Source: Nymphaea colorata
Lineage: Eukaryota; Streptophyta; Magnoliopsida; Nymphaeales; Nymphaeaceae
Reading direction: 5' to 3'
NCBI RefSeq assembly: GCF_008831285.2
Contig: NC_045139.1
Coordinates: 4,438,704-4,502,703, forward strand
Length of the DNA stretch: 64,000 nt
Each line of letters starts with the position of its first letter. Positions within the stretch are counted from its first letter, which is position 1. A program made the translations under genes and the position numbers. The notes beneath the pieces are model-generated. The model saw nothing but the letters and a program-made list of their open reading frames with translations, did not search any database and was not told the DNA's origin. Positions 1-64,000 of the stretch are shown piece by piece.

Positions 1-950
1 CGTTTTTTAATTTATTTTGATTGAGGACTTTCATTTTCAACAGTCCGACTTGATATATCTAACAGTTCAACTTTGGTTTATTGTGGGATTCATTAATTTT
101 AAAGTTACCGTTCATGCAATATATATATATATATAAAGCGATATTGACCATGGCAGCTATATGATGAGCTGCCATCTGATTATTTGATTGGTGCATACTA
201 AAGCAAATTTTTTTATTTTTGTTTTTTATATAGTTTAATTATTTTTATTTAGAGATATCATGCTAGTAAGAGTCGACTTCATTTTTCAATAAGAATAAAC
301 ACTACAAAAATAATAATACTTATTATGGTTGTTTTCACCAACAAATGACAATTTTGAAAAAAAAAAATCACAAAATAGATATCTACAAATTAATACTTAA
401 GAACACGACAATGATTGGATGGAAGAAAAACAAAAGCAATTGATTCAGTTCACACTTTTTTCTCTTTTTATTTTTTTTATTTCTGTTCTCAACCAATCAT
501 ATATGAGTGCCTCTCGTTGCTCGTTAGATTGCTAGGTTATTATTCTCTCTCTCTCTCACTCTCTCTCATATAGACGGTGACAACGAAAACCAAAATGGGC
601 GTGCATGAGAAATGGAGAACAGATCCGTGCGGGACCCGCAACGCAGTTAGACTCCATCGCGTGACGTGAGACGAAGCGTCGAAACCTTTCTCTCCTCGAC
701 GCAAGAAACGGGAAGAAAGAGAGCGAGAGTTTGTTGGTTGCCATTAAAACTGTTGCAACATTCAAAGAAGAAGCCCTAAAACCAGGCGCCTTTTTAACGA
801 ACTCCTCACAAGCAAATGCAGAAAAGGAAAATGGGAGGAAGAACACGCAAAAAAGAAAAACATAGAACGTGGCAGAGCCGTACGCTTCCACGTAGGACCC
901 CTGTTCTTTCCCCATCTCTCGACGTAACCAAATGCCAAGTTCGGAGCTCT
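1..950. other. Intergenic, upstream of the DUF599 gene
   Basis: AT-rich DNA with an (AT)n run near 119-135 and CT-rich tracts near 545-568. No reading frame here resembles a protein I know. From about 590 the GC content rises and ACGT-core motifs appear (for example AACGTGGC near 866), which fits a proximal promoter for the gene starting at 1179. A weak member of a dispersed fold-back repeat may lie at about 390-510. Confidence 0.5.
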
Positions 951-953
951 CCC

Positions 954-960
954 TATAAAT
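954..960 (+). promoter_or_regulatory. TATA box of the DUF599 gene
   Basis: TATAAAT lies about 225 bases before the first in-frame ATG, in a GC-richer, ACGT-containing segment. A start about 30 bases downstream would give a leader of roughly 190 bases rich in GAGA repeats (982-1168). This is inferred from position and motif only. Confidence 0.5.
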
Positions 961-1178
961 TAGCTGCACCTCATCAGCCATTCGAGAGAGAGAGAGAAGG
1001 AGAGAGTTGTGTGGCCTGGAGGCATTTCACAAGTTAGAGAGAGACAGGGAGAGAAAGTGGTGGGGAGTCATTCTACAAGTCAGAGAGGGAGAGGGCGGGA
1101 GTGTGTGACCTGTGGAGTCATTTCACAGGTTACAGAGAGATCGATCTGTAGAGAGAGAGAGTGTGTGTCTGTGTGTCT

Positions 1179-1354
1179 ATGATGATGGAGAAAGATGAGT
1201 TGGATTGGATTCTTGTGCCGCTGGGGTTGGGTCTCATGGTGGCCTACCATGTTTGGCTTGCGTACCGCATCGTGGTTCACCCGAAGTGCACCGTCATTGG
1301 CATCAACGCCGTCAACAGGCAGCTCTGGGTGAAGACCATGATGGAAGTAAGCCC

Positions 1355-1403
<49 letters not shown>

Positions 1404-4253
1404 GTTCGTGTTTTGATGTGTAGAATTAGGGCGAAGAACTTCTGCTTTCATCGAGTTCTTTGTTTTGTTTATGTGAAGAAATGGTCGATGGTGTTGCTTG
1501 CAATTCCTGAATAAAGAAAAAGATGGTATTGATCCTTCGGTTCTTCCTGCTTTCTTTGTTTCCGTTGATATGTCATTAGTTTCCCAAAAAGGTTCTTGGT
1601 GTCCTTCCTTGAGTTTCCAATAGGAAGTCGAACATTGCTTAGTGGGGAAGTCAGCATTAGGACTAAAAAAAAACATTTATAAACAGTTCCCGGTCCCACT
1701 TTACTGGATCTTGTATTTTCGTAAGCAGTTTTTCAGATGTTGGTAGGTTGATCCTCAAAAAACAAACGCAAAATCAGCACAGATGATGCAAAGTATGAAT
1801 GAAACAATGTTTGTTGGTGGAGGCCCAATGGATTAAAGCCCCCTACAGGAACCCCGAACCTGTACTTTTATTCCCTTCTCAAGTTTGCTGTACAGGAAGG
1901 TCGTCTGACAAAATATTAACAAATATTTTTTGTTTATAATGGAAGATGAGGGATAGCTTTACGTGTACCTTAAAAGATGATGGCTGTTAGAATAGACAAA
2001 GGTTCGACAAAGATTGGTGCGAGATCAGACGAAAAAGGTTTACATCCTCCTGTAGCAACATGTTGGTTTTTCAGAGGTGATTTAAATTAGGATGATGCTA
2101 TGTTGTCAGGGCTGATTCTTTAGATGCTCTTTTTTCATTTCGATGTAAGTAAGCTTGGATTAGATGTGCAGAATCTGAACTGCATATGTAAAAGCTGTTG
2201 AGAAATCGAAAATGATCGATTAAAAACTTTAAAACTGCTGAGAAGCATGTTTGAATTAGGAGCATAAAGTACCCTATTTATACCTAAGCAAGAAAATAGC
2301 AAACAAAACAACAATTAAAAGAGGCAGAAATTTGGTTCAAATGATCTGCAACTAAACTGGAAGCGCCATCGATTCTGGGGGAGATACCAACTAACGTCTG
2401 CTGAAACGTTATCTAAAGTCCATGAAAACTCGGCTCATAATCTGTTAAATTCGTGAGGGATTTGAGCCCATACTATCCTAGCCCTGAATATCTACTAGGC
2501 TAGACCACTTGGGCAACCAAGTGAATGAAATGTTGTAAAACTCTAGCCCATACTGTCGTTTTTTTCCAGTTCTTTTGTTCTCCTTCTCTTTCTTCCTCCT
2601 TTTTTTCCTTTCATCTGCTGCTACCCGCCTCGGTGCCGCCTGATCTCTGCCGCCGGCCTTGTTCTGCACTGTATTACTCTGTGATTTTGTGAAACATGAA
2701 TGCCAACTGCAAAACTTTGCTAAGCGTTGAAACTGCTAGCCCTGTTCCTAAGAAAACTGACTGTTTGTAACTGTTTCCTATCTAATGTATATAGAAGAGG
2801 GAACTGTTGTCGCCTTTTAAGGAAACTTACAGACCTGTTTCTTCTCTGTGAGAAAAGTGACTGTTGTTCTAGAACTATCCATAACTTCTTACTAGAAGTG
2901 AAATAAGAAGTGGGGTCATGGTGGATGGTGATGGTGACAATGGCGGCAGCAGCTTTTGTGGTGGTGGTAGAGGCGGCAGTGATGGAGGTAGTGGCGTGGG
3001 GATGGAGGTGGTGGAGACAGGAAAGGCAAGTGCGTTTCCGAGTCCCCTGACCGTCAACCTTAGCTACCAATTATTACTTTAAAATATGAAAACGTGGCAA
3101 ATAAGTGTCTGCTGCCCTTCTGTGCACCACCATTTAGTTACCATCTGCTTTATCATCATAACAGTCATATCAAATTCCAACTTCCCGTAGAACAATCTCC
3201 ATTAACGTTTGTAACATGGAGAATTAGCATCATATGTTTCAACTGTTTTCTGTATGTTCCTTGGATATATTCACATGGATGTCACTTCCGAGGGATGAAA
3301 AGGGGCCCTTTGATTCAGACGCAGGGGAAGAAAGAAAAACACAGATCATCTGATAGTTCAGACACAAAGGAACTGCATTTTGCTTGTAAAACGGTCTGGA
3401 ATAACATAATTGAAGGAAGAAAGGACCATCAGATTCTAAAATTCTGTTTGTTGAGAACACTTGCTTGGACCCAAAAGATTCGTTCTTCAAATTCCCCAGT
3501 TTCAGCCTCTACCCAAGTGATCTTCTGCCTGAGGAATGATTTGTTACTGCTGTAAGAATACCAGTCTGCTTTAGAATACATTTATTTAGCAACTCCCATG
3601 TAAATTGAATTTGGTGAAACGAGTGTTTGCTTATGGTGTTGTATGAACTATGAAAGTATTACTCACGAAAAATGGATACCACAATCTGGTAATTTTCATT
3701 TCAGGATCCTGGTAAAAATGGCATACTTGCAGTTCAAACTCTGAGGAACAACATAATGGCATCAACACTCATAGCATCCACTGCAATCATGCTCAGCTCG
3801 TTGATCGCCGTCCTGATGACGAGTAACGTCACCGGCCTGCCGTCCAAACCTGGTGCAGAAACTGTTCTTTTCCAAGGCAGCACCAGCAGATTGGCACTGT
3901 CAATCAAGTTCTTCTCCATCCTCCTCTGTTTCTTAACTGCCTTCCTACTGAACGTGCAGTCGATCCGGTACTACAGCCACGCCGGAATCCTCATCAACGT
4001 GCCGCTGAAGAAGCATTCACCAGTTCTCAGTCCAGACTACGTGGGGAGGGCCGTTAACCGGGGAAGCTACTTCTGGTCTTTGGGACTAAGGGCATTCTAT
4101 TTCTCGTTCCCTCTGTTTCTTTGGGTGTTTGGTCCAATACCCATGTTCTTGTGCTGCATTGTTCTGGTGTTCCTGCTCTATTTTCTTGATATTCCTCTTG
4201 GTAGCTGCTTGGATGATGGCTCCGAGAAGAATGACATAGCAGAGATGGTTTAG
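1179..4253 (+). CDS. DUF599 family membrane protein (two exons)
   Basis: Coding exons are 1179-1346 and 3705-4253, joined in phase 0 by a 2,358-bp GT-AG intron (GTAAGC donor, TTTCAG acceptor), giving 238 aa, a usual length for this family. The first of three consecutive ATGs was taken as start. The sequence fits plant DUF599 proteins: a first hydrophobic helix at about residues 10-32 with the motif AYHVWL, a conserved VIGINAVNRQLWV stretch, then helices near 74-94, 119-141 and 185-219, with NVQSIRYYSHA after the third. These are integral membrane proteins of unknown biochemical role, so I infer no reaction. The intron starts with a long CT microsatellite (1359-1401) and contains no supported second gene. 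The C-terminus is short and acidic. The family call is firm; the function is unknown. Confidence 0.92.
1359..1401. repeat. CT microsatellite in the DUF599 intron
   Basis: About 21 CT dinucleotides begin 12 bases after the splice donor at 1347. Reading frames that cross it translate as Leu-Ser repeats and are not genes. Confidence 0.95.
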
Positions 4254-4443
4254 AGAGGGGGAGAGAGAGAGAGAGAGGATTCAATCCAAGTTGAATCATG
4301 TAGAGAATTGCTAGTTCGTAGAGCTTATCAGACTGACTCTATTGATTGAGGAACATGATTCATTCACTGGAAACTTTGGTTTCTGGTGGGAAAGTAAAGT
4401 GTCCATGATCTTTTCTCTTCTTTCAAGTCTTCTCTTTCACTTT

Positions 4444-4802
4444 CAGGGATGTCAATGGTCGGATTTGAGTACGGATTTAATCTTTTTAGTATCCATGTTT
4501 ATATTTTTTTGAGCCGAAGTCGGATTCCAATGTGAAAAAAGAAAAATATATACCATATCTTAATCCAAATCCGAATTCACATTTGAATCTAAATCCGGCT
4601 TTTAAACTGAATCCAAACCAAAATACAGTATGTTGAGGTACAACTTTCAAAATGTATGAACATTGTATAATATATTTGCTTAAACCTATGTCCGATCTGA
4701 ATCTAAACCCGAATTCAATCAAATATTTACTTGGATGTCATTTCTGAAACCTAAATCCCATCTGATTTTTTAAGCAGATACCAAATTTTTTTCATGCCCA
4801 TT
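4444..4802. repeat. Possible degraded non-autonomous DNA transposon
   Basis: The left edge reads CAGGGATGTCAATGG and the right edge, on the other strand, reads TGGGCATGAAAAAAATTTGG. The interior is full of short GGATTT/AAATCC phrases on both strands, a composition common in plant hAT-like MITEs. The ends match only loosely and no clear target-site duplication was found, so this is tentative. Confidence 0.3.
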
Positions 4803-5619
4803 TTTTTTTAGAGCAGTTTGATCATATAGCGGATCTAAATAGGATTCACTGACGCCACTATTTAATTCTTCCCCAAGAGATTCTAAAATGTTTTCATCGC
4901 ATGAAATTTTCTGCTAAAACTCACGATCTTTAAGAGTCTCTTTGTGGGGATACTAGGCCAAACTCAAGGATCCATCAACTCACATGAATCTAACACTATT
5001 CAAAGGCACTCAGACCTTTAATTAAGACCGTCTATCTAATGCAGATGGATGGTTAAAAGAAAAATATAAAGAAAAATGTAAGAACTAATATTACATGACG
5101 ACCATCACCCTTCTTTTTTTTTTGTATTTTATCTATTCATTATGATGGATTGTATAGCCCTTATTAGATGGTTGCGTATAGGGCTATGCATCGGGTCCGA
5201 TTAACCGACAAGTACCTGGCAATAGCGAAACCAGAAAATTTTATCAAAGGGATACTTACCTTAGTGGGTTTGGTGCCTATGGAGCGTTAAAGTGAGTTTG
5301 CCGTAGGCACCACATCTGGCTGGAGACAGATCCAACCCCTTCCTGATAAAAATTTTCTAAGTGCATGTGTTGGTTGGAATGGGCAATGGCCCACACATAG
5401 CTCTGCTCCGATTCGAGCTCCAAAAAATCAGCTCGAGTGGGCCCAATAACATACCGAGTCAACAGGATTCAGCCTGTTACATTATTTATTATTATTTTAC
5501 TTTTAATAATGATATATATTTTATTATTAAAAATATATTCTATATTAAAAAAAGTTTTGGGTTTCAGGTCTCCAGCCAAGGCACCCGATGCCAAACCTAA
5601 CTGTGTGACTCCATTCAAT

Positions 5620-5620
<1 letters not shown>

Positions 5621-5675
<55 letters not shown>
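5621..5675. repeat. Compound (CT)n(TA)n microsatellite
   Basis: A CT run of about 26 bases passes directly into a TA run of about 30 bases. Confidence 0.95.
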
Positions 5676-5679
<4 letters not shown>

Positions 5680-6150
5680 CTCGAACCAACCAGAATAGCC
5701 ATCTCAGCTCCTACTATAACTCATAATATGTGGACTTTTTAAACCTTATTCAATTGAGTGTAATGTTTCACATATTAACCATACGAAAACCTAAAAGAAT
5801 TGACTCAAATCGGAGAAAACCCCTTAGGTGGAATGTACATCACAACAACATTTGATGAATATTTTAACTCTTCTTTTTAACCCCAGACCACCTGAGTCAA
5901 AGATAAAAACACGACCATTTAAAGTCTTGTTAGAAATATTTTAAGACCTTGCTATTTTTTATAAAAGCATGCTTTATTTAAAGTTGCTTTTGTCAAGAAT
6001 ATTGATTTTTTAATTTACTGTCCAAATTTAGATGGTTTACGGGCTGCTGTTATTTTTTTTTTTTGGGTGATCACGAAAAGTATATTTAAACTTGAAAATG
6101 ATTTACGTAATATATATGTTTCCTATCTAGTTTTAGCTCTTATTTTATTA

Positions 6151-6167
6151 TGATGATGATGATGATG

Positions 6168-6222
<55 letters not shown>
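6151..6222. repeat. (TGA)n(TTA)n trinucleotide microsatellite
   Basis: About seven TGA/GAT units are followed by about seventeen ATT units. It lies in intergenic DNA upstream of the bL17 gene. Confidence 0.95.
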
Positions 6223-6224
<2 letters not shown>

Positions 6225-6454
6225 AGTCAGACCTCAAGGATCTCAAATCATTTGATCTGAACGTAAAGATCTGAAATAAACAAACGTAGGCTCTTTGGAT
6301 CTGAGTCAAGTGGATCGGATAACAAACCACATATACATCTAAATGGACAGAATCTGATCCACCCGATGGTCCATGCGTAGAAACCCGCGATTACGCGAAA
6401 ATTTGATCCGATCTTGGTGCGGTTTGGATTTGATTTTAAATCCACGGAAAACTC

Positions 6455-6584
6455 ATGGATCCACTCCCATTTAGGGTCTCACAAGAACCCGAACCGTTCC
6501 CTCCCTCGCGGCTCGCAGTCCCCTCTGCCCTGAAGCCCTCCGTGCCCTACCTCCTCCGGCATCGACCGACCGGCGCCGGCGCCG
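6455..6584 (+). other. Probable 5' leader exon of the bL17 gene
   Basis: A GC-rich block ends at a strong splice donor, GTAAGA at 6585. The matching acceptor is probably TTTAG at 7061-7065, twelve bases before the initiator ATG at 7078. The block contains a short open frame of about 60 codons with no recognisable domain, so I read it as untranslated leader. The 5' limit is approximate. Confidence 0.45.
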
Positions 6585-7077
6585 GTAAGATCTCTCTCGG
6601 GCGGTTTATCATCCTTCATCGGGAGACACTATTTTGTGTGTGAGTATTTTGGGTTTTGAAATTGTCCTGGATGTTGTCCTTTCTTGTAGCCGGTCTTTTG
6701 TTTTAGTTCGTTGCTGAGAGAACAAAAAATGAAAAATGAATTAGATCTTTATATGAAACAGTGTATTCATTTGCTTCGAGGAGAATTGCATTTCCTGTTG
6801 GAATCCTCATTCTTGCTGGGTTTCTTTGGTGGATTTATTGTTGACGTAGTAGCAAACATTTGAGTGGTGATGGAGAAAAGTTAGTGGAGAGTGCGAAATT
6901 GACGTGTTAACGCATTTCTGATGTTTGAGCAATGGCAGATGAGATAGTCCTGAAGCAGCTGACGAGCTCAGATAGGCAAAACCTGGAACCAGAAGAAAAG
7001 AGAAAAGGAGAGCAGTGTGTCTTCTCCGAGTGGTGACACTCTCATACTCTTATTTGCTTCTTTAGGCTTCTACCACC

Positions 7078-10000
7078 ATGACCAAGTTTCGCAAGCTCGG
7101 CCGTCATGCCGCCCATCGGATGTCCATGCTTAGGTATCGAATTGAATACCTTCTTCTTTTTGCCAATCTTTGCGTTCTTAGATTACTTTTGCCCTTGTCA
7201 GAGTAAATGGTGCAATTATTTGTGTTGAGTACTCATAGATTCTTGGTTGTCTGATTACAGGACGATGGTTTCGCAGTTAGTGAAGCACGAGCGCATCGAA
7301 ACGACAGTTGCGAAGGTGGATGTTTCCCTATTTTTCTTGTCACATACATCTTTAGTGATTGATGGGCTGGTCGGGTGGACTGGTCGGATGTGTTTGTTAC
7401 GATCATTTAGTTGTTCTGCTGATTTTTTTTTATTTAGCCAGTGAGAATGACAATTTTCTTTGAGGGTTTTGATCTTCTCTTTTTTGTGGTTGTTAGGCTA
7501 AGGAAGTTCGGCGCCTCGCAGATAACATGGTTCAACTTGGGAAGGAGGTCAGTTTAGTTTTGATTGTACCTTTCCTTTTCAATGAAACTGCCAGGTTTTT
7601 GTCCAATTGTCTATGTTTCAGTTTTATGGGTTCCTTTATAGGTAAATTGACGTTTTCCTTGCTCATATTTTATGTCACAAATTGTGTGAAAGCAGCTATG
7701 TTGAGGAAGAGTAGGAATTTAGTTATTAATGTTGTCTTTATTTTCATGACCTTGCGGTATTTTCCATGGTAAAATATCTGAATGAATCCATGAATGTCAT
7801 TATTCCTAACGTTCATTTTTAGTTATAATTATTTAAGCATTTTTGCAAACTGTAAAGCTTATTGCTCGACACTGAAGTTGTACTCTGTTTTTTGTGCTCT
7901 CTTCCTTTCCTTTTTCAAATTCTCTTATTTGTGCCAAAAACAAATGTCTTTCAAGTTCATAACATCTTCAAAAACTGGAATCATCTCAACCACATGCAAA
8001 TATATATTTCAATGGACATAAATGGCTGGAGATGGATTCGTTAATCTTAATTCCTGAAAGTGGTTTTCAGGTGATGAGATTAAAAGAAGTGTAAGAATTC
8101 TTTGAGCAGATTAGAAATGAACTCACAAACTCATAATTGAAAAAAAAGAAACCCATTGATGACAGAGCACAATCATGTCTGAAGGCTCTGAGGTTTTCAG
8201 GCCAAATGGATTGTCTACAACTTGCAGAATCTTTTTGTTTGTGTTAGTGTCATGTTATACAGGCATGGGAGGCGTTGTGATCAACAGAAAACAGTAATTC
8301 ACAATGTTACCTTGTAGTCACATTGTTACCTTGTAGGTATACTGAGATTGATTACTCTCAGAAGATTAGCTTCCAAAAATTTGTACCATTTACCTAAAAA
8401 TTTCCACTTATATTGGTGTTCAACTTTTCTGTGGTAATTCTGGTTGTCCAATTCACTCTGCTTTTTATCCTTTTCTACCTCTGGGTTGAAGGGAAGAAGA
8501 TGGTGCTGAGAAATTGTTCTATTGTATCATGTTATTGAAATCAACTCCAAGCTCTCAGAACCTAGAAATGTGCATGTACGATGTTGTGCGTTATTTATTT
8601 GAAAAATAAATCCAAAATTTGCTCCGACTAGAACATATCTGGGAGCTGGAAGCCTTTTCATATTTAAGACTGTTTCTTGGGCTGTGTATGTACATTTATA
8701 TGTTTCTTATAGCAAAATTTAAGCCTAATTGTCCACATGCCCAGGATTTTGATTACTAATTTAAATCTGTTTAATCATCTCATCACAATATTCAGGGTAC
8801 TCTTTCCGCTGCAAGGCAAGCTGCTGCTTTTGTTCGAGGTGATGATGTTATTCATAAACTCTTTACTGAACTTGCTTATCGTTACAGGTCTGTATTTCTC
8901 AGCATCTCACTGTTGATGTTTGGTTTGTAATTTGTTCTTGATTTTGATCATTTATATTGGGAGGCATTTTTTTTTATTTTAACAGGGACAGATGTGGCGG
9001 ATATACAAGAGTGCTTCGAACACGAATACGAGTTGGGGATGCTGCACCCATGGCATATATTGAGTAAGATCTTCCCAAGGACATAGTTATGGACACTGAC
9101 ACAGAAACATGTGTACATGCATTACATTATAAATAGGCAAACAAATGAATAACCAAATAAGCTGAAAAACATGGAGGGTATGATGACAATACAATTGGTG
9201 AAGGTGGTTTTGCATGCTGAACCTGTGTGTGATTTCTAGATTCCTAAATACTTTATCTGAAGATTGTAGATTATCATGATGATATAGTTGAGGTAGAGGG
9301 TGTTTGTTTTCAGAGTTTCCACTTTCCAGATCCTTTATGGAAAGGTTTAAGTTCATTTTAATAGGTTGTCTATTAAACAAGTATGGAAGGTTGAAAGTTG
9401 GGCTGCAGGAAACTGTCTTCTTACTGGTCTTGTTGAAGCATACTAAGATTTCTTTTGTGGTTCTGTTTCTACCTCGTCAGGTACATATATTTATCCTACT
9501 AGCATAGTTTCATGTTGGAGCCAAATTTTTATGCCACTTAGGCCTGGAAGGAAGCATGCATGTGGCAACTTTGTCGGGCCTCCTTCTTCCTTATTGAATG
9601 ACCTCAATTATCAAATATGAATAGTTAGTCATGATTAGCACTGTGCATACATGAGTATAACTGCTGATGTTGGAACTGGACCTGCACATCGTGCTTTGCC
9701 CGATGGGTTGTGCTGAATACTTTTGTGCTTGTCAAGGAAAAGAAATAGGAGTATATGTTTAATGTATTTGATGTGCCAAACTTTTAGGAATTTTCATTTC
9801 TAAGGTCCTGCTTAATTATTAATTTTATGGTGGCTATTCTATTGGAGCATGAAAAATTAAGTACCAATGACTGTCTTGCCTTAAGATTTCCTTTCCTTAG
9901 CTGGAAAGAGGATAGGCTTTTCTCATTAGTCATTAGCTTCTCGACTGCGTCTGATCCTTTGGTTTGAGTACCTTGTATTAGCTTTTTCCAGCCTTACGCG

Positions 10001-10234
10001 ATGCTTGATCTATTGAAATCATGTGCTCGTTTAAAAAGTGCTTGTGAATTATATTTGCATGGGTTGTCATTCTTTAGTATCTGCAGGTTTATTGACAGAG
10101 AAAATGAGCTAAGGCAATCAAAACCAGCTACTCCCCAAATCCCTCAGAGGCCTGCAATGGATCCCTGGACAAGAGCCCGTGCCTGCCAGCAGTGGGCAGC
10201 ACCTACAGAGGAAAAGTCTGGTTCGTCAGATTGA
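7078..10234 (+). CDS. Large-subunit ribosomal protein bL17, mitochondrial type
   Basis: Six coding exons join in phase: 7078-7133, 7261-7315, 7497-7547, 8796-8887, 8986-9063 and 10087-10234, giving 159 aa. The N-terminus [19 protein letters not shown] and the segments [23 protein letters not shown] and [20 protein letters not shown] are the conserved bL17 core; bL17 sits near the peptide exit on the large subunit. The product begins directly with the ribosomal fold, has no obvious transit peptide, and carries a C-terminal extension of about 45 residues rich in Pro, Gln and Ser, like the short plant bL17 proteins assigned to mitochondria rather than the plastid form. Targeting is inferred from that resemblance. 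Introns 3 and 5 exceed 1 kb. A separate 5' leader exon probably precedes the coding part. Confidence 0.93.
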
Positions 10235-10693
10235 AAAGCCGACTCTTTTTCGTGCAACCTCCAGACTTTCTTGTGCGAAGCCTACTTCATTTTTCGTGTG
10301 TCGAGCCTGCATTTCTTGCACTGCAGTTCTAATCTGCAATAATGCTTGTGCCAGCCCATTGCAGCATGCTGCCAACTATTTCTATTTTGCAGGCCAATTT
10401 TCTGTTTTCTGTATCTTCAGCAACTCAATTCTGTTGCCCCTGTTCTAGTTTCGTTTAATGCCTGTGTAATCCCCAATAGACTGCCAATAATACATGTTAT
10501 AAGACTTTGTGCCTTTTATGAGTTCTAAATTCTTCTAAAGTATCAATTTTTTGGGTATTCCAGGTTCCCTTTTCTTCTCCCTTGATAGTGAGGAATTGCG
10601 TGAATGAGTTTTTTTTGTGAATCTTGACTAAGGGTGGTGGCATGTAAGGTGAAAAAGAAGGCTGTGATGTTTCTGCTTCACTCATTAGCACAG

Positions 10694-10800
10694 ATCTGAC
10701 AGCATTCTATACGTCTGATTCAGGGAAGTTTTAAAAATCTGACAGCATTCTATACGTCTGATTCAGGGAAGTATTAAAAATCTGATAGCATTTTAGCCAT
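10694..10800. repeat. 43-bp tandem repeat, about 2.5 copies
   Basis: Units start at 10694, 10737 and 10780. The first two differ at a single base and the third is shorter and more diverged. It lies about 460 bases after the bL17 stop codon. Confidence 0.85.
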
Positions 10801-10889
10801 TTGATTCAGCCGGTGCATCCCCATCGCTCCAAATTTGTAAGGGAATGATCCAGAGTCATCTGGTCATTTAATGAGAACTGTTCATCTAG

Positions 10890-11040
10890 AGCTTTTGATT
10901 GCAACTAAAAAACAAAGACAAATTGTGTGAATTAATACTAAATGGTGAAAATACTGACTTTTTTTCTTCTTGTTTTTCTTTTAACCATCTTTGATACTAG
11001 AAGAGAGCTTTCGTTAAATGATTGGGTGACTCTCAAAAGA
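10890..11040. repeat. Dispersed fold-back (MITE-like) repeat, copy 1
   Basis: It shares with the copies at 12415-12600 and 60290-60450 the order: A-rich arm, GTGAATTAATA-type centre, a tract related to ACATTTTTCTCTTTGTTTTTC, then AACCATC. This copy and the one near 60450 also share an outer edge reading ATTGGGTGACT. Confidence 0.45.
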
Positions 11041-12414
11041 CATTTCAATTTTTACATATATATATATATGCTCTTGAGTGTTAGATCTATAAGAAACAGA
11101 AATATGTGAATTAATAATGCATAACTAAAATGCACTCTTTAGTTTCTTCCAACTGCCAATCTAAATTAAATCAACGACTTAAATCATTTTTTACGGATCT
11201 AAGTCTAACACCTAAAGATTCGCTGCGCATTTGGCTGCTTCTTGTTCATGCATAGACATGCACATATCCACGTGCACGCACAAACACATGTTGTGACATG
11301 GGTTTTGCAAGAATCTCTCCCTTTTTTTTTAGAACCATTTACTCCTTGCTGTACCTGTTGGATGGGAGATGAGCCCAAACAACCACCCTGGTTGATGCAA
11401 CCATCGGCAGCACAATCAGGAGCTAACCTTTCCGTCAACGGGCGGCGTGAAGACGGTCTATCTAACGTTCTTACTTGCAACTTCCATGCGATCAGAAACA
11501 ACTAAAAGCAAGCCAGGGAGGAAAAAAAGTGAGAGAAAATACAAAACTGGAGAAACCTATGTCACCATAGTGCAGGGTGAGGGTGTTGGTGCGGGTGCCG
11601 GAACGGTACATCTCGTGGCGGTGAGGTGAAGGTATTTTATTTATTATTTTTATTTTTAATTTATTATATATATAATAAAATAAACATATTATTACAATTT
11701 AGTTATTAATGTTTACAATCTTTAAATAATTGTATTGCATAGAAAAATATCAAAACAATATATATTATATAAATAATTTAGTAATATGATATTTTAACTA
11801 GGTTCGGGTATGAGTCGAAACCGCACCCATGTTCGGTGTGCACTCGACTCGATGCGGACTGAGATGCGGCAGTAAAATAGAAGAGTCTGGTGACTTGGGC
11901 TATGACCAGTTTGGCAAGTTTTTTCTCCCCTAATTACAAAGAAGGCCCTCATGATTTCAGATTTTGTAAATACCTGCCATGCATTTGCCGGAGGGTTGCC
12001 GATTAACTCATCATTTTTTTTAAAAAACTCATGTGTGTTAGGTGAGCTCGCCCCTCTCTCCGAGTCTCCCACCAACCCACCAGTGAAGTCAGGTCGATGG
12101 TTCACGAAAAGTGGTAACACCCTTAGGTCAAGCCAATTAAGCGGGTGCTAGCAGAGACAGGTTGTTTCTTTGTAGCTGCACACGTGGCTTGCAATGAGTC
12201 ATGGCCTTGAAATCAGCATGACGCCCCTTGACCTAGAAAGCCAGGATCCGGATCGGTAGGTAACAATGGCCGCCTTTGTGTCTTCCGATCCGCACGAGCA
12301 GGGAAGGAGACGCTGATTATTTCGTTACCCATAAATCAAGCTCGCGATCTCCCAAGTAATAAAATCTTGCTTGGTTAATGAATTTTATGCATGTCCAAAA
12401 GCAAATGAGAAATA

Positions 12415-12600
12415 TAATGTATAAATATAAATGTTCATGTAAAGTAGATGAATAGTTGAAAAAAAAATAAAGAGAAAAAAGTGTAAATTAATATTAGATA
12501 ACAAAATGTTCATCACTTTTTTCTTTTTATTTTTTTCTTAATCATCCGTTATGTTGAATTAGATGGTACAAATTAGATAGTCATTCAATTTTTCAATATG
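12415..12600. repeat. Dispersed fold-back (MITE-like) repeat, copy 2
   Basis: The A-rich arm around 12455-12485 is the approximate reverse complement of the T-rich arm around 12510-12550 (…GAAAAAAGTG against CACTTTTTTC…), so the segment could fold on itself. Layout matches the copies near 10900 and 60300. Confidence 0.45.
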
Positions 12601-13430
12601 TATATTAGAACATAGGTAACTATCATACTTTATAAGTCATTGATTTTAACAAAATCATATAGTAAAAATTAAGTACAATAAAAATTTTATTATATTTTGA
12701 AAATAGTGAAATATCATTCAATAGAGGCAATGGTTCTTGATTTAGAAAACTCATTTGTTTCAATTTCAATCTCTTGAAAGATATAACTATGTTTTCATTT
12801 TTTTCAAGTGGATATGTAAAATTTTAACTCCGTTAACATTAATGGCTCTAACAATTTCCATCAGGCACATGAATGTTTGGCGCATGTATATATATTAAAA
12901 ATTTGCATGCTTTTACAGTATTATTGTTTTAAGTGAAAATATTTTTTATAGATGTTATGTTATTTGGATTGGCCCTTAACTAGGTGATTGATAAATTGGT
13001 GTCTCCCTTGTTTCTATCTATTTATCGTGTTTGAGTTGTCGAAATGAATAGATTATCCAAATTAGTTATTCAAGTTAAAACTTTATCTTTACAACTTTGT
13101 TCTCCAAGGATAAATGCAAATACTTTTCAAACTACAGGATCTTGTTTTGTTGAATGGATTTATGGTAAGTTGCCAATCACGGCCCAAAACTAGGTGGATT
13201 TTCCAATTACCAATAAGTACGACTGCAAAAGGAAAAAACTTAAGTTTGTTCGAGTTAGGAAAATAAACACACATATAAATTTAATTTATTTACTGCCTCC
13301 TAGGGAATGCCGTTTAGCGGCTAAATTATAAAAACAGAAACAAAAAAAAAAACTGGAACTTGCTTTTGTAATTTAGGTAAAACCGAAGCGCCTTTTTGAA
13401 TTTTTGAAAGTTCTGAAGGAACGCCTACTA

Positions 13431-13436
13431 CACGTG
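13431..13436 (+). promoter_or_regulatory. G-box upstream of the aldolase gene
   Basis: CACGTG lies about 120 bases upstream of the TATA box. This ACGT-core element binds bZIP and bHLH factors and is common in light-responsive promoters, which would suit a plastid aldolase. Only the motif is seen; its use is inferred. Confidence 0.45.
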
Positions 13437-13552
13437 GCAGCCATATGGCTGCTGGGTTTGAGGGTGACGTGAAATAGGCTTTTCCAGAAATGCTGCAAGG
13501 AAGATTTCAAAAACGTTGGCAGTCGATCCTTGCTTCCCGGAAGGAGCCCCTG

Positions 13553-13562
13553 TATATTTATA
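13553..13562 (+). promoter_or_regulatory. TATA box of the aldolase gene
   Basis: TATATTTATA lies 110-120 bases before the initiator ATG at 13672, preceded by GC-rich sequence and followed by a leader with a GA run (13616-13632). Confidence 0.6.
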
Positions 13563-13671
13563 GCAGCGAAGGGGCTCGCGGCCATTGCTCACCTTCCCCA
13601 TTCCCCATTCCCTCAGAGAGAGAGAGAGAGAGATTGGAGTTGCAGGCGAAGACGACGGTCCGGTATCTATA

Positions 13672-16600
13672 ATGGCAGCGGCGGCATCTTCTTCTCTTGG
13701 AAACCTCAATGCTTCTTCTTCCCAGTGGCTGGGAAGGAGGCCGATCAACCGCACGGCCGTCCTGCCGACCCGCCGGCTCTCGCTGTCCGTCAGGGCCGCC
13801 ACTGGGGCCTACACCGAGGAGCTCGTCAAAACCGCCGTGAGTCTCTCTCTCTCCCTCTCTCTCGTGTATGTGATGGATTTCGATGACGCGGACTTGTGAT
13901 TTTTGTTGGTTTGTGATAAATTCGGTCGATTTTTCTCTTTTGGTCGAGTCAATGTTTTTCCGTCGCGGTAGATGATTTGTGGTTTTTTTTAGTTCAAATT
14001 CGACTTTTTGTTACTTTGATTCATGGTCCTCCTTGAAGGACCATTTTCTTCTCTTTTTGATCCAATTTTTCGGCAAATATTCTGCTTTTTCTTGTTGCAA
14101 GTTCAGATTTGTTGGTGAATTTAAGATTGTTTTATCATGTAAAGAGTTTCCATTATTGTTTTCCATGACTTTTCAGGCAGTGATTTATTTTTCCTGGTCT
14201 TAGTTTCTAGGATTTTGATGTTTGATCTCTAATATGCTGATCTTCTCCAAAGGATCATGATTTGTTATCTAAGGGAACTTCGTCTTAAGACTTATTAAAA
14301 ATTCTGGTTCCCCTTATAATGCGTGTCAATTTTTGCCGACTTAAATTACGAATATCACGGGTTTGTTTGCCTGAACGGATGTATTTGATTGTTCTGACTG
14401 AAATGCAATAAAAGCTGCGGTGCCTTGTCTTCTCCAATTTCTTAACGTTTAAGATTTTTTTTTATAATTTGAAACCAAATTGCTTTTTGACGTTTTTGTT
14501 CTGTTTTCTATCTTTTTTAAAAAAAAAATTGGGCATCGGATTGTTCAAGCATTTAAATTGCACGTAATTTGAAATTTTGATTCTTCATTTTAACTACAAG
14601 GTGCTATTGTTTTTCCGTTGTTTCTATCTTCATTGCTGCGGGATTCATCTTATTGAAATGTTTTAACCTGATAAAGAGCATCCTGAAACCATGCCTGATT
14701 CTGACCTCATGATTCAACTTATTAGCCAAACCTAAGCTCCAGTATTGCTCGATTTGTTTTTGGTTTCTCCTTTTGGGACACATGAAGACGTGACCTATGC
14801 TAGACAGACCCTAAGATTCTGACGGCACCTGGGTCTGGTTGTATCTTTCATATACTTTTAGTAACAGGTGGTTGGTTATCTGAAAATGACCATGTCTATG
14901 TTGGTTAACCTGAATGGTACATTGTGGTTCGAGTGCTCAATGGCCCTGTTCACTGTTAGTTCCCTTACTACTTGTTACTGGCCGCTGATGGAGTTTTGCC
15001 TACTCTATGGATAAACAAGGCTTTCCTTCATATTGATTCATCTTGCGTGTTTGTCTAGAAAACCATTGCCTCTTCTGGTCGTGGTATTCTTGCTATAGAT
15101 GAGTCGAACGCCACTTGTGGGAAACGGCTTTCTTCAATTGGTCTGGAGAACAATGAAACCAACCGCCAAGCTTATAGGCAGCTCCTTCTTACAACCCCTG
15201 GGCTTGGGGAATACATTTCTGGTGCAATTCTTTTTGAGGAGACTCTGTATCAGTCAACAACAGATGGAAAGAAGTTCGTTGATTGCTTGCATGATGAGAA
15301 AATTGTACCGGGAATTAAAGTGGATAAGGTAATTCCAGTTACTTGGTATCACCTGACTGATTTTCTGTCTGCAGAGTGCAAACTAATGCCTCTGTTTCTC
15401 CCTTTTCAAGGGCTTGGTTCCTCTGCCAGGATCCAACAATGAGTCATGGTGCCAAGGTTTGGATGGGTTGGCTTCAAGGTCTGCCGAGTATTACAAGCAG
15501 GGAGCTCGTTTTGCGAAATGGTGAGGGCAATTACACATTCTACATATGACCTTTCGAGAAAAAGATGCTTAGAATCTCATGATGATGGGTTTTCTACTTT
15601 TATTTACTTACTGAAGCGCAGTGTCACTGTTTTCAAAACAGCTTCCATATGAACTTTAACATGAAAGATATTTAACTTGTGAACATAAACTCACATTTAC
15701 AGGCGTACAGTTGTTAGCATTCCTTGTGGCCCATCTGCCTTGGCTGTCAAGGAAGCAGCATGGGGACTTGCTCGTTATGCCGCAATTTCTCAGGTACCTC
15801 CAAGTGACTGCACTTCAATGTTTTTGCAGCTTCTTAGTTCACTTTTTTTATATTAGATAACCCACAAGTTAAGGCCTAATTTTGTCCATCAAAAGATCCG
15901 TCATCACTTCCTATCTGCATATTGCATGCCATGAAATGAAGTAGGTTCACTTGACACATCTCTGAACTGTGGATTGGGTAATGGTTTAAAACATGAGCTC
16001 TTCTACTAGATCTATTTGTTGTCATTTATGCTTTTCAAAAGCAAGCTTATAAGGAAAAGCTTTTCTTCTGGTTTGCAGCCTTTCATAGCTGCACTGCTCT
16101 ATGAAGTTATTTGTCTTTCATTCAGAGTCTGAGACTAACTTTTGCTAGTGTAAATTCATATTATTTTGACAGGTAACATAAAATAAGATATAGATCATGT
16201 AGCTTCTTTAGGCAATCAGCTCCTGTTTTCTGTTCTTGCTTTATCTGTTACATAGTGTGCTGATATGAGAATGTTAGAGTACATTGAACTCGCAAATCAG
16301 GAATGTGGATGGTTCTACGGCAAAGCAAGTTAGGTTATGTTGAGAAGTGATGGAGTAACAGATGTTGGAACTTTGTTTTGTGTCTCGGTTGACTGCATCT
16401 TGTTTTTTAAGTTTTGAAAATCGATAATGAAAACTAAATGTTCCTTCTAACCTGTCTGAATTGTCCTCAGCAAAAGGCTCAGTCAGAAGCTCCATGAGGA
16501 CTAGTGCACTTGCATTTTTGGGATTTTCAAGAATCTAGTTTAGGTTCCATGCATTGTGGCCCTAAAAAGAAGTTTGCATTTCTTTATGCAAGAAGATGCT

Positions 16601-17671
16601 TATAGGGTTAAAATATTCATGGAACATGAAAGACTATGTTACGTTACAATACGAGGAAAACTAGGAGATGGGAACGTGAAGTACTGATATGCTAGCTAAG
16701 GAAGTGAACACAGTCACAATAGGACAAAAACTATGAGATATAAAAGCAAAATTTTCACAAACCAAGCTAAAGTGTCCTGTTTTTTACTCTTGTATCATGG
16801 CAAATGATGATTATATGGACTGACTACAATTTAAGTTTATATGCTATAGGTATATGTCTGCAGGTAATTTCTCGGATAATCTCATGCACATTCATGCCTG
16901 CAATTTTTTAGTTTTCTTCTACTGTGCAGGATCTGGTGAGCTCAAAACTAACCAATTCATTTTCAGGACAACGGTCTTGTGCCAATTGTGGAACCTGAGA
17001 TTCTTCTTGATGGAGACCACTCAATTGACAGAACTCTTGAAGTAGCAGAGAAGGTCTGGGCTGAGGTTTTCTACTACCTAGCAGAGAACAATGTCGTGTT
17101 TGAAGGAATTCTTTTGAAGCCTAGCATGGTATGTCCTGGAGCTGAACAGAAAGAAAAGGCATCCCCAGAAACGATTGCCAAGTACACACTAAAGATGCTC
17201 AACAGGAGGGTACCCCCAGCTGTTCCTGGAATTATGGCAAGTTACTCTTGCCCTTCCTTCTGATGATCCGTTCTTTTTTCTTTTGTTTCCATCTTAATTC
17301 AGTTGATGACGTTGTATCTTCATCATGTTTAATCGCATGGCCTTCGCTTTGATTTATCACGATCTTCTGCTTATGTTCAATTTTCTGTGCAGTTCTTGTC
17401 TGGAGGCCAATCTGAGGTGGAAGCAACCCTTAACTTGAATGCAATGAACCAATCCCCCAACCCCTGGCATGTTTCATTCTCATACGCACGTGCTCTGCAA
17501 AATTCAGTCCTGAAGACATGGAAGGGCCGTCCTGAAAACGTGGAGGCAGCACAGAAGGCACTGTTGGTGCGTGCCAAGGCTAACTCTCTGGCACAGCGTG
17601 GTCTCTACACAGGCGAGGGTGAGAGTGAAGAAGCTAAGAAGGGAATGTTTGTTAAGGGTTACACATACTAA
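13672..17671 (+). CDS. FBA: Fructose-bisphosphate aldolase class I, chloroplastic
   Basis: Six exons join in phase: 13672-13836, 15059-15328, 15411-15520, 15703-15793, 16967-17236 and 17393-17671, giving 394 aa, the usual size of plastid aldolases. Residues 1 to about 45 are rich in Ser, Ala and Arg with almost no acidic residues, a typical transit peptide. The mature part has [17 protein letters not shown], the Schiff-base lysine at about residue 263 in [16 protein letters not shown], and a C-terminus ending in GYTY, with the terminal Tyr important in class I aldolases. The enzyme interconverts fructose 1,6-bisphosphate (and sedoheptulose 1,7-bisphosphate) with triose phosphates in the Calvin cycle and plastid glycolysis. 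Intron 5 starts with GC rather than GT. A TATA box and G-box lie upstream. No truncation or frameshift was seen. Confidence 0.97.
17237..17392 (+). other. GC-AG intron (aldolase intron 5)
   Basis: Exon 5 ends ...GGAATTATG and the intron begins GCAAGT, ending TGTGCAG before TTCTTGTCTGG. The protein [12 protein letters not shown] is the conserved aldolase sequence, and the only GT close to the junction (GCAAGTT) would add residues absent from the family. The donor otherwise matches the strong U2 consensus, as GC donors generally do. Confidence 0.9.
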
Positions 17672-20600
17672 GCTGGTTATGACTATGATCAGCACCAACA
17701 CAATAAGTATCCCAATCTCCTGGAGGTCTGACTTCCTCCAGTTCTGGTTGTCATTTCTCTATTTTGTCCAAGCTTTAGGCAGTTTTTCTATGCTAGGATC
17801 TTAGGTTCAAAGGGTGTCGAAAGCTGATTTTTTTTTTAAATAAAGGGAGCTTCTAAGGGACTCCTGGCGATTTTGGAAGGCATTGCTGCTCCGACCGTCT
17901 GTATGGTTCATGACTGGCGAACAAGCATGAAGCAATGAAAAGCTATTAAATATTCCATACATTTTCTTTTCATATAGTTTTGCCATGTTATGTAGGAAAA
18001 CAATATGGATGGGACTCCAGTTTTGTTAGTAATATGCGTTGCGTTTGGTTGTTTGATTATTTAATTGACTGCTTTTGGCAGATGGGCTCTAAACGAATTT
18101 ATGTATTAGCGTTAAATTAGCACACACGCTTTCTCTCATACATCTACTTTACAATTGTGGTCTTGAAGGACCTATAGAGAGCTTGTTTGATTGTTGCTAC
18201 ACTGGCGTACTATTGGTGCTGAGACCTGCCCCTTCATGCAGATTTATAAATGCATGATAGTTGTTAATTTGTTTGAGACTTCTCTTGCAAGGACCGGCAC
18301 AAGAAGCTCATATACTTTGTTTTCGAAGGAACGCTTTTTATGTATCTTGTGTTCCAGCTTTCGCCATTGAATGCGTAGAGTAGAACATCCTGTTCCAGAA
18401 CAAGTATGATGTTTCACAGATCAACGACTTCGGAGAGTTCTAGCGCGGCTCTGCTCGGGGGCTTAGAACTTAGATTTTCTTTCTTGACTATCGGAAAGAA
18501 GAGGATCTGCAAATGGGAGAGCTTACCTGTATCTGGCTATTTTAAGAATGGAACTTCAACGATGGATGTCCCCGGCTGGTCTGACAATCTTTCATCATTT
18601 CTGATGAATTGTCTTTTTCTTTTTCTTTGTGTCTTTTGACTGCTTGAGCTTAAAGAGCTCGGGCTTCCGAAGTCGGTCACAATCAGCTAAATGGATCGCA
18701 TTGGGACCGAATAATGGAATGAATCGCATTTGGTAGTTCTATCAAGAGTGTATCGTTGTACGTCAGTTCTGTGGAACACTCTCACAAATATCATTTTATG
18801 GGTTTTAAATGATATGGGTGCAATATGGCAAAGCTGTTTTCTCAAGAAAATCTTGAGGAAAATTAAAAGAAAAAATAATTTTAAAAACAAAGAGAAAAAA
18901 GTGCAGTAGTAAAAAATGGCAATAAAAAACGAAGAAACTATATTTCTTTTTCACGTGTTTAGGAGATCTTTCCGTTTTGAAGTTTTTAAAAAGAGTGTTA
19001 TTTTTGCGGTTTTTTTTTTGTTGGCTTAATTTTTATCTATAAAACGAGTTTCTTTTTTTAAAAAAAAAGAAAAAAAACGTAATCCAATGCCTCAATAGGT
19101 CAATGCAGTTTAGATAGGCTTTTTTTCCAACAAAATGGTAAAAGAAATGTTAAATGTTTGTCAAAAAAATTATCGCAAAACTACGTATTCAAGCTGGTTG
19201 ATGCCGACCAATATGGCGCTACTTGATGTATTATGCATCAAAATATGTCAAAACATCAAATTAGGCTGACCCGTGTTTGTAGCCTGATTTTAAAAGAAAG
19301 CACAAGGCCTGTTTCTGCCTCTTTTATGAGAGGGAAGAAGGACCAATTGGCGTCGGGTAACTGTAGCAATATGACACTACTATGATACGTTAACGTACCA
19401 TAGCATTGGATAGATAACTTTATTTCAAATAGCTTTACATTCAAATATGAAAATACGCTTAGGCAACTGAAATAACCTGTGGGAGATTTATTGTGAATGA
19501 CAGTGCTTCAACATGTCTCATTTGTTTCGTCTTTACCTGTACAAGCCGGGCAAAACTTAATGTTATAATCGAGACATGTACACCCATTAGTCCACATTTT
19601 TTGCAATCTGCATTGATTTGTCGAAATAAATAGTGTCTTAAATTGAATCTTTGTTATTCCATTCCTTCTTAGCATTTTTTTTCCCAAGTGATTGACTCCA
19701 ATATTTCTATTTAGTATTGTTGCCAACACAAATAAAGTGTAGTTTTATTTGGGTGAGTGGAAGGAAACTCCCACCTGATTGAGAGGCCGAAGCTCTCTTT
19801 TTTTTCTTTGCCTTTGGAATCCAAAGCTATCTTGGGACCTCGGTGTTTGTAGTCCAAATAAATAACATCTAAAAAAATAAAAACTGAAAACATACACCAT
19901 TCAACCAACCTGCTGAGAACCATATCTCTTTCAAGAGTCGAATTCTTTGGATGTTCTAATTGAACGATCCTTAGCAGGAAAAAAGAAAGTGCAGGAAAAA
20001 AGAAAGTGTAGCCAATAACATATATTTTAAAATTCAGAGGTCCCACTTGAGATCGACTTTTACCTAATCAAGAGGTCAGAATTGAGATCGAGATAAATCT
20101 CAATTGACTGAAATAAAACCAGGAGCGTAATCGGAAGAGGCCCTAGGCGGGCGTCGTATAACAACACTTTTCCCCGCCTTTTATGTGGCACGGCAGAATT
20201 TTTTGCTGAAAACACGAGACAGAAGAAGATGGTGGAAGATGCTTAAGGGACGACACCCTCAACCATGAACGGCAGGTTACAGATGAGACACACGACCACG
20301 CCCTAAAGGCGTACTCTACCCTCATGTAGCTTTTGGAGCACCCAAGTGGTGGCAGGGCCCCGAAGAGCAGGAAAGCAGGTGCTTTGAGCCTGTTATATGG
20401 AAGAACTTCTCTCATGTTAGCACAACGAAGACCTGTATTTGTGGAGATAACCGACATGACCAAGGGACCGCAAGATGTGAAAGGCATTGGTTGGTCACTG
20501 GAACTAAACTGGAGTTGACATGGGGAAGATTATGCCGCGTGTAAAGTGCTCCAATCTACACGAGTGACCACCTGCGTGTGCACCTTCACCTGATTGCAGG

Positions 20601-21806
20601 AGAACTGTACTTCAACCCCCATTCCCAGGATACCGGCTATTAGCATAATCTGATAGCCGTCAGCTTGACACCAACATGCACATCATAAAGAAAAGCCAGA
20701 AGGGGTTGAATTTAAGAAGTTGAAAGGGGTTCATGGCGCAACATAATCCCGTAAAGTCTATCTAAACCCAGCTTAATGGGTCTGTTTTATGTAAGCAGTT
20801 GAATCCTTCGGGTGACACTGTTTCACAAGCAAACAGTCTGTTGGTGACTAAATGCTGTAGAATAGGGCCCCCACTGCCATACAATACGAAAAAATTTGGC
20901 ATTCAGTGGTTTAGCAGTTTCACTCTAATTCAATACCTCCCAAACATACATTGGTTGCTTTGGCAGTGCTCGATCAAGTTGGACGAACAAGAAAGACAAG
21001 TCGCAGCTCAAATCAAGTGTACAGTCTTACCATTCCCAGTTTCCAGTTCAAGCCGTCCAAGCACTTCGCAAATTATATCAGGCAAGTGTAGATTTACTCA
21101 ATTCAAGATACTTGTGATATATGTAACATCTATGAGGAATATCTGTGGCAGAATGACTAAACTACCTAAACTACTAAAGAACTTCAGAGACAAGACCGAG
21201 AATGTCAGGTAGGTCAAAGCCAAGTGGTAGTGTGTCGTCGATATGCTGAACATTCATTTTTATCTGCAAGGCTCACTATGTGCAAAATTCTACACCAAAG
21301 TGAGTTCCATATTGTTGCCTGATTTCACCTTTTGCTAGAAACCGGTTTAACGGTGTATTGTGGAACTATTAAAACAACAGAAGATGAAAAAAGCGTTGTC
21401 CACTCCTTATGTGACATTGGCATTATAAATAACGTTCATTGCATATTCTAGCTTTTATTTTCAAAAGTATATTAATATCAATACCAGCTCACTACCTATG
21501 AGTATGACACATAACAGAAGCTACTAGCTTTAACTTTAATAACTAAGAGTAAAGGAGGCCACATCTGAAAACCGGTTCCATGGTCATTCATGAAATCCAG
21601 AAAATTATTAGTTTACAAAATTACATCTCTGTATGCATGTCATATACAAATACACTGAACCATAATTCTTATTCTGTAAAGTCATTTTCCAATCCAGGAA
21701 ACCTTATTTCCATAAATGAGCATCACCAAGCAGCTTTCACATTCAAAGAAATGACAAGCATTCTTGCTAGTGTGTCCGTCTATATTCCTGCTAACTCTAA
21801 AACCCC
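17672..21806. other. Intergenic, between aldolase and CCT4
   Basis: This holds the aldolase 3' UTR (roughly to 17960), AT-rich DNA with A/T runs around 18830-19080, and a moderately GC-rich block at about 20100-20620 with no long frame and no motif I recognise. The latter could be an old repeat or an unannotated non-coding transcript. The longest frame near the CCT4 end (20799-21212, 137 codons) shows no protein-like composition. Confidence 0.45.
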
Positions 21807-22166
21807 AAAAATAGTAACATCTGGGTATTGAACAGCAACTTAATGATATAAACAAAACCAAGGAAAGCAAAAATTGTCCTAAAAGCACATCAACCCACAA
21901 CCCTAATCCTTAACCATCCACACAACCACTAGCTACTAAACATGTCTCCATTAGCAATCCAAGTGAAGGTGTTCAAAAGCGTGAGGAAAAATAGTAACAT
22001 CTGGGTATTGAACAGCAACTTAATGATATAAACAAAACCAAGGAAAGCAAAAATTGTCCTAAAAGCACATCAACCCACAACCCTAATCCTTAACCATCCA
22101 CACAACCACTAGCTACTAAACATGTCTCCATTAGCAATCCAAATGAAGGTGTTCAAAAGCGTGAGG
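21807..22166. repeat. 180-bp tandem duplication downstream of CCT4
   Basis: Copy 1 is 21807-21986 and copy 2 is 21987-22166. They are directly adjacent and differ at one base (G at 21963, A at 22143). Neither copy encodes anything recognisable; they lie 400-760 bases beyond the CCT4 stop codon, on its 3' side. Confidence 0.97.
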
Positions 22167-22567
22167 AACTACAGTTTAAGCGACAATTGTGGAATATTAA
22201 TTCTCCAGTCCATAATCATATGAACAGAAATTATGTGTTTGTATACTACCATCAGCAAAGGGACGAAATGTAGTTAGTTGCCGTTCAGAACAAACTCACG
22301 TAGCTAAAATCTCATGCAGAGAAACGAGGCACAGTCAAAGAAAAAACATGTAACCATCAAACAAGCCATCAAATTCAAACATGAAAATTGTTGCATCACA
22401 ATCTTGCAGGAAACGTACTATCTGTAATAGCATAACAAGATACAACTGATCTGTTAAAAACACGCTACAAAAATTATCAGTACCTTGGACCGCCACGCAG
22501 AATAATTAAAAGAAGATCAAGACTTTCTTTCCGAAGTGAAAGGAATCACAACTCTACTAGAATAGCA

Positions 22568-24169
22568 TCACCTGACGGTGATAATGTCATCGATTTTCAA
22601 AATCATCCTAACACACTCGGTGGCAAGAGTAATGGCGCTTGTGCTCACGAGCAATGGCTGAACCACATTCTCCTCAAGAATGTCAGTGATCTGCCCCTTC
22701 CTGACATTGATCCCAGCATTGATCTCACCCTGGGCGTGCCTGTTCCTGAGCTCGGTAACAATGCCAATAGGATTCAGACCTGCATTTTCCGCCAAAGTAT
22801 AAGGAATCACCTCAAGTGCTTCAGCAAATGACCGAACACAGTAGCTCTCCATTCCCTGGAGAACCTTAGCCCAAGCACCCAACTGCCTCGATATCTCAAT
22901 TTCTGGCGCCCCGCCTCCTGCAATCAAGAACCGCTTGTTCACCAGGCATCTGACCACACAGAGTGCATCGTGCAAGCTTCTATCAGCCTCCTCGAGAACC
23001 AACTGGTTAGAGCCCCTCACCAGCACAGAAGAAGTCCTGCCCATGTTCTTGATACCCGTTATCTTCACTACCTTCCCTTCCCCAACGGAAATTTCCTCCA
23101 CCCGTTCGGCGAACCCCAATTTTTCCTCACGGAAATGCTCGATATTGGCAATGGGCAAACAGTTCAGGGTCTTAGTCAGAAACTCGATTTCATCCCTCTC
23201 GACGTCCTTCACAACCAGAATCTTGGCCTTGGCAAGGTAGTGCAGCGAGAGATCGGTGACCGCGTCGCGGAGGATGCTCTTCTGGATCAGCAAGACATTG
23301 CAACCAGTAGCTTTGATCTTTTTAATGATACCTAGAATGTAGTTTCTCTCCTCCTTGAGAATCCTGTCCATTTGAGTATAATCGGAGACGACGATGCTCT
23401 GCTCAATATCAGTTTTCGGTGGTGAAATCTGGAACTGGATAACGGCGATTTTCGCATTCTCCATCCTGGTCGGACCACCAGCGGCATGGCTGGCCTTGTG
23501 ATCAAGGACGAGGCCCCGAATGAGCTCGGTGTCGTCGACGGTTCCCCCGAGCTTCTTGACGATTCGAATGTCGCGGAGATCAACAATGTCGGGCTTTTCG
23601 GGATCGACAACGGACAGGACGCAGTCGACGGCAAGGGGGGCGAGGAGGGCGGAGTACTGACTGACGACCTTGCTGTTGAGGGAGGTGGTTGCCGCCTTAA
23701 TGAGCGACTGTCGTTCGTCAAGGCTAACGGGGTTGGCCATGGAGGAGAGGATCTCAACGGCCTTATCGGCGGCACGGTGGAAGGACTCAGAGACGACGGT
23801 CGGGTGCACGCCACGTTCCAGGAGAGATAGGGCGTGCTTGAGGAGGGATCCAGCAATGACGACCACAGTAGTGGTGCCGTCTCCGGCAGCGGAGTCCTGG
23901 GACCGGGAGAGGTCGACGAGCATCTTGGCGGCGGGCTGGAGGACCTCCATCTTGTTAAGGATGGTGGCACCGTCGTTGGTGATGATCACCTCGCCGGAGG
24001 CGGTGGAGAGCATCTTGTCCATTCCCTTGGGTCCGAGGCTGGTGCGGACGGCGTCAGCCACAGCTCGGGCAGCGATGATGTTCGCGTGTCGCACATCGTC
24101 CTTCCGCTTCGTGTCGAAGTAGCTCTCCGTCGTCTTCTTCGCCGGCGCCGCTGCCGCTATTGCTGCCAT
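22568..24169 (-). CDS. CCT4: T-complex protein 1 subunit delta (CCT4)
   Basis: One uninterrupted frame of 533 aa on the minus strand, full length for a group II chaperonin subunit. ATP-site motifs are in place: GPKGMDKM at about 46-53, NDGATI at 65-70, GDGTTT at 96-101 with the catalytic Asp, and GGGAPEIE in the C-terminal equatorial half. The segments [15 protein letters not shown] and [20 protein letters not shown], and the ending [13 protein letters not shown], assign it to the delta subunit rather than another CCT. It is one of eight subunits of the cytosolic TRiC ring that folds actin, tubulin and other clients using ATP. The intact frame and conserved motifs argue against a processed pseudogene, and I see no poly(A) tract after the stop. 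A telo-box lies about 155 bases upstream. It points away from its downstream tandem duplication and converges with the aldolase gene. Confidence 0.96.
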
Positions 24170-24325
24170 CGCCGTCGCCGCTGCTAGAGTCCCTCCGGTC
24201 GAATCCTATACTGATCCAAGCAATACACGCAAATCTGGGAAGAGGGAAGAAAATCCCAACCCTAACCCCAGAGTTCAACGAAATGGAGTTGCAGAGGGAG
24301 GGAAAGAAGGGAGGTGACCAATCAT

Positions 24326-24333
24326 AAACCCTA
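24326..24333 (-). promoter_or_regulatory. Telo-box-like element upstream of CCT4
   Basis: AAACCCTA lies about 155 bases upstream of the CCT4 start codon, next to a CCAAT-type sequence at about 24318. Telo-boxes are frequent near the start of plant genes for translation and cell growth. Position relative to the transcription start is unknown. Confidence 0.35.
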
Positions 24334-24569
24334 GACAGAGAGTCTCAGTCTCGAACCGTCGTTTCGTTGGAGGTTTGTGTTTGGATCAAATACCCGAACT
24401 CCACAGAACCCGCAAAGCAAACAAAACAAATAACCTAAAAAATATGAGCACTGATGTGCGGAGAAATTGGTAGAAACCAATCGGATAAAAACCGGACCCT
24501 TAATTTGAAATGTAAAATGTTTTTTTTTTTTACAATGTAATCTTCTCGAATCGATAATCTTAAGCATGT

Positions 24570-25660
24570 TAATGCAAGATTATTTATTAGACTTTAGATA
24601 AATAATAAAAAAATAAATGGCCCACATACCATCAATATTTTGTTAATAAAAAAAATTAAATTCTTCTTAAAGACGACTTGAATCAGAGCATGTTTTATAT
24701 CAAGTTCATTTTTATGAATATATTACGATGTTTACATTTTACTTAAAATTATTTTTTTACCAAAAAATTCAAGGGTCTGATGTCTGGTTTCTACCAATTA
24801 TTCCTAATGTGTGTCCAATACAAATTAATTTGATTTTTCTTTAAACTCTGTTACTTTAAAATCCATGATCCAAAGGATAAGTGGGTATTAATCAATACAA
24901 ATAATTAAACAATCATTTTTTTATAAATTTTCAATAATTGTAAATACATGACTACATTTCAATGCAGAGTGTTACAATTTATTTTTCTAAAGATTATTTG
25001 GCAATAGTAACAAAATGTTGCTGTTTGATTTGATGCATCTACCTAAAAAATTATAAAAAGTTTTATGGTACATATTTTAGATTATTTTATGCACTTACCT
25101 TAATTTTTGAGCAAATATGAAACAGTAATATCTTGTTATTATTTTCAAACAACCCTTTAATAACATATCATAACAAATTATTTAACGAACCCTCTTATAA
25201 ATCGTTGATGATTTTCACCAATTTCCAATAATAAGCTAGTACAGTTTGGTTCAAAACTGGCACTATTAGTGACCTAGTGAACAACAATACAATATAGTTA
25301 ATTAGCTCAAATATACATGGTCACTATTGTTTTTCAAAATTTAAATATATGAGCAACCTCAAGCCGTTTTCAATTGTCAAAACTCTCCCTTAGTTCAAAC
25401 CCTACTCATTTGCATCTTTGGCTTTTGCAGGGGTTCATGTTTAGAATTGACTACATGAGATTCTTTGTCTTTCCTGTAATCAGAAATAAAATGAGATTGA
25501 AATGGAAAGATAAAAAATGTGCAACTAATTTGTCTATCAAACACCATCTTTTGGGGATGGAAACATGATCAAGGAGCTCATCACTTGAATTGATTAAACT
25601 CATACTTCTTCGCTTGCCTTAAGCTTGGTCCAACGAGTTGATTAATTGAACATGAGCCAA
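24570..25660. other. Intergenic AT-rich DNA upstream of CCT4
   Basis: Very AT-rich sequence with many short A and T runs. I see no reading frame, RNA gene or complete element. Confidence 0.4.
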
Positions 25661-25674
25661 CTTGCAAGTAAGCA

Positions 25675-25945
25675 TAGGCATCAGGCCGGGCCGGCCCTGC
25701 CAAATAACGAGTTGGGCCTGGGCCGGCCTGACATCTAAACTCGGGCCCAGGTCCGGCCTCATTACATCAAAAAAATATTTTTAATGTAAAATAATATATA
25801 AGAATAATTATTTGTAATAAAATATTATATATATATTAATAAAAATAAATAGAAAACCATTATTGGACCCGATTCGAGCTTATGCCGAACAAGGTCTTGT
25901 TTTTTCAGGTCCAGGCTTGAGTCGAGCTGGGTACTGGGTTTAACT
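25675..25945. repeat. GC-AT-GC block, possible degraded MITE
   Basis: GGCCGGGCCGGCC- and GGGCCTGGGCC-like phrases at 25684-25760 flank an AT-rich core, then GACCCGATTCGAGC- and GGTCCAGGCTTGAGTCGAGC-like phrases follow at 25865-25935. GC-rich edges with an AT-rich middle are common in plant non-autonomous elements. No target-site duplication was found. Confidence 0.3.
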
Positions 25946-25953
25946 TAAACGAT

Positions 25954-25996
25954 ATACCATGCAACACACACTACCATAACTTGTGTTGCATGGTAT
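25954..25996. repeat. 15-bp perfect hairpin
   Basis: Arms ATACCATGCAACACA (25954-25968) and its exact complement (25982-25996) are separated by 13 nt. It lies 32 bases before the large inverted repeat but is not part of it. Confidence 0.9.
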
Positions 25997-26028
25997 GTCC
26001 GTTCAAAGTTTAACTCAATCAGGTCATG

Positions 26029-26532
26029 ACAGAGTTGTTTTTAATGATATTTCCTTTTAACTTGAAACCATATGTAAACTTGGTTGATATTTTTGCTAGC
26101 ATTTTTTGACATGTTTGTTTAATGATAAGAAGATTTCACAAATACAAAACTTAGTTGAAAATATTTTGAGTTTCTTTATTTCTTTTGTTGACTAATGAGT
26201 CTATACAAATTCATATAATTTTAAAAATACATGCAGATGAAACATAAATTTCATAAACGAACGTGTACCTTATGACATATAGGTATCATAAGGTACACGT
26301 TCGTTTATGAAATTTATGTTTCATCTGCATGTATTTTTAAAATTATATGAATTTGTATAGACTCATTAGTCAACAAAAGAAATAAAGAAACTCAAAATAT
26401 TTTCAACTAAGTTTTGTATTTGTGAAATCTTCTTATCATTAAACAAACATGTCAAAAAATGCTAGCAAAAATATCAACCAAGTTTACATATGGTTTCAAG
26501 TTAAAAGGAAATATCATTAAAAACAACTCTGT
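26029..26532. repeat. Perfect 247-bp inverted repeat, 10-nt spacer
   Basis: The arm 26029-26275 is the exact reverse complement of 26286-26532; I compared the arms line by line and found no mismatch or gap. The spacer is 26276-26285. Arms are about 70% AT and encode no recognisable protein; the frame at 26459-26647 merely overlaps the right arm. The arm ends do not resemble transposon termini and I found no target-site duplication. A transcript across the locus would form a near-perfect 500-nt hairpin. It lies 0.7-1.2 kb upstream of the helicase start codon. It is either a very young inverted duplication or a fold-back artefact of sequencing or assembly. Confidence 0.98.
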
Positions 26533-27057
26533 TTGTATAATTAAATCACCATGTACACATCTTTTTTTCAAACGTGTAACCACTTATGCACATTTTTGCT
26601 TAACATCAACTTGGCATCAGTTTGATACGTCTCAACTTACTCTTTAATATGCTTTGGTCCAAGTCTCTCAAGTGCATGCTCCATGCATCCTTCTTGTTAA
26701 TGACTGTTTGATAGATGCGGCATGTCCAAATTTTAATTAGTTTCAACCTTATAAATATGCATCTCTGCATATGAGTTACATAGATGTTAATACAATTATT
26801 TGTCTCTGCATATGAGGTGCATAGATGTTATTAATACAATGCTTGAATTAAAACTTACTTTATACTTTACATTAAATTAGTCTCTGCAAATGTATGAAGG
26901 TGTTGATATCTCGTTTCAAATATTTTTTGTAACAAAAATTTAAGGGATCTTGCTTTTGGAGCACTCAAGATCTCAGTTCAATCGGATCAGTTCGACTATT
27001 TATCAAATCCATTTGGAATGTATGTGTACATGGACCATCTCTGTCTCAGTTGGCGGT

Positions 27058-27078
27058 TGGAGAGAGAGAGAGAGAGAG
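27058..27078. repeat. GA microsatellite in the helicase leader
   Basis: A GAGA run lies in the probable 5' UTR of the helicase gene; GA-rich sequence continues intermittently to about 27185. Similar GA-rich leaders precede the DUF599 and aldolase genes. Confidence 0.85.
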
Positions 27079-27255
27079 CTGAAAAACCCTCACAAGAAAT
27101 ATGGAAGAGAGAGAAAGCGACACAGAGAAGTTCTCACAGGCGACACAGAGCAAGCGAGGGGGAGAGAGAGAGGAAGAGAGAGATTCTCTCTCTGTCCTCT
27201 ATCCCATGACTACTTCCTCTCTTCTCTGGGTTGTACTCAATACATAGATGCGTGT

Positions 27256-30200
27256 ATGCGCTTCCCCTATCAATGCTACCGCCATTACCATTGGTCCAGA
27301 AACCGTTTCTCTCTTGTTGATCTCTTGGTCCACTATCCCCACCATTTCTCTTTCCCGCCGCCCCCGCCGTCGTCCAATATGAGGGACTATCCGCTTCGCC
27401 AGGATGCCCACTCCTCCTATGCCGCGCCCGCCGTCCCTCGTCTTCGTAGCGTCATCACTGCTCCCACCTTCTCCTCGTCGTCGTCCTCTTCCGCCAGCAT
27501 ACCCGCGCGCTCCTGGGATTTCGATTCCAAGGGGAGAGACAGCTATCTCATCCCCTCCAACCCCACTTTTCCTTCGCTGCACCCTAGCTCCAGCTATGGC
27601 CGTCTGGCCTTTGAGGAGGGTTCCGAGGAGGATTCCGACCGCGAGCCGGACTTTAACAAGGTAGGGTTTCTCCAATCGGATTATCATTGGAGTTTTGATC
27701 CTTTAATTCTTCGATCGACAGTTTTTATGGATATTGTGGTTCAATTCACCTGGTGCTTGATCGTTTCTTCTCGACTGCGTATTGTTTGTCGTGCTTGAAG
27801 CCTGAATTCGGGTTGGTGACGACCGGTTATTTGAATTGTATTTCCTTTCACTTGCTTTATTTGTTTTTGGTGGCTGGTTTTGGTGATTTTATTGTTTAGA
27901 TGGACACTGTCACACTGGTTGCTTAACTTGAAGGAATGATGCTATTATGATGTTTAAGGATGTGGAAAAATTAGGTTCCATGTTTGATTTCCTACTTCTC
28001 AAGAAACAAATGTACCTATATAATCAGGTCATTTTTGCTTGTGACAATATAGCAGTTTCTGCTTTTGCAATATTTGCTGGTTTGTACTAGGCCAATGTTG
28101 CTCAGAAACTTGGCTTGTTGGATTTTCTTGCTTTTGATGAAAGGTCCATCTTTTAAGGCATTCATTTATTTATTCTCAAATAATGTTTTTTTTTTTACTG
28201 TAAGTTCTTTATTTTTCCCGAAATTGTGACTAATTTACACCTCAGTTTTTGTTTGCACGGGTAAAATTGATCTTCACCATCTTATGCTCAAATCACTCGA
28301 CCAGTGCATTTAATGCCAGATGCTGTTTTGAGGCTTTGAGCTAAGCGGAGCATATTAACTTGTTTTTAATAGTGAAAAAGCACAGAGGGTGTATGCGGAT
28401 GTGGGTCATAACTTATCACGACATAATGTGTGCCACATAGGATCTGCGAGATTGCACCAAACAAATTACCCAAAGAATGTGTGCCACATATGATATGTAA
28501 GATTGCACTAAGGAAATTGAAACAGAAAACCTTGTCCATGTAGAGTTAACCTTTTTACAATGGTAAAACATTCTGGACTGAATGTGTCTTGAAGTCTAGA
28601 CAAGGATTTTGGTTGTTAAACTTGACTGAATATGCAGGGTATTTGTCTAATGGTACATGGTAAGTGTATTTGCAACTGCCCACTTGCTGGCAGCTGAGGA
28701 AGAAAGATTTGCTGAGATTTCATTCAATACTGGTTTGACTCATCTCCTACTCAGGGGCGGAGCCAAGGTGGGGGGGGGGGGGGGGGGGGGTGCCCAGCAG
28801 GGCCTGGCCCCCCTCAAAAAAAAAAAAACATATCAATTCTAAAAAATTTTATGTATCCTAATACAAAAATTTTGCAAATTGATACTTCAGCCTCCGTCAA
28901 AATTTTGAAACTATAAATTTGCTCGCCCTCATGAAAAATTCCTTGCTTTGCCCCTGCTCGTAGTAGGTGCAGCTGCAACCATATGGCAACCATAGCACAA
29001 AAAAGGTGTTTTTCCCAAAAAATGCGAAAAAAACGTGATAAATAATTAGCCATTTAAAACTAAAAAATGCTGCTTTTTTAAACATTAAAATGAAAAATAA
29101 ACGAAAAAACACGTTTTTTTCCTCTTTCTTTCATTTTTTTCATTTTTTATTGTCAAACTGTTTTTTCTCATTTTCTGTCTTTTATTTGTTGCAAATATAC
29201 TTATTTTTGGATGTTTGTGTTATTAATTTCTCACTTATTTTATTTTTTCCTCATTTTTTTTAATTTTTAAAAATTTACTGTGTTTTTCCCGTGTTTTTCA
29301 AGTTTGCCATATTATACCTGAGAGAAACATTGCTGTTTAAAATGCAGAAGTTTTTTGTGACTATGACGGCAACTATAAAAGAAGCCTTTGGCTGTTATTT
29401 CATCTGCTAATAGCATTTCTGGTGGAATAGGAAGGAAGCTAATATACTCTTACTATGTTCATGGTGTTCATGCTGAATTTCACTTTTATCGGATTTAGAT
29501 AGGTCACGAGAAGATAGTTTTCACTGTCTGTTCCACATTAGACTGCATAAGCTGTGCACATCTATCTAACTCATAATAGGAGCTTGTCCAATCGAGGTAT
29601 TTAAACTATTTCATGTTCCCCTTACATCAGTTTTGCATTAGTTTGGATTGCTACACTACATTCATCTATCTATAGGTTCTTAAATAATTTTATATGTATT
29701 TAAAGAATATGTCTAATGTTACAAAATCCTTCTGTTTGTTCAAGTGCATTTGTACTGACCTTCTGGTTGTTTTAATGCATTATGGTTTACAAGATCCAAT
29801 TAGCCAAGAAGAACTTGCTACTTTTTGGCTTTCTACATATGTGATGTGGACTCTTACTGCAAGTACTTTTCTTACTTGTTTCTGCTTGTTGCAAAATTGA
29901 AGCAGGATTCATCATCGACTCTTGAGAACATTGATGACTGGAAGTGGAAACTGAATATGCTTATCCGCAACCATGATGAGCAAGAAGTAGTGTCCAGAGA
30001 TAGAAAAGATAGGCGAGACTATGACCAGATAGCAGCCTTGGCTAACAGAATGGGTTTACACAGGTGTCTTTTGCTTTAGTTCATTTGATAATTCATATAT
30101 GAGAGAAGTTGAATGGTGTTCTCCTTTTTTTGGTGTGCCTTGTGTGTTTCAAGGTAAACAACATTTATTTCACTAAATCTGATGGCATAAACAGATTCAG

Positions 30201-33200
30201 GGCGTTTTGATTTTTTTTTTTTGGGGAATAAAAATAATTCATTTTAATTGAACAGTTTTTGGTGCACTGTGAGCTTTGATTTTTTGTGCCCATGATCTGC
30301 CTCCTTGCATGTTTAAATGATGTCATTCAAATATTTTTGTTTGTTAAATAAACTATGTTTAATTGGGTGGTTTTGAGGTGGCAGATACAGGCATAGTGGC
30401 ATACATAAAATTGGGGGCACACCATTCAATCACTCCATATATGAGTATATCTGTTTGTATTTGTTCTCTTTCTTTCCTGTCTGTACAATTCGGACTCGTG
30501 ATTATGAGATAATGGGAAAATGGCAGCCGGCAGTATTCAAGGATTGTGGTTGTCAGTAAATTTCCATTACCAAATTACAGGCCTGATCTCGATGATAAAC
30601 GACCACAACGAGAGGTAAAACTCTTTGTTGGTGATGGAAATTGACTTGCTTGCTTGACATGAAAGAAGAATTACTTTTGTGGTGGCTGATCAAAGTCAGT
30701 TTGATTTAGCAGGTTATAATTCCTACCATTTTGCAAAGGAAGGTGGACAATCTACTGGATAATTTTTTTGCTCAAAAGCCTAGAAGTCTTTTGGGTTTGC
30801 CTGATGCTGCAGTTCCAAATTCGAATGGCCATATTAGCCCAGATGGAAGTGATGATGGTCTTTTTGATGAAAGTGAATCTCAGATGCCCACTAGTGCAAT
30901 CTTGGAAAAAATTCTGAGGAGGAGGAGTCTTCAACTTCATGAACAACAACAAGCTTGGCAGGTACATCCTAGGGCTTTTGATTTGGTATTTTTGCCAAGA
31001 ACATTTGTTGGCATGACTAAAAACGGCTCTGACAAATGCATTTCTCATACATATATTTGTGTTTTGAAAGAGAACTCTCAGGTTTTTTAGTTCCTAGACA
31101 GATCCAGACACCTTAGGTAAAAAATAAATTTTTTTAAATTTTATTTGACTGCTTAGATGCTTTCATATTGTGTATTTGTTAGGAATCCCGAATTCCTCAT
31201 GTGGTTCAAATAGATTTTAAAGGAAAACTTGATTCTTGACCATCAAAGCTTTTTTGCATGTGGGATGCATGTGTGTGTGCGCACCCATATTCCTTTCAGC
31301 TCTATCAGAAAGTATTGTCATCATTGTTTTATGTTTCTGCTGCTTGCAAATTGGTAGTTGCATTTGACATGGTCTACCTATAGATATTCTAAGTCACACA
31401 TGTATTGTTTACTGCTTGTTCTTTCTTCTTGAGGATGCATGTGTTCATAGATGTTTCCTAATCTTTGAGAACCATCATGTTCTAAGAAGTATTTTCTGTC
31501 CCTGCTTCGGGATGCATATCCATGTGGCATTGCCTTCTGAGAACTTGTAGGTTGCGAATGCAATGTCTTTTTCAAACATGACATTGTTCTCCATGAATTA
31601 TATTAAGGTATAGGAAAATATAAAAGTAACATTTCTTGTTTATATTAAATGAATTGCCGCTGATTGTTGCTAGGCAAGACACTTATTTGTGCCTTTCACC
31701 ATTACGATGAAGGATCCGTCTTTTTATTCCTTGTTCCATGCTGTGGACATTATCTTTAAAGTTATGTTTTCTTTTTGTGCACATAGTTAATGAAAAATAT
31801 GTTTGTTGTTTTCTTATGTCACTGATTGTACATGCCTTACCTGTATTCCTAGTCTGCCATTTAGCTTGTCAAGCCTCTTTGCTGACTTGCTGTTTGGTGC
31901 ATTTATTCATAGTTTTGAAGCATTTGTAATTTTAAAGTTTTAAACATGTGGGTAGAAATAGGCCTTGCAACACCTTGCAGATAGCACATCATAACATGAC
32001 TTGCTTTTTTTGTCTTATATGTACATATAGTGGTTATTTTTGAGTCTGACTCAAATTTTCAGGCACACAGTAGATGGTATTTGGTTCTGCTGAGATTGTC
32101 TTCATGTACATAACAGTGGTCTTCTGTTCGACAGGAATCTCCTGAGGGCCAGAAGATGCTTCAGTTTAGAAGAAGTCTTCCTGCATACAAGGAAAGAGAT
32201 ACTTTATTAAAAGCTATTATGCAGAATCAGGTTTGAGTTTTGTCAACTAGGTGCTTTTTCCACTTAAAAGGAGGCTTTTCTTTAACTAACAAGCAGAATT
32301 TAATAAAATGAAGTATATGCTCTTCTACAATATGTATGTGCTGTTTGTGAAGCTTTATCATTTCGTTTACCTTTATTTTCACTGAAAAAATGCTTATGAT
32401 CCTTATTTACGAGCATGTGAAACCACATCTACCAATTATCGGGTCTGGGGTCTTATCGTTTAACTTTTATTTCCATGTCTTATTTTAGAAAGTTGTATGC
32501 TCAGATACAACCTTTGCAGTAGAATGACTGGTTAAGCATGATTCATTCATACTCCCCTGTTTTATACACCTTTTTTCGTGATATGTTTTTAGTTTCCTCT
32601 GGCTTGTTTTATATTTTATTTCTATTTTTTCATTGGCAGATTTCATGAGCATTTGGAGATTTATGAGTGTTTTTTCCTTTGCTTTTCCTTCGGGGAAATT
32701 GGAATCCTTTGCAAGTTTTACTTTGTTAATTTTTGAAGCGAGTCCACCCATGGCCATTAGTGTTAGTGTACCAGTGTCTGGGTAAATTCTCTGCTTTTTA
32801 CGTGTATGTAGATGCATCTTTCTCTTTTCTCTTGTTCTTTTACTGGTTTTACTGGTCCCGTGAGTTATCCTAGGTCTCTCCAGTTTGTGAGATTTTTCTA
32901 CTTTTATGTTAGTCTTCTGCAAATCGCGGCTTAGGAGGACATGCTAACTTGAGTCGATGCTTGCTATTTTCACAGGTTATCATTGTTTCTGGTGAAACTG
33001 GTTGTGGTAAGACTACACAACTTCCACAATACATTTTAGAGTCTGAGATAGATGCTGGCCGTGGAGCAACATGCAGCATTGTTTGTACCCAGCCGAGACG
33101 TATTTCTGCTATGGCTGTTTCTGAAAGGGTTGCTGCTGAGAGAGGCGAGAAGTTGGGTGAATCTGTGAGTTCTTCATTCGTAAATATGTAATTTTACGCC

Positions 33201-36200
33201 TCAAATTCTTAGTTTAGTGATTCAAAGGTTTATGATATCTCCAAAAATATTTTTGTTCCTTCCACAGGTTGGTTATAAGGTTCGTTTGGAGGGTGTCAAA
33301 GGGCGGGATACTCGTTTACTTTTCTGCACTACTGGTGTACTTTTAAGGAGATTACTTATTGACCCAAAACTCAAAGGTGTAACTTACGTTATTGTTGATG
33401 AAATCCATGAACGTGGGATGAACGAAGGTAGCTACTAGTCTTTTAATATTTGGTTGAATTTGGGTTAGTAACAAATACATTACCTAATAGTGATTCAAAC
33501 TGGTGTCAGATTTTCTGCTTATTGTCTTGAAAGAATTACTGCCCCGCAGACCTGAACTGCGGTTGATTTTGATGAGTGCAACTATCAATGCCGAACTTTT
33601 CTTGTCCTACTTTGGCAAGCCTCCACTGTTACATATCCCTGTAAGTTCACAACAGAAAACATCTATTTTTTTTTTGGGAGCTGCAACCATTGTTTTGCTG
33701 TATAACCTTGTTGATTCCAAGTGCCAAAAGAATTTTTGCTTGTGCCAATTTACAGCTAAAACCAAAAGCATGTTAAATTAAATTGTTGCTCTATATCTAT
33801 GTCACATAGGTACGGGTCCAGACCATTTTTAAAAAACTTGGGTGAGGAGGTACGGCCGTACACTCACATGCACATATACATATATATGTCAAAAAATTTC
33901 AAACAGAATAACATATTCACACATGTAGATATATATCAAAAAATTACAAACAAAATAACATATTCAAAAATTACAACAAGACTGATTGATTCTCATTCTC
34001 CTCAGTCGCATAATTAACATACAAAATACATCAGTTTTCTTGATTCTCATTCTCCTCAGTCGCATCATCAAGATTAGAAGGAACAACAGGTTCTGTAAGG
34101 TCCATATTAAGAGCATGCAAATCATGTTCTCCTTCAAGTTCCATGTCAATGTCATTTGGATTAACATCCCAATACTTGGATGATCATGAACTGCAAGTTG
34201 CAACAAAATCAAAATATGATTTAAGTTAATATTAACTTTAAACAACCAACATAATATGCATATGTGTACATATCAAAGATACAAAAAGAAAGAAATACAT
34301 GTAATCATCTGAAGTACTTGAAAGTAAGCGTAGGTTGGAGTGGACATAAACTAAAATCTTCTGCTTGCTTACTAGTTAGCTTATTTCTCTTGATGTTGTG
34401 AATTTGAGAATAAGTGTTCTAATTTCTTTCACAACTTGAAGAGGTTGCAGGTTGAGATAATAACTTCAACACAAGTTGTTGGAGATTTGGTGTCGATGCT
34501 CCAAAACATAACCACCAACTAACAGAATTTTCTTCATCTCTTGCCATTGCAGCTTGTACTGAATCATTTCTTCCACCAGAGAAGCTCGCAAACTCATTAT
34601 TTGTTATCTTCAACCGATGAGAATTAGAATATAGTCTTCCCAAACATATCTCCCTATTTTTTGATTTTTTTGGATCTCGATTAGGAGGAACATGACCAGT
34701 GCCTCCTACCAACTATGTTTGTCCATAATATTTGGGATTTAAGGAGTGTGCCATACAATGCAAAAGGTTATTGCTTCTGTTCCATCTTCTTACTAAAATT
34801 TTATGCACATGATCGAAAAACTCAGAATCATCAAGTGCAACATTCCTCTTCTCATGTCTAAATATGATGTTTTGAATTTTTTCAATCATGTTATCCCACA
34901 TATCATAAACTCTATGAAGCATGGGCACTTCTTTATCAACTTCTCTCAGCATATGCCAAATAGGCTCTGTAAGCTGCAGAAAATATGTAACTTTATGCCA
35001 CCATTCATCATCTAAAATACATTTTTTAATTTCTTGAGCCTGCACAATGTCATCACTCCGATAAAACTCCCAATCATTGTTAGTCACCATAAGTGTTAAT
35101 GCATGTTTCACCTGCTTTATTCTTTTTATCATTACAATAATGGATGCAAAACGAGTCTCTGCTACCTTCAATAATTTCAAATCAGAATGCCTATTAAATA
35201 TAGCAAGAGCATTATTGTGGTTTACAACAAAATTTCCGATGTTTCTGACATCATGCTCAAGCTCCTTAATCCATGAACACAACAAACCGGCATTTGGATC
35301 ATCTTTTGATGGGTTGCAAATACTTTTAAGTGCTAGATTTATACTTTGTGCTACACAAGGAGTCCAGAATATTTGACTATACTTGGGATCACTTGCCAAA
35401 TTTATCCCTGCTCATTGGCAAACTGGAGCATTATCAGTAATAATTTGCACAACATTCTCCTCACCCACTTCTTTGATGACTTAATAAATAGTCCTTTTAA
35501 ATACTCAGCATCTTTATACTTCCCAGATGCATCAACACATTTCAAGAAGATTGGTCTATCAAGTGAATAAACAATAAAATTTATCAGGGGCCGCCTTTCT
35601 ATATCAGTCCACCCGTCAGAAACAATGGATATTCCATATTGTATCCATAAAAATTTCTTCTTTTTTAATAATTTTTCAATGTTTGCCTTCTCTTTTGCAA
35701 GAATTACTGTTCTCAACTTTTCTGAACTCGGGGGTACATGGCCACTCAAACTGCAATTAGCCAAACCTGGAACAACATCTTTCCAATAAGGACTTTTGGC
35801 TACATTAAAAGGAAGTGAACTTGCAAAAAGGAACCTTCCAATCCTTCTATCCATCTCTGCCCTTCCCATATTATTGAATGTTTGTGCTAATGTTTTTCTT
35901 TTCTTTGAACCATCTTTACCTTGTTCAATAGCATAAATAGGAACAGATACACTTGACTTGGCTGAAGATTTCTTTGTCTCAGCTGCATCCTGCTCTTTTT
36001 TGAATATCTTAATCTCCTCTTTGGTAACTTTCGGGCATGGTCTAATTCCAACGCCTGAGATATGCAAGAAATGTGCTTTGCAACGTGTATAAGAGCCAGT
36101 GAACATCATATTACATAATTTGCAAGAAAAAATTACATTCCCACCACCACCTGGTCCTTTTCCTAGTTTTTTCACATAGCACCAAAGAGACTGAGATGGA

Positions 36201-39200
36201 TTATCCTTCTCTACTGCAGCGGTATTAACACTACTACTGCTGCTTGCTACAATTCCACTTCCACTTATAGGCATAGTTTCTTTTCCCTTATCAGCCCTTA
36301 CAACTTATATGAAAAACACCTAGCAAGAGCTGCAAAGACATACACAAAAACAAAAATCGTAGACCATTAGTCACTAAACTTCTCCAAACAGTCATGATTT
36401 TTACAGAAGATCAGTCACTAAACTTCCCCAGACAGTCACGATTTTCTTCGCAAACAAACGCATCCCATATGCTAAATAATTGTAGCAGCTGAGCATAATA
36501 TTGGGATAAAAAGAAGATATGCACAAAACCAATATAGAAAGAGAAAAGATAGAGAACGCAAGACAGAAAAAAAAAGGGAACATCGCCGATCGTGAACCAA
36601 AGAACCGGTCGCTGTTCGCAGCTTGCCCTCGCCGATCGTCGCCGGTCGCTGGCCGTCGCCGATCGTGAACCAAAAAAGGGAACAACGCATTGACAGAAAA
36701 TAGAAAAAATCATGAAAACAGAAGCAAATACCGTCACTGTTCGCCGCTTGTCGTCGTCGGTCATTGTCTGCCGTCGCTGGTCACCGTCTGCCGTCGCCGC
36801 CGTTCGTCCACCCAAGTCGCCAGTCGCCCCAGATGCCGTTCGTCCACCCAAGAGTGAAATGCGTCGAAGGAAGTCGTCACAGGGGTTTAGGGTTTTCGAG
36901 CATTTTAACGTTAGATGATGTTTAAAACGTTAAAAACTTAAAATCGTTAAAATAAAAGAACTGGACGACTTTGGACTCGATCAAAGTTTACCGAGTCAGA
37001 AAATGGACAAAATTGATCCCGGGTATGTTGACCGTACCCGGTGCTGCATTGACCGCACCACTGCCATACGCAGCCTCGTACCCGTACCAGTACAGGTGTC
37101 GTGGCGGTACCGTGCGGGTACTCCTCCTTAACAGGAGTACTCGTGTGACAGAGCTCTATATTATCAACTTATATATTTTTCATGTAATTGTCCTCTGTTC
37201 TTGGGTTTCTAAGCGGAAGGGAGGATGGGGATGTAACTCTAGAAGAACACAAAATAAGTAACAGAACATAGATTTGGTTGTTGGCATCGATTGATGCAGT
37301 ATAGGAGGATTATCCATATTAGAGAGAAGCAAGGAATCTCAAAACCCCCTCAATATGCGGGAGAATGATTGCTTGCAGCTTTCTAAACACCTGGAATTTG
37401 CTCAATCGGCTGGCTCACTAAAAACGTTCTCAATGTTATAAGAACAGTTGCAGACATTTTTGATAATTTGGAAACATGTTAAATTATTGCCATTTTGAAA
37501 TTAGCCAATGATATTAGCAAAATATCAAGATATTCTGAAACTACTGTTAAAAATGTAAAATGTGACAATATTATTCTGAAATATACACAATATTTTGCAT
37601 GGACATCTTGCAGATTTTAAATGTTGTTAAGTCATGGACACCGACATGAGCGTCGTGTCGTGAGAAGGATTAAAAGGTGGGATTTCAATGTAGTGTACTA
37701 TCGAATTAAAAAAAGAGAGGGTAGGGGTACCACCTTCTTTCGCTCCTCTTTGGTTAGACAATAAATTCGAGTACACCACTCCCTTTGTTCTACTCCTTTT
37801 ATGTGTGTATAGGTGTATTCTTCCTTCTTTCATTTATTGTCTAACCAAAAGGAGCGCAGGAGGGTAGCACCTCAACCCTTACCTTATCCTTTTGCTTAAT
37901 TTGATGGAAAATTCAAAGCCTTATCTTCTTTTGAATGACGAAAGAAGGCATAGCCATACTAAGGAGTATTGATGTCTGGACATCCTTGGCATAGACATGA
38001 TTTATGCTTATAAGAATATCTGTGTAACATAGTCAGAAAACCTAGTATACAATAAAATTTCTCCATTTTTTCTGTGAACTTTTCACGTTTAACTGTTTAA
38101 GTCCTCTTAAGATCTTCCTAAGAGAAAACTTATGCTGAAAATGCCCTGGAGAAAAGCCTGCCAAGAAATATATTGGTCGACTATGGTTTCAAGTTATCTC
38201 GAATAAATAAAATTAGTAATGTTTGGTGAGCTGTTGGTTGTTCAAGTCCTTATAATAACAAAGGAATGGTCTCTTACTGAGTAGAGCATGCATGAGAAGG
38301 TGCTGGTACGACTTAAACATTTGACCTTTCTTTCCGACTTAAACATTTGACCTTTCTTTCCCTCCCTTACTGATTCCTAAATTAAGACCATGATACAGGA
38401 CCTACCTTTACTAGGGCCTTTTTAGCTACACTGGTCATGTTAATTAAAGCATTCTTTTATGTTAATCCTCCTTTTGGAAATATTGAATAAGTTGCAGGTT
38501 TCTTGACAGAATTGATAATTTTTTGGGATTGAATTGGAGGCCTTCAAAGAAGAGAGATGGGGTACTAGTTGTCCTGGATCCACAGACTGTGCTTATGATC
38601 TTGCTGACCTTCCTTTTACTACCGTTTCCACTATTCTTGAGCTGCATTCTATTTTGAACTTGGAAACCGATTTAATGTGGAAGATAGAGAAGGGGACTCA
38701 AGTGCAGGGATTTGGTAGCTTATGGGCATAAATATGCTAGCCAGTTGGAATTTTTAGTTATAGAAAAAAATCGTTAACTTGTCTTGGACTCCCTAAGCAA
38801 CTCCTTTTGGAGGACATAGACCTGACCTTTAGTCAGATATGTGGTTCCTTCCCTGCTGTGAGTTCCTAATCGAATCCTTAGGACCTTAACATTAATGAGA
38901 AGTTTTTATTTGATCTTTATCTTTTTCGATCATGAGGAATCTTCCGAGTGCCCATTCCAAGTGCTGTAGTTCTTTGTGTGTCCATTAAGTTCATGGAGGA
39001 AAACCTGCTGTGACTCACTTTTTTTTTTTTTCTATATTATCCTTAGATGTTTATGGTTCACATGATATGTTTTGGTTCAGTATTTAAGGCTTTTTGGAGG
39101 CTTAGAGTACTTGGAACCTTATTTCAGGGATTCACTCATCCAGTTCGCACCCATTTTTTGGAGAACATTCTTGAAGTTACTGGGTACCGTTTGACCCCAT

Positions 39201-42200
39201 ATAATCAAATAGATGATTATGGACAAGATAAGATGTGGAAAATGCAAAAGCAAGCTCTTCGGAAAAGGAAGAGTCAAATAGCTACTCTTGTTGAGGTAAG
39301 GTGCCTGTTCACTTTACATAGCAAGTACATTCTAAACTTGTGGCTCTTCTAGCATTTTTTATTTTTTGTCATTGTTCTGCTTAATGTTGCCTTGGTAGGA
39401 TGCACTGGAGACCGCTGACTTCAAGAAATACAGTCCAAGAACCCACGAGTCCTTATCATGTTGGAATTCTGATTCTATAGGTTTTAACCTCATCGAAAAT
39501 GTGCTGTGCCATATTTGTAGAAATGAAAGGCCTGGTGCTGTTCTGGTATTTATGACTGGATGGGATGACATTAATGCTCTCAAAGAGCAGCTTCATTCTC
39601 ACCCTCTTCTGGGAGATCCCAGTAAAGTGCTATTGCTAGCATGCCATGGATCCATGGCTAGCTCGGAGCAGGTAATATGGTTCTACCTTTTCCCCTTTAT
39701 TGAATATTTATATTAAAGATGCTTCTAATACCAGACGAGGTACACGGGAACTTGTATTTTAGCTGAAGTTTGAGATTTCACATTATTTGGCTTGTATACT
39801 CTACATAGATTGGTCATTAATTGCTGGCTGTTAATTTTTCCGCAGTTGCCAATTCGTCAATGTAATTTATTAAATTCCTCAGGGTGGTTTCTCTTATACC
39901 TGTTATGCAGTTTTTCTTTATCAACCTTGTTTACTTCAATATTCTGATGAATTTGGTTTGTTCTCTTCATGCAGAGGTTAATTTTTGACAAACCAGAAGG
40001 TAGCATTAGAAAAATAGTTCTTGCTACTAATATGGCTGAGACCAGCATTACAATCAATGATGTGGTTTTTGTTGTCGACTGTGGGAAGGCAAAAGAGACA
40101 TCTTATGATGCATTGAATAATACTCCATGTTTGCTTCCGTCTTGGATATCAAAGGCTTCTGCTCGTCAGGTAAAGCAACAAAAAAATTCTGCAACATGTT
40201 TTTCAATTTTCATATTAATCCAAGTTTTAACCATCTCTGTTCTTCAATAACCCAGTACACTTGGCTAGTTCTATTTAAATATGAGTGGACCTTGTTTTAT
40301 TCAAATTGGGTTTTCTCAATTGTTTGGTTAAGCTGTCTATATGGAGCATTCGGAGATCACCTTATTATTTTTTTGAAACTGAGTAAAACAATCATCTTCA
40401 TGCATGTGCTTCTGTGTGGTCTTCTCATTTTTTGTGCGGCCTTTGCACCGATTCCCTTTTCTATATGTTTTCTACTTCATTTATCTTCTCCATGAAGACA
40501 AAATGTCATTATTAGATCCGGTCTCGGGTGGATAGGCAAGTCCACAGGGAAGTCCCTTGTCCCCTTTTCTCTCTATAGCGTGGTAGTGTGTTTTTCTTTT
40601 CTTGCAAAATTACTTTTCTTATTTGGCCCTAAATTTCTTTCTTATCTCTTGTTTTTACTCTTTTGTTTTACTGCCTAAAGCTTATCTTAGTGTTATAAGC
40701 AGTTTCACAAATTTTATCTTAAGTTTAATTTGGTGTCATTTTTATATGCACATACAGACACACATACACCCCTTCGTGTGCACATGCACACAAACACACA
40801 CACATGTACCTTCGTCTCAAATGCACTACGCTTTTTGGAAAATGTTACACCTCTGCCCCTGTAATCACCCCACATCTGCACATATGCACGTAGCTAGGAT
40901 GTACCAAAATTTTGGATGCCATATCTTGTGGTTAGAAGCCTGCCTAGGAGCTGAGCATCTTCTGGTATATTGGTTGATGTTAACTTGTAAAAAATTGGTT
41001 CCAATTTTGAATAGGAATCCTGAAAAAAATATGCATATTGCTGACGACATTGGCTTGTATCAGGCCATATTGGGCATTAAAAAATATTAGCTAAAAAAGT
41101 CACACTTGTATTATTTTATCACATATCAGCCAGTACATGGCTGTTGGCCATCATTAGTGGATTCGGCCAATACGGGCCCTTTTCAGCTAATACTAGGAAA
41201 AGGCTGTTGTGGACTTCTTTTCGCATTGATTTGCAGGCAATATGATGCGTATCGGCCAATATGCACTGATATCCAATGTTGTAAAAAGCGTATTGTAAGC
41301 CGTATCGGTCTGGCTTTAAGATACGCTGTATTGTAAAATATCGTTATGTATTGTAACTATATCATATGTAAAAAAAAAAATCAGAAAAAATAGAAAAATT
41401 TGCAAAAAATAATGAAAAACCAGTAAAACCAACATATCGTAACGTGTCGCAATGTATTGTAACTGTATCGTACAATACGTGTGATACAAGCACAATAGAC
41501 CACCTGTTTATGATACAGATGGTGTACTCATATTTTTTAAATGCGACGATACATATCGTACGATACGTACAACACTGCTGATATCAATAACACTGATTGA
41601 GGTGGAGTTTTTTAGAAATCCAACCACTTATTTTCTTCTTTTTATTTCTCTCTTTTGTCTTTTCCTCACCCTTTTCTCCGCTGAGTAGGACTGGTTAAGC
41701 CCTCAACAAGTGCTTGCTAGGCCTTTTTATCAGGCTTTTCATCTGGCTCGTGTAGCATTTTAATTGCATAGATTATGAAAATTCCAAATCCACCAATTAA
41801 ATAGTACTTAGATCAAGTTTTTGGAACTGATGTGATTCTTACTGCACTTTGAAACTGGCATCTGTTTCTCCTTTCTTTGCTATAATTGGGTCAGTATGAG
41901 TTTTCTGTTTGGTGTCAGCAAGTGGCAGTGCTTTCTGTCATTGTATTATTTTGCTGGAGTTGTTGGTAGGTTTAGTGACCTGAACCTGTGTTGCTTGTTG
42001 ATGCAGAGGAGAGGTCGAGCTGGCCGGGTTCAGCCTGGAGAATGTTATCATCTTTATCCACGTTGTGTGTATGATGCTTTTGCGGAGTACCAGTTGCCAG
42101 AGCTGTTGAGGACACCGTTGCAGTCACTGTGCCTTCAAATTAAAACTCTACGGCTTGGTAGTGCTTCAGAGTTCCTTTCAAAGGCCCTACAGCCACCAGA

Positions 42201-45200
42201 ACTGCTCTCGGTACGTGGTGTTTTCTTTGAATTAATCAGTGTTATGGTTTCTTATCATGAGTATCTAAAGTTTTGGCGCATCACTTCTCCTCTGCAAACC
42301 ATGTACTCTAACATGGTTTTGTTTTTTGTTTTTTTTTTTTGTTTTTCACTTTGAACTTCCTGATAATTGATCTGTGTTAGGATTCACATTGTGCCTGTCT
42401 TAGATTCGGTGCATTTTTTCCTACTTTATTTTAACTTTTCTTCTCCAAATCATATATTCAAACATGGTTTTCACTTTAAATTTCATGACTGACTTGTTTT
42501 TCCAAATTAACCCTTCATTTCTAGGTTCAAAATGCTATCGAGTACTTGAAAATCATTGGAGCTTTGGATGAGAAGGAAAATTTGACCATGCTTGGTATGC
42601 CAGTGGATTCATTTGTCTATTAATTTTTCAAGCACCTCTTGCATTTGGACATTTCTTTGATCTAAAGAATTTCATTCTTAAAGTCTGCCTCTGGTGATGT
42701 GAAAATGAACAGGACGCCACTTATCAATGCTTCCAGTTGAACCTAAACTCGGGAAGATGCTCATTTTAGGGGCAATGTTCAACTGCTTAGATCCTATTTT
42801 GACTGTTGTAGCAGGCTTAAGTGTTCGAGATCCTTTTCTAACACCTTTTGATAAGAAGGAGGTTAGTAAATGCTTCCAATTTCCATCACGTACATATGCA
42901 GTTAAACAGTTTTTTAGTAGGCTATGCATGCATTTATGACTTATCTGTATTCATATATTGCATAAGCTTTAACCTTTTCAACTTAATGCTGGGTTTTTCA
43001 CATGCTTCGAGCAATCAAGAAGGAAATCTCTTTTGCTACATGCCGTTTCTTGTTATGGACACTTAGATGATGGGTAGGGGTTCACTGGGATATGATAATA
43101 TAAGCTTTGTTCTTTTTATTTTTTCAAATTGTACGAGATCCTCGTAGATTGTGCAAGAAATACACCCTGGTGTCAAACTCTGGAGCCTCTCTCTCTTTCT
43201 TCATTCACACACACACAGACACACACATATAATTTCTGGATTTCTCCATCCAGGTTTGGATGGAGAAATCCTCCAGCCTCTGGAGATCCAGATGGCTGAA
43301 GGTCTTTCGCTTTCACCTTTTTCAGATTAAGTCATGGATACAAATATTGCCAACATTTTGAAGGTATCATGATAGTACTGCTATTTTTGAGCCAGCTGAT
43401 AATGTTCTCAAAGTAGCCAGAAACAAAACATTGTATGAAGGTCCTGTTATGTATCCATTGCTTCTTGAGTTATTCATGACATGTTCCTGAGAACTTCAAA
43501 AAGAGACCTTTTTATATTTTTAGGTACATGTTGCTCTTTTGGTCTCTTTAATGTTTTATCAAGCCCTCTATTTGTTTCTTAACTTTTATATTTTCCCAAG
43601 AAAAATGCTAGAAACCGTAGCGTTTGTTGCTATTCTCATCTTTCAACTACGGAGATATTATATATACATTTGCCATCAACTTTTTTTTGTTTTTTTAAAA
43701 CACTGGTTTATCACTGTGACTTGTTTTTATTGCTATTTTTGTTGTTGCACTTGCTGTTGCTGCTGCTTCTGTGGACTGTTAATATATTATTAAAATTCAT
43801 GTTTAACATTGGTTTTTTCATGTTAAGTTTTTTGATTCCTTGTATTTATTTCTATGGAACTCTTTGTTGCTTTTTATAATTTCCAGCTTGCAGAGTCTGC
43901 AAAATTACAGTTTTCTGCGAAGGATTACAGTGATCATCTTGCACTTATCCGAGCATATGCTGGTTGGAAAAAAGCTGATGCAGAAGGTACTGGTTATGAT
44001 TACTGCTGGAAGAACTTTCTTTCTGCCCAAACAATGAGAGCCATGGATTCTCTTCGGAAGCAATTCCTCTCTCTCCTCAAGGATGCAGGTCTTGTTGGTG
44101 ATGGTGCTGATTTCTGCAATATGTGGAGTTGTGATGAATATCTCATTCGCTCCGTCATATGTGCTGGGCTATATCCTGGAGTTTGTTCTGCTGTGGTAAG
44201 GTTGCTCTCATATATGATCATTAAATTTTGGTTTTTTTTTTCTGTTCTTCTAATAAGGAACACATTGGCATTAAATTTTGAAGTCCTACAACTGAAATTT
44301 GTCCTTGAATTAGGCCTTATGATTGAACTATTATATTGATTAGCAGTTTCTCTCTGAAGGACTAAAATGGGTACATATGGAAATCTAGGTGCCGATTTTG
44401 ACATAGTTATGGGTGTGGAGAGAGGTTTCCAAGATGCTGTGGTGGTCTAGGATTCTGGTGCTTCATGTCGTACTTGTAGTGCAGTGCATTATGTAGTAAA
44501 AAATGCTAGCCCTCTCCGTGAGATAATGGTAAGCACATATCGACACACAACTCTAAAACTGTATGTAGCAAGATGAAGGATAGCTAAAACACTATGCACG
44601 ATGAAAAAGAAGAAAGGAGGGAAAAAAGATCTGAAACAAGAAGGAAGCTAAGGGAGAGAAACAGAAAATAAACTGAGGAAAAAATATCAAAAAGGAGAGG
44701 AGGAGGAACAAGAAGCCTAAACTCTTACCATGGGACAGCAGGAGCACCAGTGGCCACAGCGGCTGCAGTTGACAGCAATGAGAGAGAGAGAGAGAGAGAG
44801 AGAGAGTTATTGTGCATTTCTGGCCTAAGTTGTCAACATTAGAAATCGGACACATGTTGTTAAGACCCTAAAAAGGAGTAGTGAAGACTACTGATTTGGT
44901 CCAAGTCAATTAACTATAAATAAATATATACATATATTCATATGAAAATAAACACAAAAGCATATATACCTACATAAATATTGCACATCTATTATTATAG
45001 ATTAGCAGTTAGTCTGCGACTCTGCTGATCAAGTGACTAATCTGATCAATTAGTTGATGGTCTAGAAGACATGTCAATTGATAACTGACTCGACTGACTA
45101 AGTTGGAATTTGCAACTAAAATTCTGGCTGAAACTCATGCACCATTTGTTGTCTTTTGGTGAAATTGACCACATGAGTGAAGTCTTTTTGCCCAAAATCT

Positions 45201-48200
45201 AGGGAGCAACATAAAAATCATAGTTTTAAGGGGTAGATAGGATTTCATCAGCTGAAAGTGTTAGATCACCAACCTTTATATACTTGGTAGAACTTGATAT
45301 TTCCGCAGGAAATTTGATTTTCTATACTGATCCATAGGTTTTGAACATGGAGGTCTCATTTTAATAATTGAGAAATAATGCCTACAAATATGAGTTTCAG
45401 CTAGGATGTGCAGTGCAACACGAGTATACCCATCATTTTTTTGACATAAAAATGTTCTCATGCACAGACCTGTGCGTGATGATGATGATGGGTGAATAGG
45501 TGATGTTTCTGGATGTGTTATGCCCAGAAGTGCGTGTTTAGTAGGAAGTGTCTCAGTTGCCCTTGAAAAACCCCTTTTTTGTCTACTTCGTCCACAAGTT
45601 TTTCTCCTGCTTCAGTCTTGTGGAAATGGAAGCACGTCCCTGGTATTGAATTCAAGACTATTTCATTCGTTTCAAGTGAAGTGCTTCGGAAACAACTTTT
45701 TTTTTCTCTGTTAAAAAACGATTCTTTAAGTATGTATGCTACTTCATCCATGTCATTGCTTTCCCTTTTTGGGGGTGGCCTACTTAATGTACCTGGTCTG
45801 AACCAGGATTTAGACTCATCTAACTGCTTGAGCACATGCGTGCATACACACAGACACACAAAAGCATATGTATATTATAATATGACTTGATGTCACTGTG
45901 TGCATATTTATTTGACTTGCTTTGACAGCATTTGTATGTGATCATGTGTGTCTATGTGTGTTTCTATGTTGTTAAGGTCTTGCCTAAGCCTTGCCTAGGC
46001 GTGGACTAAGCTTGAGTCCACACCCGTCGCGTAAGTCTACCACTTATGCAATGGGATATGTGTTGGCACCTAAACGCCTAGTCCATGAGAAAGTAAAAAA
46101 TCACCTCCTCTTTCAATTAAAGTTTTTTAATCGAGTATATATTGTTATGTACTTTATTTTGTATTAATTATGTATTTTTATGTATTTTTATATTGATTAT
46201 GTTGTTATATGTGTACTGTTATACATGCGTATACGGTTAGTCAGTTAGTATGTTATATAGTATTGTGATACCTCATACCTGTTATAGGCTATGATACACG
46301 GGTACGCCTGTAAAGGTGAAGTACCCGTCCGGTACCGGTACGGGCTTGGGTACGCTGATGGTGCGGCGTTGACCGTACCGGGTACGGTCAACGCACAGGA
46401 GGCCATATTCGTCCATTTTTGGACACGGTCAAATTGACCGAGTCCAAATCTGTTCGTTTTTATTTTTAACGATTATTTGATTTTAGCTTTTAAAACCATT
46501 TTAACGTTAAACAAAAAGAAATGAAACCCTTAAAACTTAAAGTTTTCGTTCGTCTGTTCTTACCTCTCACCGAGCGACGACTGGAGACGGCAGCGGCGAC
46601 AGCAGACGGTAGGAGGCGACTGTCACGGTATTTTTTTTTCCTTTTTTCACTTTTCTTTTCATTTTCATCGGCTCCACCCTGGCCTTCGGCGACGACGACC
46701 ACCCCTGTTCTATTTTCTGTGTTCACGGTGTTCTGCTTGTTTCTTTCCTTCTGTTTTTTTCAATAACAGTTGTTTTTCTGTCTCCAGCCAGTCTTCTTCT
46801 CCTGCTGCTCGAAACAACAGAACCTGTTGTTCCTTCTAATCTTGATGATGCACCTGAGGATTTTGCATAGAGAATGAAGTCAACAATTAATTTTTTATTG
46901 TTTAATGAGTAACGTTAAACTTCTTCAATTGATTTTGCATAGACAATGAAGTTAACAATTAATTTTTTATTGTTTAATTTGATTATGTTTGTTATATTAC
47001 TACCTTCCACATTTCAAATATTAATAACAGTTAATCAAAATAACTTGACATATTAACACAACTAAATTTTTTTTTAAAAATTGGTTGCCTTTTTTTGCTA
47101 GGCTTGCTTAGGCCTGCCTTGACGACATAGGTGTGTTGATATGTGTAACTGTATATAATAACCTTTTGTGTTGCATTTTATTAGTTTATACTTTATACAT
47201 TTTTTTTTTGGTACTAAATCACGTAGCCCAGTGTAGGCATCCCTGCAGTCTAGGCTCTACTCATCATCTAGGCTCCACCTAATGCTTGTAATAACAGCAT
47301 GTGTGCTAATGCTGATACAAAAGGTGGTCTTCCTGCTCAGTAATTCTTATATTTTTTGGTTGTCTTTACAAGTTTTTGTGATAAAATATGGTAAGATGCA
47401 TTTGTCGGTTATTCTCTTGGATAGGGATCGACAAGATTGGTACTATCTGATGATTTATTTTTCATCCCATTTCTGCTATTGTCACTCTAGGACTGACACT
47501 TGGTTTGCCAGCTATTATTTGTCAGTTTTAGAAATAATCATTTGAATTGAGCATCTGAGTGTTGTTGGTAAATTCAACGCTATTTGTTCTTATATTACAG
47601 AACAAGGAAAAGTCGATTTCTCTGAAGACAATGGAGGATGGTCATGTCCTGCTTTACTCTGTAAGTTCCTTTTCTTTGAAATTCCTTTTGCCTTTTCCTT
47701 TCCTATTTGTATGACCAATCTGTATGTTTGCTGTCCCAGAATTCAGTTAACGGCCGTGAACAGAGAATTCCTTACCCATGGCTCGTTTTCAATGAGAAAG
47801 TAAAAGTGAATTCAGTGTTCCTCCGAGATTCAACAGCAGTCTCTGATTCTATTCTTCTACTCTTTGGTGGAAACATTTCCCGAGGCGGACTTGTGGGTTC
47901 CTATCATCCTTGTCAGGGTTTGGATTCAATTTGAATAAACATTTTGAACAATTTGTTTTTGGATAAAACTATTCACGCAAGACGAGTTTATTTGGAAATC
48001 TTATAAATCGTATTCTATGTGCAAGAATATTAAAATTTTGGTTTGGTGGCAATTCAAATTCAAAAATCTTTTTTTTTCACTTTACAATTATGACATCCAA
48101 ATGCCTTCTACAACTCAACAGTTTCGCAGAAATGGTTTTAGTTAATCAGATTTTATCATTTATTAGCAGTGTCGTCAGTCTTTTCTCTTAACCTTGTTCG

Positions 48201-48864
48201 GCTCCTTATGCAGGATGGACATTTGAAAATGCTGGGGGATACTTGGAGTTCTTCATGAAGCCGAACTTAGCAGAAATGTATATTTGCATCAAAAGGGAGC
48301 TTGATGAACTAATTCAGAAGAAAGTGCGTCTACAACGATGAATTAGCAATGGCATTATTATATTCCATCATGTTTTTAATGATTTGCCTCTCGTATCTGA
48401 ATGTGCAGCTTGTGACTCCAAAAATGGACCTTCGTGGCTATGAGAGTCTCTTTGCTGCTGTGAGGTTACTGGTTTCTGAAGATTTATGTCAAGGTAGGTT
48501 TGTTTTTGGACGGGAGATTTTGAAGCCTAAAACATTTGGGGCTTCACTGTTCCAAAAGCCAGGTTGTGGTCCTGGGGGTGATAATTCAAAGAGCCAGTTG
48601 CAAACGCTGGTTGTAAGAGCAGGATACGATGCTCCAACTTATCAGACAAAGCAATTGAAAAACAACCAATTCAGAGCTATAGTTGAGTTTAGTGGCATGC
48701 AGTTTGTCGGAAATCCATGTCAGAACAAAAAACTTGCAGAGAAGGATGCGGCTAGTGAGGCATTGAAGTGGTTGACCGGCAGTTCATCCACAAGCCATGA
48801 AGAAATTGAAAATATGTCCTTGCTATTGAAAAAGAGCAAGAAGCAGCAGCAACCGAGAAGATGA
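27256..48864 (+). CDS. DExH-box RNA helicase, DExH3/DHX36 type, frameshifted
   Basis: Nineteen exons: 27256-27660, 29906-30063, 30527-30614, 30713-30961, 32135-32230, 32976-33164, 33268-33427, 33510-33640, 39128-39295, 39399-39671, 39975-40169, 42007-42210, 42525-42594, 42713-42861, 43887-44195, 47601-47660, 47740-47892, 48214-48323, 48409-48864. Motifs: GETGCGKTT (about 338-346), DEIH (439-442), SAT (471-473), TNMAETS, and RRGRAGR (705-711), then HA2 and OB-fold regions and a C-terminal dsRNA-binding-like segment. This is the plant DExH3/DExH5 group, related to animal DHX36, which unwinds RNA and G-quadruplexes. The N-terminus from 27256 is rich in Arg, Tyr and Ser and could be a mitochondrial presequence; a second in-frame ATG is at 27379. 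Exon 18 lacks one base in a G run (48234-48238): as written the frame stops at 48256-48258 after about 1,033 aa, losing about 170 residues that remain intact and open in exon 19. All other junctions keep phase. Confidence 0.93.
28752..28956. mobile_element. 205-bp hAT-like MITE in helicase intron 1
   Basis: The left end reads CAGGGGCGGAGCCAAGG and the right end, reversed, CAGGGGCAAAGCAAGG. Flanking 8-mers are CTCCTACT (28744-28751) and CTCGTAGT (28957-28964), six of eight identical, as expected for an aged hAT target duplication. A run of about 20 G starts near 28771. CAGGGGCGGAGC-type ends are common in plant non-autonomous elements. Confidence 0.7.
33797..37153 (-). mobile_element. 3.36-kb hAT transposon in helicase intron 8
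   Basis: The element is flanked by an exact 8-bp duplication CTCTATAT (33789-33796 and 37154-37161); the preceding G also matches. Ends are imperfect inverted repeats: CTATGTCACATAGGTACGGG on the left and, reversed, CTCTGTCACACGAGTACTCC on the right. It carries a decayed hAT transposase on the minus strand, so its 5' end is at 37153. The leader region 36590-36890 is GC-rich with short internal repeats. The element accounts for more than half of the 5.5-kb intron 8 of the helicase. The transposase defects mean it can no longer supply its own enzyme. Confidence 0.9.
34305..36274 (-). pseudogene. hAT transposase (BED finger, DUF659, hAT dimerisation)
   Basis: The start ATG is at 36274. A BED-type finger has Cys51, Cys54 and His68 in [22 protein letters not shown]659 core follows with [18 protein letters not shown], then [17 protein letters not shown] and [14 protein letters not shown], and finally a hAT C-terminal dimerisation motif with [14 protein letters not shown]. 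The gene is broken: a frameshift near 35480, and in-frame stops at 35412-35414 (TGA), 34713-34715 (TAG) and 34419-34421 (TAG). The two TAGs sit where relatives have Trp, so they look like G-to-A changes on this strand, consistent with loss of methylated cytosine on the other. The frame continues after the last stop to 34305. The reading is antisense to the host helicase. Confidence 0.92.
37719..37883. repeat. MITE-like inverted repeat in helicase intron 8
   Basis: Arms at 37719-37766 and 37832-37883 are imperfect reverse complements (shared core ATTTATTGTCTAACCAAA, then GGAGCG and ACCC-type ends) around a 65-nt centre. Target-site duplication is not clear, so the class is unknown. Confidence 0.55.
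41274..41577. mobile_element. 304-bp hAT MITE in helicase intron 11
   Basis: The element begins CAATGTTGTA and ends TACAACACTG, an inverted repeat with one difference in ten bases. It is flanked by an exact 8-bp duplication CTGATATC (41266-41273 and 41578-41585). Subterminal CGTATCGTA/CGTATTGTA motifs recur in both orientations. An 8-bp duplication and CA(A/G)TG ends place it in the hAT superfamily. It has no coding capacity. Confidence 0.9.
43238..43271. repeat. 15-bp perfect hairpin in helicase intron 14
   Basis: GGATTTCTCCATCCA (43238-43252) and its exact complement (43257-43271) are separated by four bases, just after a CA repeat (43207-43228). No coding or splicing role is evident. Confidence 0.85.
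44779..44808. repeat. GA microsatellite in helicase intron 15
   Basis: An uninterrupted AG/GA run of about 28 bases; reading frames through it are artefacts. Confidence 0.9.
46289..46860 (+). mobile_element. Internally deleted relative of the intron 8 hAT
   Basis: It starts CTATGATACACGGGTACGCC, matching 15 of 20 bases of the 5' end of the intron 8 element. Shared blocks follow in order: GTACGGTCAACG-type palindromes, GACCGAGTCCAAA-type sequence near 46436, AT-rich sequence with AACGTTAAA, and a GC-rich leader. It then jumps to about 46812-46855, which matches the tail of the intron 8 transposase (complement of about 34050-34095: CCTGTTGTTCCTTC then TAATCTTGATGATG). The transposase body is missing. 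It lies inside the 45964-47130 element in opposite orientation to the intron 8 copy. The right terminus is not resolved. Confidence 0.75.
46859..46978. repeat. 72-bp direct repeat, about 1.7 copies
   Basis: GATTTTGCATAGA starts at 46859 and again at 46931; the two copies share about 48 bases with two differences. It immediately follows the transposase-tail remnant and may have arisen with the deletion. Confidence 0.8.
48234..48238 (+). other. Frameshift site: short G run in helicase exon 18
   Basis: Exon 18 is 110 bases; the exons before and after it are both phase 0, so 111 would be needed. The reading up to LKML and after the run (GYLEFFMKP) are both family-like but in different frames, placing the missing base in or beside this run of five G. 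The resulting stop is TGA at 48256-48258. Confidence 0.9.
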
Positions 48865-51614
48865 ACTCTTTAAAAGGCAACATACGGGAAGTGAGTTCCA
48901 AAATTTGGCCTTGTACATCTAGGGAGACGTGTAAATTTCACGCTAAACTCTAGAGGGTCCTAAGCTTCTGATTCCACTGTGAGCCAGCAGCCCAAGGACA
49001 GAGTTCTGGTCTCCTACTGTGCTGAAAAAATTATTTTTGGCCTTTCATCATCTGCTTGTATTTATGTCTTTCAGATGATTGGCATTGAGAGAATGTTATG
49101 TCGGCAGCATCGACTTGAGCAGAAATGAGTTTTTTGTTTCCAAGTTCTGCAGCTACAAAAGGATGAAGCTTTCAGGCATTCACAGGATACAATATGTATC
49201 GGGATGGCAGCGTCTTGGCATAATCACTTGTATATTACCATCTGCATCTCTACTACAATTGCCCTACACCCTTATATTGTATCACGATATTCACATAAAT
49301 GAAACTATTATTTTGTGAAGAGCTCTTCTGTTTTATTGGTAATATGGATTCTTCCACTGTTGGCAACTCAGAATCTTTGCTTGAATGACTTGCAGATATT
49401 TCATCAGGGAGGCAATGTTTTCCTGAATGTCTTGCATAATATTTCATTAGGAAGACAATGTATCTTCTTCAAAATATGCAACAAAGTTCCAGAACAGGGG
49501 AACTGAAAGAAGGTTATGAGGCTTTTTGTTTTCCAAATAAAAATCGATATATACTGATCAAAATGCTGAAGGAAGCCAGTCATGGGGCTGTCCTGAAGGA
49601 AGATGCAACTGCATCAGCAAGTATGGTAACCTTTAGACATGCATCACAGCTACCTTATAGCTACCTTATGAGCATAAAAGTGTGAGATGGCACTGGTGGA
49701 TGTTGATCTAAAATTCCTGTAGCTGGGTTAAGCATGCTTCGGAAAATTTAAGCTTGGCTCTTTTTGGTAGATGTAAACTTAAGCTCATGATGAAGCCCAA
49801 GTTTGTTTCCCAGGCAAAGTATCTCTATGGTTAGTGCCCTCTCCTTTAGGGCCTATACCTGCTTTGGTTGGCACTCAGAATGGTGCCTATGGGATTTGGG
49901 GATACAATGAGAGGTCGAAAATGCCACCGCACCCACTTGGGTGTCAGGTGCCTATGGGATTTAAGTTTTGATTGTTTTCCTGACAGCAAAAGTTCAGCCT
50001 GCTATCCCAACACCCTTAGCCTATTCTCCATGCAATTAAAACGCGTTTTAAATAAAGGGTTTCATACTCAAGCCTGTAAAGTGTAAACCTGTGTCCTCAA
50101 CTGAGAAAACAAGTGGGCAAGATTCAAATTCCAAGTACACAACTGTAGTTGCTTTTGCATTGCATATGGTACAGCCAATCAACTATTGGAGTGCCAGAAG
50201 TTTGTGTACTGCAAGATACAACTGACGATGGTATTTCATGTTACTAAACTACAATACTTGGTGACCCCATTTGTATTGCTTGCCTACCCTAGCTCACTTG
50301 CCAAAAGGTAAGGATGTTCATTATGGACCTGTTGCTTGCAACCCAAATTCTCTATCCCCATGTGGCACTACTGCAACTTAAAGAAAACGAAAACTGTTTC
50401 TCCCACGACTATGGATTGGAGAAGAAACAAAGACTTCCAACAAAATAGCACAAATTGAGAAGGACAAACAGTCAAATGCAACAGTACCATATTGCCAGTA
50501 TAGTAAGAGGGATGACTTCATGCAGCTGGCTAGGTCTGTCCAACCTCGGCCCGCTAATCGAGAAAAGGATAGTGGGGGCTTGTTTCTTAAATACATTTTG
50601 CCGGCCGCAAAATAAAATAAAATAAAATAACAGGAAAAGAGTAGGCAGGAGGCGCTTCCTGACATTGACTGCAGTTAACATGTGGAGCTGCTTAATTTTT
50701 GTTGGTGGGGACGCTTCAGCACAATTGTGCTGATTCTGCTGACAATGCACTAGAGGGACAACTCATTTGGATAGTGATGTTGGTGTTCCTGTCTACAACT
50801 TGGGACTGTTACTCGTCTCGTATGTCCGCAAAATTTTGACTGTCCGGACCCTCCTCATCCCCACCTGTCCGGTCTTGATCGTTCGGACTCCCGTGCTTAT
50901 GATCAGAATCTGTTCCCACGTGGTCTCGTCATGTTTGATAGCTGCTTTTGGTGGCTGAAGTAACGTATCGTGGCATCCTCTTGCCAACTATTTCCTTTTT
51001 TTTTTTATGGTGCTAGTTTTTAAAAAGTATAAAGGGAATTACATATTTTTTAAAAAATTAAATCAACAAATGAAGAATATTAAAAAATTTCTGTTCTAAA
51101 GTCGCTAATTACTGCAACTTGGCATTTCAATTATTGGGAGTCAGAATTGGAATCTATGAGAATTAATATAGAATATGAACCTATTTAATAGCCAATTAAA
51201 TAGCTTTGTATCATGATCCGGACCTCAACAATACTGACAACCTTGACCGCTTTATTTCTTCTCCGAAAGAGATACATGTCATGTTTCAGATCAAAAGTTG
51301 TTCTAAGTTTAATTCCTACTAAATCATGTGCATGCACATCACAGTTATATATTATATTAGATGTTGTTCAATGGTCAAAAATTAAAAGTTTATTATTAAA
51401 AACTCTATAAACTATAAATTATTGTTAAAAGCATCATAAACCGTTACCATACCATAAATTATTGATATTGCTTATATAACAGTTATTTTTTTAACCATAA
51501 AAAACAACTGGTCATAGTATTTCTATAGCTTCTTATAACATGGCCCCATGCATTGCATGGTGAAGCCACTGCTCCTGGCCAACCAAAGCAGTACTGGCAA
51601 ATATGGACTACATA
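48865..51614. other. Helicase 3' region and intergenic DNA
   Basis: The helicase 3' UTR probably extends several hundred bases from 48865. GGTGCCTATGGGATTT occurs twice (about 49881 and 49948) and resembles sequence near 5268, suggesting an old dispersed repeat. No supported gene; the short frames at 49079-49685 lack protein-like composition. Confidence 0.4.
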
Positions 51615-52538
51615 CACTACAGAAAACAAGGACTTACCGGCGGCTGAAAAACGTCGGTAAAACATGGCGACATATCGGTAAACGTTTTACCAACGTTAGA
51701 GGTGGTGGATGATGTAAATAATGTCGATGAAAACTATCACTGACATTCTTGTGGGCGTGTCGCTGTAGAATTCTGCATCAACGCGTCCTGTGCATAGGTA
51801 AATAAAATCGTTACCAATGTCCACGAACGTTGGTAATAAAACTTTTACCAACATGTTTGGACGTCGGTAAAATTTTTTATCGACATATAGGTGGACGTTG
51901 GTGATATATTTATCAACGCAATTTCATGTGTAGGTGAATATTTGTTATTTTTTTATCAACTCATATCTATGTGCATTGCATTTATATCAAACATAAATAG
52001 CTACACCAAAACTGAAAAAAAGCATGAAACAGGAAACCTAAAATGGTTACCTCCAGTATAAAAACAACAAGATAGAGAAAATATGAATCAAATTGAATAA
52101 ACAACAAGAAGATAGAGAAGGCGTGAGCCAAATATAATAAACAACAAGAAACAATAATAAGACATGAACTAAATAGAATAAATAAGAAGACAGAGGAAAC
52201 ATGAACCAAATAGAATAAAGGAACTACCTAACTAGCAGTTAATGCTCTTTTTTGCTTTAGCAACATTGCTTCTGCCGCTTGAGGAAAAGACGTGAAGATA
52301 AAAGCACAAAAACTTGAAGCAAAAACATAAAATCATTACCCTAAAACAATATCGGAACCTAAGTTTTCAAAGTAGACCTTGGTAGAAGTTCAACTTCAAC
52401 AACATCCTAGCGGTGAGTGTTCACCGACATCTTGTTTTGGACGTTGGTAAAAACTAATCTTCGACATAAAAGCCAGCCGTCGCTAAAAAGTAGCCTTTCA
52501 ATCCTTTTTTTTTTTGTGTTTGTGCTGTGCAGGAGAAG
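51615..52538. mobile_element. Non-autonomous CACTA (En/Spm)-like element
   Basis: The left end CACTACAGAAAACAAGGACT fits the CACTA terminus of plant CMC elements. Subterminal sequence carries many ACGTTGGTAA/ACGTCGGTAA motifs in both orientations (51652-51925 and again 52425-52490), as CACTA elements do. The right end, near GTGTTTGTGCTGTG at about 52538, is a poor match, so the boundary is approximate. No transposase was found in the 0.9-kb interior. Confidence 0.6.
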
Positions 52539-55500
52539 GTATTTAAGCTACTCTGAATATTATAAACGCCTCAAAGCTGTATATTTTTATCATAAGGTCT
52601 CTTCTAATATCTCTTCTTATATGTGGACAACTATAAGTGAGGGTAGTGCACGCAACAGACATGCATCAAACAATTTTTTTTTTAGACATTTAACTTTGTC
52701 ATTATCTTTTTTTTGGTCCTCATAAGAAGGCTCTCTTTTTTACTGATCAAGAATATTTTGGTCATTACATTTCCCGGTGCATAATTTTTTGTAGATAACT
52801 GCCCACACCGCACTCTGGGTTCAAGGCTGATGATGGGGCTGAACTTAGGTCCAGCCACATGAGGTGCCTTTGCTTTGCTGGGCATAGTGCTGGGTCAGTG
52901 CTTCAGAGTTTTCATTTGATTATGAGTCTTTTTCCGCAGCTTTGACGATTCTCTCTCATTGCTTCTTAGAAGTTTCTGGCTCCTCGACTGGGCTCTATCT
53001 CTCTCTTTCTCTGCTTTTGCCTGGTTTCTTCTTGCTGGTCACATCAATACTTTTGACCACCTACAACGCATAGGTATTAGTTTAACTAACTAATGTCCCT
53101 TCTGTCTCGCCGTGGTTGAGTCTCGTACCTCTTGTCCTTTCTTCTATAGTGTCCATACTTTTGCATGACCTTCCTTCGTTAATAACCTCCCAAACCCACC
53201 ATCAATTCGTCTTTTCTTATTCTTTTGTCTCTCATCCCACATGTCTTTTACCTGGCGTCGTGTCTGGAGGTTGTGGCTCATTTCTTCTTGGTGGCGCATT
53301 TGGGAGGAGCGCAACATCAGGGTCTTCAGGGACACCTTCTCATCGATGAAGTCTATGGCACGCCTTGTGTAGGGAGATGTTCACTTTGCTATTCGGCTAC
53401 GGCGCCGTCCTTCGTCTACTGCTGGGTGACTTTGCTGTTCCGTCTGTCCACTCTCTCTCTACCTCTCTTATTAGGTTTTATTGTGCTACTAACTTGTATA
53501 TTCCCTTCTTATATTTTGTTTTTGCGGTTTGTTTTTGTACTTAGGGGACTTCTTGTCCTCAAATTTTGTTATATATTTCCATTTTATCAACTATCTCTCT
53601 CTCTTAAGTACTTTAGAAAGTGCATTGAAGACTTAAATATTATACTCACTTCCAAGTTTTTGCATATTGGGTTTTGAACAGTTTGTGATCTACCAAAACT
53701 CATCTAGACATGTGTATCAATTCAAAAAGGGCATCCAGAAACTCTTGTCTTTTCGCGCTAGAGAGAGAAGTAGAACTCCTTTCACTGATAAGGTTCATTT
53801 TGATGCTACTTTTAACGTCCATCCGCCTCCGTTAGAGAGGTTTCCCTGATTTTAACTGAGGCATATCGAGGATCATGGATCTGCTGGCCATGAACAGATG
53901 ATATGTGGTAGTCAAGCACCTGCTGCCTGCAAGGAGACTGCAGAAGAGATAGTTCTTGTATGCCTGCACTCAGTTGCAGCAGAAATTTATTGTTGGCATA
54001 CTTTTAAATTCATGCTATCTGCAACTTTTTGTTGGTTTGCTCACTGACAGGCTATTCAACTATTGACTCCTCTCATAAATGAAGAAAATTCCTTCAAATT
54101 TGAATGGCCAAAGAATCTGTCTCTGATTGTCCTTTTTCTCATATTTAATTCGATTCAAGGATAACTCACCATTTATCCCAAAGCGGTCAAAGCATGTAAC
54201 AATTTTGTTGCAGCAATCTGCTAGCATGTTTAATAAATATGAATCCTGGCAGATACCCTGTTTGAATTTTGACCAGCAAGAAATAAAAACCCTTCAAATT
54301 ACCAAAAGATTGTTTGCTCACACTATATTAATGCACATCGATATAATACACACATGGCCAAGAAAATGAGTCACATGAAGATGCATGTGCATTTGTTTTC
54401 TGGGGAATAAGTTTTCTGCAGAAAACAGTTTGTCTGTTTTGAAAATGTGATATTATAATTTGGGTTGTTTCTATATGCAGTCAAATCAAAGTCTTATTAT
54501 AAGTTTTGTAGGTTAACACAGCTGAGACAGAGCTAGCTGCAAATTTTCCATTCATTTGAAAATCGTGGGGAGTGTCTAATTTTTTTCTTTTCAAAAGTTT
54601 TGGGGAGTGATTGATTACTGTGAATTTAGTTAGCTTTTCATTCTTCCTGACAAAATCTTGGTGATCTAATTTAGCTGGTGTTTACAGAGGACAAACTTGG
54701 TCCTTCACAAGTGTCCTTTTCTAAGCATTTTCATGCATATTTAAGAGAAATAAGTAGTTGTTGCATCTCTCACTCATGACTCTGCAGTACTGATGCTGCT
54801 CTTATTTAATGGCCATGTTAAAAGCAAGATATTTGCTGACAAGTGATTGCCTATAAATTGATGCCACAGAAGTAGTCACAACCATTTTGCTCATCAGCTA
54901 GATGCCAACTGATCCTCACTGCAGGGAAAGGACAAACGATAGCTGAAGAAGGCACATTGATGAATTGGGGATGCAAGTGGATTGATAATGTCTTTTACGA
55001 TCCAAATCCAAGCCCAGTTCCAATTGTAAAAGAACTAGATCCATATCCAATATCTCGGAAAATGAATTACCTGATCCAGACATGCATTGATCTGCATCAG
55101 CAAAACATTAGCATGGAAACCCTATTCAAGTCCAAATACACAATTTGGACCTTATTTCAGAAACTTTAGATACAAAGCACTGGATCCAGATCGGAAGCTC
55201 GGCCGATCCAATTTCATTTGAAAATGGAGATTTGGGTTCGCCCAGATATTATGGGTTTGGTTTCAAGCCTCCAAGTTGAAGTAGTTGGTCAAGGTTTCAC
55301 CCAGCAGGTGTTAATAAAAAGAAAAAAGTATATATGGCGCTCAAGATTTCTGGACATAGGTCAGGACCGATCCAAAGTTCAATAAATGTCTAAGAGTAAC
55401 GATTCTGGCACGCCCTGGTCAGGCCTACCTAGCTAGCGAACCTAGCTCGTTAGGTCCAGCTCCAGACCCACTGCTTTTGTCCGAACCACTGTCGAACTGT

Positions 55501-55607
55501 TCTATATAGAATGTCTGTCATGTACTATCTCAAAGCTGGCTACTTAAATTTCAAAATGTTCTTTTGGGTACCACAGGAACCAGTAGTAGCTAGTATGTAC
55601 TTTAAGA

Positions 55608-55639
<32 letters not shown>

Positions 55640-57142
55640 CCCCTTCTCTCTCTCTATCTATGCAAATCTCATCTTTAATTAATCTAGGGTGACAGAATTT
55701 GCTGCCAACTTTTCTTACAAGTAAAAAGCTTTTTCTGTCTAGAGGACTCAAAATTTTAAATACTAAAGTACATGTAGTCTCTGAAATTGTGTACTAATCC
55801 TACAAGATAAAAACCAACAGTTCCATTAAGACCCAGTAAAGCAACATTATGTTTAGTGGAGAAATGTTTTCACTTTTTTGAATAAAATAAAAATTTTCCA
55901 TCTCTGTGATTTGTCTTCATGCCAATAGACAAGGGTACCCACAATCAAACAAATTCAAAAGTGTAACTTTTTTTTTTAAGAAATGTCCTTGTGTATTATA
56001 ATGCAAAGGTTTAGTACTAAAGAGAAAAATAAGGTGCAGCACATAAATATTGGGTATCAATTATTTGTGACTTTTTGGAAGTATGAATTACAACTATATC
56101 AGAGCTGTGTCCCCAGTGTATGTAGTTGTCTTAATTTGTTCTTTTTCCTTTCTAATGTAACATCTCTGGAACATTTAATTAATAAAAAACTATATGAGAG
56201 GTGGTATCCCACAAAAATAAGTATTTACATAGTATAAATTTGGTGTTTCTACTTGCTAAAACCATATTAATATATTATACACCTGGCTTTAGAAACAGAT
56301 GAGTTCTTTTCTAAAACTAGCTTCAATTCAAAAAAACCATGTTTTCCAACACACAAACAGAAGAGATGACATAAATTGGAAATTTTTGTCGCGGTTACAT
56401 GAAGATTTGCTGTTGGGTAGAAAGCCCATTTGATCCTAACATTGCCATTAACCCTAATTGCCATGATTAGTACAGGTTTATCATTAACAAAGCCAACTTA
56501 TCTGTATATTATTTAAGCCCTAAAGTTGGGCCGCGAAAGGCGATGAATTAACAACCTTAATCAGATAATCAGGAAGCATAAAGTCCTAATGATTGTACTA
56601 CAAAGTGTATGGTTATTAGTACCTAATCTTCTTTATCAAAAGTGACACCTCAAAAGGGCGAATATATATAACTTTCTCCTTCTAGAGAGATGCATCATAC
56701 TTGGTTGGCTACCTAACCAATAATTCTCCCTTATCCCTGTTAGGAAGCTAATGGGCTGGACACAGGTTTATTTAGTACGGTACCGAACTTATATTGAATA
56801 TTTATGCATGCAAGTAGGCCAAACAGATTGATTCTAAAGATTGACGTACACATATATACATACTACATACATGCGCGTTAGTTTGTCTGGACTTCGAGCA
56901 TGCATAAACACATACGCTTCTCATCGTTAATATACAATATGCATGGAATTGGATGATAATTTTTACCAATTTTAACAAATTACTTACTTTATGAGTTTAT
57001 CATTCTCTTTATTAAGTGTTCACTGATGAAAATTGTCACTATTAAACACTCAATAAGAAGAGACATATGCTAAATCAAGTGTAGTTTTTCTTATACCATC
57101 TTGCATGCATACATTGTGTGTGTGTGTGTTTGTGTGTGTGTA

Positions 57143-57189
<47 letters not shown>

Positions 57190-57918
57190 ATAACCTTGAT
57201 ATGAAAGAAGCTGATTTTGGGTGAGCGGGAGGCTATCTCACTGCTCAAATGAGAGCCAATTTTCTCTCTTCTCCTTGCTGGCAGTTTTAGAATTACATTG
57301 GTACGAGGTGGTGAGATAGCCATATCCTTCAACTTGCATGTACAACTCACCCCATTTTTGGTATAAGAGCACAGCTCCATAAAGGTTTTACTGGGAACGT
57401 GCAATTGCCACATGGTGACTGGTGAGTTGCTCACATCAGTCTCTTAAAAGTTCTTTATTTTTAAATGAGAATCTTAAATATTTTTCTTTATATATATATA
57501 TATATGAGTGCCCCACCAGATTTGAGTATTTTTAAACAAGTACCCCTCTAACCAATTTTTCTGGCTCTACTATTGAGAAAGTGTGACGTAACACATCGAG
57601 TCTGCCCCTTTCAGCGAAATAATTCAAAAAGGTTTGAGGAGTTGGGGTTTCTAACCAGGGTTTATTCCAATGCCCCCAAAAATCAAGGCATCTTGAACTT
57701 CTAAAATTCATGCCAGTACTCTATGTGTGCGCGCTTGCATGTCATTTTATTAATAAACCTTGAATTGAAGAAGTAATGTTCTTAAACATGCTAAATGTGT
57801 TGGTAATAGTTAAAAAAACACCTATTTTTTTTGTATCATCAACAAGAAAACACGTTGTTGTCGGTCTGACATGGACCCTTACTATTTATGGGAGTTGATG
57901 AGTTAAAATTTCTGCCTT
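52539..57918. other. Intergenic, no supported gene
   Basis: Mostly AT-rich sequence. The longest frames (53225-53677, 150 codons; 53667-53849) are hydrophobic or unstructured translations with no recognisable domain. A stretch at about 54980-55260 is dense in GATCCAAATCC-type words seen also at 6240-6450. Microsatellites occur at 55608-55639 and 57114-57187. Confidence 0.4.
57114..57187. repeat. Compound (TG)n(AG)n microsatellite
   Basis: A TG/GT run of about 44 bases with a few substitutions passes directly into an AG run of about 28 bases. Confidence 0.95.
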
Positions 57919-57919
57919 T

Positions 57920-58830
57920 AAAAAGTGTTTCCGCCCTTATTTTAAATGATTTTTAAACTAAAAACCATTTATCATCCATAGGATAAAATGCTTGACCAAA
58001 GATAGCTCACCAATTATTAATAAAAAAAAGAACGTCAAGTACATTAATATTAACTACATCATGAACTTAAATATCTTTCTTACCAACCTTCTTATAACTA
58101 TGTTCCTTAAGTGCCCCAAAGGGCGTAGTATAATTGGACGAACAGGCGGTCACATTTCAATTTTGATGGGTACTACTCTCCTAAGCTGCAAATATTATGA
58201 TCACGACACTCTAATTGATAGGTGCACTATACCCCACCCAAGTCTCGATGCAGCGTACGACCTTGGGGCAAAGACAATGGTAGGCTTTTGGCCCCTTTTT
58301 TCTGATTGATAGATTGTCAGCCTCCTGCTTACCCATTCCTTAAAAACTTTCATAAGAAAAAAGCTGTGGCATTGCTTTTTTAAAAAGTGTTTCCACCCTT
58401 ATTTCAAATGAATTTCAAACTAAAAACAATTTATCATACATAAGATAAAATGCTTAACCAAAGATAGCTCACCAATTAATAAAAAAAAGGGAACATCAAG
58501 TACATTAATATTAACTACATCATGAACTTAAGTACCTTTCTTACCCACACTCTTATAACTATGTTCCTTAAATGCCCCAAAGAGCGTAGTATAACTGGAC
58601 AAACAAGCAGTCACATAAAAGGTGTGTCGGTAGTTTGATTTCGATGGGTGCTACTCTCCTGAATTGCAAATGTTACAGATCTTGACACTTTAATTGATAG
58701 GTGCCCACACAAAGTCTCGATGCAGAGAACAGTAGGTGTTTGGGCCCTTTTTCAAAGTAATAGATTGTTAGCCTCCTGCTAACCTGTTTCTTAAAAATTT
58801 TCCTAAGAAAAAAGTTGTCGAATTGTCTTT
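57920..58830. repeat. Diverged 460-bp tandem duplication
   Basis: Unit 1 is about 57920-58380 and unit 2 about 58381-58830, both starting AAAAAGTGTTTCC. They align throughout (for example GATAAAATGCTT, TACATTAATATTAACTACAT, TGTTCCTTAA) with roughly 10-15% substitutions and small gaps. Within each, a block near 58120-58185 and 58580-58660 has spacing reminiscent of a tRNA-derived promoter: GCGTAGTATAACTGG, then AGTTTGATTTC about 45 bases later in unit 2. Unit 1 has lost about 16 bases there. A SINE-like origin is possible but unproved. Confidence 0.7.
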
Positions 58831-59389
58831 TTTTTTCTTTTTTTTTTGATAAAACCATAACAAGTTAGGATTAATTTGAAGGATGCAACTAGAAGCGCAT
58901 TTGGACCACATTTCCATTAGTAAATCTAACTTGCATCTGGTGCATTCACCAAGAAAGATCTACTCTTCATTTATGTGGAAAAGGGTGCAAGAGATAAAAT
59001 AAAAATTCCTCCAACTAGGCAGACAGCGCACCAATGCAAAGGCGATTCATTTCCCAATATTCATCTTCCCAAGAAGGGCCCCTCAATAAACTATATCATT
59101 AGACATAGTGCAGGTGCCAGTACCAGCATCCATAAAGTATGTCACAATGATGTCTGCTCCCTTGGAACCAATAACTTCCTCATTAAATGCCTTAGGTAAT
59201 GCCCTCATTTAATGCATTCACTAACTTTAGATCTTGAACTGCCCACTAAGAATATGTTCCTAAAATGGGCATTCCTTATACAGTGGCATTAGAGAGAGGT
59301 AAAATTTGGGCTGCCATGATATCAATCTATACATATTTCCTTGATACATATTCCCTTGAGTTAAGATGAGTTTATCTATTTTATAAGGC
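58831..59389. other. Intergenic, nothing recognised
   Basis: AT-rich sequence between the tandem duplication and the short repeat-containing frame. I see no supported feature. Confidence 0.4.
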
Positions 59390-59551
59390 ATGGCAGCAAG
59401 AATTTACTCTGAGTCTCTCCTTTTGGATGAGCAAGAAGAGTATTTCATCTCACAGCCTGAATCAAAACTAAATCCTCCTCTGCACAGCACTCGTGGCTGC
59501 TTGAGAACCCGGAAAGAGCTAAATCCTCCCCTGCATAACCCTCATGGCTGA
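59390..59551 (+). CDS. Short open frame with 17-codon repeats (uncertain)
   Basis: ATG at 59390 opens a 53-residue frame beginning MAARIYSESLLLDEQEEYF and running into 51-bp tandem units that keep frame and encode variants of RKELNPPLH. It has no signal peptide, no membrane helix and no domain I recognise. The second unit contains the stop. A small gene, a remnant or chance are all possible; in-frame repeat length is the only positive sign. Confidence 0.2.
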   Translation: MAARIYSESLLLDEQEEYFISQPESKLNPPLHSTRGCLRTRKELNPPLHNPHG

Positions 59552-59605
59552 TTGAGTACCCGGAGAGAGCTAAATCCACCTATGCATGGCAACACTTTCA
59601 TGGAA
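59468..59605. repeat. 51-bp tandem repeat, about 2.7 copies
   Basis: Units starting CTAAATCC lie at 59468, 59519 and 59570; units 1 and 2 differ at about ten positions with no length change, and the third decays after about 20 bases. Confidence 0.85.
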
Positions 59606-60237
59606 ATCTAATTGATTATGACGAGCTTTCACTGAGGGCAGCTCAACCAGCTATGCTTTGCCGCTCAAGATTCATGCCAAGTTTTCTTCTCAAAGAACAT
59701 GATGTTAATGCATCGCTCTGTATGGTTACAAACTATTTAATTTAATCAGAAGTCGCTTTTAAATCCTAATATGAGACGTTGATTTAACCAAACATAATTG
59801 CATAAATTTGTAGCGCAACCACATATAAGCCAGAGGAGCAGAGGCTCTAACTTACCAAAATACTTTACACATAAGGATAATATCTCGGTCCCTTGTAATT
59901 TAAAAAGTTTACGTATATGTAGTCCTTAAGTCTCTGATTCTGCGATTTCATATAGCTCTCAGTTTGACATAAGAAAATTAATGGGAAAATGTGGATTTTA
60001 AGTAACCAATATTGAAATTTTATAGCTGGTGTATTTTATAGTGTTATGAGATCATATATACTGGTCAACCATATCTGTACAATTAGATCTCGCTAGAATA
60101 ACTTACAAAGACAGATTTCGATGTCAATAATAGACAGCCTTCCATGAAAGCTGTTTCTTGTTCCCATCTATACTTGAACTTCTTTGTCAGCTTTGTTTTA
60201 TAATAAAATGTTGTATGATTGCTTGAAGTTGGGTCTT
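59606..60237. other. Intergenic, nothing recognised
   Basis: AT-rich DNA with no supported gene or complete element. Confidence 0.4.
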
Positions 60238-60263
60238 TATATATATATATATATATATATATA
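60238..60263. repeat. AT microsatellite
   Basis: About 13 uninterrupted TA units, just upstream of a fold-back repeat copy. Confidence 0.95.
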
Positions 60264-60289
60264 AATGATGAAAATTCACTCTTGAGACT

Positions 60290-60450
60290 ATCTCATACAT
60301 GGTTGAAAGAGGGAAAAAAGAGATAAGTATGTGAATCAATAATAGATGGTTAAAATTCTTATCACATTTTTCTCTTTGTTTTTCTCTCAACCATCCATCA
60401 GAGTAAATCAAATGGTTCAATTGGGTGACTTTGGACAGCTAGAGTCACCA
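60290..60450. repeat. Dispersed fold-back (MITE-like) repeat, copy 3
   Basis: It has the same layout as the copies near 10900 and 12450: ATGGTTGAAAGAGGG-type left arm, GTGAATCAATAATAGATGG centre, ACATTTTTCTCTTTG then CTCAACCATCC on the right. It shares the outer edge AATTGGGTGACT with the 10900 copy. Confidence 0.45.
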
Positions 60451-60500
60451 TTCTATATGTTGGGTGACCCATACTCTCTTCTGACAATCGTAAAGATGGA

Positions 60501-60731
60501 TTGGTCAGGAGTCAGGCAGCACTAATGCGAGGGCGGATGGCCGATCATGAGGAAGAAGATCTTCCTCTTACTAAAAGTACAATTAGGAGGCTCATGGCCA
60601 TTTTGGGAACCTCGAGGGACGGAGGGGCACCTCATGTAGTTGAACACAGGTCCAGCCTCGTTATCAGTTTAGAGCCCCCATGGGCTGTGTGTGCCGCTGT
60701 GGAAATCTTGGATTTTTATTGGGTTTTTTAA
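60501..60731 (+). other. Unassigned 76-codon frame, possible mobile-element remnant
   Basis: An acidic/basic N-terminal segment (RMADHEEEDLPLTKSTIRRL) is followed by unstructured sequence. Its local GC content is higher than the surroundings. I recognise no domain; a gag-like retroelement fragment is one guess without further support. Confidence 0.15.
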
Positions 60732-61018
60732 TTATTTAATTGTCAAAAACTAATTTTTAATAAAATTAGATCAAGCCCTCTTGATCATTTGCTATTTGGC
60801 TGTATCGTTTGCCAAAAGCAGTGGACCTTCAAGTACTTGTTAACTGACAGTGTTGGTACCAACTTTCTTCTAAGGTAAATCTTGGAAGAGACCGTCTTCA
60901 CCCTGCCTTAATGTGCCTCAACTGTAGAAAGGCTGTAAATATACCTGTACCAAGTACAGGTGGGCTCCACTGGCTCAACTCAGGTTAGAGTTCTAGTTGC
61001 CGTGACTCAAACTCATTT

Positions 61019-61427
61019 AAGGGGCCGTTTGATGCATTGAAAATATGGAGTTGAAATGAAGCTTCCAGAAACTTATTTCAAGAATTGAAGAAATGAAAAC
61101 AAAATCCAGATTTCTAAATCCCCTTTGTGTTTGCTGGACTTGGGTTTATGTTCAAGAGAACGAATTTCCCAGTTTGATATGAATGAAAGACGAAAAAAGA
61201 AAATTGTTGGATTGATGAATGCTTGAGAGCCCAACGGTTACCTTTTTCATCCTGGAAATTTTTTCCCACCCTTTGAGGTGGAAAAAAAATTATGAAAAGA
61301 AATCTCTGAAAACCAACAAAACGCTTACCCTTTTTTTCTCAAGTTTGATGAGCAAGAAAAATTTTTAAAAGTTTGAATTTTATTTTCATTGCTACAAGAA
61401 ATATCCTGCCCATCAAATGGGCCCTTA
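61019..61427. mobile_element. MITE with AAGGGGCCGTTTGATG-type ends
   Basis: The left end AAGGGGCCGTTTGATG and the right end reversed AAGGGCCCATTTGATG match at 14 of 16 positions. The interior is A-rich and non-coding. Such ends are common among plant MITEs; a target-site duplication could not be settled, so the superfamily is left open. Confidence 0.6.
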
Positions 61428-63265
61428 AACCCGATTAAGCTTGAAGAAGCGAGTAAGTGATAATGTGCTTTATAAATATAGATGTGCTTTTTTCTCTTTG
61501 TAACAAAATCATGCCAGGCTTGAGATATATTCGTCTCAATCGAGTCGAGACCGAGTCGAGACCAAGTTCGAGCCGAGCTCAAGTGGGAAATGAAGTTGAA
61601 GGATCAATGCCCCCTCCACTTGGGGGCACATGGAATCTTTCTATAGCTTGCAATCTAAGCGAACCTACGTAATGGTGCTTCTATCCATGTCACTTTCTCC
61701 TCGTCACGATTCTCAAAGATCTTAGCAAGAAATATCTTTCACTAATCTTCTAAGCATATGTTCAAAAACGTACAAACACAGACACATATGTACGCAAACT
61801 CGCATCATATACGAAAATGAGTTCCTTGGGATGCATTTTTGTTAAGTTATACGAAAAGTCATCAGTGAAAATACAAGAGCACCATTGCTTCGGTCGATTT
61901 AAACCATTAAATGTGCAAATGTTCATATACAGAGGAAGGAATTTATCATTAGTGCACTTCTTTATGATTTAGCCTTATATATATGATATTGTCTTTTAGT
62001 TTAAATGTGTTTTCAAATAATACAAAATATGATAAAACTCCATATTTCTCATAAAAGCAACTTAGGTTGAAGCCTACTTTATGTTAAATTAGTATTTACA
62101 AATATATTAGGATGTTTAATTATATTTTGTGCACAAGTATTTTTTGACACAAACATAAAGGGTCTATAATCTTTGTCCAAGAATACACTCATCCCTTTTC
62201 TTTCGTTCTTTTTAATAATTTTCACAAACACACACATATATATAGTATTATAGGTGTCAATTTCAGATTAATTAATTAATTATGAATTAAAATTTTTAAA
62301 AAAATAAAAGTACTGACTTCCAAACTTGATTTAAAAAAAAAAAACCAGATTTTAGTTTGTGCACAAGATCCTTTTTGGCTCCCCTGCTCCAGACTCGAAT
62401 CCAGGGAACCCCATGAAAGTCCGAGTTCGGGTCCGAGCAAAAAGCCGAGCCGACTCGGGACGAAGGAGTCCCAGCGATTCGCTCCTCCAAGACCGCACGA
62501 GGGCATTTTCGTCACTCGGGAAATGTGGCCTCTGGGTCCTGCGCCTCATTGTAAACGAGGCACCGCGGCGTTACGTGAGAAGGGAAGGGTGGGGCCCGCC
62601 TTTCCAAAGAAAGCGACGTGGTCGCGTGTGACCCTGCATTCTGCTACCAATTTACGGAAATGCCCTTCCATCAGTCCCCGTCCCGTGTCGCCTTGTCCCC
62701 GTGCTCTAATAATTGGTGATGTTGATGATGACGTCCGGCCCGCCGGCCCTTTCTCTGAGACTTAACCGGTTTGGTTCGGGTCGGATCAGCCTTTATCAAA
62801 TCTCACTCAATCAAGCGCCCCGATTTAGAATTTATGTGCGGCCCGGTATCCATTTTATCAGATCCCAACCAGATCCAGAAAATTTGAATTCAATTATGAA
62901 ATAGTGCAGACACTCTAAATCTGATCAGTAATTAAATAGATACATTTTGTGGGGCTCGTGGGGGCAGTTGCCCACACCAACCACCATATGACCCTGCCAC
63001 TTCTTCAATAATTTCTGATCATGTCCTATCTTAGGTCACGTAACTTCAAAAACATACTCGTAATTAGATGTAAGACACCAAGTACATAGTATTTCAAATT
63101 TCAAAATGCTCATTACTATGATAATATTGTCACACAACATGACATCATCGAAAAATATGTGAGAGAGGAAAAGAGAGACCAATGACTCAGAAGAAGCGAT
63201 GTTCCCCATCCTTTCCCTTGCCTCCAGAGTCCAGGATTGCGCCTGAGCATAAAGTAGCTTGATAC
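61428..63265. other. Intergenic; GC-rich island at about 62380-62780
   Basis: AT-rich DNA interrupted by a 400-bp block with many CpG dinucleotides and GAGTTCGGGTCCGAGC-like phrases. Overlapping open frames in this block on both strands reflect the base composition; none has a domain. It could be a promoter or leader of a gene whose body is not recognisable here, or an unmethylated remnant of an element. Confidence 0.35.
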
Positions 63266-63472
63266 GATGCTTCGAATATCTATCAGAATCAAACTGACGA
63301 CCGAGCTCTCGCTGTATGCCAGCTCAAAGAGCGCGGATGCTTCGAATATCTATCAGAATCAAACTGACGACCGAGCTCTCGTGTATGCCAGCTCAAAGAG
63401 CGCGGATGCTTCGAATATCTATCAGAATCAAATTGACGACCGAGCTCTCGCTGTATGCCAGCTCAAAGAGCG
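63266..63472. repeat. 70-bp tandem repeat (minisatellite), three copies
   Basis: Units start GATGCTTCGAATATC at 63266, 63336 and 63405 (lengths 70, 69 and about 68). The middle unit lacks one base and unit 3 has one internal substitution (AAATTGACG for AAACTGACG). The one-base gap changes the frame between copies, so it is not a coding repeat. Confidence 0.95.
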
Positions 63473-64000
63473 AGGAGAGAGGATGATAAGATTGGATTCT
63501 TCATAGGAGGTGACATATTGTGGAGGATAGCTAGAAAGATGACATGGTCCCAGCCAAGCACCACTGTTGTTCCTTAAAAAGATGGCTGAGGAAGAAAGGC
63601 CAAATCTATTTCTAACACTTGTTGGACACTATGTTCACTCTTAGTTACAGTCTCCCTAGCCTCAGTACATTCTCCCTAGCCTTTTAGCGACCTACCCTTT
63701 ATGATTTTGTTAAAAGGAAAGAACAGTACTAATTGCTCAGTTCAGACCCAACAAAAGTTAAGTATTTCCAGAAAGCAGTAAAAAGTTAACATAATTTCAA
63801 AGTGGTGGCTCCCATATATTTTGAGAAACTTTATGACAAAAAGTATGGGTTTGATCTTTGAACAAAAGATTTTGTATACATGGATATAAAATTGGAGATT
63901 ACCTGGGATATAATATCCAAGGTAATTAAATGCCTGGTCCTCAAATCTAACATAAAATGAAGCTACCAATTTGACATGGGTAGGTAACTAGATGCATGAA
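63473..64000. other. Intergenic, nothing recognised
   Basis: Sequence after the minisatellite to the window edge; no supported gene or element. Confidence 0.4.

Follow-up and report, generated by a model that had tools for sequence, protein, structure and literature searches.

How does a plant genome come to carry, between two divergent genes, an inverted repeat whose arms agree at every one of 247 positions, and is such a repeat real, recent and functional? The locus lies in the window, by which we mean the whole 64,000-base stretch of DNA that was analysed (C2:4438704-4502703 of a 407.8-Mb plant assembly in 783 contigs). We hold, with somewhat better than even confidence, that the repeat is a real, recent and local inverted duplication of single-copy intergenic DNA, and that it arose in a single step, through either fold-back synthesis or template switching during replication.

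Structure and setting of the repeat

The initial annotation had described a perfect and ungapped 247-bp inverted repeat with a 10-nt spacer in AT-rich DNA, and this description proved to be exact. All 247 bases of one arm pair with the 247 bases of the other in the window sequence (Table 1), and the arm has a G+C content of 24%, which is below that of the 500 bases on either side (39% and 32%). Translation of the arm gave stops in all six frames. Among the matches listed, no other short-spacer palindrome of the window comes near the repeat in strength. When the window was scanned for perfect arms separated by 3-30 bases and containing six or more different dinucleotides, the runner-up among the matches listed had arms of 15 bp (43238-43271), and a chance origin of the 247-bp arms is therefore excluded.

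The base rate of such structures was determined in 254,000 bases of the same genome, consisting of the window and 19 sampled 10-kb pieces that were picked by round coordinates from C1 to C9. Twenty pieces had been fetched, and one of them (L007) was left out because it overlaps the window. The scan was ungapped, restricted to short spacers and entropy-filtered, with low-complexity arms removed before listing, and gapped hairpins escape it, for example the older hairpin in Table 1 and the one at 37718-37879 in the window. Among the matches listed above the cut-off, the sole other palindrome was located in one sampled piece (L011:5212-5317), with arms of 53 bp, 48 of the 53 positions paired and zero spacer; it is possibly an older example of the same kind. 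The gapped inverted repeat at 37718-37879 has 49 aligned bases (84%) around a spacer of 65 bases, and two segments far apart in the window (36904-37160 and 46283-46511) form an inverted pair with about 258 aligned bases (69%).

The left neighbour of the repeat is a gene for a TCP-1 family chaperonin on the minus strand (Pfam E 2.2e-163); the start codon of this gene (24169) and the repeat are 1860 bases apart. On the other side, a likely start codon on the plus strand (27379) is found 847 bases past the end of the repeat. Further downstream on the same strand, the piece at 32913-33191 had its best phmmer match among solved structures with DHX36-type helicases (E 4.1e-23), and when this piece and its four plus-strand neighbours were scanned against Pfam, none of the five could be assigned to a family at E 0.001. 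Presumably the five pieces form one helicase gene. The position that had been given earlier, just upstream of a helicase gene, is thus correct as a position relative to the putative helicase gene.

Close to the helicase-like pieces (32913-33781), two adjoining open frames on the minus strand (34713-36304) have DUF659 matches, that of the piece at 34713-35411 being below the gathering score, and we think it likely that these frames are what is left of a hAT-type transposase. Downstream of the chaperonin gene, past its 3' end, a segment is duplicated in tandem (21807-22168; period 180 bases, 99.5% identity over 182). A tandem pair of about 480 bases (78%) was seen at 57917-58833, and a tandem array of about 70 bases (97% identity) at 63266-63476.

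The older, imperfect hairpin next to the left arm has an inner 15-bp stem, ATACCATGCAACACA, and the search of the assembly with the left flank found no second copy of this hairpin. Lying beside the young repeat, it may mark a local hotspot of hairpin formation. At 25680-25960, adjoining the older hairpin, GC-rich GGCCGGGCC-type repeats surround an AT-rich core, an arrangement that resembles a non-autonomous hAT element.

Table 1. Coordinates of the repeat and of the features around it, as positions in the window
Feature	Position	Strand	Remarks
Older imperfect hairpin	25935-26017		75% identity to its own reverse complement; ends 11 bases before the left arm; perhaps unrelated
ATGACA, first copy	26026-26031	+	Across the left outer junction
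Left arm	26029-26275	+	100% complementary to 26286-26532, with ATGACA on both sides; probably the inserted reverse-complement copy
ATGACA, second copy	26272-26277	+	Across the junction of left arm and spacer
Spacer, CATATAGGTA	26276-26285		10 bases; loop of the hairpin; window sequence
Right arm	26286-26532	+	Perfect complementarity, 1-base direct match at its ends; probably the original sequence, running on into the putative helicase upstream region
Downstream open frame	27379-27798	+	From the likely start codon; putative helicase

Copies, junctions, age and the artefact question

A search of the genome for a single-copy source of the arm had been proposed in the initial annotation. Run on the 407.8-Mb assembly, it returned the two arms only: the left arm with the spacer gave no match outside its own locus, and the right arm, searched with an E limit of 10, gave none outside the two arms. 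As the arm matches only at its two copies, neither a repeat family nor a founder gene is visible. The right flank (468 bases) gave three matches elsewhere, of 46-89 bases and 73-87% identity and all within flank positions 310-425. The recovery of such pieces shows that the search method sees diverged repeats, although it skips very common words and its copy counts are lower bounds. For the left flank (149 bases) the matches in the assembly were itself and a reversed match to its own hairpin. Neither a second haplotype nor a duplication of the whole locus was found in the assembly with the arm, the right flank or the left flank as query.

These searches bear on whether the repeat is a MITE or a fold-back element with very long terminal repeats. 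Its hairpin shape and its proximity to a gene are typical of MITEs (PMC12595863), with which, as they are described there, it also shares a size of about 500 bp. According to the same source, MITE insertions yield duplications of 2-9 bp, whereas no exact direct repeat flanks the whole repeat studied here. With the ends shifted by up to 8 bases there was no flanking repeat of at least 4 exact bases either, as was also the case in 144 of 500 random placements. Based on the lack of further copies of the arm in the assembly and of a target duplication round the whole repeat, we rejected a MITE or other transposon as the explanation, and consider such an origin very unlikely. No transposon family is visible in the assembly, and the earlier statement that no target duplication flanks the repeat holds for the repeat as a whole, but the left arm alone is flanked by the 6-bp direct repeat ATGACA.

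The ATGACA pair round the left arm is a new observation here and would be expected if the left arm had been copied from the right arm. In a zero-offset boundary test the direct match was 0 bases at the left arm and 1 base at the right arm, and the 6-base ATGACA needs a one-base offset because the middle A serves both junctions. When boundaries were placed at random 20,000 times in this region, chance alone gave one or other of the two arms a match of at least 6 bases in 2.3% of the trials with an offset of up to 1 and in 5.2% with an offset of up to 10, figures to be read knowing that ATGACA was spotted by eye before testing at a single locus and that five boundary pairs were examined, of which the null covers two. 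Since chance gives a match of this size in about 2-5%, we regard the pair as a hint only. The reverse direction, with the right arm as the insert, gave a 1-base match only. Deletion of 246 bases (26026-26271) leaves a plausible empty site. ATGA at 26272-26275 pairs with TCAT at 26286-26289, and we infer that this pairing was the fold-back seed; the microhomology at the two putative junctions would amount to 3-4 bases (ATGA/TCAT; ACA).

With 0 differences at 247 sites, the 95% upper bound on the age is 0.87 million years at a rate of 7e-9 per site per year and 6.1 million years at 1e-9, and this bound assumes no homogenisation of the arms. The repeat had previously been called very young. What the identity of the arms indicates is that they are recent or homogenised, and the bound allows hundreds of thousands of years or more. 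The arms of an older inverted repeat could have been brought to identity through template switching or gene conversion between them, and the identity would then give no date. Homogenisation of the arms of inverted repeats via template switching is described in PMC8604942, and the older, decayed hairpin only 11 bases away also counts in favour of this reading. However, the identity covers all 247 positions to the outer ends and stops abruptly there, whereas repeated conversion would more often be expected to leave partly diverged margins, and we find homogenisation of an old repeat quite improbable.

The second arm could also be false, supplied by a fold-back molecule in the library or by a mis-joined contig. 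Missed adapters would be conceivable if the assembly was made from PacBio RSII reads with Canu, which is a guess on our part. The fold-back artefact, raised as an alternative in the initial annotation, fits the perfect identity and the tight spacer, and PMC12870357 documents that long-read data do contain fold-back reads, yet its case is weaker than proposed. A simple fold-back read retraces its own flank and its symmetry should continue, whereas in the assembled sequence the symmetry stops at 247 bases. The outer flanks differ, the 149 bases on the left matching their own hairpin only and the 468 bases on the right having diverged copies only at positions 310-425, and because of these two different flanks an artefact would probably need two false joins. 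Moreover, the window has zero Ns, and the 19 sampled pieces held just one other palindrome among the matches listed, a decayed one. In the three PacBio samples described in PMC12870357 fold-backs were few or absent, although these came from newer machines. We consider an artefact less likely than a real event and rather unlikely overall.

Hairpin RNA and small-RNA readings

Folded as RNA, the 561 bases around the repeat have a predicted energy of -386.5 kcal/mol compared to a mean of -92.2 for shuffled sequences (z -54), in agreement with the earlier claim that a transcript would form a long perfect hairpin; the predicted one is a near-perfect hairpin of 247 bp. In this model a hairpin transcript, from either side, would be a fit substrate for Dicer-like enzymes and would yield mainly siRNAs; 247 perfect pairs are expected to give siRNAs and not one miRNA. 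Such siRNAs could act back on the repeat and silence it, and they might also bring methylation to the putative helicase upstream region. For Arabidopsis, a review (PMC12595863) counts 885 inverted repeats, of which 634 are situated no more than 3 kb from a gene; about 486 of the 634 yield 24-nt siRNAs. A likely origin from transposable elements is given there for about 68%. By analogy with these siRNA-yielding repeats, an siRNA output would be a fair expectation for the present locus, if it is real and transcribed.

The earlier suggestion of a new MIRNA locus, by contrast, found no support. The inverted-duplication model expects the arms to be copied from a later target gene, and as the arm has no other match in the assembly no founder gene is visible for this role; the arm also has stops in all six frames. 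This is where the locus differs from plant MIRNA loci formed by inverted duplication as described in PMC3237417, with which it has in common the potential for a long perfect hairpin. A search of Rfam over 20000-34000 at E up to 1 gave 12 matches, none of them at the gathering score (best 48.4 bits vs 100). Eight of these sub-threshold matches fall on the tip of the present hairpin and one on the older hairpin, and matches of this kind can arise from any stem-loop.

A functional young MIRNA or siRNA locus maintained by selection would agree with the strongly negative predicted fold and with the siRNA output of about 486 of the 634 gene-proximal Arabidopsis repeats. Production of siRNAs alone, however, would not demonstrate selection, and with no founder gene found in this genome and 0 of the 12 Rfam matches reaching the gathering score we consider a selected locus highly improbable. 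A newborn siRNA locus is a speculative reading that we likewise hold to be improbable, if less extremely so. Here a single event of break repair or fork switching would have reverse-copied 246 bases, and the resulting hairpin would be transcribed, diced, and mark or silence the helicase upstream region. If this were true, long silencing hairpins could come from non-genic, non-transposon DNA in one step.

A probable one-step inverted duplication and its known counterparts

We infer the direction of copying, the mechanism and the age of the favoured inverted duplication, which could have proceeded as follows. The ancestral site would have consisted of ATGA, then the 10 bases CATATAGGTA, then TCAT. 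A 3' end of the bottom strand terminating in TCAT would have folded back onto ATGA of the same strand, and from this primer about 240 bases of the present right arm would have been copied. The new strand may then have rejoined the left flank via a 3-base match (ACA/TGT). The outcome would be a 246-base insertion, the left arm, between the two copies of ATGACA, with the right arm as the template.

Two known routes, fold-back priming at a break and template switching during replication, fit this scheme. As template-switch and fold-back events would require, one arm is the reverse complement of unique sequence right beside it, across a short spacer, and the repeat is probably an ordinary kind of mutation that is unusually long and clean. 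It speaks against this origin that a long perfect palindrome should be unstable when its spacer is short, and the insertions made by polymerase theta are usually much shorter than 246 bases.

If the repeat is confirmed, it would be a perfect long hairpin made from unique plant DNA in one step and with no transposon, for which the junction bases can be named, and it would help to keep apart two ideas that are often linked, namely that inverted duplication is a mutation and that it gives rise to a small-RNA gene. Should reads refute the repeat, the locus would be a warning on palindromes in long-read assemblies.

Among known systems, the fold-back inverted duplications that follow a double-strand break in human DNA have in common with the present repeat a single-copy spacer and, on the proposed reading, a short inverted microhomology at the loop; in the cases reported in PMC3907307, 2-8 bases of inverted microhomology were present at 13 of 21 sequenced junctions. 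Those cases are large chromosomal events with spacers of 766-70,466 bp, whereas the event proposed here would be a local one, interstitial and rejoined, and its spacer measures 10 bases. According to PMC11292364, polymerase theta can begin stem-loop synthesis with no more than two base pairs at the terminus, and its snap-back templated insertions resemble the proposed event in the priming on a few bases, the rejoining through microhomology and the inverted repeats in the insertions. Short-range template-switch mutations (PMC8794818, PMC7954356) resemble the proposed event in being one-step reverse-complement copies of neighbouring unique DNA with a perfect stem. According to PMC8794818, such perfect stems are possible in a single event, and some human microRNA loci have an origin that agrees with this mechanism. 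The set described in PMC7954356 differs in that it comes from great apes, with a median event of 12 and a longest of 128, compared to about 246 bases that would have been copied here, in a plant. The present repeat, if made by a template switch, would therefore be a long example of its kind.
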